Shown piece after piece: positions 1 to 64,000 of a DNA stretch of 64,000 nucleotides. This stretch comes from an uncultured Clostridia bacterium. Its GTDB lineage: Bacteria; Bacillota; Clostridia; Oscillospirales; Acutalibacteraceae. The notes beneath the pieces were generated by a model. The model was not told the origin of the DNA, did no database searches, and saw only the letters and a program-made list of their open reading frames with translations. The translations under genes and the position numbers were made by a program. Position 1 is the first letter of the stretch; every line of letters begins with the position of its first letter. The stretch is taken from contig CAMVEX010000003.1 of assembly GCA_947166625.1 (NCBI GenBank), positions 62,001 through 126,000 of the forward strand, given 5' to 3'.

Positions 1-30
1 CCTGACCCGCGCGGGGGGCTTTTTTCGGAT
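1..30 (+). terminator. Right arm of a terminator, cut by the window edge
   Basis: A GC-rich segment (CCCGCGCGGGGGG) followed by CTTTTTT looks like the 3' part of a rho-independent terminator for a gene lying upstream of the window. The left arm is incomplete, so this is only probable. Confidence 0.4.
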
Positions 31-60
31 TTGCCCTGCGCGGCGGCAATATGATATAAT
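31..60 (+). promoter_or_regulatory. Sigma-A-like promoter for the LytS-type kinase
   Basis: TTGCCC at 31-36 and a perfect TATAAT at 55-60 are separated by 18 bp and lie 23-32 bp before the possible starts of the kinase gene. It comes directly after the terminator tail, as expected for a new transcription unit. Confidence 0.6.
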
Positions 61-92
61 TATCTGCGATTAAAACAGAAAGCGTGAGAATT

Positions 93-1601
93 ATGAAGCA
101 TGGCGACTGCCGTAAGAGCGAAACCGACATCACCCGCGAGAGACTGATAAAGGCACTTTTTGAAACATACGAATGCCTCTATGATATTGACGCCGAAACA
201 TTTGAATACAAATGCTATTATGAGAGCAATTCATTCAGCGAGCTTGAAATAAAAAACAGCGGCGATAATTTTTTTGAGGAAGTTAAGGCGAATATACCTA
301 AAACGATATATTCGCAGGATAGGAAATATGTGTCTGATATGCTGTCCCGTGAAAAGATAGCCGCCGATCTTAAAGAGGGAGAATACTATTCTTTTGTTTA
401 CAGACTGATGATCAACGGCCGGCCCGTCTATCATAAAATCAGGGCTATCAAGGAGCGCATTGGCGACAGAGAGCATATCCTGCTCGGGGTCCGCAATGTT
501 GACGAAACCTTGCGGCAGGAAAAGGCGCATGCGGACGCTCTCGAATCCATGTATCAAAAAGAGAGAAACCACCTCAAGGCAGTGCTTTCAAGCGCAGCCG
601 GCTATCTTGAGATAAATCTGACCCGCGACAAAATAATGGAGGCGTCGGTCGATTTCCTCGGTGATTATTTATCGGGCTCCGATGAACTCCCTCTTGCCCG
701 TGGAATGAATTACAGCGATTTTGAAAGGCTGATGTGTCAGATCCCGGTCACGGAAAACGCGGAGAAATATTCGCTGGTCAGCGACCGCAATTATCTTACG
801 GAATGCTTTGAAAGCGGTGAAATGAGAGCTTCGGTATATTTTTCCCTCAGATCTGCGGACGGCTCGGAGCAGCCTTTCAGAAAGGTGTATTTCCTGTATA
901 AAGACAGCGCTTCGGGCGATATTTTTTCATTTTGCGTCATTTATGATCTTACCGAGCATCAGAAGAAGGAAAAAGAATTCAAAGCCCTTGAAAATGAGCT
1001 GCGAATGAGCAGGATCAGAAATTTTACCAGCCAAATGCAGCCGCATTTCCTCTATAACGCTCTGGGCTCGATCCAGGAAATAATGCTTGAAAACCCGAAT
1101 TACGCGAGCGAGCTGCTCGGAGATTTCACGGTCCATCTGAGGAGCTGCATACGCGCCATGGAAAATGATGACCCCGTTCCCTTTGAGAGAGAGCTCGACA
1201 ATATCAAAGCTTATGTAAATATCGAAAAAATGCGTTTCGGCGACAGGCTCAAGGTGGTTTATGATATAAAAACGATGGATTTTGATATCCTGCTGCTGAG
1301 CATTCAGCCCCTCGTCGAAAACGCGATAAGGCACGGAATATATAAAAAAGGAGCCCTCGGCGGCACCGTGACCGTAAAAACAAAAGAGCGGAAATATGAT
1401 TATTATATCGAGGTCAGGGATGACGGAGTCGGCTTTGATTACGGGGAGGTAATGAGCCGCGGCAAATCGGGCAAAAGCGATTCCGCCGGTCTGAAAAACA
1501 TAATTTTCAGGCTCGATAAAGTGATGAATGCCAAGGTAGAGATAATGAGCGCCCCCGGCAGCGGAACGAAAGTTGCCGTCAGCATACCGAAAGGAGAATG
1601 A
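93..1601 (+). CDS. LytS/YesM-type sensor histidine kinase, no clear membrane segment
   Basis: Sensor kinase of the His_kinase/HATPase class. The phospho-acceptor block QPHFLYNAL lies near residue 317, and the ATPase domain follows with an N box (QPLVENAIRHG, about residue 404) and a G1-type DDGVGFD motif. The first 290 residues resemble two PAS-like folds (for example YSFVYRLMINGRPVYHK). No hydrophobic helix is obvious, so it is probably a cytosolic sensor, unlike most YesM proteins. An in-frame GTG at 84 is the alternative start; ATG at 93 is preferred, but neither has a strong ribosome site. The response regulator gene starts one base after its stop, so the two form one operon. The ligand is unknown. 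Confidence 0.85.
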   Translation: MKHGDCRKSETDITRERLIKALFETYECLYDIDAETFEYKCYYESNSFSELEIKNSGDNFFEEVKANIPKTIYSQDRKYVSDMLSREKIAADLKEGEYYSFVYRLMINGRPVYHKIRAIKERIGDREHILLGVRNVDETLRQEKAHADALESMYQKERNHLKAVLSSAAGYLEINLTRDKIMEASVDFLGDYLSGSDELPLARGMNYSDFERLMCQIPVTENAEKYSLVSDRNYLTECFESGEMRASVYFSLRSADGSEQPFRKVYFLYKDSASGDIFSFCVIYDLTEHQKKEKEFKALENELRMSRIRNFTSQMQPHFLYNALGSIQEIMLENPNYASELLGDFTVHLRSCIRAMENDDPVPFERELDNIKAYVNIEKMRFGDRLKVVYDIKTMDFDILLLSIQPLVENAIRHGIYKKGALGGTVTVKTKERKYDYYIEVRDDGVGFDYGEVMSRGKSGKSDSAGLKNIIFRLDKVMNAKVEIMSAPGSGTKVAVSIPKGE

Positions 1602-1602
1602 T

Positions 1603-2382
1603 ATGAGAGCGATAATCGTTGATGACGAGCCTTTAATGGTAAAAAAATTTTTGAGATTAAGCTCCGGAATAGAAGATCTTGAGATCATCGGTGAATACAC
1701 ATCGGCTGAGGAGGCTCTCAAAGGCTGCGCTGAAACAGCCCCGGATATTGCCTTTCTCGATGTTGAGATGCCGGTGATGAACGGCATGGAGCTCGCGAAA
1801 AAACTGCGCGAGATAAGAAAAGACATAATGATAGTCTTTATTTCGGCTTATGACAAATATATCTGGGATTCCAATAAAATCGGCGGAGATTATTACATAA
1901 TCAAACCCTATAAGGAGGAGACCCTCCGGACGGTAATGGATAAAATGCGGCTCATCGCCCATCGCCAGAGGAAGAATATTCAGATAATCACATTCGGCAA
2001 ATTCAGCGTGATGAAGGACGGAGCGCCCGTGCCCCTTACCGGCAAGGCGAAGGAGATACTCGCGGCGGTCGTCACAAACGCAGGCAAAGAGATAAGCAAC
2101 GCGGATATTTATTCTCTCCTCTGGGAGGACAGACCCTACAGCAACGATAAAATGACCGTGTATTATAACGCTCTGCGCAGGCTCAAAAAGGCTCTTAAAT
2201 CGGCGGGGATCTCCGATCTGCTCATATCGACTCCCCACGGGCAGATGGTCAATACAGGTCTTTTTGACTGCGACTATTATGAATGGCTGAATAATAAAAA
2301 ATACCCCCTTATGAATGTCCGCGAATGGTTTTTGAGCGAATATTCATGGGGAGAATACATTCTGGGCGAAATGCTCGATTGA
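1603..2382 (+). CDS. Response regulator with SARP/BTAD-like output domain
   Basis: An N-terminal receiver domain (VDDEP acidic pocket; phospho-Asp in AFLDVEMPVMNG near residue 54; Lys in IKPY near 103) is followed by a winged-helix region from about residue 125 (ITFGKFSVMKDG, then LLWEDRPY and ALRRLKKAL). This region resembles the trans_reg_C/BTAD output of SARP regulators rather than the LytTR output that usually pairs with LytS kinases. ATG at 1603 follows AAAGGAG at about 1590-1596; a longer frame reaching upstream overlaps the kinase and is not needed. It is the likely partner of the preceding kinase. Targets are unknown; the downstream genes are candidates by position only. Confidence 0.85.
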   Translation: MRAIIVDDEPLMVKKFLRLSSGIEDLEIIGEYTSAEEALKGCAETAPDIAFLDVEMPVMNGMELAKKLREIRKDIMIVFISAYDKYIWDSNKIGGDYYIIKPYKEETLRTVMDKMRLIAHRQRKNIQIITFGKFSVMKDGAPVPLTGKAKEILAAVVTNAGKEISNADIYSLLWEDRPYSNDKMTVYYNALRRLKKALKSAGISDLLISTPHGQMVNTGLFDCDYYEWLNNKKYPLMNVREWFLSEYSWGEYILGEMLD

Positions 2383-2423
2383 CAAAACGACCGCAAAAAA
2401 ACTTTGAGCCGGAGGTAACAGCT

Positions 2424-2753
2424 ATGTTTTGCGAAAAATGCAGCGCAGTCTTTGAATCCGATATATGTCCGTTTTGCGGGGACGAAAACACCCGGCATCC
2501 GTATCCCGACGACCTCTGCTTTCTCATAGAAAAAAACTATGTTATGGCGGGTATGCTCGGGGACATATTGACACAGAATAACATTTCGTTTATGATAAAA
2601 AATGTATTGGGAGCCGGGATGGCGTTAAAGGTGGGTCCGATGGCTGAGAGAGTACGCGTTTATATTCCGTATAAATATTATCAAAGCGCAAAGGATATCG
2701 CCGATACGCTGTTTGCGGGTCATGCGGCGCAAGGCGAAGAAAACGAGAAATAA
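2424..2753 (+). CDS. Small zinc-ribbon protein, DUF2007-like
   Basis: A 109-residue protein with an N-terminal CxxC...CxxC zinc ribbon (FCEKCSAVF, then CPFCGDEN), followed by a region that resembles small DUF2007-type signal-transducing domains (LGDILTQNNISFMIKN...AERVRVYIPYKYYQSAKDI). The start at 2424 has the ribosome site GGAGGTAACAGCT. It follows the response regulator by about 40 bp in the same direction and is probably co-transcribed. The function is not known. Confidence 0.7.
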   Translation: MFCEKCSAVFESDICPFCGDENTRHPYPDDLCFLIEKNYVMAGMLGDILTQNNISFMIKNVLGAGMALKVGPMAERVRVYIPYKYYQSAKDIADTLFAGHAAQGEENEK

Positions 2754-2798
2754 AAAATGATTGTAAATAGTGAATTGTTAATAACGGAAGAAGATATA

Positions 2799-3110
2799 AT
2801 GGGATTGATAATTGTCGGCTGTATTTCTCTGATGTTGCTGATTATTTCCCTGATTCTTTTGAGAGGAAAAGGCGCCGGGCTGATCGCCGGATATAATACA
2901 TCAGGTAATAAAGAAGAATTTGACAGTGAGGCACTGTGCAAATTTGTCGGTAAAATACTGCTGCCGATTGCTTTGCTGTCACCGTCGGTGGCTGTCGGAG
3001 GCATTTATAAAATCCCTGCAATTACTGTAGCGTACTCTTTGATTGTAACAGCACTTGTCATTTTTGCGTTGATCTACGCTAATACGGGTAACCGTTTTAA
3101 GAAACAGTAG
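2799..3110 (+). CDS. DUF3784 family small membrane protein
   Basis: A 103-residue protein with three hydrophobic segments (residues about 1-22, 48-65 and 72-95) and the DUF3784 signature GKGAGLIAGYNT...EEFDSEALCKF near residues 25-50. ATG at 2799 is preferred over ATG at 2757 because the signature and first membrane helix begin immediately and GGAAGA lies upstream. Function unknown; such proteins are common in Firmicutes. Its stop overlaps a possible GTG start of the next gene. Confidence 0.75.
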   Translation: MGLIIVGCISLMLLIISLILLRGKGAGLIAGYNTSGNKEEFDSEALCKFVGKILLPIALLSPSVAVGGIYKIPAITVAYSLIVTALVIFALIYANTGNRFKKQ

Positions 3111-3118
3111 TGAGAAAT

Positions 3119-4354
3119 ATGAAAATCGAGTATCATATCGAAAAAGAGCGGGAAGGGCAATATTTCACGATCCCGTTTGATGTTCCCGAAAATGTTATTA
3201 AAATCACGGTGCGCTATGATTATTACCGCCCGACCAAAGGCCTTTTATCCGATCTTAAGCCCTCAAACTGTATTGATATAGGGCTTTCGGATGAGAGCGG
3301 GAAGTTTCTCGGCTGGTCGGGAAGCGCTCACAGTGAAATAAGCGTCGGGGAGTTCACCTCCTCCGACGGATATCTTACGCAAAAAATAAATCCCGGCAGG
3401 TGGGGGATTCTTGCCGGAGCTTATCATGTTGAGGATAAGGGTGTAAAAGTCACATATAATATTGATTTTGAGTATGAGGGCGAAAAACTGTTTTTCGGCG
3501 ACCTTCATATTCACACAAGGGCCTCCGACGGAGTGTTTGACGCCTCCGAAATCGGAAATCTCGCTAAGAAAAGCGGGCTTGATTTTGTCGCGCTTGCAAA
3601 TCATAACAATTACGCCGAAAATCTGCACCTGCCCTCGATCAACGGCGTTACCTTTATTCCCGCGGTCGAATGGACTCACTATAACGGCCATATGAATTTT
3701 TTCGGCGTGCCGGCTCCGTTCGGTGATTCATTCATCGCAAACAATAAAGAGGAAATGAATTCGGTCATCTCTGACGCGCGTTCTCTCGGCGCAGTTATAT
3801 CGGTCAATCATCCGAAATGCAGTTTCTGCCCGTATAAATGGGGTGACGACGATGCTTTTGAAATGGTCGAAATCTGGAACGGTCCCATGCGGCCGACAAA
3901 TATCAGAGGCATCGCTTACTGGACGGAACTTCTCAAAAACGGCAAGAAGCTTCCGGCTGCCGGCGGCAGTGATTTTCATAAGCCCGGTCCTCTCGTCAGA
4001 TTCGCAAATCCCGTCACCGGGGTATATGCTCCTTGTCAGAGCGCCGAATCTTTGCTTGAAAACATACGAAAAGGACATTGTTTTGTTTCCGAGTCGGTAA
4101 ACGGCCCCCGCATTCTGCTCAAATACGGTGAGTCCCGTATGGGTGACACGGCTGTATATGACCCCGAAACCCCTCTTGAAATTGAAGTTGAAAGCAAATA
4201 TTCGGTTAAAACCGTCCTTGTTACGGATAAAGGCGAGAGAGAAGTTAAAGAAAACACGGTAAAAATTGAAAAGACAAAATTTGCATATATCAAGATTTTC
4301 AAAAAATACGGCAAAAAAATCCGCGCGGTATCAAACCCGATATATTTTGGTTAG
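3119..4354 (+). CDS. PHP-domain metal-dependent phosphoesterase (CehA/McbA-like)
   Basis: The PHP metal-binding motifs are visible in order: GDLHIHTRASDG (about residue 128), ALANHNNY, PAVEWTHYNGH, SVNHPKC and GGSDFHKP (about residue 284). They are preceded by a roughly 120-residue beta-rich domain and followed by a short beta-rich tail. This matches CehA/McbA-like metallohydrolases, which act on phosphoesters or related bonds. GTG at 3110 is an alternative start that overlaps the preceding stop. The gene lies directly upstream of a sugar-type transporter and a YdjC deacetylase, which suggests a role in using a modified glycan or glycoside; that link is inference. Confidence 0.8.
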   Translation: MKIEYHIEKEREGQYFTIPFDVPENVIKITVRYDYYRPTKGLLSDLKPSNCIDIGLSDESGKFLGWSGSAHSEISVGEFTSSDGYLTQKINPGRWGILAGAYHVEDKGVKVTYNIDFEYEGEKLFFGDLHIHTRASDGVFDASEIGNLAKKSGLDFVALANHNNYAENLHLPSINGVTFIPAVEWTHYNGHMNFFGVPAPFGDSFIANNKEEMNSVISDARSLGAVISVNHPKCSFCPYKWGDDDAFEMVEIWNGPMRPTNIRGIAYWTELLKNGKKLPAAGGSDFHKPGPLVRFANPVTGVYAPCQSAESLLENIRKGHCFVSESVNGPRILLKYGESRMGDTAVYDPETPLEIEVESKYSVKTVLVTDKGEREVKENTVKIEKTKFAYIKIFKKYGKKIRAVSNPIYFG

Positions 4355-4365
4355 GAGGAGAGAAA

Positions 4366-5688
4366 ATGGCGCCTGATAATTCACTCGCCAAGACTGTTAA
4401 ACCGGCAAGATACGGTTTCGCGATGTTCGGCACTTCCATCCCCATCAATATGTTCAAATCTTTTGCGGCGATCTTTTATGTGGATATGCTCGGGCTGGAT
4501 ATGAAGAAGTATTCGCTCGTTCTCTTTATCTACACATTCGTTGACGCGATCGATAACCCCGTTTACGGCTTCCTCTCGGACCGCACACGGACAAAATGGG
4601 GCAGAAGGCGCCCGTGGCTGCTCATCGGCACTCCGCTGCTCGTGCTGTTCTTTATCCTGTTTTACTGCACGCCGGAGTTTATCCGGAATGACACCGGCAG
4701 GCTGTTTGTTTATATGCTGCTGATGTATATTCTCACGGGTACGCTCGATTCGCTTGTAAACGCCAACTACGGCGCGCTTTTCCCCGAGCTTTTCAAAAAG
4801 GATGAAGAGAGAGCCAAAACCAACGGCTTCCGCCAGATATGTCAGCTTTTCGCTATGGCGATAAGCATTGCTCTTACCCCGATGATTACCGAAAAAATCG
4901 GCTATCGTACAACTGCAATAGTTTACGGCGCAGTTGCGCTTGCCGTGATGATGTATTGCTTCTGGGGATGCCGTGAGCCGGAGCTGATAGATGAAGAGGT
5001 CGAAAAGCCCAAGCTTTTCAGCAGTATTTTTGCCCTGATAACCAACCCGAAATTCTGGATTTACGGCTTCTGCGGCGCTTTTTATTCGGCAGCGTTTTCT
5101 CTTATTTCCCAGGCAATCCCGTTTTATGTCAAATATACGCTCAAAAAGGGCGGCTCCACTACAACGATCATGCTCGGAACCGTTTTGGCAGTAGCGGTTA
5201 TCGGCATTGTTATCTGGTCAAATATTGTCAGGAAATGGGATATTATGAAAGTCTGGCGTTCGGGCTTCATTATTATGGCTGTTTCATTTATCCCGCTTTA
5301 TTTTGTCAATTCATTCTCCGGCGCAGTCGCCATAGCCTGCATAGTCGGCTTCGGCGTTGCCGCCTGCCTTGTGACGATGGACTGTATCGGCGCAAAGATA
5401 GTTGACGATGATTTCCGCCGCCACGGGATCAAGAGGGAAGGGATCATTTCAAGTCTCGTCGGAGTTATGAACCGTCTTAACGGGCTTTATACTTCGCTGG
5501 CATTCTACTTTGTGTCAACGCAATTCGGCTTTGTAAACGGCGATGATCCCGGCACGGATCCGGCTTTGGCGTCAAGAGCTTTGCTTTGCGTATTCCCGGC
5601 CGCGGCAATGGTTATCGCCTCTGTCATATCATTCTTCCTTCACTTTAACGGAAAAGATGAAAAAGTATCTGATAATCAATGCCGATGA
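4366..5688 (+). CDS. GPH-family (MelB-like) sugar:cation symporter
   Basis: A 440-residue protein with about twelve hydrophobic helices and the MelB-type features of the glycoside-pentoside-hexuronide family, including FVDAIDNPVYGFLSDRTRTKWGRRRPW in the loop between helices 2 and 3, where Asp residues take part in cation and sugar binding. The length fits the family. The start has an ideal site (GGAGGAGAGAAA). The gene sits 11 bp after the PHP gene and its end overlaps the deacetylase gene by 32 bp, so the three are an operon. The substrate cannot be read from sequence; an amidated or acetylated saccharide is possible given the deacetylase. Confidence 0.85.
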   Translation: MAPDNSLAKTVKPARYGFAMFGTSIPINMFKSFAAIFYVDMLGLDMKKYSLVLFIYTFVDAIDNPVYGFLSDRTRTKWGRRRPWLLIGTPLLVLFFILFYCTPEFIRNDTGRLFVYMLLMYILTGTLDSLVNANYGALFPELFKKDEERAKTNGFRQICQLFAMAISIALTPMITEKIGYRTTAIVYGAVALAVMMYCFWGCREPELIDEEVEKPKLFSSIFALITNPKFWIYGFCGAFYSAAFSLISQAIPFYVKYTLKKGGSTTTIMLGTVLAVAVIGIVIWSNIVRKWDIMKVWRSGFIIMAVSFIPLYFVNSFSGAVAIACIVGFGVAACLVTMDCIGAKIVDDDFRRHGIKREGIISSLVGVMNRLNGLYTSLAFYFVSTQFGFVNGDDPGTDPALASRALLCVFPAAAMVIASVISFFLHFNGKDEKVSDNQCR

Positions 5689-6505
5689 TTTCGGCTATAA
5701 TAAACAGCAGAATGAAGCGATAAAAGAGCTGCTCTCAAAGAAACTGATCACCTCAACCTCCGTTCTCGCCGTTGCTCCCGCATTTGGAGACGCCGCCCGG
5801 TGGCTTAAAGATAATAAAATCTCCGCAGGAGTGCATCTTGCAATAAATTCAGACAGCGAAAAAAATCCGTGGCTGAGTATAACCGGTAACGCTCACCTGG
5901 GCAGAGGCGGCGCATTATATCATAATTCAAAGGATATTACCCTGCACGCAACTCATAAAACGGTCAGGGATGAACTTGAGGCTCAATACGGTAAAATGAT
6001 CGAAGCGGGCGTCGAGGTCGATCACGCCGATAATCACAGCGGCACGCTCTACGGCATAAATCTGCGCCGATTTTACAATGACGCTTATGATTTTTGCCGC
6101 GCTCATAATCTGCCGTACCGTTTCCCGAAAACTCCCGGCTTTATTGAGCGGCAGCTCGGTAAAACTCCCCCTCGGATAATACTGAAGCTCCACAAAATGC
6201 TTGTAAATAAAGGGGAAAAACACGGCGTCAGACTCATTGATGACCTGATTTCCAATCCGTGGAATATGGACAGGATCGGAAACTATGAAACTCTGCGCAA
6301 GTGGTATCTTGATTCGCTTGACGGCTGCGCCGGAGGCGTAACCGAGATGTTTCTGCATCCCGCTATACCGGTCAGCGATGAAAAAACAGAGTGGACCAAG
6401 AGAGTTTTTGAATATGAGCTTTTGAAAAGCGGAGATATATTGCAAAAAGCTCACGAAAAGAATATTGAAGTTGTCACTTGGAAATTTTTAAATCATTCTG
6501 TATGA
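5657..6505 (+). CDS. YdjC/ChbG-family carbohydrate deacetylase
   Basis: ChbG/YdjC proteins remove N-acetyl groups from chito-oligosaccharides using a divalent metal. Motifs present are NADDFGYN near the N terminus (metal Asp), HLAINSD, DHADNHSG (about residue 121; metal His residues) and FLHPAIP. The ATG at 5657 lies inside the 3' end of the transporter gene, after ACGGAAAAG. A longer frame starting further upstream would only add transporter-overlapping sequence with no domain. Its place with the PHP protein and symporter supports breakdown of an imported acetylated saccharide. Confidence 0.85.
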   Translation: MKKYLIINADDFGYNKQQNEAIKELLSKKLITSTSVLAVAPAFGDAARWLKDNKISAGVHLAINSDSEKNPWLSITGNAHLGRGGALYHNSKDITLHATHKTVRDELEAQYGKMIEAGVEVDHADNHSGTLYGINLRRFYNDAYDFCRAHNLPYRFPKTPGFIERQLGKTPPRIILKLHKMLVNKGEKHGVRLIDDLISNPWNMDRIGNYETLRKWYLDSLDGCAGGVTEMFLHPAIPVSDEKTEWTKRVFEYELLKSGDILQKAHEKNIEVVTWKFLNHSV

Positions 6506-6545
6506 AAAGGGAAAATGGTTATAGCAAACAATTATCGGAAAACAT

Positions 6546-7088
6546 TTACAGCGCCCTTACACGTGAATGATACTTCACGGGCACGGATTTTGTAAGCCAA
6601 ACGCCGTTTTTTGAGATATAAAACTTATATCCGTCTTTGTGCATCTGAGCGGCGTTAATTGTATAAATTATCGGCGTGCCGTGGCGCTGCCCTACCTTCA
6701 GGGCGGTTTCTTCATCGGAAGAGAGATGGACATAAAGCCTTGATTTCGGGATAAGCCCTTTTTCTTCGATTGACGCTTTATACTTGACGGCAGTACCGTG
6801 GTAGAGGATCGACGGCGGTTCTTTTTCCTCAAGCTCAACATCCACGGGGATTGAGTGGCCCTGGTTTGCTCTTATGAGAGTTTTGTCTTCGTTGAATGAA
6901 TAGCGCTGTTTATCATCGGTCGCAACGATTTCTTCGAGCATTGCCATATCAAAGGGCTGTCGCTTTGCAATGCCTTTTATGAGTTCGTCAACATTTGCCC
7001 AGCCGTGCTCATCAAGCGTAATGCCTATTGCTTCAGGCTTGTGGCGCAATATCAGAGCAATGAATTTACTTGTTGTTTCAAAGGACAT
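6546..7088 (-). CDS. kptA: RNA 2'-phosphotransferase KptA/Tpt1
   Basis: A 180-residue KptA/Tpt1 protein. The family transfers an internal RNA 2'-phosphate to NAD+, giving ADP-ribose 1'',2''-cyclic phosphate and nicotinamide. Visible motifs are SKFIALILRHKPE and DEHGWANVDEL (N-terminal lobe) and LYHGTAVKY, YVHLSSDEETALKVGQRHG and the C-terminal FYISKNGVWLT (NAD-binding lobe). Bacterial KptA has no known tRNA-splicing substrate and is often found with RNA-repair or ADP-ribose genes. It is the last gene of the minus-strand island, 22 bp after the HD protein gene. Start supported by GGTGAG upstream. Confidence 0.93.
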   Translation of the reverse strand: MSFETTSKFIALILRHKPEAIGITLDEHGWANVDELIKGIAKRQPFDMAMLEEIVATDDKQRYSFNEDKTLIRANQGHSIPVDVELEEKEPPSILYHGTAVKYKASIEEKGLIPKSRLYVHLSSDEETALKVGQRHGTPIIYTINAAQMHKDGYKFYISKNGVWLTKSVPVKYHSRVRAL

Positions 7089-7110
7089 TATCGCTCACCG
7101 CTTTTCATAT

Positions 7111-8307
7111 TTACTCAAAATATCCTTTATACTTTATCTCATATTTGCTTTCAGGGAACAGATATGCGTGCAAATCCACGAAATAGTCGTCGGTCATACC
7201 GGCGATATAATCGACGACGATCTGATCCGGCTCGGCCGATTCGTATGGAGCTCTGCGCTCGTAGTGAGCTTTATTCACATATTCAATATGGTGGGTGAAT
7301 ATCGGCGAGGCGGTGTTTCCGGCGAGCAGGTCTGCGAGAAGTTTATCATAGAGTTCCGTCATCATCGGGCGGATTGACGAATCAATTTGCGCCTGAACGG
7401 TTTTATTCTTGTAAATCAAATCGTAATTCTCGGCTTTTGCGCGTTTAAGCGCCTCAAAATGCGCGCCATCAAGCTTTATATACGGCCTGCCGTAGCTGTT
7501 TTCGATGATATTCACCACAAGATTATTGATAAGCTCGGCGTTGATTGAGCCGATTGCTCCGCTCTCGAATTTGTCGGGGGCGGTTATTTTTGCGCGCTCG
7601 GCATCCTGCCTGTCTTTGCCGAGATATGCGATAATATCCGAGATGCGCACAACGCAGCCCTCGAGCGTTGACGGGATAAGCTTTTTCACATTTTCTTTGT
7701 CAAGGTAACAAGCCTCAATCATACGGTCGAATTCCTCAAAACTCTCAAGCGGCGCCGGACGGTATTCGCCGAGCTCAATTTCGCCGTCGTGGGCGGCGAT
7801 CCCGCAGAGGGTCTGCAAAGAAATATTGTAGGGATAAATGCCGTCCAGCACGCGCACGGAATGGATATTGTGGCTGAAATGCCGCTTCGCGTGAGAAAAA
7901 TACAGTTCATCGAGGATTTTTTCGCCCGCGTGGCCGAAGGGCGTGTGGCCTATATCATGGCCGAGGGCGATCGCCTCGATCAGATCGGGATTGAGATTCA
8001 GCGCCTTGCCTATTGTGCGGGCAATGCGCGAGACGAGCTGAACGTGAAGCGATCGGCGGCTGATATCGTCATTTTTATAGAAGGAAAACACCTGCGTTTT
8101 ATCCGCATAGCGGTTGTAAAACGGGCAGTGGATAATCTTGTCGCAATCGCGCACAAAAGCCGTGCGGATGATATCCGCCTTATCCTTACCGGGATTCCTG
8201 CGGATAACCTTCGCCTCATCAAACGCCAAAGAGGCGAAGGAGCCCTCCGCCTTTTCGGTGATTATTCTCTTTTCCGTTTTGGGGGTTAATTTTTCATAGG
8301 TTGGCAT
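7111..8307 (-). CDS. dGTPase-like HD-domain nucleotide triphosphohydrolase
   Basis: A 398-residue HD protein related to deoxyguanosinetriphosphate triphosphohydrolases. Motifs are FVRDCDKIIHCPFYNRYADKTQVF near the N terminus, then a metal-binding His in RRSLHVQLV and the HD pair in ALGHDIGHTPFGHAGE (about residue 115), with a further His/Asp in AAHDGE and ISDIIAYLGKD. It differs from the second, more standard dGTPase at 61.8-62.8 kb, which sits beside dnaG. A second copy inside an accessory island fits the known anti-phage role of some dNTPases, but that role is inference here. Start supported by AGGTGATACC. Confidence 0.85.
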   Translation of the reverse strand: MPTYEKLTPKTEKRIITEKAEGSFASLAFDEAKVIRRNPGKDKADIIRTAFVRDCDKIIHCPFYNRYADKTQVFSFYKNDDISRRSLHVQLVSRIARTIGKALNLNPDLIEAIALGHDIGHTPFGHAGEKILDELYFSHAKRHFSHNIHSVRVLDGIYPYNISLQTLCGIAAHDGEIELGEYRPAPLESFEEFDRMIEACYLDKENVKKLIPSTLEGCVVRISDIIAYLGKDRQDAERAKITAPDKFESGAIGSINAELINNLVVNIIENSYGRPYIKLDGAHFEALKRAKAENYDLIYKNKTVQAQIDSSIRPMMTELYDKLLADLLAGNTASPIFTHHIEYVNKAHYERRAPYESAEPDQIVVDYIAGMTDDYFVDLHAYLFPESKYEIKYKGYFE

Positions 8308-8328
8308 GGTATCACCTGTTTCGTTTTA

Positions 8329-8949
8329 TCAAATATTAATTCTAGGAGAAAAAATCGGGTGATGAATTTCATAAAATTTAACATTATTATCATCATAAAA
8401 AGCCTTATACTCTTTCTTTGCGCTATAAGGAAGCCCGTCTATTTTAACAGCCGTTTGATTTAGACTTTTAATTATTTTATATATTTTTGAACAAACAAAT
8501 ACTATTTCAGGTTTAGACTGTTCTATTATTTTTGTAACTCTTTTATGTACTTCTTTCTCATCATTGATTAAATTTTTATATATTTTGCTTTCAGATGTTC
8601 CTCCTCCTAAAGGATTTATATTTGCATATGCGCATTTATCAAGTTCATTATCACTACAGCCAACGGCTTTCAACATCTCTTTAAACCTGTTTTGATATGT
8701 ACTGTCGGTTTTTGTTTTTCCATCTGTTCCAGCAATACAGTCTAAAAACCAGGCCTTATTATTCTCAGAGATAATATCAAGTTTTTTTCTGTTTCCGGCA
8801 TCTTCGCCTGCATCAGGCTCCTTCATTATAAACAGGATTCCATTATAATTGCTCTTTTCAGGCATATAAGTGATAAGATATCTATAATCATTTTTATCAA
8901 GATGGTAAATTGGATCTCGGTTTTTATCGTTCATAACAAGTATCCTCAT
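8329..8949 (-). CDS. Hypothetical protein, possible uracil-DNA-glycosylase fold
   Basis: A 206-residue protein not confidently recognised. The layout weakly resembles the uracil-DNA glycosylase superfamily: a hydrophobic strand ending in FIMKEPDAGED, a YANINPLGGG block, a strand PEIVFVCSKIY and a late IHHPIFSPR motif, which could match the catalytic and intercalation loops. The coding sequence is more A/T-rich than its neighbours, hinting at different ancestry. Its ATG overlaps the stop of the preceding phosphatase gene (ATGA); a second ATG at 8934 is also possible. Fold assignment is tentative. Confidence 0.5.
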   Translation of the reverse strand: MRILVMNDKNRDPIYHLDKNDYRYLITYMPEKSNYNGILFIMKEPDAGEDAGNRKKLDIISENNKAWFLDCIAGTDGKTKTDSTYQNRFKEMLKAVGCSDNELDKCAYANINPLGGGTSESKIYKNLINDEKEVHKRVTKIIEQSKPEIVFVCSKIYKIIKSLNQTAVKIDGLPYSAKKEYKAFYDDNNVKFYEIHHPIFSPRINI

Positions 8950-9644
8950 AATCTGAATTCCTTATTATCATCAAGCCGGAGCAAAACCGGCTCGTTGCCG
9001 TAGGCTGCGCCGCAGTCTATACAGGTCCAGGTTTTTGTGCATAGAATTCTGCCGTCATATTCTTCGCCGAAGCATTTTGTCGGGGTGTGTCCGAATACTG
9101 TGTGAATGTCTTTGAAATATTCATCGGTGATTTCGGGCCACGCCCAGAGAAGCTCATCGGCTGTGTAATCGGAAAGGGGACGGCTCTTGTCGAAATTATC
9201 AAAGCCCGCGTGAACGAGGATATAATCTCTGCCGCCGGCGGTGACGGTTTCATAGAGCGAGCATGCGCGCAGATAATCAAGAATCGCTTTTTGTTTATCC
9301 CCGGGCAGTGCGCGGAGCGATTCCAGAGTAACGCCGCCGCCGTTGAGCAGATAGTTGCTGAGAAGTTCGATTTTTTCGGCATCAAACGCGGCAACACTCT
9401 CATCTGTAATCTCATCAAATACGAACGCGCAGGAAAGGAGCATTGCTTCGTGATTGCCGAGAATCAGCCGGACATTCGGCCTCTCAAGCAGCCATAGCAG
9501 AACGCTCATTCCCCCGTCGCCGTTGCGGTCAATCACATCGCCGAGGATATATAAAGTGTCGTTATCGCCGAACCCCGCTTTATCGAGCAGGGCTTCAAGC
9601 TTTTTCACGGGATAGCCGTGAAGGTCTGAGATAGTGTAGGTCAT
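8946..9644 (-). CDS. PPP-type metallophosphatase (serine/threonine phosphatase-like)
   Basis: A 232-residue calcineurin-like phosphoesterase. The bimetal-site motifs are present in order: ISDLHGY (about residue 6), LGDVIDRNGDGG (about 34), ILGNHEAM (about 60), HAGFDNF and VFGHTPT. This arrangement is shared by PPP phosphatases and bis(5'-nucleosyl)tetraphosphatases, so the substrate may be a phosphoprotein or a dinucleotide. The gene starts 12 bp after the DnaA-like gene and overlaps the next gene by 4 bp, so it belongs to the WYL-led transcription unit. The ribosome site is weak, suggesting translational coupling. Confidence 0.85.
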   Translation of the reverse strand: MTYTISDLHGYPVKKLEALLDKAGFGDNDTLYILGDVIDRNGDGGMSVLLWLLERPNVRLILGNHEAMLLSCAFVFDEITDESVAAFDAEKIELLSNYLLNGGGVTLESLRALPGDKQKAILDYLRACSLYETVTAGGRDYILVHAGFDNFDKSRPLSDYTADELLWAWPEITDEYFKDIHTVFGHTPTKCFGEEYDGRILCTKTWTCIDCGAAYGNEPVLLRLDDNKEFRL

Positions 9645-9656
9645 AATGCTTTTTTA

Positions 9657-10715
9657 TTATTCGTCAACTATAATTGGAGCAAAGCCATCACTTGAAAGTC
9701 TGTATGCTTCATAGTTGAAATAATCTCCGAGCCTTTTACATTTGCTGTTTCCTAGAATGACAACAAATTCATCATTTATAAAATCGTTTTTTGGGAATAC
9801 TTTTAATGACTTGATTTGTTCAAATACTTTTTCAAGATAAACCATATCATTTCCCCGATGTTGTGCAGGCACATAACCGATAACTATGCGTAAAGGGCAA
9901 TTGATAGTCAAAAGCTTTGTGATCTCATAAGTCCAGTCCCTATCGTCGTTTTCGTGTTCTATTGCAACATCAAAATCCCACAAATTATTATTAAGTTTAT
10001 AGCCGCGATCAGAAGCAGCTATTTCATCGCACTCGATTTCTTTCCATCCGCTGATATCAATGCGATAAAACTCAGTTCCATATGAATAACCGTTTTTATT
10101 TAGTATTTCTTCTATCAGCTTCGTTATAAACGCGGTATATTTTCTGCTCTTTTGATACTTTTTGCACGCCTCGTCATGTTTCTCGGCGATTTCGGCTTTA
10201 AACTTACTGAAAAATTCTTCCCCTGACATAACAGTGTCTTTTCCAATCTTCACATTTACAAACTCTTTTTCAATTCTTGCCGTAATGTGTTCATCTGTAT
10301 TTTTAAACTCATTAACAGGTATGTCGGATGCCAAAACGGTTTTGAGCCCGTTAACCATCCTGTAATCAAGAATAGTCAGGAATTCTTCCATAGTTGACGA
10401 TCTTCCCTGAATATACTGTAAACAATCAAAAAGCAGACAGGGTATATTTTTGTATTTGTTTTTGAAATCAGTTGTTGAATTCCCTTTGCGAATAGTGTCA
10501 ATGAGTTCATTGGTAAAATCATTGCTGGTTATATAGGCGGCATTATCGCCGAAAACAGCTTGAGTAGCTTTGAGTAGATGCGTCTTTCCCGAGCAGGCCG
10601 ATCCAGTCAGAAATATCAGATTGGGTCCGGATTTCTCGCAGAATTTAAGCATAGTTTCATAGGCGTTTCGGTTGCCGGCATTTACTTTAAAACTTTCAAA
10701 AGTGTATTCTTTCAT
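9657..10715 (-). CDS. DnaA-like AAA+ ATPase fused to a PD-(D/E)XK-like domain
   Basis: Residues 5-170 match the DnaA AAA+ core: FESFKVNAGNRNAYE, Walker A GSACSGKTH (about 38-46), the DnaA-specific FTNELIDTIRK block, and a Walker B-region motif LLFDCLQYIQGR in place of the usual LLIDDIQF. The second acidic residue of Walker B is therefore Cys, which may affect hydrolysis. The DnaA domain IV DNA-binding helix-turn-helix is absent. Instead, residues 185-352 carry a region with FDVAIEHEN and YEITKL (about 247-265), the spacing of a PD-(D/E)XK nuclease core. The gene overlaps the WYL gene by 4 bp, so they are co-transcribed. Known DnaA proteins load helicase at origins; this one lacks the parts needed for origin binding. 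A conflict or regulatory role is inference. Confidence 0.75.
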   Translation of the reverse strand: MKEYTFESFKVNAGNRNAYETMLKFCEKSGPNLIFLTGSACSGKTHLLKATQAVFGDNAAYITSNDFTNELIDTIRKGNSTTDFKNKYKNIPCLLFDCLQYIQGRSSTMEEFLTILDYRMVNGLKTVLASDIPVNEFKNTDEHITARIEKEFVNVKIGKDTVMSGEEFFSKFKAEIAEKHDEACKKYQKSRKYTAFITKLIEEILNKNGYSYGTEFYRIDISGWKEIECDEIAASDRGYKLNNNLWDFDVAIEHENDDRDWTYEITKLLTINCPLRIVIGYVPAQHRGNDMVYLEKVFEQIKSLKVFPKNDFINDEFVVILGNSKCKRLGDYFNYEAYRLSSDGFAPIIVDE

Positions 10716-12364
10716 TTCTCCTCCCTCTTTTTCTTTTCTTCTCTCTCTTTTCTTCTCTGTTCCATTATTTCCTTATGTCTTTCCATCATCTTTTCTCTGA
10801 GGATGGCGTGATTCTTTCTTGCTTCCTCGGCATTTTTGTCGGAATATTGAAGCAGTGTGAGATAACCCTCTTCAAAGTTATTGATATCGAGCATAACCTC
10901 AACTCTGCCGTCCTCATCTGTACGAAGGATAATCGGAAGAGTATCATCGGGAATGTTTCGTCTCATTCTGTACATTCTGTTGTCTTCAATTTCGGCAAGC
11001 AGAGCGCCGAGTATCAGAGAAATGCAATTGAGATTTGAAATCATTCCGGTTCTTGAATTTCTGTAACATTTGTTGAGGCCGAGAATCAGACCGCTGTACT
11101 GACCCTCGATTTCCTCACCTTTGAGTGGCAGCAGCATAAGATGGGTTTTTCTGACAAGTCCGCTCAGACGCTTCACATCAACCTTCTCTGCCTTTGCGTC
11201 CTCGCAGATCTGTTTCCACTCTGCGATAAGCTTCTTTATATTCTCATCGGATTCAATGAGAGTATCTTTACCGTCATTGTATTTTCTCCATGCCTCGCGC
11301 AAAGATGTTCTTATATTATCACGCAGAGATTCCGGCTCAAGAATCTCCACATTATCTGAATACTGCATTGCCCAGAATTTCATATCAGCAGGATTGATTT
11401 TAACTGCGCATGTGACTGTTTTTCCGTCTTCAGAAATAAATCTGACTCTTTTGCCGAACCAGTCAACAATATCACTTATTATTCTTTCGTTATTTGCTAT
11501 TCTGAATACTATTCTTTCCGAAGTGCCGGGCTGCATATAGAGCTGACCCGCCATTGTTTCGGGTATATCTTTAAGACCTTTAACTTTACTTTTCGGTTTA
11601 ACATTGGTATCAAGTATTTCTATATCGGTAATCTTATCAATACGAACCCTCGCCGTATTCTCATATTCATCATAATTACAAATAAGGTAATATCTGCCGT
11701 TAGTAGCAATCATCTGATATGGGTTGACAACCTTGGGATCTATTTCGCCGTCAACAAGTCTCGGATGAAGCTTCATATCTCTGCCGTAATTATTATAAAT
11801 ATATGCAATTTGCTTACCCTGGTCGATTGCCTCATCAATTACACCGATATTGTAAAGAAGCTGGTCATTTGATACTTTATCAAAAGACATATCGCGCAAA
11901 TTACTCAGATGCTTAGTGAGCCGGTTTCTCGCATCTATATCTCCGAGATTGCTGATAAGCTCAAGCAGCTCTATGCATTCGGAATAAGGTATATTCTTTG
12001 AAAAGAGAACCGCATCCATCAACATACGGATCTGAGCCGTACTGAAACTGTGACAATAGCGGAAATCGGTTCTGTATTCAGTTTTAACCTTTTTCCCTTT
12101 TTCGGTTGTTATTCTGTCTTTTGTTTCATACTGGATTTTATCGGCATAATCTCTTGAATAGATGAGATCATCAAGGCCGCGGGCGATTGCCTTGCGGTCA
12201 AGAATGATTTCATAATCCTTATACAGTTTCTCGCCAATCTGAGCCTGTGTGAGGCAATGAGCGGGGATTCCGTTTTCGTCAACTGTATCGTCCGTGTATC
12301 TTTTGAGTATTTCAAGAATATACAGCGTTGTCATCTTTTTTCTGTCTGCTGAATATGATTCCAT
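10712..12364 (-). CDS. WYL-domain transcriptional regulator with long C-terminal extension
   Basis: A 550-residue regulator. An N-terminal winged helix (residues about 10-75: TLYILEILKRYTD, QIGEKLYKDYEI) is followed by a WYL domain (about 185-275, including AYIYNNYGRDMKLHPR and YYLICNYDEYENTARVRIDK) and a WCX-like part to about 370. WYL proteins bind nucleic-acid-like ligands and often control phage-defence genes. About 180 further residues follow (380-550), ending in a highly charged helix rich in Arg, Lys and Glu; this extension is unusual. A copy of the island's 24-bp element lies about 65 bp upstream at its own promoter, pointing to autoregulation. The ribosome site is AAGGAG. Confidence 0.85.
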   Translation of the reverse strand: MESYSADRKKMTTLYILEILKRYTDDTVDENGIPAHCLTQAQIGEKLYKDYEIILDRKAIARGLDDLIYSRDYADKIQYETKDRITTEKGKKVKTEYRTDFRYCHSFSTAQIRMLMDAVLFSKNIPYSECIELLELISNLGDIDARNRLTKHLSNLRDMSFDKVSNDQLLYNIGVIDEAIDQGKQIAYIYNNYGRDMKLHPRLVDGEIDPKVVNPYQMIATNGRYYLICNYDEYENTARVRIDKITDIEILDTNVKPKSKVKGLKDIPETMAGQLYMQPGTSERIVFRIANNERIISDIVDWFGKRVRFISEDGKTVTCAVKINPADMKFWAMQYSDNVEILEPESLRDNIRTSLREAWRKYNDGKDTLIESDENIKKLIAEWKQICEDAKAEKVDVKRLSGLVRKTHLMLLPLKGEEIEGQYSGLILGLNKCYRNSRTGMISNLNCISLILGALLAEIEDNRMYRMRRNIPDDTLPIILRTDEDGRVEVMLDINNFEEGYLTLLQYSDKNAEEARKNHAILREKMMERHKEIMEQRRKEREEKKKREEK

Positions 12365-12414
12365 AAAATCAGCTCCTTAAGTATCGTTTGATAAATTATA
12401 TCACTTACAGCCAT

Positions 12415-12452
12415 ATTATACAATAGAGGTATGCGACAATTATGCCCCATTA
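12415..12452 (-). promoter_or_regulatory. Promoter with 24-bp WYL-island element, copy A
   Basis: On the minus strand a TATAAT -10 (12415-12420) lies 8 bp downstream of a 24-bp element at 12429-12452 (plus-strand core ATGCGAC-N5-TGCCCCAT). The element overlaps the stop codon of the upstream gene (12440-12442) and sits where a -35 would be. It precedes the WYL gene. This is the most divergent of four copies. The regulator is inferred to be the WYL protein. Confidence 0.6.
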
Positions 12453-13453
12453 TTTTTGTCTATGTTGATGCCGGCGAGCTCAAGACCTTCGTGAGTATAG
12501 AACTCGGGAATATCGCTTTTCGCCCTCTCCTCAGAGAGAATCTGATGATAGGCGTGCATAAGCAGTTCATCGTTTATGAGCCCTTTTTCATAATTGGAGA
12601 GCGCTTTGATTATCCTCTGAGCGCCTTCGAATTCACCGTTATAGAATTCAAAATCCATGTAGTTACAGAAGGACTCTCTGTAAACGGTTCCGTCTCTCCA
12701 TTGGGTATATCCGCCAAAGCTCATATCGGTGGTATCGCCGTTTTTTCCCTCGAAAAACCATTTCTTTACTTTTTCACTCAGACATTCCGGAACGATGTCC
12801 AGCACCACAAATAAATCAGTATAATCTTCCGCTGTTCCTATGCCGCACTTGTAATACGGACAATATATCACATCGCCTCTTTTGAACGGCACGGGAAAAT
12901 CAAACCACATACCTTCAAAAGCTACAAGCATATCATATTCATCTTCATTACAGGGAAAAGCGCCGTAATCCCATCTTTCCGGGCGTATGAACTCAAACTC
13001 CCTGTTCACAATTATTTTCGAGGGGTATTTTGAGTAATCATCTACCGAGATCTTTTTGATAACAAAGCGTTCAATTTCTTCGCAATCTTCGGCCTTTATA
13101 TACTCTTTCAATGAATCAACCGAAGAAAACACAGGATCAAATCGCCATTCATAATCTATAGTATAGACACAATCGGTATTAGTATAAAACCAGTCTAAAA
13201 AGCGCCTGCTCAAAGCCATAAAACGATTAAGAAAGTCGTGCAGGCTGTCATAATGAGGGCAGTTCGGCCTTCTGATAATTTCCATGTCGGGCATAGTGTT
13301 TATGATTTCTTCCCAACATTTGCATTTTTCGTTAAATCCGAGCTTCATGTTATTATATACAATCCAGGCTGATTCAAGAGAATCCGGCTTATAATCAATC
13401 TTTTTCCAGTGTTCCGCGATGCTACTGGAGTTAAGTAATTCGTAAATATTCAT
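12440..13453 (-). CDS. Hypothetical protein, paralogue of the 14.6-15.6 kb protein
   Basis: A 337-residue cytosolic protein with no recognised domain. It is rich in aromatic and acidic residues, with a central block PFKRGDVIYCPYYKC followed by DYTDLFVVLDIV that parallels PFRVGDIVRIDCRPF and VNALILY in the protein at 14613-15617; similar length and layout suggest distant paralogues. An internal CKCW and CPH may be metal-related, but this is weak. The ribosome site CAGGAG precedes ATG. It begins after a 241-bp gap that lacks the 24-bp element, and its 3' end carries element copy A for the next gene. Confidence 0.6.
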   Translation of the reverse strand: MNIYELLNSSSIAEHWKKIDYKPDSLESAWIVYNNMKLGFNEKCKCWEEIINTMPDMEIIRRPNCPHYDSLHDFLNRFMALSRRFLDWFYTNTDCVYTIDYEWRFDPVFSSVDSLKEYIKAEDCEEIERFVIKKISVDDYSKYPSKIIVNREFEFIRPERWDYGAFPCNEDEYDMLVAFEGMWFDFPVPFKRGDVIYCPYYKCGIGTAEDYTDLFVVLDIVPECLSEKVKKWFFEGKNGDTTDMSFGGYTQWRDGTVYRESFCNYMDFEFYNGEFEGAQRIIKALSNYEKGLINDELLMHAYHQILSEERAKSDIPEFYTHEGLELAGINIDKNNGA

Positions 13454-13694
13454 TTCGGCTCCTGATTAATTAATGATTCCCGGCTATAACCCTTTACTTC
13501 CACCGGGCAGGCAGATTAAACGAAATAATCCGCCCAAGTTTTCGTCAGCGCGCTGTTTTATTGAATATTCCTTCTGACATTGAACCTTTATAAATAACGG
13601 ATAACAAAAAGGAATAACGGAAAACTCAAACTCTGAACTTCAATAATGTCTTTTTATTCGATTTAAGAAGCGCGCAGACAGGGATTATGTTTTA
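13454..13694. other. Intergenic gap inside the island
   Basis: This 241-bp A/T-rich gap between two minus-strand genes contains no copy of the 24-bp element and no convincing promoter or terminator. A 10-bp perfect palindrome (CAGCGCGCTG, about 13548-13557) is the only notable structure. It probably separates transcription units or holds a weak promoter. Confidence 0.4.
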
Positions 13695-14204
13695 TTAAAC
13701 ATCAATTTCAAACTCAGCTGTGTTATTGACGGCATCAAGAGCAAGCTGAAGCTTTGCCAGCGTGTCAGTGGCTGTCTGATATTCGCGCTCCGCAGCCGCA
13801 ATATCGTAATTCGCATACCTGTAATCTATAAGGCCGACACTTGTCCTGCCGTAAGAATCAACTCTTTCTTTGGGCAGAGCCGACTTAAGACTGTTGAGGC
13901 GCGATACATCCGCAGTCAGCTGTGGCATATATACAAGCACCTCGTCAACGGTCATATTGAAGCCCGGCACAACAGTGTTGATGTTGAAGACATTCAAGGC
14001 GTGCTTTATTTTTCTTATCTTTTCTTCAAGTTCTTTCTTTTTTGCCTCGGTTTCTTCAAAACTGTAAGCGGGCCTCACGATTTCTGGATCTTCGCCGACG
14101 GCGGCAACAAATGTGCTCACCTTGTTTTCAAGCCTGAGCAGGTCGCTGAGCTCATTTGTAAGGTTTCTGAGTATTTTGGCAGCCTGCGCCGATGTTACTT
14201 TCAT
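13695..14204 (-). CDS. Coiled-coil protein, possibly DIP1984/septicolysin-like
   Basis: A 169-residue protein made largely of predicted helices: two coiled-coil stretches (about 5-70, with EETEAKKKELEEKIRKIKHAL, and 130-165) around a middle segment (NTVVPGFNMTVDEVLVYMPQL). This helix-loop-helix pattern resembles DIP1984/septicolysin-type proteins, whose function is unknown. Ribosome site GGAGGTATTTATT. It is the last gene before the 241-bp gap in the unit that starts at 17559. Confidence 0.6.
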   Translation of the reverse strand: MKVTSAQAAKILRNLTNELSDLLRLENKVSTFVAAVGEDPEIVRPAYSFEETEAKKKELEEKIRKIKHALNVFNINTVVPGFNMTVDEVLVYMPQLTADVSRLNSLKSALPKERVDSYGRTSVGLIDYRYANYDIAAAEREYQTATDTLAKLQLALDAVNNTAEFEIDV

Positions 14205-14237
14205 AATAAATACCTCCGTTAATATTTGTGGTTTTCT

Positions 14238-14609
14238 TTATGCTGCTGTAATAAGCCGATTTGCTTCAATTTTATTTAAACCAAATACAGCCGGTTTTTC
14301 TAATTCGTCATATTCCCTGTATCCGTTTTCGGTTAAGATAATTCCGTATTTTTCTCTCAAATCCTCAATTGCAAGTTCAATGGCTTTTTCCACATGATAA
14401 ATACATTTTAAACTCTCAGGCTGAACATATCTTATATCATCGTCTGATAAATAAGCTCCGTCGGTTAAAAAGAATCTGTATACCGCACCTTTCTCTTTTA
14501 ATTCCCTCAGCCGGTCTTTCAATATGTCAAGTCTCATTTCAAGCTGACGCTCCGGCGGAGGATAACTGTAATCTTCGTGATCAATATCCAACATTGAAAA
14601 ATATCCCAT
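14238..14609 (-). CDS. Hypothetical protein
   Basis: A 123-residue protein of unknown function. It is charged, with a helical heptad-like stretch (QLEMRLDILKDRLRELKEKGA) near residues 22-42 and a second helix (KCIYHVEKAIELAIEDLREKYG). No metal or nucleotide motif is visible. The start has GGAGAAATGAATT. It follows the 334-residue protein by 3 bp and is clearly in the same operon. Confidence 0.6.
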   Translation of the reverse strand: MGYFSMLDIDHEDYSYPPPERQLEMRLDILKDRLRELKEKGAVYRFFLTDGAYLSDDDIRYVQPESLKCIYHVEKAIELAIEDLREKYGIILTENGYREYDELEKPAVFGLNKIEANRLITAA

Positions 14610-14612
14610 AAT

Positions 14613-15617
14613 TCATTTCTCCTCAAATAATCCCTTAACTTTTTCAAGCAATTCACCGGGTGAAGTAAAGTCCCTGTTTTCACTCAGGTAACTCCACACC
14701 TTATCGCCTTTTTCATTGTCGCCGTAAATCAACGGCGATATTTCTTTATATATGCGGTCATATTCGCTGAGTTCTCCGTCATAAGTTTCAATGCGGTAAA
14801 GAGCGGATATCATATTATCTCCCCTGAGATGCATCCACATATCCGTATGCTTGACCGCGCCTGTGCGGTAATATCCCTTGTCATCTCTGTAAAGCGCGAG
14901 CAGGGAGCAGCAATCCCAATCCGGACCGGTGTAAAGGATAAGCGCATTAACGGGCGGCGCAAACGGGCGGCAGTCGATTCTGACAATATCGCCGACCCTG
15001 AACGGAGTTGCCATATTCAGATCTATACATGAAGAGGAATATTTATGCTCCGGAAGGCGGAAATACGGCCCTTCATCTCCATGCTCCCTGCAGGCGGCAA
15101 ACCAGCAGATGCCGATGCCGTAAATATAATAGTAAATATATGTGTTTATGAACCTGCCGTCTTCATCCGGCACCCATTTTTTAATATTATACCATGATGT
15201 GCACTCTTCGTCCCGCTCCTCAAATCTTTCATTCCAGTCGATATATCCGAGAACTTTATCATAATTCAGACAGGGCTGATTACTGAATCCACCATACGCG
15301 ACATCTTTTATATCCTCGTCATACCACGGATCGTCAACGGTGAAAATCTCACCGGGAGCGCAGACGAGATTATCAATCGCCGCCTTGAAATCATCGGCAG
15401 ATTCCGATATTTCTTTTTCGCCGGATTCATTTGCCAGGGAACAAAGAAACTCATATTTTTCGGTGATTGTGATTTCCGGTGAGCCGATTATTATTTCGGC
15501 AAGGCCGAAATAATTGAGCATATTCTCCGGAAGGCAGAGAAATTCCCGCATCTGCCGTGAGGGAAAGGTTCTGAAGATTATTCTTTTGTATTGGGATTCC
15601 GGTAACTTTTTGTTCAT
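14613..15617 (-). CDS. Hypothetical protein, paralogue of the 12.4-13.5 kb protein
   Basis: A 334-residue cytosolic protein of unknown function. Similarities to the protein at 12440-13453 include overall length, the block PFRVGDIVRIDCRP, followed by a strand with an aromatic-rich turn (LILYTGPDWDCCSLL), and a C-terminal helix with a charged end. It has many Asp, Glu, Trp and Tyr residues. No catalytic motif was recognised. Ribosome site AAAGGTGG. It lies in the middle of the compact operon running from 17559 to 13695. Confidence 0.6.
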   Translation of the reverse strand: MNKKLPESQYKRIIFRTFPSRQMREFLCLPENMLNYFGLAEIIIGSPEITITEKYEFLCSLANESGEKEISESADDFKAAIDNLVCAPGEIFTVDDPWYDEDIKDVAYGGFSNQPCLNYDKVLGYIDWNERFEERDEECTSWYNIKKWVPDEDGRFINTYIYYYIYGIGICWFAACREHGDEGPYFRLPEHKYSSSCIDLNMATPFRVGDIVRIDCRPFAPPVNALILYTGPDWDCCSLLALYRDDKGYYRTGAVKHTDMWMHLRGDNMISALYRIETYDGELSEYDRIYKEISPLIYGDNEKGDKVWSYLSENRDFTSPGELLEKVKGLFEEK

Positions 15618-15644
15618 TAAATATCCACCTTTGCAGTTTCATAT

Positions 15645-16256
15645 TCAAGTGTTTTCATTAATTTCTGTTTGTTGCAGGGCTTTCAATTTCTTATTTAGCT
15701 TTTTTATATTTTTGTCACCGATGTATTTTCCGATAAGGCGACTGATTTCGTTATCAATCAGATCTGAATCAATCGCAAACATTGAAACTGTTTCATTTGC
15801 TCCTGAAATTATTGACAAATTGACCGTATTTGCCAAAGGGAAGCCGGTTGTAACATCATTCGCAAATGAACATAACCCAATCTTAAAACCGCCATAATCA
15901 TTTTCAAAGTTGCAGGGTGTATCAAATAAAATGCTTACAGACTGTTTTGTGATTTTTGTTAATGCTGAAAAAACCTCAACAGTATCATATAAAGAAACGA
16001 TTTTAATATCGGGATTTAACACCTTGCCGGTGATAATATCTTCATATTTTTTTAACTCGTCTGCTGTTGTGAAATCATAGCGGATATACTTTTCACCTGC
16101 AATTAAATCATTAAAGAAATCATATAACTCATCTGCAATTTCATCACTTACTTTGCCAAAATAATGCGGGTCTTTTGTATTTATTTCTCTACGAAAAACA
16201 AAATCACGATATTTATCAATTACATATTCTTTAACGGATTCAAGTATTCTGATCAT
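15645..16256 (-). CDS. Hypothetical protein
   Basis: A 203-residue protein with no recognised family. It has a mixed helix/strand composition, an N-terminal charged helix, a central hydrophobic strand pair (QSVSILFDTP, YGGFKIGLCSF) and a Lys-rich C terminus. The sequence is more A/T-rich than the chromosome around the island. The ATG at 16256 is chosen because AAAGGAATAAAA lies directly before it; a frame extending to 16325 overlaps the neighbouring gene and is unlikely. Confidence 0.55.
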   Translation of the reverse strand: MIRILESVKEYVIDKYRDFVFRREINTKDPHYFGKVSDEIADELYDFFNDLIAGEKYIRYDFTTADELKKYEDIITGKVLNPDIKIVSLYDTVEVFSALTKITKQSVSILFDTPCNFENDYGGFKIGLCSFANDVTTGFPLANTVNLSIISGANETVSMFAIDSDLIDNEISRLIGKYIGDKNIKKLNKKLKALQQTEINENT

Positions 16257-16305
16257 TTTTATTCCTTTCATTGATAATCGATTCATAATTCTCTTTTTTA
16301 TTAAT

Positions 16306-16677
16306 TCAATCCCACAGATCATCAAAATTATCTCTCATCCATTCAAAAACTTCGTTTTTGATTTCGTCATAATCATCGGGGCGCCCGTCTTCATCGGTAT
16401 CGAGTTTTCTGACAAGAGAGGCAACGCGTCTGAGCTCTTTTTCCCAGTTTTCTGCGCTGCCGTAACGCTCGGGGTAGCTGTGGAGATTGGCGGCAAAATA
16501 ATCAAGGCCGCCGGCAAAGAGCTTTTTGAGATAAGAATTGAAATCCCAAATATCACAGTCTGCAAAGCCGCGCACGACTCTCTGCTTTGCGTATTTGAGA
16601 TTGTCAAAAAAATACACAATATTCTTTGATAAACGCCCGAAGCCGTCTTTGTTGGAAAAAACATTCAGTTTATTCAT
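16306..16677 (-). CDS. Small protein of a family also seen in phages
   Basis: A 123-residue protein with the block RGFADCDIWDFNSYLKKLFA near residues 33-52, then HSYPERYGSAENWEKELRRVA. From memory, proteins with an RG(F/Y)SDxDxWxxDxYL pattern followed by GYP are common in phage and prophage genomes, often in structural regions, with no proven function. Start at 16677 follows GGAGGTGCTCATT; the GTG at 16686 falls in the ribosome site itself and is rejected. A phage-type gene in this island could be a decoy or a relic. Confidence 0.6.
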   Translation of the reverse strand: MNKLNVFSNKDGFGRLSKNIVYFFDNLKYAKQRVVRGFADCDIWDFNSYLKKLFAGGLDYFAANLHSYPERYGSAENWEKELRRVASLVRKLDTDEDGRPDDYDEIKNEVFEWMRDNFDDLWD

Positions 16678-16694
16678 AATGAGCACCTCCGGTT

Positions 16695-17168
16695 TTAATC
16701 GGTTTGTTTATTGAACAGTGTCACACTTTCAGATTGTGGCTTTACTTCCTTCGGATTTTTTACCATACCGATTGGATAAATAACTGTAATCATCAGCCCG
16801 AAATCAAGGCCTGAAATATTATATCCTTTGCCGGGTATTTCAAGCTCTTTATTTACACTGCCGTCGGCATTGACAATCCCGATAAATCCATTGTCCTTGA
16901 ATATAAAATGCTCAAGGTTCAATGTATTTGTCCATTCGATTGCCTTATCTTTGGGCAGGCCGTAAAGGATGAGTCCCTTTTTTACTTCGGGCATGGGACT
17001 GCCATTGCCTGTACAGTATGAAATCTCGGCTCTGTTAAAGCCTAAATGTCCGATTCCGGTTGAATATTTCCGGATGAGATCGTACAGTTCCTGTCCGTCA
17101 AAAGGAATTATCACCAAAGAGCCGTCATCCATAAAACATCTGAAAAATTTGTTTTCGGCATTATTCAT
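16695..17168 (-). CDS. Hypothetical protein
   Basis: A 157-residue beta-rich protein of unknown function. It contains repeated short strands (SLVIIPFDGQELYDLI, KKGLILYGLPKDKA, EHFIFKDNGFIGIVN). No active-site motif is visible. The ATG at 17168 has AAGGAGATACAGAG in front; an upstream frame start at 17234 would overlap the preceding gene by 53 bp and lacks a site. Confidence 0.55.
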   Translation of the reverse strand: MNNAENKFFRCFMDDGSLVIIPFDGQELYDLIRKYSTGIGHLGFNRAEISYCTGNGSPMPEVKKGLILYGLPKDKAIEWTNTLNLEHFIFKDNGFIGIVNADGSVNKELEIPGKGYNISGLDFGLMITVIYPIGMVKNPKEVKPQSESVTLFNKQTD

Positions 17169-17181
17169 TCTCTGTATCTCC

Positions 17182-17559
17182 TTAATCCTTATCTCTGCAG
17201 CAATACTGAAGCCTGTGTTGATTCTCTTTTTCAATTATACCGCTGTACATCCATTTGATGCCGTCTGTTTCCTCGATAACATTGCAGGCGTGAAGCCCCT
17301 TGGTTTTCATATATTCCTCAAAAGAGCCGGAGCCGTGAAAGTCAAATCCTGCTTTGTCTGCGGAAACATCCCAAAGGGACAGCCCGCTGTCTGCCCAGAG
17401 GCAGAGCTCAATCACATTGCCGTCATCGAGTGTGCAGTTCATGAGCGAAAGAATAAGGGTACCGTCTTCGTCTCTGAAAGCTTCTCTTTTTGTCAGGATT
17501 TCGGTGACATTACCGAAAAGGTCATCAAATAAACCGTTTACTCCGATCGTCTCTCTCAT
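17182..17559 (-). CDS. Hypothetical protein, first gene of the element-B unit
   Basis: A 125-residue protein with no recognised domain. It has a beta-rich middle (LILSLMNCTLDDGNVIELCLW) and several Cys residues near the C terminus. Ribosome site AAGGAGGAGAGATT is excellent. It lies directly downstream of element copy B and appears to be the first gene of a compact unit reaching at least to 13695. Confidence 0.55.
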   Translation of the reverse strand: MRETIGVNGLFDDLFGNVTEILTKREAFRDEDGTLILSLMNCTLDDGNVIELCLWADSGLSLWDVSADKAGFDFHGSGSFEEYMKTKGLHACNVIEETDGIKWMYSGIIEKENQHRLQYCCRDKD

Positions 17560-17581
17560 AATCTCTCCTCCTTACAGCTTC

Positions 17582-17618
17582 ATAATAGCACAGACTATGG
17601 TAAAATTTTGCCCCATAG
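17582..17618 (-). promoter_or_regulatory. Promoter with 24-bp WYL-island element, copy B
   Basis: A TATTAT -10 on the minus strand (17582-17587) lies 7 bp downstream of the element at 17595-17618. This copy has the best symmetry: perfect 6-bp arms CTATGG and CCATAG with a central AAAATTTT. No canonical -35 is present, since the element occupies that position. It precedes the gene at 17559. Confidence 0.7.
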
Positions 17619-17629
17619 TCCGATTGCGC

Positions 17630-19240
17630 CTATTCGTCAAGATAACACTTATAATGCTCGCTGTAATCATATCTGATTACGGGCTCTATTTGAAGATTGA
17701 ACGCTTCAATTATTTCGGTAACATGCTTTTCATCAATATTCGGGTTCATATAAATAACAGGTCTGTCCCCGCGGATTATAACCACTCTCCCTCGGGGATA
17801 GTAATCAAACGGTTTGTTGCCGCATCCCTTCGGCCTTATATATTCCCATATTTTCTGATGGTTATATGCCGTGCCGGATTTTGAAACCGCCTCGCGGTAT
17901 TTATTCTCATCATAGGGAAAAGCATACAGTTTATCATCAATAATCCAGAACACTCCGTTATGTTGATTTCTGTCTTTATTATCCTGCTGATGAATATAAA
18001 CCCTTTTCTCAAGTTTTTGCATTTCATCAATATTGAAAGCCGTTCCTTTGCTTTGCCCGTCCCAAATCATAAAGGTTTCATCGGCATCTTTAGCCATTTC
18101 AATATCTTTCAGCTCATAATAATCATATCCCTCTTCACCGTGAGACGGCACATTAACTACAGGCCAATCACCGATATTGTTTCTCGCTTTTCCTTCGGTG
18201 GCGTAAACGGTCACATTTTTATATCCTTTGAGAAAAAGATGCGCCTGAACAAGCTTATCAACTCCCAGACAGTCACCGATAAGGATTTCGGCATTTTCCA
18301 AAATGAGCTCATCCAGCTTCTGCCGCACTGTTTCATCGAGTTTAGTTATGTTCTTTGAGCCGCCGATGAATACTTTTTTAGAGTTGCTCCTGCCATCGTT
18401 ATTTTGTTCCTTAAACCACGCCTCGCTTTTGTATATCTTTTTTCTGAGAGTAAACTCTTCCTTCTCATCCGGGCGAAACTGCTTTATCACTTTGAATTTG
18501 GCAACCGCATAGCTGTTGTCTTTATCGTTCATCATCGATTCAATGTTATTTCTGATGCAGAAGGCGGTGTATTTATCCGAGGATTCAATCAATGCGGCTC
18601 TGCTGCCCGTTTTCAAATGCATATCCAGGTAAGAAACCGTAACCGGAACAGAGCCTGCGATCCTCTTTAATTCACCGGCAGCTTCCCGCGCTTTTATTTT
18701 ATTGCCCACATAAGGATTCCCTCCGTTGCTCAGATATGAAAGAAGATAATCGAATCCGTCGATGAAAATACAGCCGTCTTCAATGCCCTTCATATCCTCA
18801 ATAATCATGTCGGAATGCTTCAGCGAAACAGGGTCATTCACATATACCGGCAGCGATGAAATGATATATTCGGCATACGGGCGGATTTCTTTATACTTAA
18901 CGGTGCTGTTAGTATCAAACATCATAAGTGCGAGGCGTTCGGCTGTTATGACGGCAGGCTCGTGTGAGAAGAAATATATTTTTCTCTCCGGATAATTCAG
19001 GATATATTGCAGCATAAGCGCGGTTTTGCCGCGGCACGCTGAGGCGGCAATCGTAAAAAGCTCGCCGGGCTTTGAGGCGAAGATATTCTCCGCCTCCTCC
19101 GGTAACACGGGAATATTGATTTGCGAAAGAATCTCCGCTGTCGGTTTCTCTTTGTCTTCGCCGATGTATTTACCTATCGGGTGAAAGAATCCGGTTTCGC
19201 CGCCGGTCGGAACGACGCCTGTCAGCAATGAAAGATCCAT
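17630..19240 (-). CDS. DnaB/RecA-like ATPase fused to a SLOG domain and a C-terminal domain
   Basis: A 536-residue three-part protein. Residues 40-270 form a RecA/DnaB-like P-loop domain (Walker A ASACRGKTA about 68; Walker B CIFIDGFDYL; a DnaB-like motif LIESSDKYTAF). Residues 288-425 form a SLOG-type Rossmann domain related to YspA/DprA (VFIGGSKNITKLD, LIGDCLGVDKLVQ, FMIWDGQSKGTAFN). Residues 430-536 hold a third domain with DYYPRGRVVI and a closing EHYKCYLDE, which I have seen fused to SLOG proteins but cannot name. SLOG domains sense or process nucleotide-derived ligands and occur in bacterial conflict systems. The start (AAGGAGGAGACTT) lies inside the 3' end of the FtsH-like gene, overlapping it by 71 bp. 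Confidence 0.75.
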   Translation of the reverse strand: MDLSLLTGVVPTGGETGFFHPIGKYIGEDKEKPTAEILSQINIPVLPEEAENIFASKPGELFTIAASACRGKTALMLQYILNYPERKIYFFSHEPAVITAERLALMMFDTNSTVKYKEIRPYAEYIISSLPVYVNDPVSLKHSDMIIEDMKGIEDGCIFIDGFDYLLSYLSNGGNPYVGNKIKAREAAGELKRIAGSVPVTVSYLDMHLKTGSRAALIESSDKYTAFCIRNNIESMMNDKDNSYAVAKFKVIKQFRPDEKEEFTLRKKIYKSEAWFKEQNNDGRSNSKKVFIGGSKNITKLDETVRQKLDELILENAEILIGDCLGVDKLVQAHLFLKGYKNVTVYATEGKARNNIGDWPVVNVPSHGEEGYDYYELKDIEMAKDADETFMIWDGQSKGTAFNIDEMQKLEKRVYIHQQDNKDRNQHNGVFWIIDDKLYAFPYDENKYREAVSKSGTAYNHQKIWEYIRPKGCGNKPFDYYPRGRVVIIRGDRPVIYMNPNIDEKHVTEIIEAFNLQIEPVIRYDYSEHYKCYLDE

Positions 19241-20561
19241 AAGTCTCCTCCTTCATATACCTACGCTCAATATTGCACTCACTTCTGATCGCCTGAATCT
19301 CGGGAGCGGTGAGAAGCTTTTTCTCGGCGAGGGCACGGGCGATCTTTTCAAAGAACTCGCTGTTGAGCGAAAGGATTTCCTTTGCCTTGCGATAGTATTC
19401 TTCGATCTTTGCGGCTGTTGCCTTCTCGATACTGCTGTTCAAATTTTCGGAGTTTCTGTATGGTGATCCATGCAAATGGAAGCCGCATATACAGTCATCC
19501 TCAATCATATCTCTCACCATATCAAATGCCTGATCAAAATCGCGTGAAGCGCCGTTGCCCGGTACGCCGACTCTCTGCTCTATTGCGGCTGCGCCGGCGA
19601 GAGACCCTACTGCCCTGAATTTTGAGTAATCGAGAGGCAGGATCGAATTGATATTGCTGTAAGAGGTGAGCCCCGATTTGCCTGAGCTTACGCCCGTGAC
19701 AGACACAAGAGTGACCGAACCGGGATAGATGACCTCGGAAACTGTTGCATGGCCCGCCTCATGCCATACCGTATCGTCGATCATTTTCTTCCCTTCGCTT
19801 TTACTGTTGCAGTAATCGTCATCATCGTCATCATCATCGTTGATATCGCGGCCGTAAGTGCTTCTCAGATAAGCTCGCATAAAATGCTCCATTGTGATCT
19901 TATCGGCGCGGTCAAAGCTGGCGTAAACTCCCGCTTCGTTTATGAGCGTTTCAAGCTTCGCGCAGGAATCTCCCTCCATAAGCCGGGCAATATACTGCTT
20001 GTCGATATTTTCGGCAAGAGATTTGCCGTCAAGATAATGTGAAATAATCTCAAGCGCATCGGCGCCTCTCGGAGCGTTGATTTCAAGCCTTCTGTCAAAG
20101 CGACCCGCTCTTGTGAGAGAGCGCGGCAGGCGTTGGATATCATTGACTGTGGCAAGCACAAATACATCCTTGCCCTTGATTTCATCAATACAGCTCTGCA
20201 CGGTAACATATTCCTCGGCGTCTCTGTGCCTTTCATCCTCATTGGCAAATTTATCCATATCGTCAAGGAACACAACGGACGGTGCGTTTTCTTTTGCCTG
20301 CTCAAAGGTTTTGGTGATTTCGTTTATAAATTCACCGTTGGGCTTATTCTTCCTGCATACGAATGCCTTCCTGCCGCTCGCCTTGATAAGGCAATCGGAC
20401 ATAAGAGTTTTGCCTACGCCGGGCTCGCCGTAAAGCAGCAGACCGCCTGGCGCGTTCACTCCGAGCTTCTTGTAAACATCGCTGTTTCTCAGGCAGTCGG
20501 CTATCTGCTCAAGTTCTTTTTTCTCTGCCGAATAACCTATGATTCTGTCAAATTCTTTCAT
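19170..20561 (-). CDS. Soluble FtsH-like AAA+ zinc protease (M41)
   Basis: A 463-residue AAA/M41 protein without the N-terminal membrane helices of FtsH. Walker A GEPGVGKT is near residue 45, Walker B FLDDMDKF near 100, arginine-finger region LTRAGRFDRRLE near 155. The protease half has the zinc motif WHEAGHA (about 265) and the third-ligand block GASRDFDQA (about 338), both intact, so it is probably active. The two halves are joined by a linker with eight consecutive Asp residues (about 240). Element copy C lies about 75 bp upstream. Its 3' end overlaps the SLOG gene. The absence of a membrane anchor suggests it degrades cytosolic proteins, perhaps island or phage proteins; that is inference. 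Confidence 0.85.
   Translation of the reverse strand: MKEFDRIIGYSAEKKELEQIADCLRNSDVYKKLGVNAPGGLLLYGEPGVGKTLMSDCLIKASGRKAFVCRKNKPNGEFINEITKTFEQAKENAPSVVFLDDMDKFANEDERHRDAEEYVTVQSCIDEIKGKDVFVLATVNDIQRLPRSLTRAGRFDRRLEINAPRGADALEIISHYLDGKSLAENIDKQYIARLMEGDSCAKLETLINEAGVYASFDRADKITMEHFMRAYLRSTYGRDINDDDDDDDDYCNSKSEGKKMIDDTVWHEAGHATVSEVIYPGSVTLVSVTGVSSGKSGLTSYSNINSILPLDYSKFRAVGSLAGAAAIEQRVGVPGNGASRDFDQAFDMVRDMIEDDCICGFHLHGSPYRNSENLNSSIEKATAAKIEEYYRKAKEILSLNSEFFEKIARALAEKKLLTAPEIQAIRSECNIERRYMKEETYGSFIADRRRSDRRRNRILSPDR
19813..19846 (+). repeat. Trinucleotide repeat coding for an Asp run
   Basis: An imperfect run of GTC/ATC triplets encodes eight consecutive Asp residues in the linker of the FtsH-like protease. 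Such a repeat could vary in length by slippage, altering the linker without a frameshift. Confidence 0.6.
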
Positions 20562-20618
20562 TTCAAGATTTCCTTTCTTTCATAATAAACGTGGTTTGTG
20601 TCTTCCTGTTGCAAGATC

Positions 20619-20655
20619 ATATTAACTCACGCCATGGGTAATTTTTGCCCCGCCG
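20619..20655 (-). promoter_or_regulatory. Promoter with 24-bp WYL-island element, copy C
   Basis: A TAATAT -10 on the minus strand (20619-20624) lies 7 bp downstream of the element at 20632-20655 (plus-strand core ATGGGTA-N5-TGCCCC). The element overlaps the last codons of the DnaB-like gene, so the FtsH-like gene seems to have its own promoter inside that gene's end. Confidence 0.6.
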
Positions 20656-21389
20656 TCGTTTAAGATTATCACCGTGTCCGAGTTATTCACAACAGCTTTT
20701 GATACAGAAAACACCGGATTCCCTTCGGTATCTCTTGATAACTGAGCAAAACAAACAACCGGTATATCATATTCAACAGCCAGCGCTTTCAGCCCGGCTG
20801 TAATCTGTGCGACTTCTTCCGAGCGCTTCGGGACTTTGGCGTCAGGACTGATCAGACCAAGGTAATCAATAATAACGCAATCAACTCCGCCGAGAGTCTG
20901 GATCCTCTGTTTCATTAAAGAAACAGTCATATAATTGGTGTCATCTATAAACAGATTGTGTTCAAGCATTTCATCATCCGGTTTAAACCGTTTAAGCAAA
21001 AATTCACGTGATTCACCTAAAGCAAACAGCACTGACTTTTTGCCGAGATGTGATATGATATCGGCAAGGCAGCAGGAAAATTCCGTTTTGCCCTCGCCCG
21101 GCCTGCCGCCGACAACAGTAAGAATGCCCGGTTTCATTGCCGACACAATTTCTTTAATAATGTCAAGGTCCGTTCTGCCGGTTACCGGTGTTTTCTCATT
21201 TAATAATTCTTTCATTTCTGCTTCCGCCTCCTTCAGTTTTTCTTTCACAATCAATTCGCGCTTCCTTGTGCTATACATCCTGTCGGATAAGCATATGTAA
21301 CAACCTCCGTTGTTCCTGCACCGACTGTCCGGCGAAATAACCGGATCCCGTTTTTCCTTGCCGTGCGCTATAGCTTTATTCAGCGACAT
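20622..21389 (-). CDS. DnaB-helicase-core ATPase without the DnaB N-terminal domain
   Basis: A 255-residue protein whose residues 75-255 match the RecA-like core of DnaB helicases: Walker A VGGRPGEGKTEF (about 93-104), Walker B VIIDYLGLI (about 177), and the helicase motif VVCFAQLSRDTEG. The DnaB N-terminal collar domain is missing. In its place is a charged segment with a Cys cluster (CRNNGGCYIC) near residues 24-33, possibly metal-binding, and a helix rich in Lys and Glu. It could be a remodelling or decoy ATPase. ATG at 21389 is preferred over GTG at 21398, with GAGGTG upstream. Confidence 0.75.
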   Translation of the reverse strand: MSLNKAIAHGKEKRDPVISPDSRCRNNGGCYICLSDRMYSTRKRELIVKEKLKEAEAEMKELLNEKTPVTGRTDLDIIKEIVSAMKPGILTVVGGRPGEGKTEFSCCLADIISHLGKKSVLFALGESREFLLKRFKPDDEMLEHNLFIDDTNYMTVSLMKQRIQTLGGVDCVIIDYLGLISPDAKVPKRSEEVAQITAGLKALAVEYDIPVVCFAQLSRDTEGNPVFSVSKAVVNNSDTVIILNDGGAKITHGVS

Positions 21390-21407
21390 CGTCCTCACCT
21401 CGACTGT

Positions 21408-21444
21408 ATCTTACCATCAACGATGGGTATTTTTTGCCCCATAG
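21408..21444 (-). promoter_or_regulatory. Promoter with 24-bp WYL-island element, copy D
   Basis: A TAAGAT -10 on the minus strand (21408-21413) lies 7 bp downstream of the element at 21421-21444 (plus-strand core ATGGGTA-N5-TGCCCCATAG). It lies between the minus-strand DnaB-like gene and the divergent plus-strand gene at 21498, so it could influence both, though its orientation matches the minus-strand gene. Confidence 0.65.
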
Positions 21445-21497
21445 CAAATGTTATCATTCGATCAGCCGGTGAGGCAAAAAATAAGGGAGTGTGAATT

Positions 21498-21962
21498 ATG
21501 AAAGAATCTTATGTTTCTTCTCGGAGAGAAATGCTGTATGACAAGTGGGAAAGCATTGCAGAGAACCTTTACTATGAGGCAATAGATATTGAAGAATTCA
21601 AAACCTTGGTGTATGATACCTATGAGTATTTCAGGCAGAGCAGAGAGTACAATTCCGTTTTGCGTGAGGATCTCCCCATTTTCCGCTTTATTTGCAAATA
21701 TCAGTTCTGCACAGATGTTCCTCCGGGCAACACAGAGGCAGAATTCGCGGTCTGTCAATCCTTTGCAGAAAGCTTATGCTGGGTGATCGAGAACAGCTTT
21801 GAGAGAGGGTATTACAAAATCTCAATGCCGCTTGAACTCTCTTATCAAAACAGCCGCAATGAGGCAGATATGAGCTCGTTTGAGTCATTCAGCAAGGCGT
21901 TTGACAATCTGATTGAAATGTATAAAGAAGAATTTGATGAATATGATGAGGAGGATAATTAA
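21498..21962 (+). CDS. Hypothetical acidic protein
   Basis: A 154-residue, mostly helical acidic protein of unknown family, rich in Tyr, Phe and Glu, ending in an acidic tail (YDEEDN). No catalytic motif is visible. Ribosome site AAGGGAGTGTGAATT. It is divergent from the DnaB-like gene, lies downstream of element D and precedes the NADAR gene by one base, so these two are an operon. Confidence 0.6.
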   Translation: MKESYVSSRREMLYDKWESIAENLYYEAIDIEEFKTLVYDTYEYFRQSREYNSVLREDLPIFRFICKYQFCTDVPPGNTEAEFAVCQSFAESLCWVIENSFERGYYKISMPLELSYQNSRNEADMSSFESFSKAFDNLIEMYKEEFDEYDEEDN

Positions 21963-21963
21963 A

Positions 21964-22440
21964 ATGACAGTTATCAATGATTTCAGAGGCGAATACGGTT
22001 TCCTTTCAAACTTCCACTCAAGCCCCTTTGAGTATAAAGGGCTGATTTACCCTAATTCAGAGGCGGCCTTCCAGGCGCAGAAATGCGCCACAGAAGAGGC
22101 AAAAATAAAGTACACAACCACAAAGAACCCCGTTATTATCAAGAGTATGGGCAAGAAAGAGCCGGGCCTGCCCGCAAACTGGGATGAGATTTCGTATGAC
22201 ATAATGCTTGATATTCTCAGGGCAAAATTCAAAGACCCCGCGCTAAGAGAAAAACTCCTCGCCACAGGCGACGCCTACCTTGAGGAGGGTAATCACTGGC
22301 ATGACAACCGCTGGGGCCGCTGCACTTGTGAAAGATGCAAAAACAAAGAGGCAAAAAATCAACTCGGCAAAATCCTGATGACGATCAGGGATGAGATACG
22401 TTCAGAAATGAAGGAAGACAATAAAATACCGAAAAAATAA
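21964..22440 (+). CDS. NADAR/YbiA-like N-glycosidase domain protein
   Basis: A 158-residue NADAR protein. Family motifs are FRGEYGFLSNFHSSPFEYKG, YPNSEAAFQAQK, a WDEISYDIMLDILRAKF block and NHWHDNRWGRC near the C terminus. NADAR enzymes act on ADP-ribose or pyrimidine N-glycosidic bonds; some hydrolyse riboflavin precursors and some reverse guanine ADP-ribosylation of DNA. Start at 21964 after GAGGAGGATAATTAAA. Its presence at the island's edge, opposite KptA and with a SLOG protein, points to NAD/ADP-ribose chemistry. Confidence 0.9.
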   Translation: MTVINDFRGEYGFLSNFHSSPFEYKGLIYPNSEAAFQAQKCATEEAKIKYTTTKNPVIIKSMGKKEPGLPANWDEISYDIMLDILRAKFKDPALREKLLATGDAYLEEGNHWHDNRWGRCTCERCKNKEAKNQLGKILMTIRDEIRSEMKEDNKIPKK

Positions 22441-22468
22441 TGAAGAAAAAATCAAAAACCGCGCAAGA

Positions 22469-22502
22469 AAAGCGGCAAGTCCGAAACCGGACTTGCCGCT
22501 TT
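22469..22502. terminator. Bidirectional terminator
   Basis: A perfect 15-bp hairpin (arms AAAGCGGCAAGTCCG and its complement, loop AAAC) lies between the convergent NADAR and fucose isomerase genes. A-rich and T-rich flanks let it act on both strands. It marks the right edge of the accessory island. Confidence 0.85.
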
Positions 22503-22512
22503 AAAAATTAAG

Positions 22513-24309
22513 TTATCTGTACATCGGGCCGTAGTTTTCGCAGGCGCGGAAATCGGCTCCCTCGAGGTCTTTTGTTCCGAATGCGCCCCAGCAGGCGGGT
22601 CTGAATATCTTTTCATCGGGAACATTGTGGAGGGCGACGGGAATCCTGAGCATTGAAGCGAGAGTGATCACATCGGCTCCGATATGGCCGTAGCTGATGG
22701 CGCCGTGGTTTGCGCCCCAGTTATTCATCAGGTCATAAGCGCTCGCGAACGCGCCTTCGCCCGTAATTCTCGGTGTAAACCAAGTGCAGGGCCATGTGTA
22801 GTCAGTTCTCTTCCAGAGAATGTGGCTGACCTCATCGGGCAGGGCAACGGTCCATCCCTCGGCGATCTGGAGAACGGGTCCGAGACCTCTTACCCAGTTG
22901 AGCCTTATCATTGTGGCGGGCATTTCTGATCTGGTGAGGAAACGGGCTGAGAATCCGCCGCCGCGGAAATATCCGTTATCCGCTGCGCACCATTCGGTCG
23001 CCTTGAGCATCTTTGAAATATCCTCATCGGTGACATCATACCATTCTTTCATTATGCCGCAGCCGTTTTCATCCTTGACCTCGCCGCAGGCGTCAAGGCA
23101 GCAGGCGCCTGAATTGATGAGGTGGATAAGTCCGTCAGCCTCTTTGGCGTGGCCTTCGATATCGTAGCCGGTAACTCTCTTGATGCTCTCGCCGCTCCAG
23201 TGGGTGCGGACATCGGCAAAAATCTGCGCTCTGTTGGTGAGCAGATTCATAAGGAGCATACTCGCGGCGTTGAGGGTGTCGTTTTCGGTGGCGAATACGT
23301 AAGGAGCCCTCTTGCCGTTCCAGTCAAATGAAGTGTTGAGGATAGCCTCGACAAAATCCGCATTGGGCCAGTGGTCGGTCCACTGTCTCTGACCCTGGAA
23401 GCCGCCCGCGATTGCATTGTGACCAACGGCTTCTTCGCCGCAGCCTTCGGGAAGATTGTCATTGCCGTTCATAAGATCCTTGACTATGCATGCCATCTTG
23501 ACGGTGAATTCCCAATCCTTCGCCTTCTGCTCATCGCTCTTCTTAACGAAATCGGGGTTTTTATCAAAGCCCTCGGGGCAGTTTTCTTTGACCCAGGCAA
23601 GAGCCTTCTGATACTCTGCCTCGTCATAGATATTCTCTTCCATTCTGCGCAGGATCTCGACCTCGTCAACGCTCTCGACTCTCATTCCGAGATATGCCTC
23701 AAAGAAATCGGGAGTGATCTGCGAGCCGGCGATGCCCATACACATTGAGCCTATTTGAAGATATGATTTGCCTCTCATTGTGGTGGCGGCAATGCCTGCT
23801 CTGGCAAATCTGAGAAGTTTTTCTTCAACATCGGCGGGGATCTCTTTATCATCCGCCTCCTGAACCTCTCTGCCGTAGATGCCGAATGCGGGAAGCCCTT
23901 TCTGGGCGTGGCAGGCGAGCACGCAGGCGAGATAGACCGCGCCGGGTCTTTCGGTGGCGTTGAAGCCCCATATACCCTTGATGGTTGTGGGATCCATATC
24001 CATTGTTTCGGAGCCGTAGCACCAGCAGGGAGTGACGGAGAGAGTGACGGCAACGCCCTCTTTCTTAAACTGAGCCTCGCACGCCGCGGCTTCCGCGACT
24101 CTGCCGATGGAGGTATCCGAGATAACTACTCTTACGGGAGTGCCGTCCGAGTAACGCAGGTTTTCCTCATAGAGTTTTTTGACAGCCTGAGCCATCATCA
24201 TAGTCTGATCCTCAAGGGATTCTCTGACCTTGAGAGGGCCTCTTCTGCCGTCGATGATGCGGCGGATACCGATCGCGGGATATTCGCCGATAAGTCTGCT
24301 TTTTGCCAT
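22513..24309 (-). CDS. fucI: L-fucose isomerase
   Basis: A 598-residue protein matching FucI along its length, from the N-terminal [16 protein letters not shown] motif to the C-terminal [21 protein letters not shown]. FucI converts L-fucose to L-fuculose using Mn2+. Intact conserved stretches include [34 protein letters not shown] and [17 protein letters not shown] (metal His). Ribosome site AAGGAGCGAAAAAT. It is last in a FucU-FucK-FucI order, 52 bp after the kinase gene. Confidence 0.95.
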
Positions 24310-24361
24310 ATTTTTCGCTCCTTATATTAAATTTGGTTTTGTCTTTTTGAAGGGCAAAGCC

Positions 24362-25834
24362 TTATTTTATTGCCTTGAGATATTTTTCATAAGCCGTGTC
24401 CCACGCGGATGGATCGCCGGGATAATATGTCTTTATATCCTCGCTCTGCGCGACGATCTTTCGAGCCTGAGCCACATCCTCAATACATCCCTGAGAGATG
24501 AGCTGGGCAGCGATATTGCCGAGCACCGTCGCCTCGATCGGACCCGCGATAACGGGAACTCCGCAGGCGTCTGCCGTCATCTGGCAGAGGAGACCGTCTT
24601 TGACTCCGCCGCCGATAACATGGATTTTTGAATAATCCCTGCCGGTGCATTTTTTGATTTTTTCAAAGGTCTGACGGTATTTCATCGCAAGGCTCTCATA
24701 GATACACCGCACGACCGCGCCGTCGGATTCGGGATAACTGCCTCCGGAATGAGCCTTACAGAATTCTCTGATCCGCCCGGGGACATTGCCCATCTTGCCG
24801 AATTCTTCGTAATCCGGATCTATAAAATGGGCGAAGGGCTCTTCGCTGAGAGCGAGCTTTTCAAGGTCGGCGTAGGAATACTCCTTGCCGTGCCTGTGCC
24901 AATGGCGGCGGCTTTCCTGAATAAGCCAGAGACCGGTGATATTTTTGAGGAAGCCGGTCTTGCCTTCACATCCGCCCTCGTTTGTAACGTTCATTTCAAG
25001 CGAGGTTTCGTTGACAACGGGCTCGTCGAGCTCCGTGCCGAAGAGCGACCAGGTGCCGCTTGAAAGGAATATGAAATCTTTATCCTGCGCCGGGACGGCG
25101 GTGATGGCGCTCTGGGTATCGTGACCGCAGACGCTTATCACATCCTTCGGGCTGTCAAGGCCGCATTCGGCGGCGACTTCGTCCGTCAGCTTTCTCGTTA
25201 CCGCTCCGGGAAGCTCAATTTTGCCCATGAGGCGCTGAGGTATGCCGAGTTTATCAAAGATTTCGCCGCACCAGTCTTTGGTATTTATATCAACAAGCTG
25301 TGAGGTGGTGGCTATCGAATACTCCGTCACCTGCCTGCCGGTGAGCATATAGGCGAAAAGATCGGGCATAAAAAGAAGCTTATCAGCTCTCTCGAGAAGG
25401 TCGGGGCGCTCGCAGGCGAGAGAATAAAGCTGAAACACGGTGTTAAGCTCCATAAACTGGATGCCGGTAAGCTCATAAAATCTTTCGCGCGGAAGCTTTT
25501 CAAAAGCCTTCTCCACCATACCCGCCGTTCTTTTATCGCGGTAGTGAACGGGATTTTCGAGCAGCCTTCCCTCCTTGTCGAGCAGGCCGAAATCCACTCC
25601 CCAGGTGTCGATGCCGATGCTGTCAAACGAGCCTGCGGCATTCGCCTTGATAATGCTCTGCTTTATCTCGTGAAAAAGGCGGAGCACATCCCAATACACC
25701 GTGCCGTTTACCGTGACGGGGTCGTTTGTGAAGCGGTGCACCTCTTCGAGCGATATTTTATGCCCGTCAAAGGTGCCGATTATCGCCCTGCCGCTTGAAG
25801 CGCCGAAATCTATCGCAAGGACTTTTTTATTCAT
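24362..25834 (-). CDS. FGGY-family L-fuculokinase (rhamnulokinase-like)
   Basis: A 490-residue FGGY kinase. The N-terminal phosphate loop reads AIDFGASSGRAIIG and the C-terminal one IHVIGGGVKDGLLCQMTAD, typical of RhaB-type kinases; IGIDTWGVDFGLLDKEG contains the catalytic Asp. RhaB-like sequence suggests L-rhamnulose, but the context with FucI and FucU makes L-fuculose the likely substrate. The gene overlaps fucU by 4 bp (ATGA). No aldolase for the product (FucA) lies in this window. Confidence 0.85.
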   Translation of the reverse strand: MNKKVLAIDFGASSGRAIIGTFDGHKISLEEVHRFTNDPVTVNGTVYWDVLRLFHEIKQSIIKANAAGSFDSIGIDTWGVDFGLLDKEGRLLENPVHYRDKRTAGMVEKAFEKLPRERFYELTGIQFMELNTVFQLYSLACERPDLLERADKLLFMPDLFAYMLTGRQVTEYSIATTSQLVDINTKDWCGEIFDKLGIPQRLMGKIELPGAVTRKLTDEVAAECGLDSPKDVISVCGHDTQSAITAVPAQDKDFIFLSSGTWSLFGTELDEPVVNETSLEMNVTNEGGCEGKTGFLKNITGLWLIQESRRHWHRHGKEYSYADLEKLALSEEPFAHFIDPDYEEFGKMGNVPGRIREFCKAHSGGSYPESDGAVVRCIYESLAMKYRQTFEKIKKCTGRDYSKIHVIGGGVKDGLLCQMTADACGVPVIAGPIEATVLGNIAAQLISQGCIEDVAQARKIVAQSEDIKTYYPGDPSAWDTAYEKYLKAIK

Positions 25835-26253
25835 TGGACTACACCCTTTTTGAGAATGATATTGGCATATATGGCTGTTTCGCCGGTGGCTATCACGGCG
25901 TAGGCCTTTTTTGCTCTTTCATAAAAGGCAAATCTCTCGATAAGCTCAAATTTTTTATCGCCCTCGTTTGCCTTTACGGTTTTTTCATAATCCGCCCAGA
26001 TGGGAGGCCTGTTTTCGCTGTCTCCGTTATCCATAAGCCCCACCGGAGCCTCAACATAGGTGTCAAGCGGCATGAGCCTGAGGATCGCGTCAAGTATTTC
26101 ATTCACTCCGTGGCCGTCAAGGCGAACGAGCCTCTGAGCGACCGAAGCGGCGGGGAAGTTGCCGTCGCCTATCACGATTTCATCGCCGTGACCCATTTCC
26201 ATAAGTATCTTGAGCAGCTCGGGCGAAAGGACGGGTGATATATTCTTTAACAT
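25831..26253 (-). CDS. fucU: L-fucose mutarotase (RbsD/FucU family)
   Basis: A 140-residue RbsD/FucU protein: MGHGDEIVIGDGNFPA near residues 20-35 holds the catalytic His/Asp residues, and the C-terminal YANIILKKGVV is typical. FucU interconverts alpha- and beta-L-fucose so that the isomerase can use both. It is the first gene of the fucose set with a strong site (CCGGAGGTAAAAA), 17 bp after asnS. Confidence 0.9.
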   Translation of the reverse strand: MLKNISPVLSPELLKILMEMGHGDEIVIGDGNFPAASVAQRLVRLDGHGVNEILDAILRLMPLDTYVEAPVGLMDNGDSENRPPIWADYEKTVKANEGDKKFELIERFAFYERAKKAYAVIATGETAIYANIILKKGVVQ

Positions 26254-26269
26254 TTTTTACCTCCGGTTA

Positions 26270-27673
26270 TCAGAATTCAGCCGATCCCGTGGTCCTCGGG
26301 AACGGAATTGCATCGCGGATATTTGAAACGCCGGTGAGATACATCACAAGGCGCTCGAAGCCGAGGCCGAAGCCGCTGTGTTTTACCCCGCCGTATCTGC
26401 GAAGGTCAAGATACCAGCTGTAATCCTCCTCTTTGAGTCCGAGCTCGGCGATCCTGTCAAGAAGCACATCGAGGCGCTCCTCTCTCTGGCTGCCGCCGAT
26501 GATCTCGCCGATGCCCATAACGAGGCAGTCGCAGGCGGCGACGGTCTTCCCGTCATCATTAAGGCGCATATAAAACGCCTTTATCTCTTTGGGATAATCG
26601 GTGACGAAAACGGGCTTTTTGAAGATGGTTTCGGTGAGATAGCGCTCATGCTCCGTCTGAAGGTCTATGCCCCAGCTCACTTTGTATTCAAACTGATCGT
26701 TGTGCTCCTCGAGAAGCTTTACCGCCTCCGTGTAGGTAACTCTGCCGAAATCGGAGCCCGCTACGGCTTTGAGGCGGTCGATAAGCCCTTTATCGACGAA
26801 TTTATTGAGGAATTCCATCTCCTGCGGGCAGGATTCCAAAACATAGTTGATGACGAATTTGATCATCGCCTCGGCGACATCCATATTTTCCGAAAGCTCG
26901 GCGAAGGCTATCTCCGGCTCGATCATCCAGAATTCCGCCGCGTGGCGCTGAGTGTAGGATTTTTCGGCTCTGAAGGTGGGGCCGAAGGTGTAGATCTTGC
27001 CGAATGCAAGGGCCATTATTTCGCCCTGAAGCTGACCCGAAACGGTAAGATAAGCGGGTTTCTTAAAGAAATCCTGTGAAAAATCGACCTTGCCGTCTTC
27101 ACCCTTTGGGACATCCGCCAGATCAAAATCGGTGACTCTGAATCTCTCGCCCGCGCCCTCTGCATCCGAGCAGGAGATAAGCGGAGTGTGGGCATATACG
27201 AAGCCCTGATCAATAAAGAATTTATGGATCGCGTAAGCCGCCGTGGAGCGGACTCTGAACACAGCGTTAAAGAGATTTGTTCTCGGTCTGAGGTGGGCTA
27301 TTTCTCTGAGATATTCCACCGAATGTCTCTTTTTCTGAAGGGGATAATCGGGGCTCGAAACGGCTTCGACCGAGATCTCATCGGCATTTATCTCAAAAGG
27401 CTGATTCGCTTCGGGAGTGAGCAGAAGCCTGCCGGTCACCCTGAGGGCTGCTCCGACATTCTGCTTTGCGATATCCTTATAGTTCTCAAGCTTGTTTTCC
27501 TCAAAAACGACCTGGAGCCCCTTAAAAGAGCTGCCGTCGTTAAGCTCGATAAAGCCGATGGCTTTTGAATCTCTGAGGGTGCGTATCCAGCCGTAAACCG
27601 TAATGGTTTTGTCGGCATAAGCCCCGGCGTTTTCATAGAGCTTTTTGATTTCTGTCCTGTCTGCGTAAGGCAT
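26270..27673 (-). CDS. asnS: Asparaginyl-tRNA synthetase
   Basis: A 467-residue class IIb synthetase. An OB-fold anticodon-binding domain ([32 protein letters not shown]) precedes the catalytic core with motif 2 ([21 protein letters not shown]) and motif 3 ([15 protein letters not shown]). AsnS identity rather than AspS rests on overall resemblance. ATG at 27673 has AAGGAGTTGATAAAT; the longer frame is rejected. It lies between comEA-like and fucU genes on the same strand with short gaps, and no T-box leader is seen. Confidence 0.93.
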
Positions 27674-27686
27674 ATTTATCAACTCC

Positions 27687-28049
27687 TTAATCAAGTGTAA
27701 TCCTGTCGCGGTTTTTGTTTACCGTGCCCGCTCCGATGCCTTCGACCCTGGTCAGATCGTCAGCGCTTCGGAATGCGCCGTGTTTTTCACGGTATTCAAC
27801 TATCGCTTTTGCTTTTATTTCGCCGACATCCTCAAGCGAGGCGAGCTCATCGACGCCGGCGGTATTTATGTTTATTTTTCCTCTGCTCTCCTCTTTATCG
27901 GAGCCCGCCGCGTCAAAGCGGGTCAGCCGGACGCTCGTCGCCTCAAGTCCGCCGAAGGACGGCGAATCGATTATCTTGAATGCCGAGAGCGCAGCGGCGA
28001 TAACGAGCGCCGCGCAGAGCAGGAGCAGGGTAGATCTGTCATTTTTCAT
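27687..28049 (-). CDS. ComEA-like helix-hairpin-helix DNA-binding protein
   Basis: A 120-residue protein with an N-terminal membrane helix (about residues 7-23) and a C-terminal HhH domain: [34 protein letters not shown] then [13 protein letters not shown]. ComEA binds DNA at the cell surface during transformation. It lacks the SLBB linker of Bacillus ComEA, as short versions do. The ribosome site is weak. No other competence gene adjoins it except cinA 8 kb away. Confidence 0.85.
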
Positions 28050-28073
28050 ATTTGAGATATGCGACTTGCAAAA

Positions 28074-28418
28074 TCAGAAATTTCTTCCGTTCCAGCCCCA
28101 GTGACCGATCTCATCATATTTGATATAGGTCTTATCGGGGGCGATGCCGAGCTCTTCGTTGATGATCGAGGTGAGAGCGTCGGTTATACGGTCATAAGCC
28201 GCCGCCTGAGCTGAGCCGAAAAGGCTGACCTCGAGCAGAGCGTAATCCTCATGTGTCTTTCCCGCGAAGCTCATGGGAGTTTTATCATTGAAGGTCAGCA
28301 TAAGCCAATCCTCGGTCTTGCCCGGGAAAAGGGCGATAGCCTCGCCGAATTTTTTGATAAGATTGTTTCTCGCGGCTTCGCTTATCTCTTTGTTTACCGT
28401 CGTTTTAATGCTTGGCAT
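28074..28418 (-). CDS. MIF/tautomerase-superfamily protein
   Basis: A 114-residue protein resembling macrophage migration inhibitory factor homologues: Pro directly after Met (MPSIKTTVN), the catalytic base in tautomerases, then DWLMLTFNDKTPMSFAG and a C-terminal YIKYDEIGHWGWNGRNF matching the MIF tail. Likely a tautomerase of unknown substrate. Ribosome site CGGAGGTAACACC. Confidence 0.8.
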   Translation of the reverse strand: MPSIKTTVNKEISEAARNNLIKKFGEAIALFPGKTEDWLMLTFNDKTPMSFAGKTHEDYALLEVSLFGSAQAAAYDRITDALTSIINEELGIAPDKTYIKYDEIGHWGWNGRNF

Positions 28419-28432
28419 GGTGTTACCTCCGT

Positions 28433-30679
28433 TTAATTGACCCTCAGGAACTGACCCGCCTCGACCACATTGCCGCGAACGGAAAAGTCTCTGTCGGTAT
28501 AGTTTACGTAAATCATCGCTCCGGTATCGTATTCGGTGCAGTAAACGCCGTCCGATACCTTGTAGTGATCCGTCATCCTCGCGTGGCGCAGATCATAAAG
28601 GCAGGCGTTTGCCTCGGCGTAAAATTCCGCGGCGGCGTTTATGGAATTATCATAGTAGTAAATATCGCTCTCGCCGTTGCCGCTGGCGGCCTTGTAATTC
28701 CACTTATAGCAGGGGCAGGCGCCGTATTCGATAAAGCGAAGCATCATTTCGGAAGGGTCGGGGCTTTCGTTGAGCGGAGCGCCCGAATAATCCGCCAGCC
28801 CGTGAAGGATCAGCGGGATGAACGGAACGGGAGTGTAAGAGCCGCTTTTTGAAACCGTCGTGGTGAGCGGAAGCTCGGTGACGGATTTGATATTTTTGAG
28901 CATATAGAAGCTGCCGCCGACGGTCATTATCTCATTGCCCGTAGAGAGGGGAGAAACGGTGCCCGATACGGTGCGGGACGCCTCCTGGCGGAGCATACCG
29001 CCCTTTGAAAAATCGGAGTAGAGAATGGAGCCCGCGTCATTGAGGCAAATGCCCGAATATGAGCCGTCGGAAGAGCGTGAAAGCACCGCCGCAACGGCGT
29101 TTTTGAGCCTTGAAACCTGCCTGAGGATCCTCGCGGACGGGTCGGCTCCCGACGCCGAGACCGCCGTATTCACGGGAGTATAGAGGGTATCGTTTCCGAA
29201 TATATCGCTCGCCGGCCTGCCGCGCATATTGCCGGAGGCGGAGAGAATATCTATATCTATGAAAAGGCGCATATTCTGATTTGAAATATATTCATAGAGC
29301 GAGGCGAGACCGCGCCTTCCGCCGAGCCTTGATGAAAAGCGCGAATAAGTGATGTCGCGGCTGTCCGTTCCGCCGGTCTTTGCCGCGCAATATCTCACAT
29401 TTACGCTGTCGATCCCCTTGTTTTTCATACGGACTAGCATATCCTGCGCCTGCTCGAAATCGGTCAGCACGCTCTGATATTCAAACGAGCCTATCGACTT
29501 TTTGCCTACACCGGTGAGAGTGAGGAAAAACGGCAGGGAATCCGTCTCCCCGGGCGCCTGCGAGGAGAGCATACCGTCTCTTATAAGCTGCTCTCTGACA
29601 GCCGACGCCATGCCCGAATAAGTGGCGTTGATGCCCGAAAGGAATCTGTAACACATATCTATCTGCGTGATATTCGATTTATCCGACAGGTAAAATACGC
29701 CGTCTTCAAATGCGGAAGGGGTGATATTGAATGATGAATAAACGCGGTTGAAGCCCGAAGCACTGACGGCCTTTTCCGCTTTGATAACCGCCGCCGCGTC
29801 ACCGTCCTCGATAAGGGCGGCAAAGGCGGTCTGCCCGGTCTTTATGCCGAATGCCGGTATCGCGGCGCTGCCCGAATATCCGCCGGGGCAGGAGAGGTCG
29901 TCTCCGTAAACCGCGAATGACAGCGATTCAAACGATTCATCAAATACGGATGTGTTTATTACCGCACCGCAGCCGTCCGGCACAAAGAGGAAATCGCCGG
30001 CTTCGGAGGTATTGTATGCGCCGAAATAGTTGAGTATCTCCATGCTCTCGACCGAGGCGGAGAGGTTGCCCGTAAGGTTTTCCCATTTGCAGTTTACGGT
30101 CATACTGCCGTCTGCAAGCTTTACGGTCATCGTCACTCTGAAACCTATATCGCCGGCCGAAAAACTCTTTTTTGAAGCGACATCGGGCGAGGGGAATATG
30201 TCATAGGTGAATATGCAGGAATTATCCTGAGTTTTTACGGAGGATTTGCCGTAAGCCACGGAATTATCCTGGCTGTTGAGCAGATAGATATCCGTCCCTC
30301 CCGCGATCCTCAGGGAGACCATGCTCGAATCTATCGAGGGCAGATTTGCCGTTTCGGGCTTTGAGGGCAGGGCCGTGAAGAGAGAATCCGCCGCGCTGTC
30401 ATATATCCCGAATGAGCAGGTGCGTTCATCCGCCCACAGCTCGATAAAACCCGATGAAATGCCGGATTTTACAAACCGGGATCTGTCGGAGCTGAAGTGA
30501 AGCGAAGCGTCGCTCGACGGCCTGCTGATAACATTCCGCGCCGAAACATTGCGCGTGACGCGCACACCGCTGTTGCTTCTGCCGCAGGATGCGAATGAGA
30601 GACAGATCAGCAATACCGCCGTGAGCGCCGATATTGATTTTATTATCCTGTTTTTATTTGCTGTTGTAGAAATTTTCAT
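28433..30679 (-). CDS. Large surface lipoprotein, DUF5696-like
   Basis: A 748-residue exported protein. The signal peptide ends in a lipobox (LLICLSFASCGR, Cys about residue 31). The rest is probably a beta-sandwich followed by a TIM-barrel-like region (residues about 350-680), resembling DUF5696 and other glycosidase-like proteins, but no catalytic pair was identified. ATG at 30679 (GGAATACT upstream) overlaps the kinase gene by 26 bp, so it belongs to the two-component operon and may be connected to what that system senses. Confidence 0.65.
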   Translation of the reverse strand: MKISTTANKNRIIKSISALTAVLLICLSFASCGRSNSGVRVTRNVSARNVISRPSSDASLHFSSDRSRFVKSGISSGFIELWADERTCSFGIYDSAADSLFTALPSKPETANLPSIDSSMVSLRIAGGTDIYLLNSQDNSVAYGKSSVKTQDNSCIFTYDIFPSPDVASKKSFSAGDIGFRVTMTVKLADGSMTVNCKWENLTGNLSASVESMEILNYFGAYNTSEAGDFLFVPDGCGAVINTSVFDESFESLSFAVYGDDLSCPGGYSGSAAIPAFGIKTGQTAFAALIEDGDAAAVIKAEKAVSASGFNRVYSSFNITPSAFEDGVFYLSDKSNITQIDMCYRFLSGINATYSGMASAVREQLIRDGMLSSQAPGETDSLPFFLTLTGVGKKSIGSFEYQSVLTDFEQAQDMLVRMKNKGIDSVNVRYCAAKTGGTDSRDITYSRFSSRLGGRRGLASLYEYISNQNMRLFIDIDILSASGNMRGRPASDIFGNDTLYTPVNTAVSASGADPSARILRQVSRLKNAVAAVLSRSSDGSYSGICLNDAGSILYSDFSKGGMLRQEASRTVSGTVSPLSTGNEIMTVGGSFYMLKNIKSVTELPLTTTVSKSGSYTPVPFIPLILHGLADYSGAPLNESPDPSEMMLRFIEYGACPCYKWNYKAASGNGESDIYYYDNSINAAAEFYAEANACLYDLRHARMTDHYKVSDGVYCTEYDTGAMIYVNYTDRDFSVRGNVVEAGQFLRVN

Positions 30680-32186
30680 AGTATTCCGGACCTTCGGGGA
30701 CTTCAAAATAAAACTCGACCCCGCCGTCAACATTGTTTACGCCGAATGCGCAGCGGTGATTGGTCATAATGCTCTTGACTATGGAAAGACCGAGGCCGAA
30801 GCGGTTGGTGCTTCTGTTATGCGCCTTGTCTGCCCTGTAAAAGCTATCCCATATTTCGGAGATATCCTCCTGCGCGATATGCTCGCCCGTGTTTATGACC
30901 GAAATGCGGATGCAGCCGTTGCTCCGCTTTTCGGAGCTTATCGAGATCCGCTTTTCGCCCGCGCAGTGTGAAATGGCGTTGGTGATGTAGTTTTTGAGAA
31001 CTATCTCTATCTTTTCGCCCTGGGCGAAGCATTCGAGGGAGAGGGGGACGGAATTTTCCGCCGTTATTCCGTTATCGCTTATCTCAAGAGCCAGGTGGCC
31101 GAGCAGGGATGAAATGCTCTCGCCTATGTCATAATAATCGGGATTGAAGGGCTGTGATTTGCTCTCAAGCTTTGAAAGCTCAAGCAGCTCGAGCACAAGC
31201 TCATTCATCTTGCTGCTCTCATCCATGATTATCGAGCAGTATTCGCGTATTACCGCGGGGTCGTCGCTGATGCCCTCTTTGAGCCCCTCGGCATATCCGC
31301 TGATTATCGCTATGGGAGTTTTTAATTCGTGAGAAACGTTGCTGATGAAGGATTTTCTCGCGTTGTCGAGGGCGAGGCGAAGCTCGATATCCTTCTCAAG
31401 CTGTCTGTTTTTATCGTTGAGGTCGTCAAGGGTGGAGTCAAGCTTATCGGAGAGCGTGTTTATGCTCCTGCCGAGCTCGCCGATCTCATCTCTGCCGTAG
31501 TCTTTGCATTTGCGGCTGAAATTCAGAGCCGCCATATCCTTGGTAATATCGTTTATCTCCTCGACCGGCTTTGTGAATCTGTAGATCAATACGAAGAATA
31601 TCACGACCAGCAGGGCGACCACCGAGATCGAAAACACGGAATAAACTCTGTCTGCAACGGTGACTATGCTCTCGATATCCGCCACGGGATAAAACACATA
31701 GACCGTGTCACCGGTCGAAAGCTCGCTGTTGTAAACGAAATAATCGGCGTTTGTGGCATTTTTTTTCTTTATCTCGAAATTATTGTATTTGAATTTTGAA
31801 GAATTATATCTGACGCTGTCCGTCATATCGGCGTATTCGGGCTTGGTCGAGCCGGGGGAGGGGAAATGGCCCACATCCACCGCGGAGCCGGACGCGCTGC
31901 TGCGATAGAGCAAAAAACCGTCGGGATCGACTATCTCAAAATCCACCCCGTAATTTTGCGACAGGGCGTAGAGATCGAAATAATATGTGCCCGAATCGGG
32001 TACGAGATAATCCGTCATATCGGCAACGGTGACGAGCTTGCCGTAAGTGTTTCTGGTAAAGACCGAGAAAAGCAGGGGCTCGGATATCACCGAGACAGCG
32101 ATGAAAAAAATTATCATCACGATAAGTATCGCGGCAAAGAGCTTTATGCGGATCTTTGAATTCAGGAATGAGAAAAGTTTTTTCAT
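30654..32186 (-). CDS. Membrane sensor histidine kinase
   Basis: A 510-residue kinase: transmembrane helix at about 13-35, an extracellular sensor of about 140 residues, a second helix at about 180-200, HAMP, then the H box FISNVSHELKTPIAIISGYAEG (His about 288) and ATPase boxes with N box LKNYITNAISHC, and G2 box RFGLGLSIVKSI. It is of the VanS/PhoR class. It overlaps the response regulator gene by 4 bp and is followed by a surface lipoprotein in the same operon. The signal is unknown, possibly cell-wall related. Confidence 0.93.
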   Translation of the reverse strand: MKKLFSFLNSKIRIKLFAAILIVMIIFFIAVSVISEPLLFSVFTRNTYGKLVTVADMTDYLVPDSGTYYFDLYALSQNYGVDFEIVDPDGFLLYRSSASGSAVDVGHFPSPGSTKPEYADMTDSVRYNSSKFKYNNFEIKKKNATNADYFVYNSELSTGDTVYVFYPVADIESIVTVADRVYSVFSISVVALLVVIFFVLIYRFTKPVEEINDITKDMAALNFSRKCKDYGRDEIGELGRSINTLSDKLDSTLDDLNDKNRQLEKDIELRLALDNARKSFISNVSHELKTPIAIISGYAEGLKEGISDDPAVIREYCSIIMDESSKMNELVLELLELSKLESKSQPFNPDYYDIGESISSLLGHLALEISDNGITAENSVPLSLECFAQGEKIEIVLKNYITNAISHCAGEKRISISSEKRSNGCIRISVINTGEHIAQEDISEIWDSFYRADKAHNRSTNRFGLGLSIVKSIMTNHRCAFGVNNVDGGVEFYFEVPEGPEYYENFYNSK

Positions 32187-32872
32187 TCCCTGCCCACCTC
32201 GATTTTGTAACCCACGCCGAAAACGGTCTTGATATGGGTGTTGCCCCAGGCGCCGAGTTTTGTCCTCAGCCGGGCGAGGTGAGAATCCACCGTCCTGCTG
32301 TCTCCGCTGAAATCAATGCCCCAGATATCGTCAAGCAGGGCGTCGCGCGAAAAAGTCCTTCCGGGATTTGAGGCGAGTTTTTCGAGCAGGTTGAATTCTT
32401 TGATCTTCAATTCTATTTCTCTGCCGTCGAGGGTCACCTCATGGGCGGCAAGGTTTATTATCAGCCCGTCAACCGAAATCATATCGGGCGAATCCTCTTT
32501 TTTGACAGCGCCCGAGCGCTTGAGCAGGGCTTCGACCCTCTTGATGAATACGGGCATACTGAATGGCTTGGTGATGAAATCATCCGCGCCGCTCTCAAAT
32601 GAGACGAGCTCGTCAAACTCCTGGCTGCGCGCGGTGAGCACGATGATAGGCACGCGGCTGGTTTCTCTGATCTTTTTGCAGACCTCCCAGCCGTCCATTT
32701 CGGGCATCATTATATCGCAGACAACGAGGTCGATATTTTTAACGGCATTAAACATTTCAACAGCCTGCCTGCCGTCTGCCGCCTCGAAGGTTTCGTGGCC
32801 GGAATTTTTAAGGAAATCGCACACCAGCCTTCTCATTCTCGCCTCATCTTCGGCAACAAGTATTCTGCTCAT
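32183..32872 (-). CDS. OmpR-family response regulator
   Basis: A 229-residue regulator with receiver domain (AEDEARMRRLV; phospho-Asp in VVCDIMMPEMDGWE about residue 53; Lys in FITKPFSM) and an OmpR-type winged helix (EFNLLEKLASNPGRTFSRDALLDDIWG, then RTVDSHLARLRTKLG). It is the first gene of the regulator-kinase-lipoprotein operon. Confidence 0.94.
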   Translation of the reverse strand: MSRILVAEDEARMRRLVCDFLKNSGHETFEAADGRQAVEMFNAVKNIDLVVCDIMMPEMDGWEVCKKIRETSRVPIIVLTARSQEFDELVSFESGADDFITKPFSMPVFIKRVEALLKRSGAVKKEDSPDMISVDGLIINLAAHEVTLDGREIELKIKEFNLLEKLASNPGRTFSRDALLDDIWGIDFSGDSRTVDSHLARLRTKLGAWGNTHIKTVFGVGYKIEVGRE

Positions 32873-33009
32873 CGTCTCACTCCCCCGGAATTATGATAAT
32901 ATACGATACACTTCTCCATACTATTGCAATATTGTAGCACAAGCCCGGGCTCAAATTCAAGTAGTAATTATATAAAATATACAGTATATATCCTGTTAAA
33001 ATAAAAAAC

Positions 33010-33038
33010 TTGATTTATTAACGGATTTGTAGTATAAT
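33010..33038 (+). promoter_or_regulatory. Sigma-A promoter for the cysteine desulfurase operon
   Basis: TTGATT at 33010-33015 and TATAAT at 33033-33038 are 17 bp apart and lie 65 bp upstream of the desulfurase start, in the gap divergent from the response regulator. Confidence 0.75.
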
Positions 33039-33102
33039 CCCCTATATATGTGCCGAAAACGGCAGAAAGAAATTTGCTCACGCGGTATCCGGAGGATTGA
33101 AA

Positions 33103-34239
33103 ATGACGCTTCGCGGTTATTTTGACAACAGCGCTACTACCCGCCCCTGCGAGGAGGCGGTCAACGCCGTCAATATAGCTTTGAGAGAATGCTGGGGCAA
33201 CCCGTCATCCCTTCATTTCAAAGGGACTGAATCCGAAAGGCTGCTTGAGGATTCGCGGCGTTCGGTGGCTTCGCTGCTCTCGTGCGAGAGCGAGGAGATA
33301 TATTTTACATCCGGCGGCACGGAGGGCAACAATCTCGCGGTATTCGGCGCGGCTCATAAGCTCAGAAGGAACGGAAACAGGATCGTATCCACCTCCATTG
33401 AGCATCCGAGCGTTGACGAAGCCCTGACTCAGCTCGGCAGAGAAGGCTTTGAGATAATCAGGATAAAGCCGGACAGTTTCGGAAGGATAGCGGAGGAAGA
33501 CATCATCTCAGCCGTCAATTCCGATACGATCCTTGTCACGATGATGCTTGTGAATAACGAGGTCGGCTCTATCATTCCCGTTCGCGCCGCAAAAAGAGCC
33601 GTTACAAGGGCAAAAGCCCCGGCGCTCATCCACTGCGACGCCGTTCAGGCCTTCGGGAAGATCCCCGTTAAGCCCTCTCAGCTCGGAGCGGATATCGTCA
33701 CCGTCAGTTCACATAAGATCCACGGCCCCAAGGGAGTCGGCGCGATATATATCAAAAACGGAGTGAAAATCCTGCCCCGCGCTTTCGGAGGGGAGCAGGA
33801 ATCACATATCAGACCGGGCACTCAGGCTATGCCCGCCGTCGCGGGATTCGGAGCCGCCGCCGAGGCGATAGGCGATATGAAAGAATCACTCGAAAGAGTG
33901 ACCCTGATTCGCGATCACATGCTCAAAAGATTTGAAGAAATCGGCGGCATAAGGATAAATTCCGCCCCCGATGCCCTGCCTTATATCACAAATATCTCGG
34001 TCATCGGCATCAAATCCGAGCCGATGCTGAATTATCTCTCATCAGAGGGGATTTGCGTATCGAGCGGCTCCGCCTGCTCAAAGGGCAAGCGCAGCAGGGT
34101 GCTGACCGAAATGGGGCTCGATAAAGAGGCTATGGAAAGCCCGCTTCGCATCAGTTTTTCACGCTTCACGACCAAAGAAGAAACAGACCGTCTCGTTGAC
34201 GCCGTCGCGTCGGGAAAGAGCGGGATAAGATCCAAATAA
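33103..34239 (+). CDS. Cysteine desulfurase (NifS/IscS class)
   Basis: A 378-residue PLP enzyme that takes sulfur from cysteine. The PLP lysine is in TVSSHKIHGPKGVGA (about residue 204), the Asp before it in HCDAVQAFGK, and the catalytic Cys in CVSSGSACSKGKRS (about 324). The first codons FDNSATTRP are typical. ATG at 33103 has GGAGG 7 bp before it. It lies directly upstream of thiI, so it probably supplies sulfur for 4-thiouridine, like Bacillus NifZ. Confidence 0.93.
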   Translation: MTLRGYFDNSATTRPCEEAVNAVNIALRECWGNPSSLHFKGTESERLLEDSRRSVASLLSCESEEIYFTSGGTEGNNLAVFGAAHKLRRNGNRIVSTSIEHPSVDEALTQLGREGFEIIRIKPDSFGRIAEEDIISAVNSDTILVTMMLVNNEVGSIIPVRAAKRAVTRAKAPALIHCDAVQAFGKIPVKPSQLGADIVTVSSHKIHGPKGVGAIYIKNGVKILPRAFGGEQESHIRPGTQAMPAVAGFGAAAEAIGDMKESLERVTLIRDHMLKRFEEIGGIRINSAPDALPYITNISVIGIKSEPMLNYLSSEGICVSSGSACSKGKRSRVLTEMGLDKEAMESPLRISFSRFTTKEETDRLVDAVASGKSGIRSK

Positions 34240-34258
34240 GCTTAAAACAGGTAAGGCA

Positions 34259-35431
34259 ATGAAAGAAGTAATTCTCATCAAAAACGGCGAGCTCGCCCTC
34301 AAGGGCCTCAACAGAAGGACTTTTGAGGATATGCTCATCAAAAATATGAAAAACCGCCTCAGAAGTCTCGGAGACTTCACCTTTGAGGTACAGCAGTCAA
34401 CGATAATCGCTCAGCCGGACAGCGAGGATATCGACCTCGATCAGGCGGTCGAAAGGGTCGGCAGAGTATTCGGGATCGCGGCTTTTTCGAGAGCCGCCGC
34501 GTGTGAAAAGGATTTTCAGAAAATTCTCTCCTGCGCCGCGGAATATCTCGAGGAGGATCTCGAGGGCGCATCCACCTTCAAGGTCGAGGCAAAGAGGTCG
34601 GATAAAAAATTCCCGCTCACATCCCCCGAAATATGCAGGGAGGCGGGCGGATATCTGCTCAATAAATTTCCCCATCTGACGGTCGATGTGCATAACCCCG
34701 ACATAACCGTAAACATCGAGATAAGAGATACTGCTGCGTTTATCCACGGCAGGCAGATCAAGGGAGCCGGAGGAATGCCGACCGGGTCATCGGGCAAGGC
34801 GTGCCTGCTCATTTCGGGCGGTATTGACAGCCCCGTTGCCGGCTATATGATGGCTAAACGCGGGCTCTCGCTCACCGCCGTTCACTTCGCTTCGCCCCCC
34901 TATACCAGCGAAAAGGCGGAGCAGAAGGTACACCGCCTGCTGGAGCGCGTGACGAGATTCTCGGGCAGGATAGGCCTCTGGGTGGTGCATTTCACCGAGA
35001 TCCAGGAAAATATCAAAGATAACTGCCCCGAGGAAATGTTTACCGTAATAATGCGCAGGATGATGATGAGAGTGGCTCAGCTTATCGCTCAGCGCGAAAA
35101 TGCCGGAGCACTGATCACCGGCGAGAGCGTAGGTCAGGTCGCAAGCCAGACGATGCCTGCCATCGCCTGCACCGACGCGGTGTGTGAAATACCCGTATTC
35201 AGACCGCTTATCGGCATGGATAAGGATGAAGTGATCGATATAGCGAGAAACAAAACCGATACATTCGACCTCTCCGTTTTACCTTATGAAGACTGCTGCA
35301 CGGTATTCACTCCGCGCCACCCCAGGACAAGGCCGACCCTCGATTACGCCGAAAAGGCGGAGACGGGATTTGACTGGAGGCCGATGGTCGAAGAAGCGGC
35401 GAGGACCGCAAGACTTGTTGTGATAGGTTGA
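34259..35431 (+). CDS. thiI: tRNA 4-thiouridine synthase ThiI
   Basis: A 390-residue ThiI without the C-terminal rhodanese domain. N-terminal ferredoxin-like/THUMP region (residues 1-165), then the PP-loop SGGIDSPVAGYMMAKRG (about 185) that adenylates the tRNA uridine, and the conserved CCTVFTPRHPRTRP (about 347), where the first Cys may act in sulfur transfer. It makes 4-thiouridine at tRNA position 8. It pairs with the upstream desulfurase. Confidence 0.94.
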   Translation: MKEVILIKNGELALKGLNRRTFEDMLIKNMKNRLRSLGDFTFEVQQSTIIAQPDSEDIDLDQAVERVGRVFGIAAFSRAAACEKDFQKILSCAAEYLEEDLEGASTFKVEAKRSDKKFPLTSPEICREAGGYLLNKFPHLTVDVHNPDITVNIEIRDTAAFIHGRQIKGAGGMPTGSSGKACLLISGGIDSPVAGYMMAKRGLSLTAVHFASPPYTSEKAEQKVHRLLERVTRFSGRIGLWVVHFTEIQENIKDNCPEEMFTVIMRRMMMRVAQLIAQRENAGALITGESVGQVASQTMPAIACTDAVCEIPVFRPLIGMDKDEVIDIARNKTDTFDLSVLPYEDCCTVFTPRHPRTRPTLDYAEKAETGFDWRPMVEEAARTARLVVIG

Positions 35432-35436
35432 CCGAA

Positions 35437-36672
35437 ATGGCTGTTTGCGAAATACTGTCGGTGGGCACCGAAATACTGCTCGGCGACATTCTCAATACAA
35501 ATTCTCAATATTTATCCCGTGCGCTCGCGGGTATGGGCATATCCGTTTTGCACCATACGACGGTCGGAGACAATCACGCCCGTCTGGCTCAGGCGGTACG
35601 CGAAGCACTCGGCAGAAGTGATATAATTATCGCCACGGGAGGTCTCGGCCCTACTGCCGACGACATAACCGCCGAGGTCTGCTGCAAAGAATTCGGCTTT
35701 GAGCTTGAATTCAATAAGGAGATTGCCGACGGCATTAAAAAGTATTTTGACTCAAGAGGCATGGAGATGCCCGAAACCAATCTCAAGCAGGCATACGTGC
35801 CCAAAGGCGGAGAGGCTTTTGAAAACCCGATGGGCACCGCCCCCGGGATGGGGATGAAAAAGGGCGGCAAATGCCTTGTGATACTGCCCGGCCCGCCCCA
35901 CGAAATGTCCGTGATATTCACGCAGAGCGTTGTGCCTTATCTTGCCGAATACAGCTCGTGCACCATAATTTCTCACGAGATCAGGACTATGGGGATCGGT
36001 GAGAGCGCGCTTGCGGAGCTGTGCTCAGACCTGCTTGACGGCGAGAATCCGACCGTTGCGCCGTATTGCAAGATAGGCGAGGCTCTTTTGAGGGTCACCG
36101 CGAGAGCGGAAAACGCCGAGGCGGCGGAAAAACTTGCCGCACCGGTGATCGAAGAAATAAAATCACGCGCAGGCGAGTATATTTACGGTATCGACTGCGA
36201 AAATATAGAGGGAGCGGTCGTTCCCGCCCTTAATGAAGCGGGGCTCACCGTCGCGACCGCAGAGAGCTGCACGGCGGGGCTGGTCGCCAAAAGGCTGACC
36301 GATATACCGGGCGCAAGCGCCGTATTCAGCCACGGAGTGATAACCTACGCAAACGAGGTCAAAGAAAAGGCTCTCGGTGTGAAGCACGAAACTCTCGAAA
36401 AATTCGGAGCGGTCAGCGAAGAGACGGCGAGAGAGATGGCGCAGGGTATCCGCAGAGTGAGCGGAGCCGATATAGGCGTTTCCGTCACCGGTTTCGCGGG
36501 TCCGGATTCTGATGAGCCGGGCAAGGCTCCCGGGCTTATGTATGTTGCCCTTGATTGCGATAAATGCTCTCTTTGCGAAAAGCTCGAAACCGGCAAGGCG
36601 GACAGAAACTTTAACCGTACCTTTGCCGCTTCCCGCGCTCTGCATCTGATAATCAAGGCTCTTAAAGGGTGA
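35437..36672 (+). CDS. cinA: CinA/PncC-family protein
   Basis: A 411-residue protein: N-terminal MoCF domain (EILSVGTEILLGDILNTN, IATGGLGPTADD, LPGPPHEM) and C-terminal nicotinamide-mononucleotide deamidase domain (VATAESCTAGLVAKRLTDIPGAS split here for length, SHGVITYAN, VSVTGFAGPD). Such proteins hydrolyse ADP-ribose and/or deamidate NMN. ATG at 35437 is preferred over TTG at 35428, which overlaps the thiI stop. It is followed by two sortases and a membrane protein with a related but degenerate domain. Confidence 0.92.
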   Translation: MAVCEILSVGTEILLGDILNTNSQYLSRALAGMGISVLHHTTVGDNHARLAQAVREALGRSDIIIATGGLGPTADDITAEVCCKEFGFELEFNKEIADGIKKYFDSRGMEMPETNLKQAYVPKGGEAFENPMGTAPGMGMKKGGKCLVILPGPPHEMSVIFTQSVVPYLAEYSSCTIISHEIRTMGIGESALAELCSDLLDGENPTVAPYCKIGEALLRVTARAENAEAAEKLAAPVIEEIKSRAGEYIYGIDCENIEGAVVPALNEAGLTVATAESCTAGLVAKRLTDIPGASAVFSHGVITYANEVKEKALGVKHETLEKFGAVSEETAREMAQGIRRVSGADIGVSVTGFAGPDSDEPGKAPGLMYVALDCDKCSLCEKLETGKADRNFNRTFAASRALHLIIKALKG

Positions 36673-36724
36673 TGAGCCCGTTATTATATCTTTCGGCCCG
36701 TCGGGGCCTGTTCAAGGAGATCGT

Positions 36725-37702
36725 ATGAAAAACAACAAACTGTGGATGATCTTATCATGCGTATTCGGCGTTGCGGCGGCAGCCTTTATCGCCCTTACCG
36801 TTTTGAATTTCATTCCCCGAAGCGACAGCGTAAGCTCGCCCGAGATAAACTATGTCCTCCCCGAGGGCACAAAAACCGCAGTGCTCGCCGGCGATCTTTC
36901 GTCTCTCGTTTCAAATAATTACAAGAAGGCAAAATTTCCTGACGGAATTCTCGATTCGATGAAGCAGGCTTACGCGGTCAATAATAATCTGGTCGGCTGG
37001 CTCACGATCCCCGGCACGGAAATAGACACCGCCGTGCTTCAATCGGATGACAATGACAAATACCTCAAAAGAGATTTCTATGAGGCGTGGACGGGCGAGC
37101 TCAGCGGCAGGCTTTACGGCAATCTTTTCCTCGATTACCGCTGCATAGGCGACGGCGAGCTCTCAAAGAATATGATAATTCACGGGCATACCACTGGCAA
37201 ATCGGACGGCATCCCCAAGCAGTCGTTCCGCTCGCTCTACGATTACAGGAAAAAAGAGCATTTCATTAAGAATCCGATCATCAGATATTCGACCCTCAAG
37301 GGCGTTTACACCTACAAGATCTACGCGGTATTTTATTCATCGGTAAATCCGTCGGATGATAACGGCTACTTCTTCAATTATATCTATCCCGATATGTCCG
37401 ACAGAAATATGGAGGGCTATATCGAGCAGGTGGATCAGAGGGCTCTTTATGAGACGGGCGTAGGTCTTGAGCCTACGGATAAGATAATCACCCTTTCGAC
37501 CTGCATTTATGATCTGGGCAAGAGCGTGGAAACAAGGCTCGTTGTGGTCGGAAGGCTTCTGCGTGACGGCGAGAGCGCCGAAATAGATCCGTCGCTCGTA
37601 AAGGATCACAGCGATTACCGCAGACCGCAGGTGTGGTATAACAGAAACGGAAAAACCAATCCCTATAAGGATTCGGCAAGATGGCAGCCGAGCCCGGATT
37701 GA
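36725..37702 (+). CDS. Class B sortase
   Basis: A 325-residue membrane-anchored sortase: one N-terminal helix (about 7-27) and a sortase fold with catalytic His in MIIHGHT (about 155), Cys in LSTCIYD (about 260) and Arg in TRLVVVGR. Class B sortases attach proteins to peptidoglycan or build pili. No protein with a sorting signal is encoded nearby. It starts with AAGGAGATCGT, about 50 bp after cinA. Confidence 0.9.
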   Translation: MKNNKLWMILSCVFGVAAAAFIALTVLNFIPRSDSVSSPEINYVLPEGTKTAVLAGDLSSLVSNNYKKAKFPDGILDSMKQAYAVNNNLVGWLTIPGTEIDTAVLQSDDNDKYLKRDFYEAWTGELSGRLYGNLFLDYRCIGDGELSKNMIIHGHTTGKSDGIPKQSFRSLYDYRKKEHFIKNPIIRYSTLKGVYTYKIYAVFYSSVNPSDDNGYFFNYIYPDMSDRNMEGYIEQVDQRALYETGVGLEPTDKIITLSTCIYDLGKSVETRLVVVGRLLRDGESAEIDPSLVKDHSDYRRPQVWYNRNGKTNPYKDSARWQPSPD

Positions 37703-37747
37703 TGAAATAAAGGATCCTACCCGCATTTACACCAAAAGGAGAGAATT

Positions 37748-39649
37748 ATGGCAGACGACAATAACAAAAGCAACATACCCGACGGTATAAGTTCGCTCAG
37801 TGATGAAGAAGCCATTACGGAGATAGATATCGGCTCGTTTCTCGACAATCGCGGCAGCTCAACAAAGCCCGATTACAGCGAGGATATCCAAAAGACGGAG
37901 CAGTCGCTCGAGGATGAGATAGACAGCCTTATGGCGAGCATAATGAACGCCGCTCCCGTCACCTCCGCCTCAAAGCCCTCATCTTCCGGCGCCGAAGCGC
38001 CCATGGATGATCTCTGGATGAGCCCCGAGGAATATATAGATATCCCCAAGGCCGAAAAACCGGAGCCGCCCGTTAAGCCCGAGAGCGTTCCCGAGGTGGC
38101 AAAGGACGATATATTCTCCATGATAGAGGAGCTTAAAGCGGATACCGATAACGAAAAAGAATTTGAAACCATCATCACGGATATAGAAACAAAAGAGAGC
38201 ATAGCTCCCGTGGATGTTGAAAACGGCGGAGTTGAAGATCTCACGGCTCACGCCGCAGAGGAGATCCCCGCGGAGCCGGAGAAGCCTCAGAAGCCCGCCG
38301 CGCCCGCAAAGAGCAAAAAGGCAGCCGATGATATAGACATCCACGCCGAAGGCTTTGAAGAAGAGCTGGCGGAGCTCCTCGGCGACGAGCCGGAGGAAGA
38401 AGCGCCCGAAACCGAAGCGATCCCGGAAACTCCCGTCCATGAACTTCCGCAGGATAAGCCCGTTTCGCAGCCCCCCGTGAACGATGCGCGCGCGATCTCA
38501 TTCTCAAAGCCGAAGGCCCCCGAGGTTTCGCCGGAAGGAGCGGTCGAGATAGCTGCGGCAAGCGTTTCCGCCGAGCCTCCCGTTCAGGTGTTTGACCTGC
38601 TTCAGAATACGGGCGGAAAGACGGTCGGCAATGTTCCGGTCGAGATAATCGAGGATGACGGCAAGATCTCAAAGCAGGAGCGCAAGCAGGCGAAAATAGA
38701 TAAAAAAATAGCCGAGGGCAAAAATCCCAAGGTGGCGGAGGTCATCCGCAAGACGGTGCTCGCGATCTCGCTCATAGTCATCGCCGTAAGCTCGGTTTAC
38801 CTCGCAAAGACCTATATTTATGAGCCCTATATGTTCAAAAAGCATCAGAGCGAGGTGCAGGATATAGTCAATACGCCCGATGATGATGCGGCGAGCGCCA
38901 CGGTCGCTCAAAATGACAGTAAATATCCCGTAGGTATGCTCGGCAAATATACCAAGCTCTACGATATAAACAGCGATCTTAAAGGCTGGATCTCGATTCC
39001 CGGGCTTGAGATAAATCTGCCCATAGCGCAGGCGAAGGATAATGATTATTATCTTCACCGCAATATTTACAAGAAGCGCACTATGTACGGCGTACCGTTC
39101 TTTGACTACAGGATAGAGAATTTCAAGGAATTGCCCCGCAATACGGTGGTTTACGGCCATAATATGCACTATGACGATCTCATTTTCGGCAAGCTCGAAA
39201 ATTACAGGGATATTAGAGGCTTCAAAGACGCGCCCACCATCGAATGCAACACCATTTACGGCGATTATACATGGCTCGTTTACGCTGCGTTTATCACCAA
39301 TTCCACAGCTTCTCAGGATAACGGCTATATGTTTACATATAACTGGATCGACATATCCGACAGCAAGTTTATGGAATATATAAACGAAGTAGATAAGAGG
39401 AAATTATTCACTTCTCCCGTTGATATTCAGCCCACCGATAAGATCCTCACGCTCTCCACCTGCTGCTATGATTTTGACGGAGCGCGTCTGGTGGTTATCG
39501 CGAGGCTCAAGAGAGACGGCGAAAGTGTTTCCATAGATACATCCCAGGCATATAACAATGACAATCCCAAATATCCGCAGGCGTGGTATAATGCCAATAA
39601 AAAGAGCAATCCCTACGCCGACGATCCGAGATGGGATCCCAACAAATAA
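37748..39649 (+). CDS. Class B sortase with long acidic cytoplasmic N-terminal region
   Basis: A 633-residue protein. Residues 1-335 are acidic and Pro/Glu/Ala-rich with low complexity; a membrane helix (about 335-357) follows, then a class B sortase domain with catalytic His471 (VVYGHNM), Cys572 (LSTCCYDF) and Arg580. With the usual sortase orientation the N-terminal third lies in the cytoplasm, which is unusual. It is 45 bp after the first sortase and clearly its paralogue (shared DNGY and TDKI motifs). Confidence 0.88.
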   Translation: MADDNNKSNIPDGISSLSDEEAITEIDIGSFLDNRGSSTKPDYSEDIQKTEQSLEDEIDSLMASIMNAAPVTSASKPSSSGAEAPMDDLWMSPEEYIDIPKAEKPEPPVKPESVPEVAKDDIFSMIEELKADTDNEKEFETIITDIETKESIAPVDVENGGVEDLTAHAAEEIPAEPEKPQKPAAPAKSKKAADDIDIHAEGFEEELAELLGDEPEEEAPETEAIPETPVHELPQDKPVSQPPVNDARAISFSKPKAPEVSPEGAVEIAAASVSAEPPVQVFDLLQNTGGKTVGNVPVEIIEDDGKISKQERKQAKIDKKIAEGKNPKVAEVIRKTVLAISLIVIAVSSVYLAKTYIYEPYMFKKHQSEVQDIVNTPDDDAASATVAQNDSKYPVGMLGKYTKLYDINSDLKGWISIPGLEINLPIAQAKDNDYYLHRNIYKKRTMYGVPFFDYRIENFKELPRNTVVYGHNMHYDDLIFGKLENYRDIRGFKDAPTIECNTIYGDYTWLVYAAFITNSTASQDNGYMFTYNWIDISDSKFMEYINEVDKRKLFTSPVDIQPTDKILTLSTCCYDFDGARLVVIARLKRDGESVSIDTSQAYNNDNPKYPQAWYNANKKSNPYADDPRWDPNK

Positions 39650-39744
39650 CGCGTTCCGTGAATTGCGCGTTGTTAAAAAACGGTCTGAGGAGCATGGCTT
39701 GATTCAGCCTGTTGACCGTTCAATGTATGAAAGGGGTGATACTT

Positions 39745-41970
39745 ATGGCTTCAAAGGTTTCCCTTTATCTGCCCGGTGACGATTCACTTCTTGAGGCCGC
39801 AAGCGCGGCATACTCAAAGATCTCCGTCGCCGCCGAAATAACCGGAGCTTATAAGTTCGGTACGGCAAAAGAAGCGGCAAAGCTTGCCTGCGCCGCCGCC
39901 TCAAAGGGCGAGCGCGCGGTGATCATAGCCGATGACGGCGTATTCAACACCGTCAAGCTTCTTTTGATGAAGGTGCTTTTGACCAAAGTCAGCCACTCTG
40001 ATGAAATATCGGAAAAATTAGGCGGAGCTTTTCCGCAGGATTCAAAAGAATTCAAGATTCACACATCAAAGCCGCAGGGCGGATATGTAATTCCGTCGCC
40101 CGACGGCAAGTTTTCCACAGTCGGTTTCAAAGTGCGTAAGGGCTCGGTTATCCTTATGTCGCTTGATCCGGAGCGCCTTGACGGCGCAATTTCGGCGGGC
40201 GCTCTCGACGGGGCTCCCGACAGCAAGGCATTATTGAGAAATCGCCTCAATGCGATAGCGGATTCCGGCAAAACGGTCGCCCTCGCGGATTTCGGCCTGG
40301 CTCAGGCGGTCACGGGGATCGCCGCAGGCGTAGGCGCGAAAGAGGATCTGTTTATCAAATCGCAGGCGGAATGCGACGCATCTCCCGACGATCCCGAATA
40401 CATCGCCCTCATGGCAAAGGACGCTCTGACAAACGCTCAGACAGATTTCGGAATCGCCATTTCGGAGCCCGCTCAGGACGGCTCCGTGAGTGTCTGCGTG
40501 GCAGACAGCGACGGCGCAAAGGTGGAGGTTATCCACGCTCTTGAAGGCGAGGAGAGATCAAAAACGGCAAAAGCCGCCACTCTCAAGCTGATAGATACGC
40601 TCGGCGAATGTATCGGCACGGGCATAAACCCGCCCGCTCCCGAAAATAAAAAGGCGAATATCAAGCCGCTGATAATCGTTATTTCAGCTCTTGTCGCCGC
40701 GGCTGTGATATGCCTCACGATAGGGCTTGTGATCTATAAAACAAGCATCGGCAAAGCGGATGTTGCGGCGGAATCCACTACGATGAGCGAAAAAACATCC
40801 TCCACCATAACCGAAACTCAGGAGGATCAGTCCGCCGACAGCGAGATTTATGATGAGGTGGTCCCCGATTTCGGAGAGGATGATGAAATGTCCTCCCTCC
40901 TTGAGGTCATTGATACCACCTACAGCGGAGGAGGGATCAAAACCCAGGCGGCAAACGGTCAGTTTACCACCAACGGCGCCGGCACCGTGGAGACCGTTTC
41001 GGGGAAATCTTCAAATGCGGCGAAGGTTGCGACCACTCTTGGAGCAGTCATTTCATCAATTTTACAGGATGACGAGCCTGTGACGGATGAAAACGGCGAA
41101 ACCGTTACTGCATCCACCGCTCCGGCGGAGCCCGAATCGACCACCGCTCCCGCTCAGCAGGGCAAATTCGTCTTTACGGTTTACGGCTACGGGCACGGCG
41201 TCGGACTAAGCCAGCGCGGAGCGATAGCCTATGCCCAGAAGGGCTGGACCTGCAACCAGATTTTGACTCATTATTATCAGGGCACCACCCTTATGGTGGA
41301 TAAAAATACCCCCGCGGAGGTAACGCGCAGAGGCGTGAGAATGACCCTTGTCGCCTTCCTTTGCAGGACCGTGGAGCCCGAGATAGGCCCCAATTCCCCG
41401 ACGGAAGCGCTCAAAGCGCAGGCGATCGCCGCATATACATTCGGAATGTCAAACGGGTGGGACAGAAACCAATCCTTCGACCCCTATTTCAATTATAAAG
41501 GGACGAAGGTGGAGCAGGCGGTCTTTTCCGTGCTTCACATCAATTCCGAGGAAGAACAGCCTCACGCGATATTCGTAAGCTACAACGGCAAATACGCAAA
41601 TACGGTTTACTGCGCGTCAATGGCGGGCAAGACCACCTCGTGCAGATCCGTCTGGAATATGGCGATACCTTATCTCGGCGGCGGCGTTACAAGCCCCGAA
41701 ACCGTTGATATAAGCACTGTGGAATATACCGTTGACCAGATGAGAAGCATAGTCGCGGCATATTCGGGAAACAGCGAGATTCTCAATCAGGATCCTTCAA
41801 CCTGGATCAGAATAATCAGCCATGACGGCTCTTATTCAAACGCGATCGGCTATGTTGACAGGATAAGCGTGGGCGGCAAAGAATGCAGCGGCAGCTATTT
41901 CCGCACCAACGTGCTCGGTTACGGGCTCCGCTCCCATTGCTTCACCATTAAATATGTAAAATATCAGTGA
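39745..41970 (+). CDS. Membrane protein: degenerate CinA-like part plus permuted SpoIID-like domain
   Basis: A 741-residue protein. Residues 1-300 are cytosolic and match the CinA layout (see finding): GKTVALADFGLAQAV near 176 aligns with the CinA C-terminal AESCTAG block. A membrane helix lies at about 306-332, followed by an acidic Ser/Thr-rich linker (335-470). The outer part holds SpoIID/LytB motifs, but GYGHGVGLSQRGA...HYYQGT (about 480-515) precedes TEALKAQAIAAYT (about 553) instead of following it. SpoIID enzymes cut the glycan backbone of peptidoglycan. ATG at 39745 has AAGGGGTGATACTT. Confidence 0.75.
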   Translation: MASKVSLYLPGDDSLLEAASAAYSKISVAAEITGAYKFGTAKEAAKLACAAASKGERAVIIADDGVFNTVKLLLMKVLLTKVSHSDEISEKLGGAFPQDSKEFKIHTSKPQGGYVIPSPDGKFSTVGFKVRKGSVILMSLDPERLDGAISAGALDGAPDSKALLRNRLNAIADSGKTVALADFGLAQAVTGIAAGVGAKEDLFIKSQAECDASPDDPEYIALMAKDALTNAQTDFGIAISEPAQDGSVSVCVADSDGAKVEVIHALEGEERSKTAKAATLKLIDTLGECIGTGINPPAPENKKANIKPLIIVISALVAAAVICLTIGLVIYKTSIGKADVAAESTTMSEKTSSTITETQEDQSADSEIYDEVVPDFGEDDEMSSLLEVIDTTYSGGGIKTQAANGQFTTNGAGTVETVSGKSSNAAKVATTLGAVISSILQDDEPVTDENGETVTASTAPAEPESTTAPAQQGKFVFTVYGYGHGVGLSQRGAIAYAQKGWTCNQILTHYYQGTTLMVDKNTPAEVTRRGVRMTLVAFLCRTVEPEIGPNSPTEALKAQAIAAYTFGMSNGWDRNQSFDPYFNYKGTKVEQAVFSVLHINSEEEQPHAIFVSYNGKYANTVYCASMAGKTTSCRSVWNMAIPYLGGGVTSPETVDISTVEYTVDQMRSIVAAYSGNSEILNQDPSTWIRIISHDGSYSNAIGYVDRISVGGKECSGSYFRTNVLGYGLRSHCFTIKYVKYQ

Positions 41971-41980
41971 TGATATTTCA

Positions 41981-42010
41981 ACACGGGCTGACTTTGTCAG
42001 CCCGTGTTTC
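41981..42010 (+). terminator. Rho-independent terminator
   Basis: A perfect 12-bp hairpin (ACACGGGCTGAC, loop TTT) with a short T tract just after the SpoIID-like gene ends the sortase operon. Confidence 0.75.
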
Positions 42011-42039
42011 CCGTGTGTATATTTTTACGGTGTTAAAGA

Positions 42040-42072
42040 TTAAAGCCACGATTCAGACGAACCGTGGCTTCT
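42040..42072 (-). terminator. Probable terminator for ppdK
   Basis: Arms AAGCCACG and CGTGGCTT form an 8-bp hairpin with a 12-nt loop, followed on the minus strand by TTTAATCTTT. It lies downstream of the ppdK stop codon. Confidence 0.5.
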
Positions 42073-42156
42073 TGGTTTATTTATCGGCTTCAATAAGCTG
42101 ATTTTGCGTGTCATTCAAGGGCTTATCGCCGCTGAATAACGGGAGTCACCGTCTCC

Positions 42157-44790
42157 TTATTCGGCAATGGCTGCCTGAGCTGCCGCAAGGCGGGCGATGG
42201 GAACTCTGAACGGTGAGCAGGAAACATAGTCAAGACCGATCTTGTGGCAGAATTCAACGGAGGTTGGATCGCCGCCGTGCTCGCCGCAGATACCGCAGTG
42301 AAGAGCGGGATTGACGGGCTTGCCGAGTTTGATGGCCATTTCCATAAGTTTGCCTACGCCGTTCTGGTCAAGACGGGCAAACGGATCGCTCTCGAAGATC
42401 TTGGCATCATAGTAAGCGCCGAGGAACTTGCCTGCGTCGTCACGGCTGAAGCCGAAGGTCATCTGAGTGAGGTCGTTGGTGCCGAAGCAGAAGAAGTCTG
42501 CTTCTGTTGCGATTTCGTCAGCGGTGAGAGCCGCTCTGGGGATCTCGATCATTGTGCCTACCTCATACTTGAGGTCTGCGCCTGCGGCTGCGATTTCAGC
42601 GTCCGCGGTCTCAACAACGATCTTCTTGACGAATTTGAGCTCTTTGATTTCGCATACGAGCGGGATCATGATCTCGGGCTTGATGTCCCAATCGGGATGA
42701 GCCTTCTGAACATTGATAGCGGCGCGGATGACAGCCTTGGTCTGCATCTTTGCGATCTCGGGATAGGTAACTGCGAGGCGGCAGCCTCTGTGACCCATCA
42801 TCGGGTTGAATTCGTGGAGAGAGGTGATGATAGCCTTGATATCTTCAACGCTCTTGCCCTGAGTGTCGGCAAGGAGTTTGATCTCGTCTTCGGTGTTGGG
42901 AACGAATTCGTGAAGAGGAGGATCGAGGAATCTGATGGTTACGGGGTTGCCTTCAAGAGCTTCATAGAGCTTCTCAAAGTCGCCCTGCTGATAGGGAAGG
43001 ATCTTGTCGAGAGCGGCTTCTCTCTCTTCAACTGTATCGGAGCAGATCATCTCACGGAATGCCGCGATCCTGTCTGCCTCAAAGAACATATGCTCTGTAC
43101 GGCAAAGGCCGATGCCTTCTGCGCCGAGCTCGCGAGCCTTTTTGGCGTCTGCGGGAGTGTCGGCGTTGGTGCGTACCTTGAGCTTGCGATATTTATCTGC
43201 CCAGCCCATGATCCTGCCGAAGGTGCCTGCGATGGTGGCGTCAACGGTGGGGATGATACCCTCATAGATGTTGCCGGTGGAGCCGTCTATTGAAATGAAG
43301 TCGCCCTCATTGAAGGTCTTGCCTGCAAGAGTGAACTTCTTGTTTTCTTCGTCCATATTGATGTCGCCGCAACCGGAGACACAGCAGGTGCCCATACCGC
43401 GGGCAACAACGGCCGCGTGAGAGGTCATACCGCCGCGAACGGTGAGGATGCCCTGTGAAGCCTTCATGCCGGTGATATCCTCGGGAGAGGTCTCAAGACG
43501 GACAAGGACTACCTTTTCGCCTCTTGCATTCCATGCTTCGGCATCTTCTGCGGTGAATACTACCTTGCCGCATGCTGCGCCGGGAGAAGCGCCGAGACCC
43601 TTGCCGATGGGAGTGGCGGCCTTGAGAGCGGCAGCGTCAAACTGGGGATGAAGGAGGGTGTCGAGGTTTCTGGGATCGATCATCGCGACAGCCTTCTTTT
43701 CATCTATCATGCCTTCGTCAACGAGATCGCAGGCGATCTGAAGAGCGGCCTGAGCGGTTCTCTTGCCGTTACGGCACTGGAGCATATAGAGCTTCTTGTT
43801 TTCAACGGTAAACTCCATATCCTGCATATCTCTGTAATGATCCTCGAGAATCGAGCAGACCTTTACGAAATCTGCATAAGCCTCGGGGAATTCCTGCTCC
43901 ATCTGAGCGATGGGCATCGGAGTGCGGACGCCTGCAACAACGTCTTCGCCCTGAGCGTTGATAAGGAACTCGCCCATGAGCTTCTTTTCGCCTGTCGCGG
44001 GATCTCTGGTGAATGCAACGCCGGTACCGGACTGATTATTGAGATTGCCGAATACCATGGGCATTACGTTGACTGCGGTACCCCATGAATAGGGGATATC
44101 GTTATCGCGGCGGTAAACGTTTGCGCGGGGGTTATCCCATGAACGGAAAACAGCCTCGATAGCGAGCTTGAGCTGCTGAACGGGATCTGAGGGGAAATCT
44201 TCGCCGAGCTGATTCTTATATTCGGCCTTGAACTGCTCCGCAAGCTCTTTGAGATCTGCCGCGGTGAGCTCTACGTCGTAGGTAACGCCCTTCTTCTCTT
44301 TCATCTTGTCGATGAGCTGCTCAAAATATTTCTTGCCGACTTCCATAACGACGTCGGAGAACATCTGGATAAATCTTCTGTAAGAGTCATATACGAATCT
44401 CTCGAAAGCGGGATCCGGGTTACCTGCTATCATAGCGGCGACAACATCGTCGTTAAGACCGAGGTTGAGGATGGTATCCATCATGCCGGGCATCGAAGCG
44501 CGTGCGCCCGAACGAACGGAAACGAGGAGAGGATTGGTCTTTGAGCCGAACTCCTTGCCGTTTTTCTCTTCCATCTTTTTGACGCCTTCCATAGCCTGAG
44601 CCATGATCTCGTCATTGATTTTTCTGCCGTCTTCATAATACTGAGTGCAGGCCTCGGTGGTGATGGTGAAACCGTAGGGAACGGGAAGACCGATTTCGGT
44701 CATTTCCGCAAGGTTGGCGCCTTTGCCGCCGAGAAGATTACGCATGGTCATGTTGCCTTCGTCAAACATGTAGACCCATTTGTTTGCCAT
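42157..44790 (-). CDS. ppdK: Pyruvate, phosphate dikinase
   Basis: An 877-residue PPDK, the normal bacterial length. It interconverts pyruvate and phosphoenolpyruvate using ATP/AMP and phosphate. The N-terminal nucleotide domain starts with LLGGKGANLAEM, the phospho-His is in GGMTSHAAVVARGMG (about 455), and the C-terminal PEP domain has the catalytic Cys in LHCGICGEHGG. Common in anaerobes for glycolysis or gluconeogenesis. Single-gene unit with its own promoter and ribosome site TTGGAGGAAATTCT. Confidence 0.97.
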   Translation of the reverse strand: MANKWVYMFDEGNMTMRNLLGGKGANLAEMTEIGLPVPYGFTITTEACTQYYEDGRKINDEIMAQAMEGVKKMEEKNGKEFGSKTNPLLVSVRSGARASMPGMMDTILNLGLNDDVVAAMIAGNPDPAFERFVYDSYRRFIQMFSDVVMEVGKKYFEQLIDKMKEKKGVTYDVELTAADLKELAEQFKAEYKNQLGEDFPSDPVQQLKLAIEAVFRSWDNPRANVYRRDNDIPYSWGTAVNVMPMVFGNLNNQSGTGVAFTRDPATGEKKLMGEFLINAQGEDVVAGVRTPMPIAQMEQEFPEAYADFVKVCSILEDHYRDMQDMEFTVENKKLYMLQCRNGKRTAQAALQIACDLVDEGMIDEKKAVAMIDPRNLDTLLHPQFDAAALKAATPIGKGLGASPGAACGKVVFTAEDAEAWNARGEKVVLVRLETSPEDITGMKASQGILTVRGGMTSHAAVVARGMGTCCVSGCGDINMDEENKKFTLAGKTFNEGDFISIDGSTGNIYEGIIPTVDATIAGTFGRIMGWADKYRKLKVRTNADTPADAKKARELGAEGIGLCRTEHMFFEADRIAAFREMICSDTVEEREAALDKILPYQQGDFEKLYEALEGNPVTIRFLDPPLHEFVPNTEDEIKLLADTQGKSVEDIKAIITSLHEFNPMMGHRGCRLAVTYPEIAKMQTKAVIRAAINVQKAHPDWDIKPEIMIPLVCEIKELKFVKKIVVETADAEIAAAGADLKYEVGTMIEIPRAALTADEIATEADFFCFGTNDLTQMTFGFSRDDAGKFLGAYYDAKIFESDPFARLDQNGVGKLMEMAIKLGKPVNPALHCGICGEHGGDPTSVEFCHKIGLDYVSCSPFRVPIARLAAAQAAIAE

Positions 44791-44843
44791 AGAATTTCCT
44801 CCAAATTGATAAATTTTGCAAAATTTAATTTTTGACCGTAAAA

Positions 44844-44872
44844 ATTATAGCAGAGTTGATATTAAAAGTAAA
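44844..44872 (-). promoter_or_regulatory. Promoter for ppdK
   Basis: On the minus strand, TTTACT (44867-44872) and TATAAT (44844-44849) are 17 bp apart, about 54 bp upstream of the ppdK start. Confidence 0.6.
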
Positions 44873-44881
44873 GAGAATTAT

Positions 44882-44910
44882 TTGCATAACTGTTATTTTT
44901 ATACTATAAT
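44882..44910 (+). promoter_or_regulatory. Promoter for the XRE-type gene
   Basis: TTGCAT (44882-44887) and TATAAT (44905-44910), 17 bp apart, face the gene at 45050, leaving a leader of about 130 nt in which no structure was recognised. Confidence 0.6.
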
Positions 44911-45049
44911 ACTTTTTGTTAAGAATAACGAAAGGAACCGGATGATCTGCGCGGCTGCGGTATGCTTCGGGGCGCATACGGCGGAGCAACAGACGGTTGC
45001 TTGATTTACTGCATGGCGGGCAGTAAGATTTATTCAAGGAGGAATCATT

Positions 45050-45814
45050 ATGAATACAAAGGATGTAATTCTTGAGCTCAGGACAAAGAACGGAATGTCT
45101 CAGGACGACCTCGCGGAGAAATTGTTTGTTACCCGCCAGGCGGTCTCGCGCTGGGAAACGGGCGAAACGGTCCCGAATACCGAGACGCTCAAGCTGCTTT
45201 CGGGTTTATTCGGCGTTTCAATAAATACTCTGCTCGGTTCGCCGCAGAAGCTGAGATGCCAATGCTGCGGGATGCCGCTCGATGATGAGATAACCGGCAG
45301 AAACGCTGACGGCTCACTCAATGAGGATTACTGTAAATGGTGCTATGCAGACGGCACCTATACCTACAGCGATATGGATGAGCTGATAAAGGTCTGCGTT
45401 CCTCACATGGTAAGCGAGAATATCAGCGAGGAGCAGGCGAGGGAATATATGAAGCAGATGCTGCCCACGCTTGATTACTGGAAAAGATATGATGAGCTCG
45501 GCGACAACGGTGAATTTGACAGATTCAAAGAGCAGCTTATCGGGGAGATCAACGCTCTCGGAATTGAAGGTATGCCGAAGGTCGATTCTCTCAATGCGCT
45601 TGTCGGCAGATATGTAAATCTTGAATACCGCCTTCCGGGCGGCGCAGGCGTAAAATTCCTTGATGACGGCGTGACTTATCTTGGCACTCAGCTTGAGAGT
45701 GAATTCGGCGGCGGGAGATACTTCGGGGTGATTGCCTGCATGGATTTCATCCTTATTTCGACCTATGAGGCGCAGGGCAGGAACCCTGAGCTTGTGATGT
45801 ATAAAAAGAGATAA
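45050..45814 (+). CDS. XRE-family regulator with zinc-ribbon domain
   Basis: A 254-residue protein: N-terminal Cro/CI helix-turn-helix (MSQDDLAEKLFVTRQAVSRWE, split at family consensus), a putative zinc ribbon with CQCCGMPL and CKWCYADG (about 69-105) and a C-terminal beta-rich domain (about 175-254). Such fused proteins are frequent in Clostridia. It is monocistronic, with its own promoter and terminator. Confidence 0.8.
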   Translation: MNTKDVILELRTKNGMSQDDLAEKLFVTRQAVSRWETGETVPNTETLKLLSGLFGVSINTLLGSPQKLRCQCCGMPLDDEITGRNADGSLNEDYCKWCYADGTYTYSDMDELIKVCVPHMVSENISEEQAREYMKQMLPTLDYWKRYDELGDNGEFDRFKEQLIGEINALGIEGMPKVDSLNALVGRYVNLEYRLPGGAGVKFLDDGVTYLGTQLESEFGGGRYFGVIACMDFILISTYEAQGRNPELVMYKKR

Positions 45815-45822
45815 ATTCAATT

Positions 45823-45851
45823 CGGGATTTGCAGGTCAAATCCCGTTTTTT
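45823..45851 (+). terminator. Rho-independent terminator
   Basis: Arms CGGGATTTG and CAAATCCCG around a 5-nt loop, followed by TTTTTTATT, directly after the XRE-type gene. Confidence 0.85.
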
Positions 45852-45852
45852 A

Positions 45853-45881
45853 TTGTAATCGGGCTTTTTTTATGATATATT
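45853..45881 (+). promoter_or_regulatory. Promoter for the glycoside hydrolase gene
   Basis: TTGTAA (45853-45858) and TATATT (45876-45881) are 17 bp apart, about 30 bp before the gene at 45912. Confidence 0.5.
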
Positions 45882-45911
45882 ATCGGCAAATAATAAAAAG
45901 CAGGTGACCGT

Positions 45912-48590
45912 ATGAGCTTTACCGAAAATTTCATGCCTCTGTGGGGCCCTTATTCAAAGAAATACTCGGGCATTTCAAAAATAATCCCGTCGCTCTCGCA
46001 GGAGGGCGCAAGGTTTGATTTTACGGTGCATCCGACGGTCTGGAACAGTTCTTTCCCCGCGCCGAATGTGACCTTCCCCTGCGGATGCCGTCTGTGGGAG
46101 TGCGCCGCCGATTATTCTTATTTTGCCTACCGCTTTGAGCTCATCGGCAGGGATGAGGTGTATGCGGATGTTTCCTTCTCAAAGGCCGGCGATGAATCAT
46201 ACCTCGTTCGCTGTGAATTTCGCAACAATTCTCCCCTTCATCAGAATCTGCTGCTGAATATTTACGCCTCGCTCGAATTCCCTTTCAGCGAATTTGTTAA
46301 AATCATCGCGCCCGAAAGCGCCGTGATCAAAAGCGCGGCGGATTATGAAGAATTTGAATATGCAAGGCCGCGCCCGTGGGATACGGAAAATCCCGACGGG
46401 ATGTTTAAGGGAGTTTTCAGGGATAAGAGCTTTTATCTGGGAAGCGGGCTCGGCGACAGATGCGATCATTCCCATGTTGAATTTTACGGCTTCAGGCCAT
46501 TCGGATGCGAGGCGGGAGACAGGGTAAAATATTCGCTCTCCCGTGACGCCGGAGACCCCGTGATTGCCCTGAGATACAGGACCGTAACGCCCGGCGACGC
46601 AAAATTTGACCTGAACGGCAAAGAGATTACTCTGCCTCACAGCGACAGCCTGACGGTCGCCTATCTTGAATATACGGAAGATCCCGAATTCATTTCGCTC
46701 GGCGGCGCAGGCGTTGAATTTGACTTCATTGCCGTCCTGAACAGAGGAGAAACCGTTTCGGCCGAAGCCGAAAAATACTCATATATTCCCAAAATCACCA
46801 CCGTGAGGAAAGACGGGAAAATCCGCACAAAGCTCGTTTATCCCTATGAGGGTTGTGATTTTGAGATAACCACCTTCAATGAAAACACCCGTCAGAGAGT
46901 TATTGAGAGCGGGTGCCTTGAAGACGCGCTGGTAAACAGGCTATCAAACGGCGACCCGACTTATGACGATCTGCCCGAAACCTTCTCGCGCTCATTCTCG
47001 AGAAAACACAGCAACGACGGATTCTTTCACAATACGGTCATCAAATCCATATTTGCCCCGCCCGGCTCGAGCGTGACGGAATACGCGGTCATATCGTGCG
47101 GCGAAGCCGAAATCCATACGGCGCAGGAATATGAAAAAATCTATCTCGAGGCGCGTAAGGGTGCAGGAAATCCCGAATACAACTCCGACGGCAAAAAATA
47201 TGAATTGAGCACGAGGATTTTACGCGCAACCCTGCTCACAAACGCGGTCTATCCGGTATATCTGCGCGGAAAGAATGTTATACACCATACGCCCGGCAAG
47301 CGGTGGGATTCATTCTACACCTGGGACAGCGGGCTTATCGGAACGGGTCTTCTCGAATTCAGCCCCGACCTGTGCCGCTACGCTCTTGAAACCTATCTGT
47401 CTGATGACGATAACACCGATTTTGATTTTTTGCTCCACGGCTCGCTTGTGCCTACGCAGTTTGAAGAATATTTTGAGCTGCTAAAGCGCACCGATGATAA
47501 AGAGAGCCTGCGTTATCTCTACCCCAAAATGAAGAGATATTATGAGTTCCTGCGAGGCAGGCGCGGCTCATCCACCTGCGCCAAATTCGGCAACGGGCTT
47601 CTGACGGTGTATGACTACTGGTACTCCTGCTCGGGCATGGACGACTACCCCGCGCAGGTAGAAATGATTAAAAATCATGCTCAGGCTTATTCATGCCCCT
47701 GCCTGCCCACCTCTCATATCATAAGGGCGGGCAAGATACTGCGCGCCGCCGCCGAATACTACGGATTTGACGGGGATATTGCCGTATATGACGCCGATAT
47801 TGAAGAATCCGCCGATGCGCTCAATTCCCTCGCCTGGGATGAGGATGCGGGTTACTACGGCTATACGATGTATGATAAGGGCGAGCCTTACATTATGAAG
47901 ACGGATCGGGGAGAGAATTTTAACAGAGGCTTTGACGGAGTATATCCGCTGTTTGCCGGCATTGTGCCGCCGGACAGGCGTTCAAGGCTTCTGAGCCATA
48001 TCAAAAATCCCTCCGAAATGTGGAGTGCGGCGGGCATAAGCGCGGTCGATATGAGCGCTTCATATTATTTTGACGACGGCTACTGGAACGGAAACGTGTG
48101 GATGAGCCACCAGTTCTTTTTCTGGAAAACGATGCTCGATCTCGGCGAGACGGATTTCGCCTTTGAGATAGCCGACCGTGCGCTGAATATGTGGAAGGAA
48201 GAAACCGATTATTCACACTATACTTATGAATGCTTCGGCATAAAGACGAGGCGCGGCGGCTGGTTTCATAATTTCGGCGGTTTGTCGGCGCCGGTTTGCG
48301 TATGGGCAAACGCTTATTATAAGCCGGGGACCGTCACGACGGGCTATGACACATTCACCGATCATCAGCGGTGTGACGGCAAAAGCGCGGAGATTTCTTT
48401 CAGATACAGCGGAAACAGCGACAGATACTCAATGCTTGTTACGCTTGAAGAGGGAGAATACGAAGCCTTCTTTGAAAATGACGGGGGAGAGGATACGAAA
48501 GCGGAATTTATCCGCAGGACCGGCGGCGCTCTCGAATTTACCTTCGGCGGCGAGATAAGAAAAGGCGTTCTCACCATAAGGCAAAAATAA
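45912..48590 (+). CDS. Cytoplasmic (alpha/alpha)6-barrel glycoside hydrolase, GH63-like
   Basis: An 892-residue protein without a signal peptide. An N-terminal beta-sandwich (about 1-400) precedes an (alpha/alpha)6 barrel with motifs RWDSFYTWDSGLIGTG, VYDYWYSCSGMDD and WNGNVWMSHQFFFW and late YTYECFG, as in GH63/GH37 and related enzymes. Acidic residues in the WDSG and YECFG blocks are candidate catalysts. A small beta domain ends the protein. The substrate is unknown, probably an imported alpha-linked oligosaccharide. Confidence 0.75.
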   Translation: MSFTENFMPLWGPYSKKYSGISKIIPSLSQEGARFDFTVHPTVWNSSFPAPNVTFPCGCRLWECAADYSYFAYRFELIGRDEVYADVSFSKAGDESYLVRCEFRNNSPLHQNLLLNIYASLEFPFSEFVKIIAPESAVIKSAADYEEFEYARPRPWDTENPDGMFKGVFRDKSFYLGSGLGDRCDHSHVEFYGFRPFGCEAGDRVKYSLSRDAGDPVIALRYRTVTPGDAKFDLNGKEITLPHSDSLTVAYLEYTEDPEFISLGGAGVEFDFIAVLNRGETVSAEAEKYSYIPKITTVRKDGKIRTKLVYPYEGCDFEITTFNENTRQRVIESGCLEDALVNRLSNGDPTYDDLPETFSRSFSRKHSNDGFFHNTVIKSIFAPPGSSVTEYAVISCGEAEIHTAQEYEKIYLEARKGAGNPEYNSDGKKYELSTRILRATLLTNAVYPVYLRGKNVIHHTPGKRWDSFYTWDSGLIGTGLLEFSPDLCRYALETYLSDDDNTDFDFLLHGSLVPTQFEEYFELLKRTDDKESLRYLYPKMKRYYEFLRGRRGSSTCAKFGNGLLTVYDYWYSCSGMDDYPAQVEMIKNHAQAYSCPCLPTSHIIRAGKILRAAAEYYGFDGDIAVYDADIEESADALNSLAWDEDAGYYGYTMYDKGEPYIMKTDRGENFNRGFDGVYPLFAGIVPPDRRSRLLSHIKNPSEMWSAAGISAVDMSASYYFDDGYWNGNVWMSHQFFFWKTMLDLGETDFAFEIADRALNMWKEETDYSHYTYECFGIKTRRGGWFHNFGGLSAPVCVWANAYYKPGTVTTGYDTFTDHQRCDGKSAEISFRYSGNSDRYSMLVTLEEGEYEAFFENDGGEDTKAEFIRRTGGALEFTFGGEIRKGVLTIRQK

Positions 48591-48640
48591 CTTGTCTAAT
48601 TCGTCTAATATAAATGATTCTTTTTGTGCATTATGTGTGA

Positions 48641-48669
48641 TTGAAGGGATAATTCCTTTGTGTTATAAT
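48641..48669 (+). promoter_or_regulatory. Sigma-A promoter
   Basis: TTGAAG (48641-48646) and TATAAT (48664-48669), 17 bp apart, lie 36 bp upstream of the zinc-ribbon membrane protein gene. Confidence 0.7.
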
Positions 48670-48704
48670 AAAATGTACTCACAGATGAAACGGAGGAGCG
48701 GCAA

Positions 48705-49691
48705 ATGGCAAACTGTCCGAATTGCGGTCATCATCTCAAACTGACGGATTATAAACCGAACTGCCCGAAATGCGGCGTGAATATCGTTTATTACAATATG
48801 GATGAGCGTCTCCAGGAGGAGGCGGATATTGCCGAGATCGACCATGTAAGGGTGCAAAAGAAGGTAGATCGCCTCAAATCCTCATTCGTCGGCTCAAAAT
48901 ATGCTCTCGTCAGGCTCGGATTGTCGATCCTGCCGCTCGCGATGCTTATGCTGCCGCTCGCTTCGGTAAATTTCAGCGGGCCTTTTATTGATCAGAGAAG
49001 CACCTCGATAAACGCCGTGACGCTTGTAAATACGGTGTCTTCCCTGAATTTTGACAATCTGTTCAAAATGACGGAATCCGAGCTTGTAGGCGCAGGCTTT
49101 ACCGATTATGCCGTTTCGCTGTTTTCCATCCTCATCTCTCTCGCGATGGTTGTTGTCAGCCTCATCGCCCTCATAATCGCGAGCGGAAAGCTCGGCAACA
49201 TCAGAAATATTTTCAATAACTGCGTCGCCATAGGCGCCGCTGCCGTTTCGGCGGTATTCTTCACAAGATTTGCAGGCGAGATAAATTCGGTATTTCCCGA
49301 GTATTTCAGCGGCTCTCTCAAATTCGGCGCTTTCGCCTACATCTTTTCTCTGCTGCTCCTGCTGGCGATAAATGTGATAATCACGATAAAGAAACCGCCT
49401 GTCAAATATAAGCAGTGCTACATCGGCGGAATACCCTATGAAGAATATGAGCAGATGATTGCGGACGGCGTTTCGATGGAAGAGATCCACGCCAGGATGG
49501 ATAAGATCCTTGCCGAAAAAGAGGCGCAGCGTCTTGAAGAGCAGCGCAAAGCCGCCGCCGAGATCAAAGCCAGAGAAGAGGCGGAGATGGCGCGCAAGGC
49601 GGGTAAAACGGTGGAGGAGCTCAAAGAGCTTGCCCGCGAGGCGATCGAAGAGAAAGAAAAAGAAAAGGATCCTGAGGATAAATCCGAATAA
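48705..49691 (+). CDS. Zinc-ribbon membrane protein with C-terminal coiled coil
   Basis: A 328-residue protein: N-terminal zinc ribbon (CPNCGHH, CPKCGVN), an amphipathic segment, four hydrophobic helices (about 65-88, 138-160, 170-190, 205-225), then a long charged helix rich in Glu, Lys and Arg (about 255-325). Function unknown. Monocistronic, with promoter and terminator. Ribosome site CGGAGGAGCGGCAA. Confidence 0.75.
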   Translation: MANCPNCGHHLKLTDYKPNCPKCGVNIVYYNMDERLQEEADIAEIDHVRVQKKVDRLKSSFVGSKYALVRLGLSILPLAMLMLPLASVNFSGPFIDQRSTSINAVTLVNTVSSLNFDNLFKMTESELVGAGFTDYAVSLFSILISLAMVVVSLIALIIASGKLGNIRNIFNNCVAIGAAAVSAVFFTRFAGEINSVFPEYFSGSLKFGAFAYIFSLLLLLAINVIITIKKPPVKYKQCYIGGIPYEEYEQMIADGVSMEEIHARMDKILAEKEAQRLEEQRKAAAEIKAREEAEMARKAGKTVEELKELAREAIEEKEKEKDPEDKSE

Positions 49692-49702
49692 AAATCAAGG
49701 CT

Positions 49703-49734
49703 CCCGGTCAATTTTTGTTGACCGGGATATTTTT
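49703..49734 (+). terminator. Rho-independent terminator
   Basis: Arms CCCGGTCAA and TTGACCGGG with a 6-nt loop, followed by ATATTTTTTT. The right arm also contains TTGACC, the likely -35 of the next gene. Confidence 0.85.
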
Positions 49735-49746
49735 TTGCGCTATAAT
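49718..49746 (+). promoter_or_regulatory. Promoter overlapping the preceding terminator
   Basis: TTGACC (49718-49723) and TATAAT (49741-49746) are exactly 17 bp apart; the -35 lies in the right arm of the terminator hairpin. It drives the EamA transporter gene. Confidence 0.7.
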
Positions 49747-49781
49747 CTCCGTGTTATTTGCAAAGAAACGGAAGAATACGT

Positions 49782-50705
49782 ATGAATCAGAAAAAATCAG
49801 TCCTCAGCGTTTTGCTCGCCGGAATTCTGTGGGGTCTGATCACGATTTTTATCAAGTGTCTGTCGGCGAGCGGACTTGACGCGATGAATATTTCGCTGAT
49901 AAGAATGGCGGTCGCATTCCCGCTGTTTACGGCGTTTGTCTCCGTCAAGGACAGAAGCAGGCTCAGGATAGCTCCGCGCGATATTCCGATTTTTATCGGC
50001 ACGGGTGTAGTCAGCGTCGTGCTTTTCAACTGCCTGTATTTTTACACAATGATACATTCGCAGGCAAGCATCGCGGTCGTTTTGCTCTACACCTCGCCTG
50101 CGTTTATAATGATAATGTCCGCCCTGTTTTTCAAGGAAAAAATCACCGCCAAAAAGGGAATTTCGCTTATTCTGACCGCCGCCGGGTGCGTGCTCGTTTC
50201 GGGAATCGCGGGCGGGGGAAGCGCGATCACCCCGCTTATCCTTATGACCGGGCTCGGCTCGGGTCTTTGCTACGGGCTCTACTCGATATTCGGCAGATTC
50301 GCTCTCAAAAAATACGATACCCTGACCGTGACGGAATACACGTTTCTTTTCGGACTTCTCGGCTCGCTCGCGATAGGCAGACCGGCTCAGACCTTATCGG
50401 TCATAATCTCTCAGCCCGGTCTGATACCGTGGTGTATCGGCATCGGCGTTGTATGCACCGTTTTGCCCTATCTTTTTTACACCCTCGGGCTCAAGGGGCT
50501 TGATACGGGCAAGGCGGGGATAATCGCGGCGATAGAGCCGCTTGTGGGCTCTCTGCTGGGGATGTTTGTTTATTCGGAGCCGCGCACCCCGTCAAAAATC
50601 GCCGGCACCTGCCTTATTTTATCCGCGATTATCATTCTCAATCTGCGGGAGCGAAGAGCAAAGCGAGAGAGCGCCGAAGCGATTAAACAAAAAAACGAAG
50701 CATAA
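49782..50705 (+). CDS. EamA/DMT-family transporter
   Basis: A 307-residue protein with ten hydrophobic helices arranged as two EamA repeats, and typical motifs AGILWGLITIFIK, YTSPAFIMIMSALFFKEKI and IEPLVGSLLGMFVYSE. These are exporters or importers of metabolites; the substrate is not predictable. ATG at 49782 is chosen over TTG at 49758, because the conserved first helix begins just after it. Confidence 0.88.
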   Translation: MNQKKSVLSVLLAGILWGLITIFIKCLSASGLDAMNISLIRMAVAFPLFTAFVSVKDRSRLRIAPRDIPIFIGTGVVSVVLFNCLYFYTMIHSQASIAVVLLYTSPAFIMIMSALFFKEKITAKKGISLILTAAGCVLVSGIAGGGSAITPLILMTGLGSGLCYGLYSIFGRFALKKYDTLTVTEYTFLFGLLGSLAIGRPAQTLSVIISQPGLIPWCIGIGVVCTVLPYLFYTLGLKGLDTGKAGIIAAIEPLVGSLLGMFVYSEPRTPSKIAGTCLILSAIIILNLRERRAKRESAEAIKQKNEA

Positions 50706-50710
50706 TCAAA

Positions 50711-50739
50711 CGTCCGCCCGAAGGGCGGACGATTTTTTA
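50711..50739. terminator. Bidirectional terminator
   Basis: Arms CGTCCGCCC and GGGCGGACG with loop GAA, followed by ATTTTTTAT, between the convergent transporter and hydrolase genes. Confidence 0.85.
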
Positions 50740-51609
50740 TCAATATCCGAAATATTTTTCGCAGTAGCCGTAAAGATCTCGGTTATAAGTTATCTCGCTG
50801 ATCGGATCAAGGAGCATACCGTGATTTGAAAGGGGATAGAATATATATTCATGGACGGCTCCGGTTTCGTCAAAGACCTTGTTCATGGATTCTCTGTTGC
50901 CCTTCTGAACGAGAATATCGTTGCCGCAGTAGGCATAGATAGAGGGGATCGTATCCGCCGTAACAAAGGCGACGGGTGAAACGGAATCGGCGATTTTTTC
51001 GGCCTCGCCGTTTTCGATCATTTCATCGGTTATTTCCTCTCCGGCGAGCATTGAGGCGAGCCCGTAGCTGCCCCAGACATCGGCGCCCATATCGGAGGGA
51101 CCCACTCTGTTTGCGGTGAAGGCAAGCTCAATGGATGAATCCTCGGACCTTGAATAGCTGTAGAGCATTGAGAGGTGGCCGCCGGCAGAGTATCCCGAGG
51201 TAGCGAGCTTGGTGATATTCAGCCCCTTTTCCTCTCCGAAAGCCTTTATCGCGTCTATACAGGCGTCGATTTCATCACACATGGTGAATGCCGTGACATC
51301 GCCGAAGACCTCTTCGGTATAGAGCGAGTAGCTCATTGTGGCCGTGATATAGCCTTTCATTGCGAGTTTTTTGCAGTGAGGCGACATATCCTCTTTTTCG
51401 CCGCCCTGCCACGATCCGCCGTGGATGTAAAGAATACAGGCGTTGTATTCTCTGTCATAAGCGGTTTCGGGCACATAAATCGTTACAAGATCTCTCTCGG
51501 CTTCGCCGTACCGTATATTTTCAAACACCTCGTATTTTTCGCCGATCAGGCCGAATACGGAGGTGAAGCTGAGCACGATGGTGAGCCAGAGCGCAAGTAA
51601 TGCCTGCAT
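50740..51609 (-). CDS. Exported alpha/beta-hydrolase (esterase-like)
   Basis: A 289-residue alpha/beta-hydrolase: an N-terminal hydrophobic segment (1-20, signal peptide or anchor), oxyanion motif LYIHGGSW, nucleophile in TSGYSAGGHLS (about 145), and a late Asp and His (CGNDIL, SNHGMLL). It resembles HSL/BD-FAE-type esterases. Substrate unknown. Ribosome site AAGGAGAATGTGTT. Confidence 0.85.
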   Translation of the reverse strand: MQALLALWLTIVLSFTSVFGLIGEKYEVFENIRYGEAERDLVTIYVPETAYDREYNACILYIHGGSWQGGEKEDMSPHCKKLAMKGYITATMSYSLYTEEVFGDVTAFTMCDEIDACIDAIKAFGEEKGLNITKLATSGYSAGGHLSMLYSYSRSEDSSIELAFTANRVGPSDMGADVWGSYGLASMLAGEEITDEMIENGEAEKIADSVSPVAFVTADTIPSIYAYCGNDILVQKGNRESMNKVFDETGAVHEYIFYPLSNHGMLLDPISEITYNRDLYGYCEKYFGY

Positions 51610-51664
51610 AACACATTCTCCTTTTTATTATTATCTTCTCTTTTATATCAAAGCGCAGCCTTAT

Positions 51665-52453
51665 TTACGCCGCCTCGATCTCTTTGTTTTCCTCTTCGAT
51701 TATGCGGTTTATATCATTCTTGCCGCTGTGTCTGTAGGGCTTGAATCTGAGGATAATATACATAACCACGCCGCCAATGAAGTTCATGACGGTATCGCTC
51801 ATCGTATCCATCAGGGGGAATCGCGACATAAATGTTGCCTCATCTTTTATCGGGAACATAAGGAAGATGTTGCGGAAACTGCCGCCGGCTTCTTCAAGGG
51901 CGTTGACAACATTCCAATGCTGGGCGTCGCCGCCGAAAAACTGATCGTAGGTGAATTCAAAAAGCTCCCAGCCGGTCGAGAATATAAACCCGATGCCGAG
52001 CGCGCAGAGCACCGCTATCTGGAACGGGCAGGTCTTCTTATGCTTTATCTGCATGGCGCAGACCACTTCATAGCCGATATAGACCGCCTCGGCGGTACCG
52101 AGCGCGTGAAGTATCTTATCATACATCGGCAGACTGTAATAGAGATTCATAAATGCGCCGCCGAATGAGCCGAGGAAGAATCCGAGGGCGGTAATATCCT
52201 GAAATCTCGGGCTGAGATTCCTCAAAAAGCTCTTGTCGGAGAAGCATAGCTGAATTATCTCATAGGCAAACATTCCGACGAGGTTGGCTGCGACCTGCTG
52301 CCAGGGATTGCTTCCTTTATAATCGCCCATGGGGCCGTGGCCCACGACTATGGTGTAAACGAGAGCAAATATCATGAGGATTCTGAGGATCCACCAATAG
52401 ACGAGCTCCCATTTTTTTACATCCTTGAGCATGTTGTTAAATCTGGTTTTCAC
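51665..52453 (-). CDS. DUF2238/YjdF-like membrane protein
   Basis: A 262-residue protein with about six to seven hydrophobic helices and the family pattern YDKILHALGTAEAVYIGYE, GWELFEFTYDQFF and DTMSDTVMNFIGG. Function unknown. The start codon is GTG (52451-52453), preceded by AAAGGGTTGAAGAT; an ATG two bases upstream is out of frame and stops at once. Own promoter upstream. Confidence 0.75.
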   Translation of the reverse strand: MKTRFNNMLKDVKKWELVYWWILRILMIFALVYTIVVGHGPMGDYKGSNPWQQVAANLVGMFAYEIIQLCFSDKSFLRNLSPRFQDITALGFFLGSFGGAFMNLYYSLPMYDKILHALGTAEAVYIGYEVVCAMQIKHKKTCPFQIAVLCALGIGFIFSTGWELFEFTYDQFFGGDAQHWNVVNALEEAGGSFRNIFLMFPIKDEATFMSRFPLMDTMSDTVMNFIGGVVMYIILRFKPYRHSGKNDINRIIEEENKEIEAA

Positions 52454-52495
52454 ATCTTCAACCCTTTACTGTTTTATTGACTGTAAGTCGAATGG

Positions 52496-52524
52496 ATTAT
52501 ACTATATAATCGGGCTGAATACAA
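52496..52524 (-). promoter_or_regulatory. Promoter for the DUF2238-like gene
   Basis: On the minus strand TTGTAT (52519-52524) and TATAAT (52496-52501) are 17 bp apart, about 43 bp upstream of the GTG start. Confidence 0.7.
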
Positions 52525-52627
52525 GAAATATTACAAAATTGAAACAGTTTGGCATAATCTGCAACCCCCGATTGTATTTTTCGGATTTTAATATAAAATT
52601 GAAAAGACAGGGAAGGAGAGAAAAATT

Positions 52628-52690
52628 ATGACACGGAAGCCGCTGCAAAGCGGCTTCCGCTATTGTATATTAAGGGCGGTTGTGATATGA
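52628..52690 (+). CDS. Possible 20-residue leader peptide
   Basis: ATG at 52628 follows an excellent ribosome site (GGAAGGAGAGAAAAATT) and opens a 20-codon frame (MTRKPLQSGFRYCILRAVVI). A strong hairpin (52634-52659) lies inside the frame. TTACAA (52531-52536) and CATAAT (52553-52558), 16 bp apart, could be its promoter. It lies about 100 bp upstream of a two-component operon. It could be a leader peptide, a small protein or a chance frame. Confidence 0.35.
   Translation: MTRKPLQSGFRYCILRAVVI
52634..52659 (+). promoter_or_regulatory. Strong hairpin, possible attenuator
   Basis: Perfect 11-bp arms CGGAAGCCGCT and AGCGGCTTCCG with loop GCAA. There is no T-run after it, so it is not a classical terminator. 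Being inside a small frame with an ideal ribosome site suggests control by translation or stalling. Confidence 0.5.
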
Positions 52691-52705
52691 TGTCCGTGTG
52701 AATTC

Positions 52706-52722
52706 TTAACCTAATCTTAACC
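52706..52722 (+). promoter_or_regulatory. Direct repeats, possible response-regulator site
   Basis: TTAACC occurs at 52706-52711 and 52717-52722, an 11-bp period as bound by OmpR/PhoB-family dimers. It lies 65-80 bp upstream of an OmpR-family regulator gene, consistent with autoregulation. Confidence 0.45.
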
Positions 52723-52786
52723 TTTTTTAAGAAAAATCTTTGAATCCGCGTGTTAGAGTAAAGGCGGATCGGGAGGGATAAATCCG

Positions 52787-53479
52787 ATGTATAACGTACT
52801 CGTTTGCGATGATGACAAAGCGATACTCGACTCAATAGAGATCTATCTCAGGCACGAAGGCTATAATGTGATGAAAGCGGAAAACGGCATTGAAGCGCTG
52901 GAGATAATCAAATCCAATCAGATTCACTGCTGCATAATGGATATTATGATGCCCGGGCTCGACGGCTTGAGCGCTACCGTCAAGGTCAGAGAAAAGAATA
53001 ATATCCCGATAATCCTGCTTTCGGCAAAGAGCGAGGATACGGATAAGATCGCCGGGCTTTCATTCGGCGCCGACGATTATGTGACAAAGCCGTTTAATCC
53101 TCTTGAGCTTATCGCGAGAGTGAAATCCCAAATCCGCAGATACACCTCTCTCGGCTCAATGGAGGCGAAGGAAGGCGAGATTACGACGGGCGGGCTGAGC
53201 CTCAACACCCTCACCAAAGAGGTGACGGTTGACGGCGAGAGCGTGAAGCTGACCGCCACGGAATACGGGATCCTCGAATTCCTGATGAAAAATCTCGGCA
53301 GAGTATTCTCCACCGAGCAGATCTATGAGGCGGTCTGGAACGAGGAATGCTTCGTATCGGAAAAGACGGTCACGGTGCATATCAGACGGATCCGTGAAAA
53401 AATCGAGATAAATCCCAAAGATCCGAAATATTTAATGGTGGTGTGGGGCCTTGGATACAAAGTTGAAAAATACCGATAA
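52787..53479 (+). CDS. OmpR-family response regulator
   Basis: A 230-residue regulator: receiver domain (CDDDKAILD; Asp in IMDIMMPGLDG about 54; Lys in VTKPFNP) and winged helix (TATEYGILEFLMKNLGRVF, TVTVHIRRIREKIE). It overlaps the kinase gene by 29 bp. Similar to regulators of the VanR/PhoP class. Confidence 0.94.
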   Translation: MYNVLVCDDDKAILDSIEIYLRHEGYNVMKAENGIEALEIIKSNQIHCCIMDIMMPGLDGLSATVKVREKNNIPIILLSAKSEDTDKIAGLSFGADDYVTKPFNPLELIARVKSQIRRYTSLGSMEAKEGEITTGGLSLNTLTKEVTVDGESVKLTATEYGILEFLMKNLGRVFSTEQIYEAVWNEECFVSEKTVTVHIRRIREKIEINPKDPKYLMVVWGLGYKVEKYR

Positions 53480-56201
53480 TTTAAAGCTCAAAAGAATAAT
53501 CGCCGCGGCGCTGGCAATCCTGTTTTTCTTTATTTCGGGATTCGGCGTATTCTGTTTTGTCAGAGATACCGTCTATTACAACCGCCTGTCATCAACGGGG
53601 GATTACCCCGAGTATTCGGGTACGAATGTTTTCAGGCAGATCCTCAATGAATGCGAATACCGCATCCTTTCGGACGGCGAATATCTCTCCTGCGAAAATC
53701 TTGATGATTATCTGAAGACCTCGGTAGGGAAAGAGCTTCAAAAAACCGTAAAAGAGGGCGCGGCGAATATCAAAGCCGCGTGTGATTATCTCGACGGGGT
53801 AAAGGGGCTTGAGGTCAGCGTAACGAGGGATAACAAATATCGTTACCGTTACCGCGGCGACGACGGAAGCTATTATTTCTCTTTTAACGGCAATTTGATT
53901 TCCGCCGATGAATATAATAATCTCGATTATATTGATGATTATTATGATGAAGAATATTATGAAGAAACCGCACTTGACGGCGACTTCAACACCGACGCTT
54001 ATGAAGAGGAAACAAGCGGTAAAACCGAGACGACAACGGAGCCGACGGGATCCGAAGATGAAAGCCGCAGCTCAGCTTCAACGACCGCTCCTCAGACGGA
54101 AAACAAAGCCGAGGATGTTACCTCCGCCGTATTGACTACGGGTTATCCCGGCTTGCAGCTCGGTAAAAACAAGATAACAAATATCGGCAGAGCTATCGGG
54201 CTGATATGGAAAACGACCCGGGGCGAAAACACTAACGGTATCAATTACGGGGAGATGTCAACCGAGCAGATAATCAAAAAATACACAGACGAGCGCCTTC
54301 CCCAATCATTCACTCCCGCTGTTCACGGCGATTATTATGATTTGTATATGTGGTCGGATGTGATAAAATCCGTCAATTATGCAGTGTTTTACAATACTAC
54401 GGGCAAGGTCGCAACAAACTGCGCGGTCAAACCGGGCGACGATACAAAAACCGTTCTCTCAAAAATCGGAGAGGATTATTACGAATATTATGAAAACGGC
54501 AAATATGTCTCGTCGGCGGAGCATAAGGCAAATAATTCATACGCCGCCTCGGTCGGGTTTGAAGATTCTCCCGTAAGCACCGTTTACAGGCAGAAGAATA
54601 TCGACAGGATCTATGTGGGCTGGGATATGAAAAAATCCGGCGCCGGCGATCCCTTTATCGTGGGCCGGACGGCATTTGAGGGCAATATACATTCTCACGC
54701 AAAAATCGGCTCCGAGACGGCGTTTCTCGTGATAGCGATAATATCGTTTATCCTTGCCTGCGCCTGCTCCCTGTATGTGATCTCAAAAGCGGGGATCACC
54801 TCATCGGGCGAGGCCGCTCTGCGATTTGCGGATAAGATACCTCTGATGATCAGGGCGGGGATCGCCGCAGCTTTTATGACGGCTTGCGGCGTATTTATCG
54901 GCGGGATACATTATTATGAATTCAATCCGCAGCGGCTCTTTGTTTTCAATTCATTTCCGCCGGAGCTCGCCGAATTCATTGCCGGCCTTTCAAATCAGAT
55001 CTGCGCTCTGCTCTTTGCCGCTTTCTGCGCCGCGGGGCTCGCGCTCATCTGCTCAATGGCGAGGAATATACGCACCAAAACATTCTTCAGATATACCCTT
55101 GTAAACGCCGCAATAAGGATTATTAAATTTATCATTGGCAAAATACGCGGACTTTTCTCAAAAATCAAAACGGGGATTACAAAAGAAATTGCCGATGATT
55201 ACGCAAACGGCAAGGGCAGGAAGTTCCTCATTTTTTCGGGCATTGCAATATTCGCCGCAGCGCTTATCGGCGTTATATTGTTTACCGCGGCGTGGAGTGA
55301 CGGCGCGAGGGTGATCGGGATAATCGGCACCCTGCTTCTCGCGGCTTATGCCGCACTGCTTGCCGTATCATTCCACAGGATAGCGAAGGGCATCGGCAAA
55401 ATCAAAGAGGGCAAATTCAATAACGCCGTCAACACCGCGCTTATGCCGTCTTTTATGAAAGCGGTCGCCGAAAATATTTCATCCGTCAGAGACGGAGTGC
55501 AGGCGGCGGTAAATCAGGCTATGAGGGAGCAGGCGACGAGGACGGAGCTGCTCACAAATGTTACCCACGATCTCAAAACGCCGCTCACCTCGATAATAAC
55601 TTATGTAGATCTGCTCAAAAAGACGGATGACCCCGCCGAGCGCGAGGAATATCTCTCGGTCCTCGATGATAAATCGCAGAGGCTCAAAAAGCTGATCGAC
55701 GATCTCGTTCAGGCTTCAAAGGCGGCGAGCGGAAATGTTGAGGTAAATCCGATAAGGCTAAATCTCTGCGAATTTGCCGCCCAGATAATCGGCGAAAATG
55801 AGGATGAGCTCAGAGAGCAGGGGATCACCCTCGTTTCAAAAATCCCCTCCGATGCCGTATATGTGAATGCGGATTCAAATATCACAAACAGGATTTTTGA
55901 AAATCTGCTCTCAAATATCAAAAAATATGCGCTCAAAGGAACAAGGGCGTATATCGAGGTGACCTCAGGCGAAAACTACGGATTGATACTATTCAAAAAT
56001 ATCTCTTCCGCTCCGCTTGAAGCGGATACCGAAAAATTTACGGAGAGATTTTTCAGGGGCGATACCTCGAGAACGGGCGAAGGAAACGGGCTCGGGCTCT
56101 CCATCGCAAGCAACCTCTGCACGGCACAGGGAGGCACCTTTAAGATCGAAACGGATGGCGATCTTTTCAAAGCTATGGTGACGATACCCAAAGCAGACTG
56201 A
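53451..56201 (+). CDS. Large multi-span sensor histidine kinase
   Basis: A 916-residue kinase. A first membrane helix (about 14-34) is followed by a long extracellular region of about 390 residues, with a Tyr/Asp/Glu-rich stretch and a Thr/Ser/Glu-rich linker (about 155-220). Further helices lie at about 425-445, 465-485, 515-540, 600-620 and 625-645. The H box LLTNVTHDLKTPLTSIITYV is near 705 and the N box is NRIFENLLSNIKKYAL. Start is TTG at 53451 (a TTG at 53463 is possible), overlapping the regulator gene. Many helices plus an outer region suggest sensing at the envelope. Confidence 0.85.
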   Translation: MDTKLKNTDNLKLKRIIAAALAILFFFISGFGVFCFVRDTVYYNRLSSTGDYPEYSGTNVFRQILNECEYRILSDGEYLSCENLDDYLKTSVGKELQKTVKEGAANIKAACDYLDGVKGLEVSVTRDNKYRYRYRGDDGSYYFSFNGNLISADEYNNLDYIDDYYDEEYYEETALDGDFNTDAYEEETSGKTETTTEPTGSEDESRSSASTTAPQTENKAEDVTSAVLTTGYPGLQLGKNKITNIGRAIGLIWKTTRGENTNGINYGEMSTEQIIKKYTDERLPQSFTPAVHGDYYDLYMWSDVIKSVNYAVFYNTTGKVATNCAVKPGDDTKTVLSKIGEDYYEYYENGKYVSSAEHKANNSYAASVGFEDSPVSTVYRQKNIDRIYVGWDMKKSGAGDPFIVGRTAFEGNIHSHAKIGSETAFLVIAIISFILACACSLYVISKAGITSSGEAALRFADKIPLMIRAGIAAAFMTACGVFIGGIHYYEFNPQRLFVFNSFPPELAEFIAGLSNQICALLFAAFCAAGLALICSMARNIRTKTFFRYTLVNAAIRIIKFIIGKIRGLFSKIKTGITKEIADDYANGKGRKFLIFSGIAIFAAALIGVILFTAAWSDGARVIGIIGTLLLAAYAALLAVSFHRIAKGIGKIKEGKFNNAVNTALMPSFMKAVAENISSVRDGVQAAVNQAMREQATRTELLTNVTHDLKTPLTSIITYVDLLKKTDDPAEREEYLSVLDDKSQRLKKLIDDLVQASKAASGNVEVNPIRLNLCEFAAQIIGENEDELREQGITLVSKIPSDAVYVNADSNITNRIFENLLSNIKKYALKGTRAYIEVTSGENYGLILFKNISSAPLEADTEKFTERFFRGDTSRTGEGNGLGLSIASNLCTAQGGTFKIETDGDLFKAMVTIPKAD

Positions 56202-56238
56202 CCGGAGAAGTTTATATTTTCGCATTTTGCGAAGCAGA

Positions 56239-56262
56239 ACGGGCTGCCCGAAGGCAGCCCGT
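56239..56262. terminator. Hairpin between convergent genes
   Basis: Arms ACGGGCTGCC and GGCAGCCCGT with loop CGAA lie between the convergent kinase and membrane protein genes. The T-run is poor on both strands, so termination is likely but not certain. Confidence 0.6.
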
Positions 56263-56270
56263 TGACTGTA

Positions 56271-56714
56271 TTATCTGTAGAATAACAGGTAGAGGAAAAT
56301 CATTCCGAAATCAATGGCGAGGGTAAATACCAGCCCTATCACGCAGGTGGTGACGGCGATGCGGTCATAGACCTTGCCCATCCTCCGGTTGAGAAAAACC
56401 GTATATTCCTTATCGGTCTTATAGATTTTGTCATCCATGATCCCGTCATCGGGGAATACGCAGGGGTATTCCGCGCCGTCAATTTCATAGAATGCGGCGC
56501 GCCATTTGAATACCGTATTTCTCTCGATCCTGAGGAATTTTGCCTTTCTCTTTTTTGAAAAGAGCAGGCGTATCACAAAGAATATGAAAAACAGAGTCAT
56601 TCCCGCGCTCGCTATCGCAACGGCGCCGAGCACTCCGACCATGACAACGGTCTGCTTGCCCAAAAATAGCAGGGCGAGGATCGCCAGAATAATTACAACG
56701 ATTATCTTTTCCAT
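56271..56714 (-). CDS. Small membrane protein of unknown function
   Basis: A 147-residue protein with two hydrophobic helices at the N terminus (about 4-20, 24-50), a central soluble beta-rich part (about 55-115) and one C-terminal helix (about 120-145). The central part has a DUF3592-like flavour (VFKWRAAFYEIDGAEYPCVFPDDG), with no certain match. It follows the GH5-like gene by one base. Confidence 0.55.
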   Translation of the reverse strand: MEKIIVVIILAILALLFLGKQTVVMVGVLGAVAIASAGMTLFFIFFVIRLLFSKKRKAKFLRIERNTVFKWRAAFYEIDGAEYPCVFPDDGIMDDKIYKTDKEYTVFLNRRMGKVYDRIAVTTCVIGLVFTLAIDFGMIFLYLLFYR

Positions 56715-56715
56715 A

Positions 56716-57855
56716 TCAGCCCAGCTTCATGAAGTTTTCGGTAAGTGACGGCTTTGACACCTTTTCGCAGATCTCATCGTAGCTGTCGGCGACGGTGTCA
56801 ATAAAATCCTTCGGCTTGCAATAAATGCAGTTATCCGTATTGCTCCCCTTGAAATAGCCGCTTATCCTGCCGATGTCTCCGGGCAGAGCGATTATCTCAT
56901 CGTTTCCGAATGCGCCTTCCGAAACAGCCGTCAAGGGCATTTCCGGGGGAAGGGACTGCATAAGCTCATTCAGATTTTGAGAATCCATATCCGCGATAAC
57001 GCCGAAGCCGTAGCTTTTAAGCTCCGCCGTATCATCGGGCAGGCCTCGCGAATCCGCAAAAATAAGGTGCCTGTCATTGAGAGTGCGCAGAGCCTTGGCG
57101 GTCCTTATACAGAGGGAATAATATATTTTTTTATCCTTCTCATTCTGCTCGCCTTTAAGCTCGGCGAAGGGAAGCTCGTAGCCGAGCACTGCGGGGTTAT
57201 CCTTATAATGAGTGCTGATTTCGGAGCACATCCTGACAAATTCGCTCCGCTTTGAGAATGCCTTTTTGCCCATCTCAAAAATCCCGTATTCGCCCGCATC
57301 GGGGTTATAACCGGGGGCGTCGGAGCAGGTGAGGATGACATAGATGCCGGATTTTGCGCATTTGGAAATAAACTTATCAAGCCTCTTGAGCTGGGGCTTG
57401 TCTTTTTTTGACACCTTTTCTTCTTTGAAGAGCAGGAAGCTTCTGACGGGGAGCCTCACGCAGTTTATGCCCGCCTTCGCGATCTCTTTTATATCTGCGG
57501 GGGATACGGTGTTTTCAAAGCATTTGCCGAATATCTTTCTCGCTCCGTAATCACCGAATCTCGCCTTGAGAGCTTCAAACGAGGCACGCACTCCGCCCGG
57601 GATCAGCTCGTTGCCCTCACGGCAGCCGAAGGTGAAATCAAGCAGATTTATTCCGTTTATCTCAGTTTTTTCTCCGCGCGCGGTCACAAATCCCGCGGCG
57701 TCCGAAGCGATAAAATCATCGTCATCCAGAGCCTTTCGCCTGCGGTTTATAATGAAGCCGCCTATGACGGGGGCAGTCACCGCCGCAGCCGCCGCGGCTA
57801 CGGAAGCGGTCGCCATATTCCTGCCGTAATTTTTCTCTTTCTCTGAATTTTTCAT
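56716..57855 (-). CDS. Membrane-anchored GH5-like TIM-barrel protein, active site altered
   Basis: A 379-residue protein with an N-terminal hydrophobic stretch (about 14-34) and a TIM barrel like GH5 cellulases: GINLLDF, IKEIAKAGINCVRLPV (about 130-145), NPAVLGYELPFAE (about 228) and AVSEGAFG (about 320). GH5 enzymes use an Asn-Glu pair after strand 4 and a Glu after strand 7. Here the first site reads FAE instead of NE, so the Asn is missing; activity may be altered or lost. ATG at 57855 is used, one base after the preceding stop. Confidence 0.6.
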   Translation of the reverse strand: MKNSEKEKNYGRNMATASVAAAAAAVTAPVIGGFIINRRRKALDDDDFIASDAAGFVTARGEKTEINGINLLDFTFGCREGNELIPGGVRASFEALKARFGDYGARKIFGKCFENTVSPADIKEIAKAGINCVRLPVRSFLLFKEEKVSKKDKPQLKRLDKFISKCAKSGIYVILTCSDAPGYNPDAGEYGIFEMGKKAFSKRSEFVRMCSEISTHYKDNPAVLGYELPFAELKGEQNEKDKKIYYSLCIRTAKALRTLNDRHLIFADSRGLPDDTAELKSYGFGVIADMDSQNLNELMQSLPPEMPLTAVSEGAFGNDEIIALPGDIGRISGYFKGSNTDNCIYCKPKDFIDTVADSYDEICEKVSKPSLTENFMKLG

Positions 57856-57856
57856 A

Positions 57857-59476
57857 TCAATCAAACCTTTTCGCATTTATGAAGCATACGGTATCCTCGG
57901 TGTCAAGCACCGTAATGCCGGTTATCTCGCTGTTAAGGGCAAATTTGGATGAGCCGGTCATGAGCGGGAAGAAAACGCCTTCGCGCAGTATCATTGCCTC
58001 CGCGGTGAAACAGCCGTTGATGATATCGTCATCGGTGACGGAAGCTTTGAGATTCCTGATGACGGCGGCAAAGTTTACATCCGAGTAGCGGAAGATCCCG
58101 CCGTCTTCAAATTGGGCGAGGTAGTTTACCGCGTTGTGCTCGCCGGTGGTAAGCGCGCAGACAGCCGCCTGATAATTACCGGAATTCACCGCTTTCGCGA
58201 TCTCTTCGTCGGTGCCGTTCACAACGCTTACGGAGAGGGTGATGCCGAGAGATTTTTGCCAAACCTGGAGCTGATCTCTGATAACTTCGTCAAACCTGTC
58301 GGGGCATAGGATATTAACTTCGGCGGTGGATATTTCAAGGGCTTCGAGCCCGCGCTGCCAGTATTTTTTTGCCCTGCTGACGGAGCCTTCGATATTCGGG
58401 GTCTGGCTGCCGACCCTTGAGCGGTAGCTGTCGCTTCCGACATAGCAGCAGGCGGGGATGAAGCCGTTCGCTTTACCGAAGGATTCTGATTTGCTGAATA
58501 AGCTCTTATCAACTGAGCAGCAGAGCGCCTTGCGTATATCGGGATTTGAGAGCAGCGGATCGGAGCAGTTAAAGGCGAGGCCGATAACGGTATCGGGTAT
58601 CTCCTTGGCTACGGTGACCCCCTCCGGGATCTCGCTGAGGGGCTTGAGAAGCGCCGCGCTGAGCGAACCGTTTGAGAGCTTTTTGGAAACGGACTCGGCG
58701 TTGGGGTCAAAGGTTATCGCGACAGACAGGGGGATGACCTCTCCCTTGCCCGCGTAATATTTGTTTTTCTTAATGGTTATCTGGCTTTCGGGATCCCAGT
58801 AGCTCAGATAAAACGGGCCGTTGCAAAGCAGAGTGTTTTTGGTGAGCCCGTACCGCCCGCTCATCGCGTTGTAAAAATCGGCGTTGCAGGGCATAAATTC
58901 GCTCTCCGTGAGCCTAGTGAGAAAATCGGGGCAGGGCTCGGTCAGAGTAAATACAAGGGTGTATTCGTCCGGCGCCGTAACGCCGAGAGAGGAGAGCTCC
59001 GCTTTGCCGGCATAAATATCCGCAGCGCCGGCAATCACCATCAGCCTGCCGGCATTTGGCGATTTGATCGCGGGATCGACCGCACGCCTGCAAGCGAATA
59101 TGAAATCTTCCGCGTTGACCTTGGCATCGACAAATTTCTTATAGAATTCCTCGCCGTATTGAGTTTTGAAGGATGAGGGGCAATACCATTCGGTATCCTT
59201 CTGAAGGAAAAAGGTGTATGTGAGCCCGTCCTCGGAGATCTCCCATTTTTCGGCGATACCGGGGACTATCCCGCCTTCGGGGCCGAGCCTCACCAGACCT
59301 TCAAACACATTGTTGATCACTATCTTTGCGCCGGATTCGGAGGCGTACTGCGGGTCGAGAGTGGCCGGCGACGTGTCGATGGCGTATGCGATGCTTTTGC
59401 CCGTACCCCTTCCCGCGCAGGCGGAGCAGAGCAGGAGCGCCAGCACCGGCAGAAAACAGAGAATTTTTTTCATCAT
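57857..59476 (-). CDS. Peptide-type solute-binding lipoprotein (SBP family 5)
   Basis: A 539-residue binding protein for oligopeptide/nickel-type ABC importers: lipobox LLLCSACAG (Cys about 20), then YAIDTSPATLDPQYAS, NVFEGLVRLGPEGGIVPGIAEKWEISEDG (family signature, divided here for reading) and IRKALCCSVDKSLF. No permease or ATPase gene is adjacent. The start overlaps the topB stop by 4 bp, so the two are translated together. Confidence 0.85.
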   Translation of the reverse strand: MMKKILCFLPVLALLLCSACAGRGTGKSIAYAIDTSPATLDPQYASESGAKIVINNVFEGLVRLGPEGGIVPGIAEKWEISEDGLTYTFFLQKDTEWYCPSSFKTQYGEEFYKKFVDAKVNAEDFIFACRRAVDPAIKSPNAGRLMVIAGAADIYAGKAELSSLGVTAPDEYTLVFTLTEPCPDFLTRLTESEFMPCNADFYNAMSGRYGLTKNTLLCNGPFYLSYWDPESQITIKKNKYYAGKGEVIPLSVAITFDPNAESVSKKLSNGSLSAALLKPLSEIPEGVTVAKEIPDTVIGLAFNCSDPLLSNPDIRKALCCSVDKSLFSKSESFGKANGFIPACCYVGSDSYRSRVGSQTPNIEGSVSRAKKYWQRGLEALEISTAEVNILCPDRFDEVIRDQLQVWQKSLGITLSVSVVNGTDEEIAKAVNSGNYQAAVCALTTGEHNAVNYLAQFEDGGIFRYSDVNFAAVIRNLKASVTDDDIINGCFTAEAMILREGVFFPLMTGSSKFALNSEITGITVLDTEDTVCFINAKRFD

Positions 59477-61647
59477 TTATCCTCCGACCAGTTTGCCAGC
59501 AGATCGGCAAACGGGTTATTCACCGTCTTTTGCTTATTCTGCTGTCTAATATAATTTTCAACATCGCGTTTGCCCGCGCCCGCGCTCTCCTTGCGTTTAT
59601 TGAAATCGGTGAGTTTTTCGCGGTATCCGCAAACGCAGTAAAACATCTTTTTATCGCCCTCGCCGCGCATTTCAAGCTTTTTATGGCATTCGGGGCATCT
59701 TGCGTTGGTTATTATCGAAACGCTCTTTCTGTAGCCGCATTCGCGATCCTGACAGACGAGCATCTTGCCTTTTTTGCCGTTGACCTCAAGCAGATACTTG
59801 CCGCATTCGGGGCAGACCTCTCTTGTGATATTGTCGTGATGATAAACGGCGTTGCTTTTTTTGACATCCGAAACGAGAGAGACGGCGTAATCTCGCATTT
59901 CATCAACAAATTTTTTATCGCTTTCTTTGCCGCTTGCTATGAGTGAGAGCCGCTGCTCCCATTTAGCGGTCAGCTCAGCGGATTTGAGCTCGGGAGGGAC
60001 TATGCCGATAAGCTGCCTGCCCTTTGAAGTCGGATAGATCTCTCTGCCTCTTCTCTCAATGTAGAATGAATCGAAGAGTTTTTCAATAATATCCGCCCTT
60101 GTCGCCGGGGTGCCGAGCCCGCCCGCGGATTTGAGAGCCTCGCGGAGCCTGCCGTCCTCGACGCGGTTTGAGGGATTTTCCATTGCCGTGAGCAGGGTGG
60201 CTTCGGTGAATCTCGGCGGAGGCGCGGTCTTGCCCGCGACGATTCTCACATCTTTTACCGTGACCGCCGCGCCCTGATTGAGAGCGGGCAGGGATTGGGA
60301 TTTGACATCATCCGCGCTGTCGGCGTCATCATAGAGAGAAGAATCATAAAGCGCCTTCCAGCCTGCGGAGATAACGCTCTGACCCTTGGCGTAGAAATTA
60401 TATTTTCCGGCAGTCACCTTCACCTGAACTTCGTTATATTCATAAGCGGGGCTGAGCACGGCGATAAATCTGCGCACGACCAGATCATAGATATGAAGCT
60501 CATCGCGCGTGAGCTTGTTGAGATCGACATATTGCTCGGTCGGGATTATGGCGTGATGATCCGAAACGAGGGCGTCGTTTACGATGAATTTTGTTTGCAG
60601 GGGCTTTGAACGGAGTACGGCGTTTGCCGCCTCTCTGTATTGACCTATGGCTATCGCCCTGAGCCTTTCGGGGAGAGTGGCGACAACATCCTTTGTGATA
60701 TATCTCGAATCGGTCCTCGGGTAGGTGAGGAGTTTATGCGTTTCATAAAGGCTCTGCATAAGCGACAGGGTCTGCTTTGCCGAGTAGCCGTATTTTTTGT
60801 TTGCGTCGCGCTGAAGCTCCGTCAGATCGTAGGCGGCGGGCGGATTTTTGGATTTATACTGTTTTTTTACCTCGGTGAGGATCGCCCTCTGACCCTTGAC
60901 GGCCTGCGCGATCTCCTGAGCCGCGGCGGCGTCAGAAAAACTCGCCTGATTGCGTTGATCCTTGTAAAGCGCCGTGAAGTTGCCGAGATCCGCCTTGACG
61001 GTGAAATAATCCTTGGGTCTGAATTTCAGAATCTCCTCTTCGCGCTGAACTATCATTGCGAGAGTGGGGGTCTGGACTCTGCCCGCCGAAAGCTGCGCAT
61101 TATGTTTGCAGGTGAGTGCTCTTGTCACATTCAGCCCGACGAGCCAATCCGCCTGCGCCCTGGATTGGGCGGAGCGGAAAAGGTTATCATACTGCGAGGC
61201 GGGCCTGAGAGAGGCGAAGCCCTCGCGTATGGCTTTATCCGTCTGTGATGATATCCACAGTCGCTGAGCGGGCTTGCGGCAGTTTGCCTTGAGGAGGATC
61301 CACCTCGCCACAAGCTCTCCCTCTCTGCCGGCGTCGGTGGCTATTACGACCTTATCGACCTCTTTGCTCGCGAGCAGGGCGCTGACCGCCTTAAACTGCT
61401 TTGAGGTCTGGCCGATCACAACGAGTTTCATTTTATCCGGCAGCATGGGCAGATCTTCCATACGCCAGGCTTTGTATTTATCCGAGTATGCTTCGGGGTC
61501 GGCGAGGGTGACGAGATGGCCGAGCGCCCAGGTAATGATATATTTATCTCCGATCAGACAGCCGTTGCCGCTCTTTTTACAGCCAAGCACCCGGGCTATA
61601 TCTCTGGCGACAGACGGCTTTTCGGTCAGTACAAGTGTTTTAAACAT
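59473..61647 (-). CDS. topB: DNA topoisomerase III
   Basis: A 724-residue type IA topoisomerase: Toprim domain (LVLTEKPSVARDIARVLG, VIATDAGREGELVAR), active Tyr in LTYPRTDSRYI (about 308), conserved SAGRVQTPTLAMIV, and two C-terminal zinc-ribbon segments (CPECGKYLLEVNG, CPECHKKLEMRGE). It relaxes and decatenates DNA. ATG at 61647 has TTGGAGGTATTCCG. It begins an operon with a binding lipoprotein and the GH5-like protein. Confidence 0.93.
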   Translation of the reverse strand: MFKTLVLTEKPSVARDIARVLGCKKSGNGCLIGDKYIITWALGHLVTLADPEAYSDKYKAWRMEDLPMLPDKMKLVVIGQTSKQFKAVSALLASKEVDKVVIATDAGREGELVARWILLKANCRKPAQRLWISSQTDKAIREGFASLRPASQYDNLFRSAQSRAQADWLVGLNVTRALTCKHNAQLSAGRVQTPTLAMIVQREEEILKFRPKDYFTVKADLGNFTALYKDQRNQASFSDAAAAQEIAQAVKGQRAILTEVKKQYKSKNPPAAYDLTELQRDANKKYGYSAKQTLSLMQSLYETHKLLTYPRTDSRYITKDVVATLPERLRAIAIGQYREAANAVLRSKPLQTKFIVNDALVSDHHAIIPTEQYVDLNKLTRDELHIYDLVVRRFIAVLSPAYEYNEVQVKVTAGKYNFYAKGQSVISAGWKALYDSSLYDDADSADDVKSQSLPALNQGAAVTVKDVRIVAGKTAPPPRFTEATLLTAMENPSNRVEDGRLREALKSAGGLGTPATRADIIEKLFDSFYIERRGREIYPTSKGRQLIGIVPPELKSAELTAKWEQRLSLIASGKESDKKFVDEMRDYAVSLVSDVKKSNAVYHHDNITREVCPECGKYLLEVNGKKGKMLVCQDRECGYRKSVSIITNARCPECHKKLEMRGEGDKKMFYCVCGYREKLTDFNKRKESAGAGKRDVENYIRQQNKQKTVNNPFADLLANWSEDK

Positions 61648-61676
61648 CGGAATACCTCCAAAATAATCCACTATAA

Positions 61677-61706
61677 ATAATAGCATTTCGGAGGTATATA
61701 TGTCAA
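61677..61706 (-). promoter_or_regulatory. Promoter for topB
   Basis: On the minus strand TTGACA (61701-61706) and TATTAT (61677-61682) are 18 bp apart, about 30 bp upstream of the topB start. Confidence 0.7.
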
Positions 61707-61792
61707 CAATATATGAGTTTACAAATTGTTTACAAAATAATTAAAGGGATTTTGCCGAAAAACGGCGTATTAGTTTGTGAAGGGGTGAGAAA

Positions 61793-62794
61793 ATGGCGAG
61801 TATCCGCGAGCAAAAATATGAGAGGGAAAGATTGCTGCTGTCACCTTCGGCGGCGTTTTCATTCAACACAAAAGGGCGTCTTGTTCCCGAAGAGGAATGC
61901 TCCGTGAGGACGGAGTATCAGAGAGACAGAGACAGGATAATCCACTGCGGAGCTTTCCGCAGGCTCAAGCATAAGACCCAGGTGTTTCTTTCGCCCGAAG
62001 GGGATCATTACCGCACAAGGCTCACCCACACCCTTGAGGTCGCCCAGATAGCCGACACGATTGCCGACGCTCTCGGATTAAACAGAGATCTGACCTGCGC
62101 CATTGCTCTCGGCCACGACCTCGGGCATACGCCCTTCGGCCACGCGGGCGAAAGGGCTCTCGCCGCCGCCTGCCCCCACGGCTTCAAGCATTATGAGCAG
62201 AGCCTGAGAGTGGTGGATAAGCTTGAGAAAGACGGCGAAGGGCTCAATCTCACCTACGAGGTGCGCAACGGGATAGTGAGGCATACAAACGGCGCCCCCG
62301 CCGATACTCTCGAGGGCAGGATAGTCCGCCTGTCGGACCGCATAGCCTATATCAATCACGATATTGATGACGCCGAGAGCGCGGGGATACTCACGGAGGA
62401 TGATATACCCGTTGAGATCAGGGATGTGCTCGGCTATTCCAAAGCCGAGAGGATAAATACCCTTGTGCTTGATTGCGTCGGCAGCAGCGGCGAAGATATT
62501 TCTCTGTCGCCCCAGGTCGGTATGATATTCGATATGCTTCACAGCTTTATGTTTGAAGCCGTATATACGAACCCCGCCTGCAAGAGTGAAGAGGGCAAGG
62601 CAGCCGAAATGGTGGCGACGCTCTACAAAAAGTTTTCAAAATATCCGGAGCTCATGCCGGATATGTATATAAAAATCGCAAGAACGGAATCTCCGGAGAC
62701 AGCCGCGTGTGATTTTGTCGCAGGCATGACAGACCGCTATGCCGTCAAGGTTTTTGAGGATATGTTTGTGCCTCGGGGCTGGTCCGGGATCTGA
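61793..62794 (+). CDS. dgt: Deoxyguanosinetriphosphate triphosphohydrolase-like protein
   Basis: A 333-residue HD protein: EYQRDRDRIIHCGAFRRLKHKTQVF, then the metal His in LTHTLEVAQIA, the HD pair in ALGHDLGHTPFGHAGE (about 107) and RLSDRIAYINHDIDDA. This is the compact form found next to dnaG in Clostridia. It hydrolyses dNTPs to nucleosides and triphosphate. Ribosome site AAGGGGTGAGAAA. Confidence 0.92.
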   Translation: MASIREQKYERERLLLSPSAAFSFNTKGRLVPEEECSVRTEYQRDRDRIIHCGAFRRLKHKTQVFLSPEGDHYRTRLTHTLEVAQIADTIADALGLNRDLTCAIALGHDLGHTPFGHAGERALAAACPHGFKHYEQSLRVVDKLEKDGEGLNLTYEVRNGIVRHTNGAPADTLEGRIVRLSDRIAYINHDIDDAESAGILTEDDIPVEIRDVLGYSKAERINTLVLDCVGSSGEDISLSPQVGMIFDMLHSFMFEAVYTNPACKSEEGKAAEMVATLYKKFSKYPELMPDMYIKIARTESPETAACDFVAGMTDRYAVKVFEDMFVPRGWSGI

Positions 62795-62813
62795 ATTTCG
62801 CAGAGGTAGAAAA

Positions 62814-63851
62814 ATGAAAAAAAGAATTATCGCGCTCATGCCGGTTTTTGCGGTGTTCATCGTCGTTTTTGCCGCGATGAATGTTTCCGCGAGCTGGTCG
62901 AGCGACATTTCCGGAGGAAAAAAAGTAGCCATTAACGGCAACCCGTTTACGGCGGATACATTTTTGGGAGTTGATTCCCTCTATTCAACAGAGAATCAGA
63001 CCTATTCGAGCAGCGAGCTTGTAGTCAGATTTTACAAGGAGGCCTACGGGCTGAATGTTTCATCCGGAGCCAACGGGCCCATTATCACCTCCGACGGCTA
63101 TGATCTCAAATATCCGCGCAATCCGGCGCAGGGAGATATTGTCTATTCGCCTTCAACGGGCAGATGGGCGATAGTCAAAAACGCCGGGAGGAATTCGCTC
63201 ACGCTCTTTGAACAGGATGCGGAATCCGAAGGCAGCGCGCTCGTTGACCGTACTCTCAAATATCCGTCCGATTCTTACGTTGTCCTGAGCCCGAGAGCGC
63301 AGACGGGCAGGGCAGCGCCGACTCTCAAAAATGCGGCTACGGGTCAGACGGTGCTGACCGCAAACGGCAGGTATGACGAAACCACCTCCCCGGCGACAAC
63401 GCAGGAGCCGTCATCCTCCCGGGCTCAATCCTCCTCTGAGCCGACCTCGGGTAAGGATAAAAGCACTTCAAAAAACGAATCCATATATAAAGACAACGAT
63501 AATGTAGCCTATACCACCTACCGCAGCAACGAAACCTCAGCCGCGCCGGCGAATCCCGTGTTTACCACGGCGCCGATGCCCTCGGGATACGAGGAGTTTT
63601 TCACTTCGTCGGCAGACGGTGAAAGTGCGGAGAGCGAAACACAATCGACCGATTATTACGATATTTATTCCGGCGAGCAGTATGAAACAAGAGAGATTTC
63701 CACCGCTCCGCCTCCGGCAGAGGAAAAGAAGCAGATGGATCCTACGCTGATATTCGGCATCGCAGTCATAGGCGGCATAGTCTTTATCACAGCCGCCGGT
63801 ATTCTCGCGGGAGTTGCCATAAAGAAGCGCGGCGAGGATGATGACGATTGA
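62814..63851 (+). CDS. Exported protein with degenerate CHAP/NlpC-like domain
   Basis: A 345-residue protein: signal peptide (about 1-27), a domain at about 45-165 laid out like a CHAP/NlpC fold (SSELVVRFYKEAYGL, AQGDIVYSP, RWAIVKNAG, FEQDAE), a Ser/Thr-rich linker (185-295), and a C-terminal membrane helix (about 310-335) followed by RGEDDDD. The usual catalytic Cys is Ser (about 66) and the usual His is Arg (about 117), so it is probably inactive. No sortase signal. It separates dgt from dnaG. Start after GAGGTAGAAAA. Confidence 0.6.
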   Translation: MKKRIIALMPVFAVFIVVFAAMNVSASWSSDISGGKKVAINGNPFTADTFLGVDSLYSTENQTYSSSELVVRFYKEAYGLNVSSGANGPIITSDGYDLKYPRNPAQGDIVYSPSTGRWAIVKNAGRNSLTLFEQDAESEGSALVDRTLKYPSDSYVVLSPRAQTGRAAPTLKNAATGQTVLTANGRYDETTSPATTQEPSSSRAQSSSEPTSGKDKSTSKNESIYKDNDNVAYTTYRSNETSAAPANPVFTTAPMPSGYEEFFTSSADGESAESETQSTDYYDIYSGEQYETREISTAPPPAEEKKQMDPTLIFGIAVIGGIVFITAAGILAGVAIKKRGEDDDD

Positions 63852-63892
63852 TCCGTGACGCATATTTCAGAGTGAGAGGCAGGTGAGGAAAT

Positions 63893-64000
63893 ATGCCGAT
63901 AAGCAAAGAATATATTCAGGATCTGCACGACAGAGCGGATATCGAGGAGGTTATTTCCTCCTATGTTTCGCTCAAACGAACCGGCAGGAATCTCAAAGGT
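63893..64000 (+). CDS. dnaG: DNA primase, 5' part only
   Basis: The first 36 codons (MPISKEYIQDLHDRADI, VISSYVSLKRTGRNLKG) match the start of DnaG; the zinc finger and catalytic domains lie beyond the window. ATG at 63893 follows AGGTGAGGAAAT. DnaG makes RNA primers at the replication fork. Truncated by the window edge. Confidence 0.9.
   Translation, partial: MPISKEYIQDLHDRADIEEVISSYVSLKRTGRNLKG

Follow-up and report, generated by a model that had tools for sequence, protein, structure and literature searches.

Genes and repeated elements of the island

The window, by which we mean the whole stretch of 64,000 nucleotides that was analysed, holds an island of genes that includes a WYL gene, an FtsH-like operon, DnaA- and DnaB-like ATPases and a NADAR gene, together with four look-alike DNA elements, A to D (Table 1). 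Pfam assigns WYL and WCX domains to the WYL protein, preceded by an N-terminal region. HTH models gave no match to this protein, and HTH_12 was found, weakly, in 3 of 21 WYL homologues. At E <= 1e-20 the genome of the window contains one WYL homologue. Homologues of the 125-aa protein lie behind an element in three other loci (L005, L083 and L084), and those of the 154-aa protein (L084, L086 and L107) have an element with a -10 hexamer at 9 bp upstream of them. Several proteins without a name (FtsH-like, 12440-like and 14613-like) recur in these islands, and the island is not described in the available parts of the papers on NADAR and KptA (PMC9503650, PMC11833690).

Table 1. Elements, promoters and genes of the island, with positions in the window
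Feature	Position	Strand	Remarks
Element A	12429..12452	-	20-mer ATGGGGCATAATTGTCGCAT at 12431-12450; upstream of WYL gene
Element B	17595..17618	-	20-mer ATGGGGCAAAATTTTACCAT at 17597-17616
Element C	20632..20655	-	20-mer GCGGGGCAAAAATTACCCAT at 20634-20653
Element D	21421..21444	.	20-mer at 21423-21442; two-sided, between divergent genes
-10 TATAAT, WYL promoter	12415..12420	-	10 bp from A 20-mer
-10 TATTAT, 17182-17559 unit	17582..17587	-	9 bp from B 20-mer
-10 TAATAT, FtsH-like operon	20619..20624	-	9 bp from C 20-mer
-10 TAAGAT, DnaB-like gene	21408..21413	-	9 bp from D 20-mer
-10 TATCAT, fifth promoter	21452..21457	+	9 bp from D, other side; upstream of 21498-21962
KptA/Tpt1 RNA 2'-phosphotransferase	6546..7088	-	Pfam E 5.9e-49
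HD phosphohydrolase, dGTPase-like	7111..8307	-	
Metallophosphatase	8946..9644	-	Family recurs near WYL homologues in other genera
DnaA-ATPase-like protein	9657..10715	-	Behind WYL gene; Pfam Bac_DnaA
WYL protein, 550 aa	10712..12364	-	WYL (174-250), WCX (285-358), C-terminal extension of ~190 aa
125-aa protein	17182..17559	-	First gene of element-B unit; no Pfam match
Second gene of FtsH-like operon	17630..19240	-	Weak DnaB_C match in N-terminal part
FtsH-like AAA + M41 protein	19170..20561	-	Pfam AAA, Peptidase_M41; distinct from housekeeping FtsH
DnaB-like ATPase, 258 aa as called	20622..21398	-	Pfam DnaB_C
154-aa protein	21498..21962	+	First gene on plus side of D
NADAR-domain protein	21913..22440	+	Second gene on plus side of D; Pfam NADAR E 1.8e-22

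The original prediction had placed four similar 24-mers at the positions listed, and all four were found there. It had also named copy B as the most symmetric, which it is (16 of 24 positions), and had given the four a shared plus-strand core beginning with ATGGGTA, which holds for C and D and fails for A and B. Element A shares bases with the stop codon of the ORF before it, and C falls within the DnaB-like ORF, at its 3' end. When the 20-base consensus was scanned over the 2.49-Mb genome with up to three mismatches, all 4 matches fell in the island and on one strand, which is more than chance would give (2 matches for the reversed-pattern control over the same genome). A matrix of the elements scores 27-34 bits at A to D, and the highest score anywhere else in the window is 11.9. 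With each site left out in turn, B, C and D still reach 19.6-27.2, while A reaches only 12.2 and ranks sixth in the window. The case for A is strengthened by Tb.RUG.222 (L006), whose WYL gene is 65% identical and is likewise preceded by A, with one base of the 20-mer changed; the identity of A in RUG13820 (L005) says little, since the DNA there is 98% identical throughout. Element B reads CTATGGGTCGAAATTGTCCCATAG in RUG13820, with the outer arms kept and the inner part changed.

Promoter architecture

On the minus strand the -10 hexamers begin 8, 7, 7 and 7 bp downstream of the 24-mers A to D, as predicted, and no canonical -35 is present: over spacers of 15-19 bp the best match to TTGACA is at most 2 of 6, and at the 17-bp spacer it is 1-2 of 6. 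The 20-mer itself covers the -35 position at this spacer. The claim that element and -10 always share one orientation is correct for all four minus-strand hexamers and fails at D, which also has TATCAT on the plus strand. This fifth promoter, overlooked at first, lies before the 154-aa and NADAR genes, and TATAAT stands at 9 bp on the corresponding side of the element in L084 and L086. Measured from the 20-mer, the distance to the -10 is 9 bp in all five promoters except that of the WYL gene, which has 10 bp. The unit is better read as RTG-N14-CAY (20 bp), 9 bp and TANNNT.

Recurrence in other genera and on plasmids

The geometry recurs around WYL homologues in other genera. Searching 20 such loci for RTG-N14-CAY and TANNNT without any matrix gave 65 matches at spacer 9, compared with a mean of 13.7 (range 7-21) over 18 other spacers; at 18 control loci of housekeeping FtsH there were 3 matches at spacer 9 and 0-5 at the others. 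The free positions of the 65 sites show TATAAT-like -10s and an A/T centre. On their other flank TANNNT stands at 9 in 20 sites, corresponding to ten elements with a -10 at 9 bp on either side, and in at most 6 at any other offset. A matrix search of related DNA, which the original prediction had proposed, pointed the same way. Built on 11 sites of three island-type genomes and tested on the 20 WYL loci of other genera (351 kb), the matrix found 26 places at threshold 13 against 4 in mirrored DNA, and at threshold 12 TANNNT stood at offset 9 in 12 of the 34 places found, no other offset exceeding 4.

Upstream regions of individual genes were also compared. The strict pattern at 9 or 10 bp is found in only 16 of 33 WYL upstream regions, three of these 16 being from the island-type genomes, and an exact match at 9 bp in 9 of 13 upstream regions of island-type FtsH-like orthologues. 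For a composite pattern that was shaped partly on the same loci, 26 genomes with the WYL gene gave 30 exact matches (reversed control 4) and 26 genomes without it gave 5 (reversed control 2). About half of the 20 matches to one composite pattern share the string ATGGGNCAAAAA..ACCAT.GA..CTAC.AT, which we take to be a conserved Dxr coding motif, and these were regarded as coding and not counted as elements. By our own reading such a string is present in 4 of the 8 off-island composite matches in genomes with the WYL gene and in 1 of the 5 in genomes without it. A second class of spacers (4, 5, 11, 12 and 14, with several matches in WYL and FtsH-like upstream regions) was rejected because, among the matches listed, all but one (L065 at 5) are other registers of the element promoter; most off-register matches arise through a TATTGTATAAT stretch.

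In 20 kb of the Butyrivibrio plasmid pCY186 there are 8 elements at spacer 9, with arm letters other than those of the island, grouped around two WYL genes. The plasmid has five distinct elements of the form ATGTGC-N8-GYACAT, and TANNNT stands at 9 in every one of them; the loose geometry over the whole plasmid gives no peak there (13 matches, against 14 at 12 and 15 at 17). Two of the three named plasmid loci, those of E. eligens (L158) and R. albus (L160), gave 0 strict spacer-9 matches. The viral contigs scanned with the WYL alignment showed no relative, and the phage records gave 15 matches in unannotated faecal records, 14 of them below 60% identity.

Discussion

WYL proteins form a large family, and for few of its members is the direction of control known to have been tested. 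The sequence comparisons give good support to a local WYL regulon with the WYL gene's own promoter among its members: the elements are confined to the island, are enriched at WYL homologues of other genera and on one plasmid, and one of them precedes the WYL gene. The claim that the WYL protein acts on all four elements is partly supported; it left the choice between repressor and activator, and here the geometry fits an activator of the DriD kind.

A PDB search with a profile of the WYL homologues lists five DriD sequences (8e-7 to 3.4e-6), followed by PafC and PafB, so that DriD chains are the closest solved relatives found, with a match that covers only the WYL/WCX half (profile positions 212-347); among the entries listed up to E 0.1, neither BrxR nor CapW was recognised. 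DriD of Caulobacter crescentus is a WYL activator whose site, the pseudopalindrome ATACGAC-N7-GTCGTAT, is about 20 bp long and covers the -35 position, at an equal distance from a weak -10 in 5 of 5 targets, with a -35 match of 1-2 of 6 and sigma4 at the centre of the site (PMC12340889, a preprint). The island shares with it a WYL-WCX protein, a site of similar length over the -35 position, a near-constant distance to the -10 and a poor -35. By our own alignment the left end of the site lies 29 bp from -12 in both systems, a figure read from printed sequences in which G-14 may be either of two Gs in didA and in the driD region (28 bp should -14 be the other G); our consensus scan for this comparison missed bapE. 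DriD itself has an N-terminal wHTH and a three-helix bundle, with ssDNA as its ligand; the WYL protein of the window, as noted above, gave no match to HTH models. The island arms are ATGNNNC/GNNNCAT around an A/T-rich centre of 6 bp, the spacing to the -10 is 9 bp rather than 8 bp, one element has -10s on both sides, the WYL protein of the window has its C-terminal extension of about 190 aa, and the DriD targets are scattered DNA-damage genes whereas here they form local islands.

Two mycobacterial activators offer a further comparison. PafBC enables the housekeeping polymerase to work at promoters independently of the -35 (PMC11804915), but it is a heterodimer in which contact with promoter DNA is made by PafB alone, at one -26 motif; the island element has two arms and the genome one WYL homologue at the cutoff given above, and the profile match to PafBC is weaker than to DriD. 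SiwR of Mycobacterium smegmatis is a homodimer with a 19-bp imperfect palindrome upstream of the -10, described as spanning the stretch between -35 and -10; the target reported is the msmeg_1357-56 operon (PMC10693628).

We consider it probable that the four elements are binding sites of the island's own WYL protein and that this protein activates transcription in the manner of DriD. As a homodimer it would occupy the 20-bp pseudopalindrome, across the would-be -35 position, with one of its two DNA-binding domains on each outer arm, and would keep the housekeeping RNA polymerase at promoters that possess a -10 and lack a usable -35. With a 17-bp spacer, sigma region 4 would fall on the A/T-rich centre. 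Near-symmetry would let a single element act on promoters to both sides of it, and D is laid out in this way. The presence of such a promoter at the WYL gene would imply positive feedback, and the WYL domain may respond to a nucleic-acid or nucleotide ligand.

The alternative that survives best, although we find it unlikely, is that the WYL protein is a repressor of the BrxR or CapW kind, which would block extended -10 promoters by covering the -35 region until a ligand releases it. Both of those proteins are dimeric WYL repressors of defence loci with palindromic sites (PMC9122601, PMC9122588), and had been put forward as models in the original prediction. The perfect TATAAT of the WYL promoter and the TGN that precedes the -10 in 19 of the 65 sites are in line with repression, and the latter means that some promoters could work without an activator. 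However, the geometry does not suit these models: BrxR sites lie downstream of the -10 (PMC9122601) and CapW sites overlap it (PMC9122588), whereas the island 20-mer stops 9-10 bp short of the -10 on its upstream side. An exact distance is not something that repression requires, yet spacer 9 exceeds the others (65 against 13.7) and occurs on both sides of ten elements, and the profile search of the PDB lists sequences of DriD and PafBC.

It is considerably less likely that the element is read by an alternative sigma factor, as had also been suggested, or by another, unlinked activator, with the WYL gene as just one target. The fixed spacing and absent -35 alone would fit this, and 17 of the 33 WYL upstream regions lack a strict match within 160 bp. 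A sigma -35 is asymmetric, though, and would not serve both sides as the ten near-symmetric elements and D seem to do. Elements also gather near WYL homologues across many genera, in pCY186 around a pair of WYL genes, and the scan of island proteins brought up no sigma factor. That the repeats are non-regulatory, a product of chance, coding constraint or replication iterons, is extremely improbable and largely refuted by the island confinement, the matrix test, the spacer-9 excess and the pCY186 elements, for although A and C touch ORFs and coding look-alikes exist, B is kept in RUG13820 with its inner letters changed and the -10s lie at a near-fixed distance, in most cases with a gene start soon after.

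Returning to the DriD-type activator, four look-alike elements at a near-fixed distance, in a layout that recurs at related regulators in other bacteria, suggest that one sensor protein may switch the whole gene set of the island on. A broader proposal is more tentative, and we hold it to be possible but somewhat less likely than not. In a family of clostridial WYL activators the symmetric 20-bp element may be a two-way promoter, with the -10 exactly 9 bp from either end and one dimer site for divergent operons. The arm letters (ATG-NNN-C), which differ between islands and plasmids, may be private address codes that separate neighbouring WYL circuits, and these circuits could switch on islands (FtsH-like protease, NADAR, KptA and DnaA/DnaB-like ATPases; in pCY186 also mcrC and replication genes) upon a nucleic-acid signal of phage attack or damage. 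Searches of open-licence PMC papers brought up none that deals with WYL regulons of Ruminococcus or Butyrivibrio, and none on WYL promoters that are two-sided.

The grammar of RTG-N14-CAY, 9 bp and TANNNT is searchable and would allow the regulons of these Clostridia to be recognised in their DNA. It links the nameless proteins that recur in the islands, and it predicts activation where BrxR and CapW repress. The two-sided elements would offer a direct test of one symmetric activator site serving two polymerases.

Elements and promoters of the island

The 24-bp elements of the original prediction, with their coordinates, common strand and -10 hexamers at 8, 7, 7 and 7 bp, were all reproduced, and so was the missing -35, with the best match to TTGACA at spacers of 15-19 reaching at most 2 of 6 positions. 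Reading the element as a 20-mer, RTG-N14-CAY, places it 9 bp from the -10, or 10 bp at three WYL promoters of island-type genomes. Random placement is ruled against, as the 20-base consensus (up to 3 mismatches) matches the 2.49-Mb assembly at four places, all in the island and on one strand; the reversed-pattern control gives 2 places. The loose 20-base pattern is common background in the family, with a match in 257 of 300 genomes, so the evidence lies in confinement and clustering and not in the rarity of single matches. With a broader consensus (at most 2 mismatches), four of the 5 places in the window's genome are inside the island and both matches in RUG13820 fall within its island; Tb.RUG.222 has 6 places, and its island contigs hold four of these, each with no more than one mismatch. 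In leave-one-out matrix scoring B, C and D were prominent and A alone was not (rank 6).

RUG13820 (97%) and Tb.RUG.222 (65%) hold the two close relatives of the full-length WYL protein in the genome collection. Element A of RUG13820 is identical to that of the window, as is most of the surrounding DNA, and its element B is a better palindrome with altered inner letters, CTATGGGTCGAAATTGTCCCATAG, still with TATTAT 7 bp on. Elements of Tb.RUG.222 precede the WYL gene, the FtsH-like gene, the homologue of 17182 (the 125-aa gene behind B) and others, and also a 391-aa gene matching FtsK/SpoIIIE and a 666-aa AAA gene.

Coordinates of the elements and associated features
Feature	Sequence	Coordinates	Remark
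Island	window	6546-22440	KptA/Tpt1, dGTPase-like HD, metallophosphatase, DnaA-/DnaB-like ATPases, FtsH-like, NADAR proteins
Element A	window	12429-12452	precedes WYL gene (10712-12364)
Element B	window	17595-17618
Element C	window	20632-20655
Element D	window	21421-21444	two-sided
Plus-strand TATCAT of D	window	21452-21457	toward 154-aa and NADAR genes
TATTG of WYL promoter	window	12415-12425	as in seven WYL promoters of other genera
12440 protein	window	12440-13453	single copy
12440 protein, tandem pair	RUG13820 (L005)	7920-9925	45.7% and 98.5% identity
WYL homologue, same genus	L087 (G015 contig 11)	13-675	contig starts inside gene, residues from 324 on, 52% identity; promoter therefore out of view
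WYL homologue, other genus	L090	9515-11053	512 aa with C-terminal extension, as also in the window's protein; not so in the homologues of about 350 aa
Two-sided elements, sister species	L092; L094	10014; 9468
RTGTRC...GYACAT elements	pCY186 (NC_014390.1)	123,966-143,709	eight, single strand

The promoter geometry at other WYL loci

WYL homologues at E <= 1e-20 occur in 110 of 398 family genomes, many of them weak matches, and 20 stretches around the stronger ones in other genera formed the test set. A matrix built from 11 sites of island-type genomes found, at threshold 13, 26 places in these loci and 4 in their mirrored DNA. At threshold 12, 12 of the 34 places had TANNNT at offset 9, and no other offset had it in more than 4. 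Without a matrix, RTG-N14-CAY-Nk-TANNNT gave 65 matches at k=9, a count that includes sister-species loci (e.g. L092 and L094) and enters two-sided elements twice; every other spacer between 3 and 21 (18 in all) gave 7 to 21, and from their mean of 13.7 some 14 of the 65 would arise by chance. At 18 housekeeping-FtsH control loci there were 3 matches at k=9 and 0 to 5 elsewhere. The free -10 positions of the 65 converge on TATAAT (T 43/65, A 33/65, A 34/65), and at each of the element positions 9 to 12 between 59 and 64 of them carry A or T. A central AAAA or TTTT is found in 51 of the 65, versus 68 of 160 matches at ten other spacers, a comparison set that includes some other registers of the same elements. 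TATTG directly precedes the -10 in seven of the 65, all before WYL genes (L092, L094, L095, L096, L098, L099 and L100).

A genome-wide search with an exact composite pattern that has AAAA as its core hit 18 of 26 WYL-positive genomes, with 30 matches in all (reversed control 4), and 4 of 26 WYL-negative genomes, with 5 matches (control 2). Counted from coordinates, 22 of the 30 are on island or WYL contigs, and four of the remaining 8 carry a coding look-alike that we take to be Dxr. Some of these loci went into the design of the pattern, so the counts show confinement and are not an independent test.

Two-sided elements and putative target genes

On the opposite flank of the 65 strand-wise matches, TANNNT stands at 9 bp in 20, corresponding to ten elements that include a sister-species pair and two near-copies on one contig (L097), and at any other offset in at most 6. 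The minus-strand TAAGAT of element D leads to the DnaB-like gene. The counterparts of D in RUG13820 and Tb.RUG.222 have TATAAT at 9 bp toward the 154-aa homologue, and on the other side CATAAT, which does not fit TANNNT. In G263 a single element separates the WYL gene from a divergent FtsH-like gene, with TAAAAT 9 bp away on one side and TATTTG 9 bp away on the other.

Among the matches listed, the island-type FtsH-like protein (at least 40% identity) has 13 in 12 of 398 genomes; the next (35% or less) were taken as housekeeping FtsH. Twelve of the 13 genes have a WYL homologue no more than about 17 kb away on their contig, and in G209 the two are on separate contigs. The exact geometry at 9 bp occurs upstream of 9 of 13 FtsH-like genes (12 loci and Tb.RUG.222; a second G343 copy without a locus was left out). 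Near misses are G000 (GCG for RTG), G057 (AAA for RTG) and G263 (TATTTG), and in G209, one of the 13, no element was found in this region. The 33 WYL upstream regions include 11 that fit at a spacer of 9 bp and 5 that fit at 10 bp, and the three island-type genomes are among these 5.

Plasmid loci outside the family

Three named plasmid loci (Butyrivibrio proteoclasticus pCY186, E. eligens and R. albus) served as a forward test. Each pCY186 element is exactly 9 bp from a -10, and the distinct ATGTGC-N8-GYACAT elements have TANNNT at 9 bp in 5 of 5. The segment holds two WYL genes, mcrC adjoining an AAA gene, dnaX, a DnaA/Hda gene and others, with PolC a short way downstream of the final element. 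With the loose geometry, the first pCY186 locus (25 kb) gave 8 matches at 9, seven being these elements, and 0 to 6 elsewhere; across the whole plasmid there was no peak at 9 (13 matches; 14 at 12 and 15 at 17). The E. eligens and R. albus loci had zero strict matches at 9 bp. WYL control is possible for this pCY186 stretch, a segment for plasmid replication and defence.

Comparison with DriD and other WYL regulators

In the DriD preprint (PMC12340889), the DriD pseudopalindrome overlaps the -35 at one constant distance from the -10 across five promoters, the -35s of its targets match at 1 or 2 of 6 positions, and sigma region 4 is placed centrally between the two DNA-binding domains of DriD. 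The sequences printed there continue from the 21-mer with GGCTCGGCC (didA) and TGCGCGGAC (driD region). Taking the second of two neighbouring Gs as G-14 would put -12 at 8 bp past the DriD site and 29 bp past its left end (28 if the first G is used), and here 20 + 9 also gives 29. A by-eye alignment of bapE, whose site the DriD consensus scan missed, favours the second G. The BrxR site is just downstream of its -10 (PMC9122601) and the CapW site over its -10 (PMC9122588).

In a profile search of the PDB with 21 WYL homologues, five sequences sharing one matched stretch lead (8e-7 to 3.4e-6), followed by PafC and PafB; the papers identify entries 7TZV, 9PFQ and 8TP8 as DriD. The match covers only the WYL/WCX half. 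The element promoters of the window and their WYL protein resemble the DriD system in site, spacing, -35 and WYL/WCX domain relation, and the island WYL protein would activate the element promoters in a DriD-like manner. We conclude that, judged from sequence, the system probably acts like DriD, and we infer binding, direction of control and ligand.

A search of the open-licence PMC literature found no report of WYL regulons in Ruminococcus or Butyrivibrio or of two-sided WYL promoters. As far as that search shows, the clostridial promoter grammar, the use of one element on both sides and the recurrence of such islands are new. Several island families were found again near WYL homologues of other genera. 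Across 23 groups, compared by single linkage, WYL recurs in 22, FtsH-like in 7, metallophosphatase, 14613-like and NADAR in 6 each, 12440-like in 5 and DnaB-like in 4. The island itself could be a conflict or RNA-repair island of a kind not yet described.
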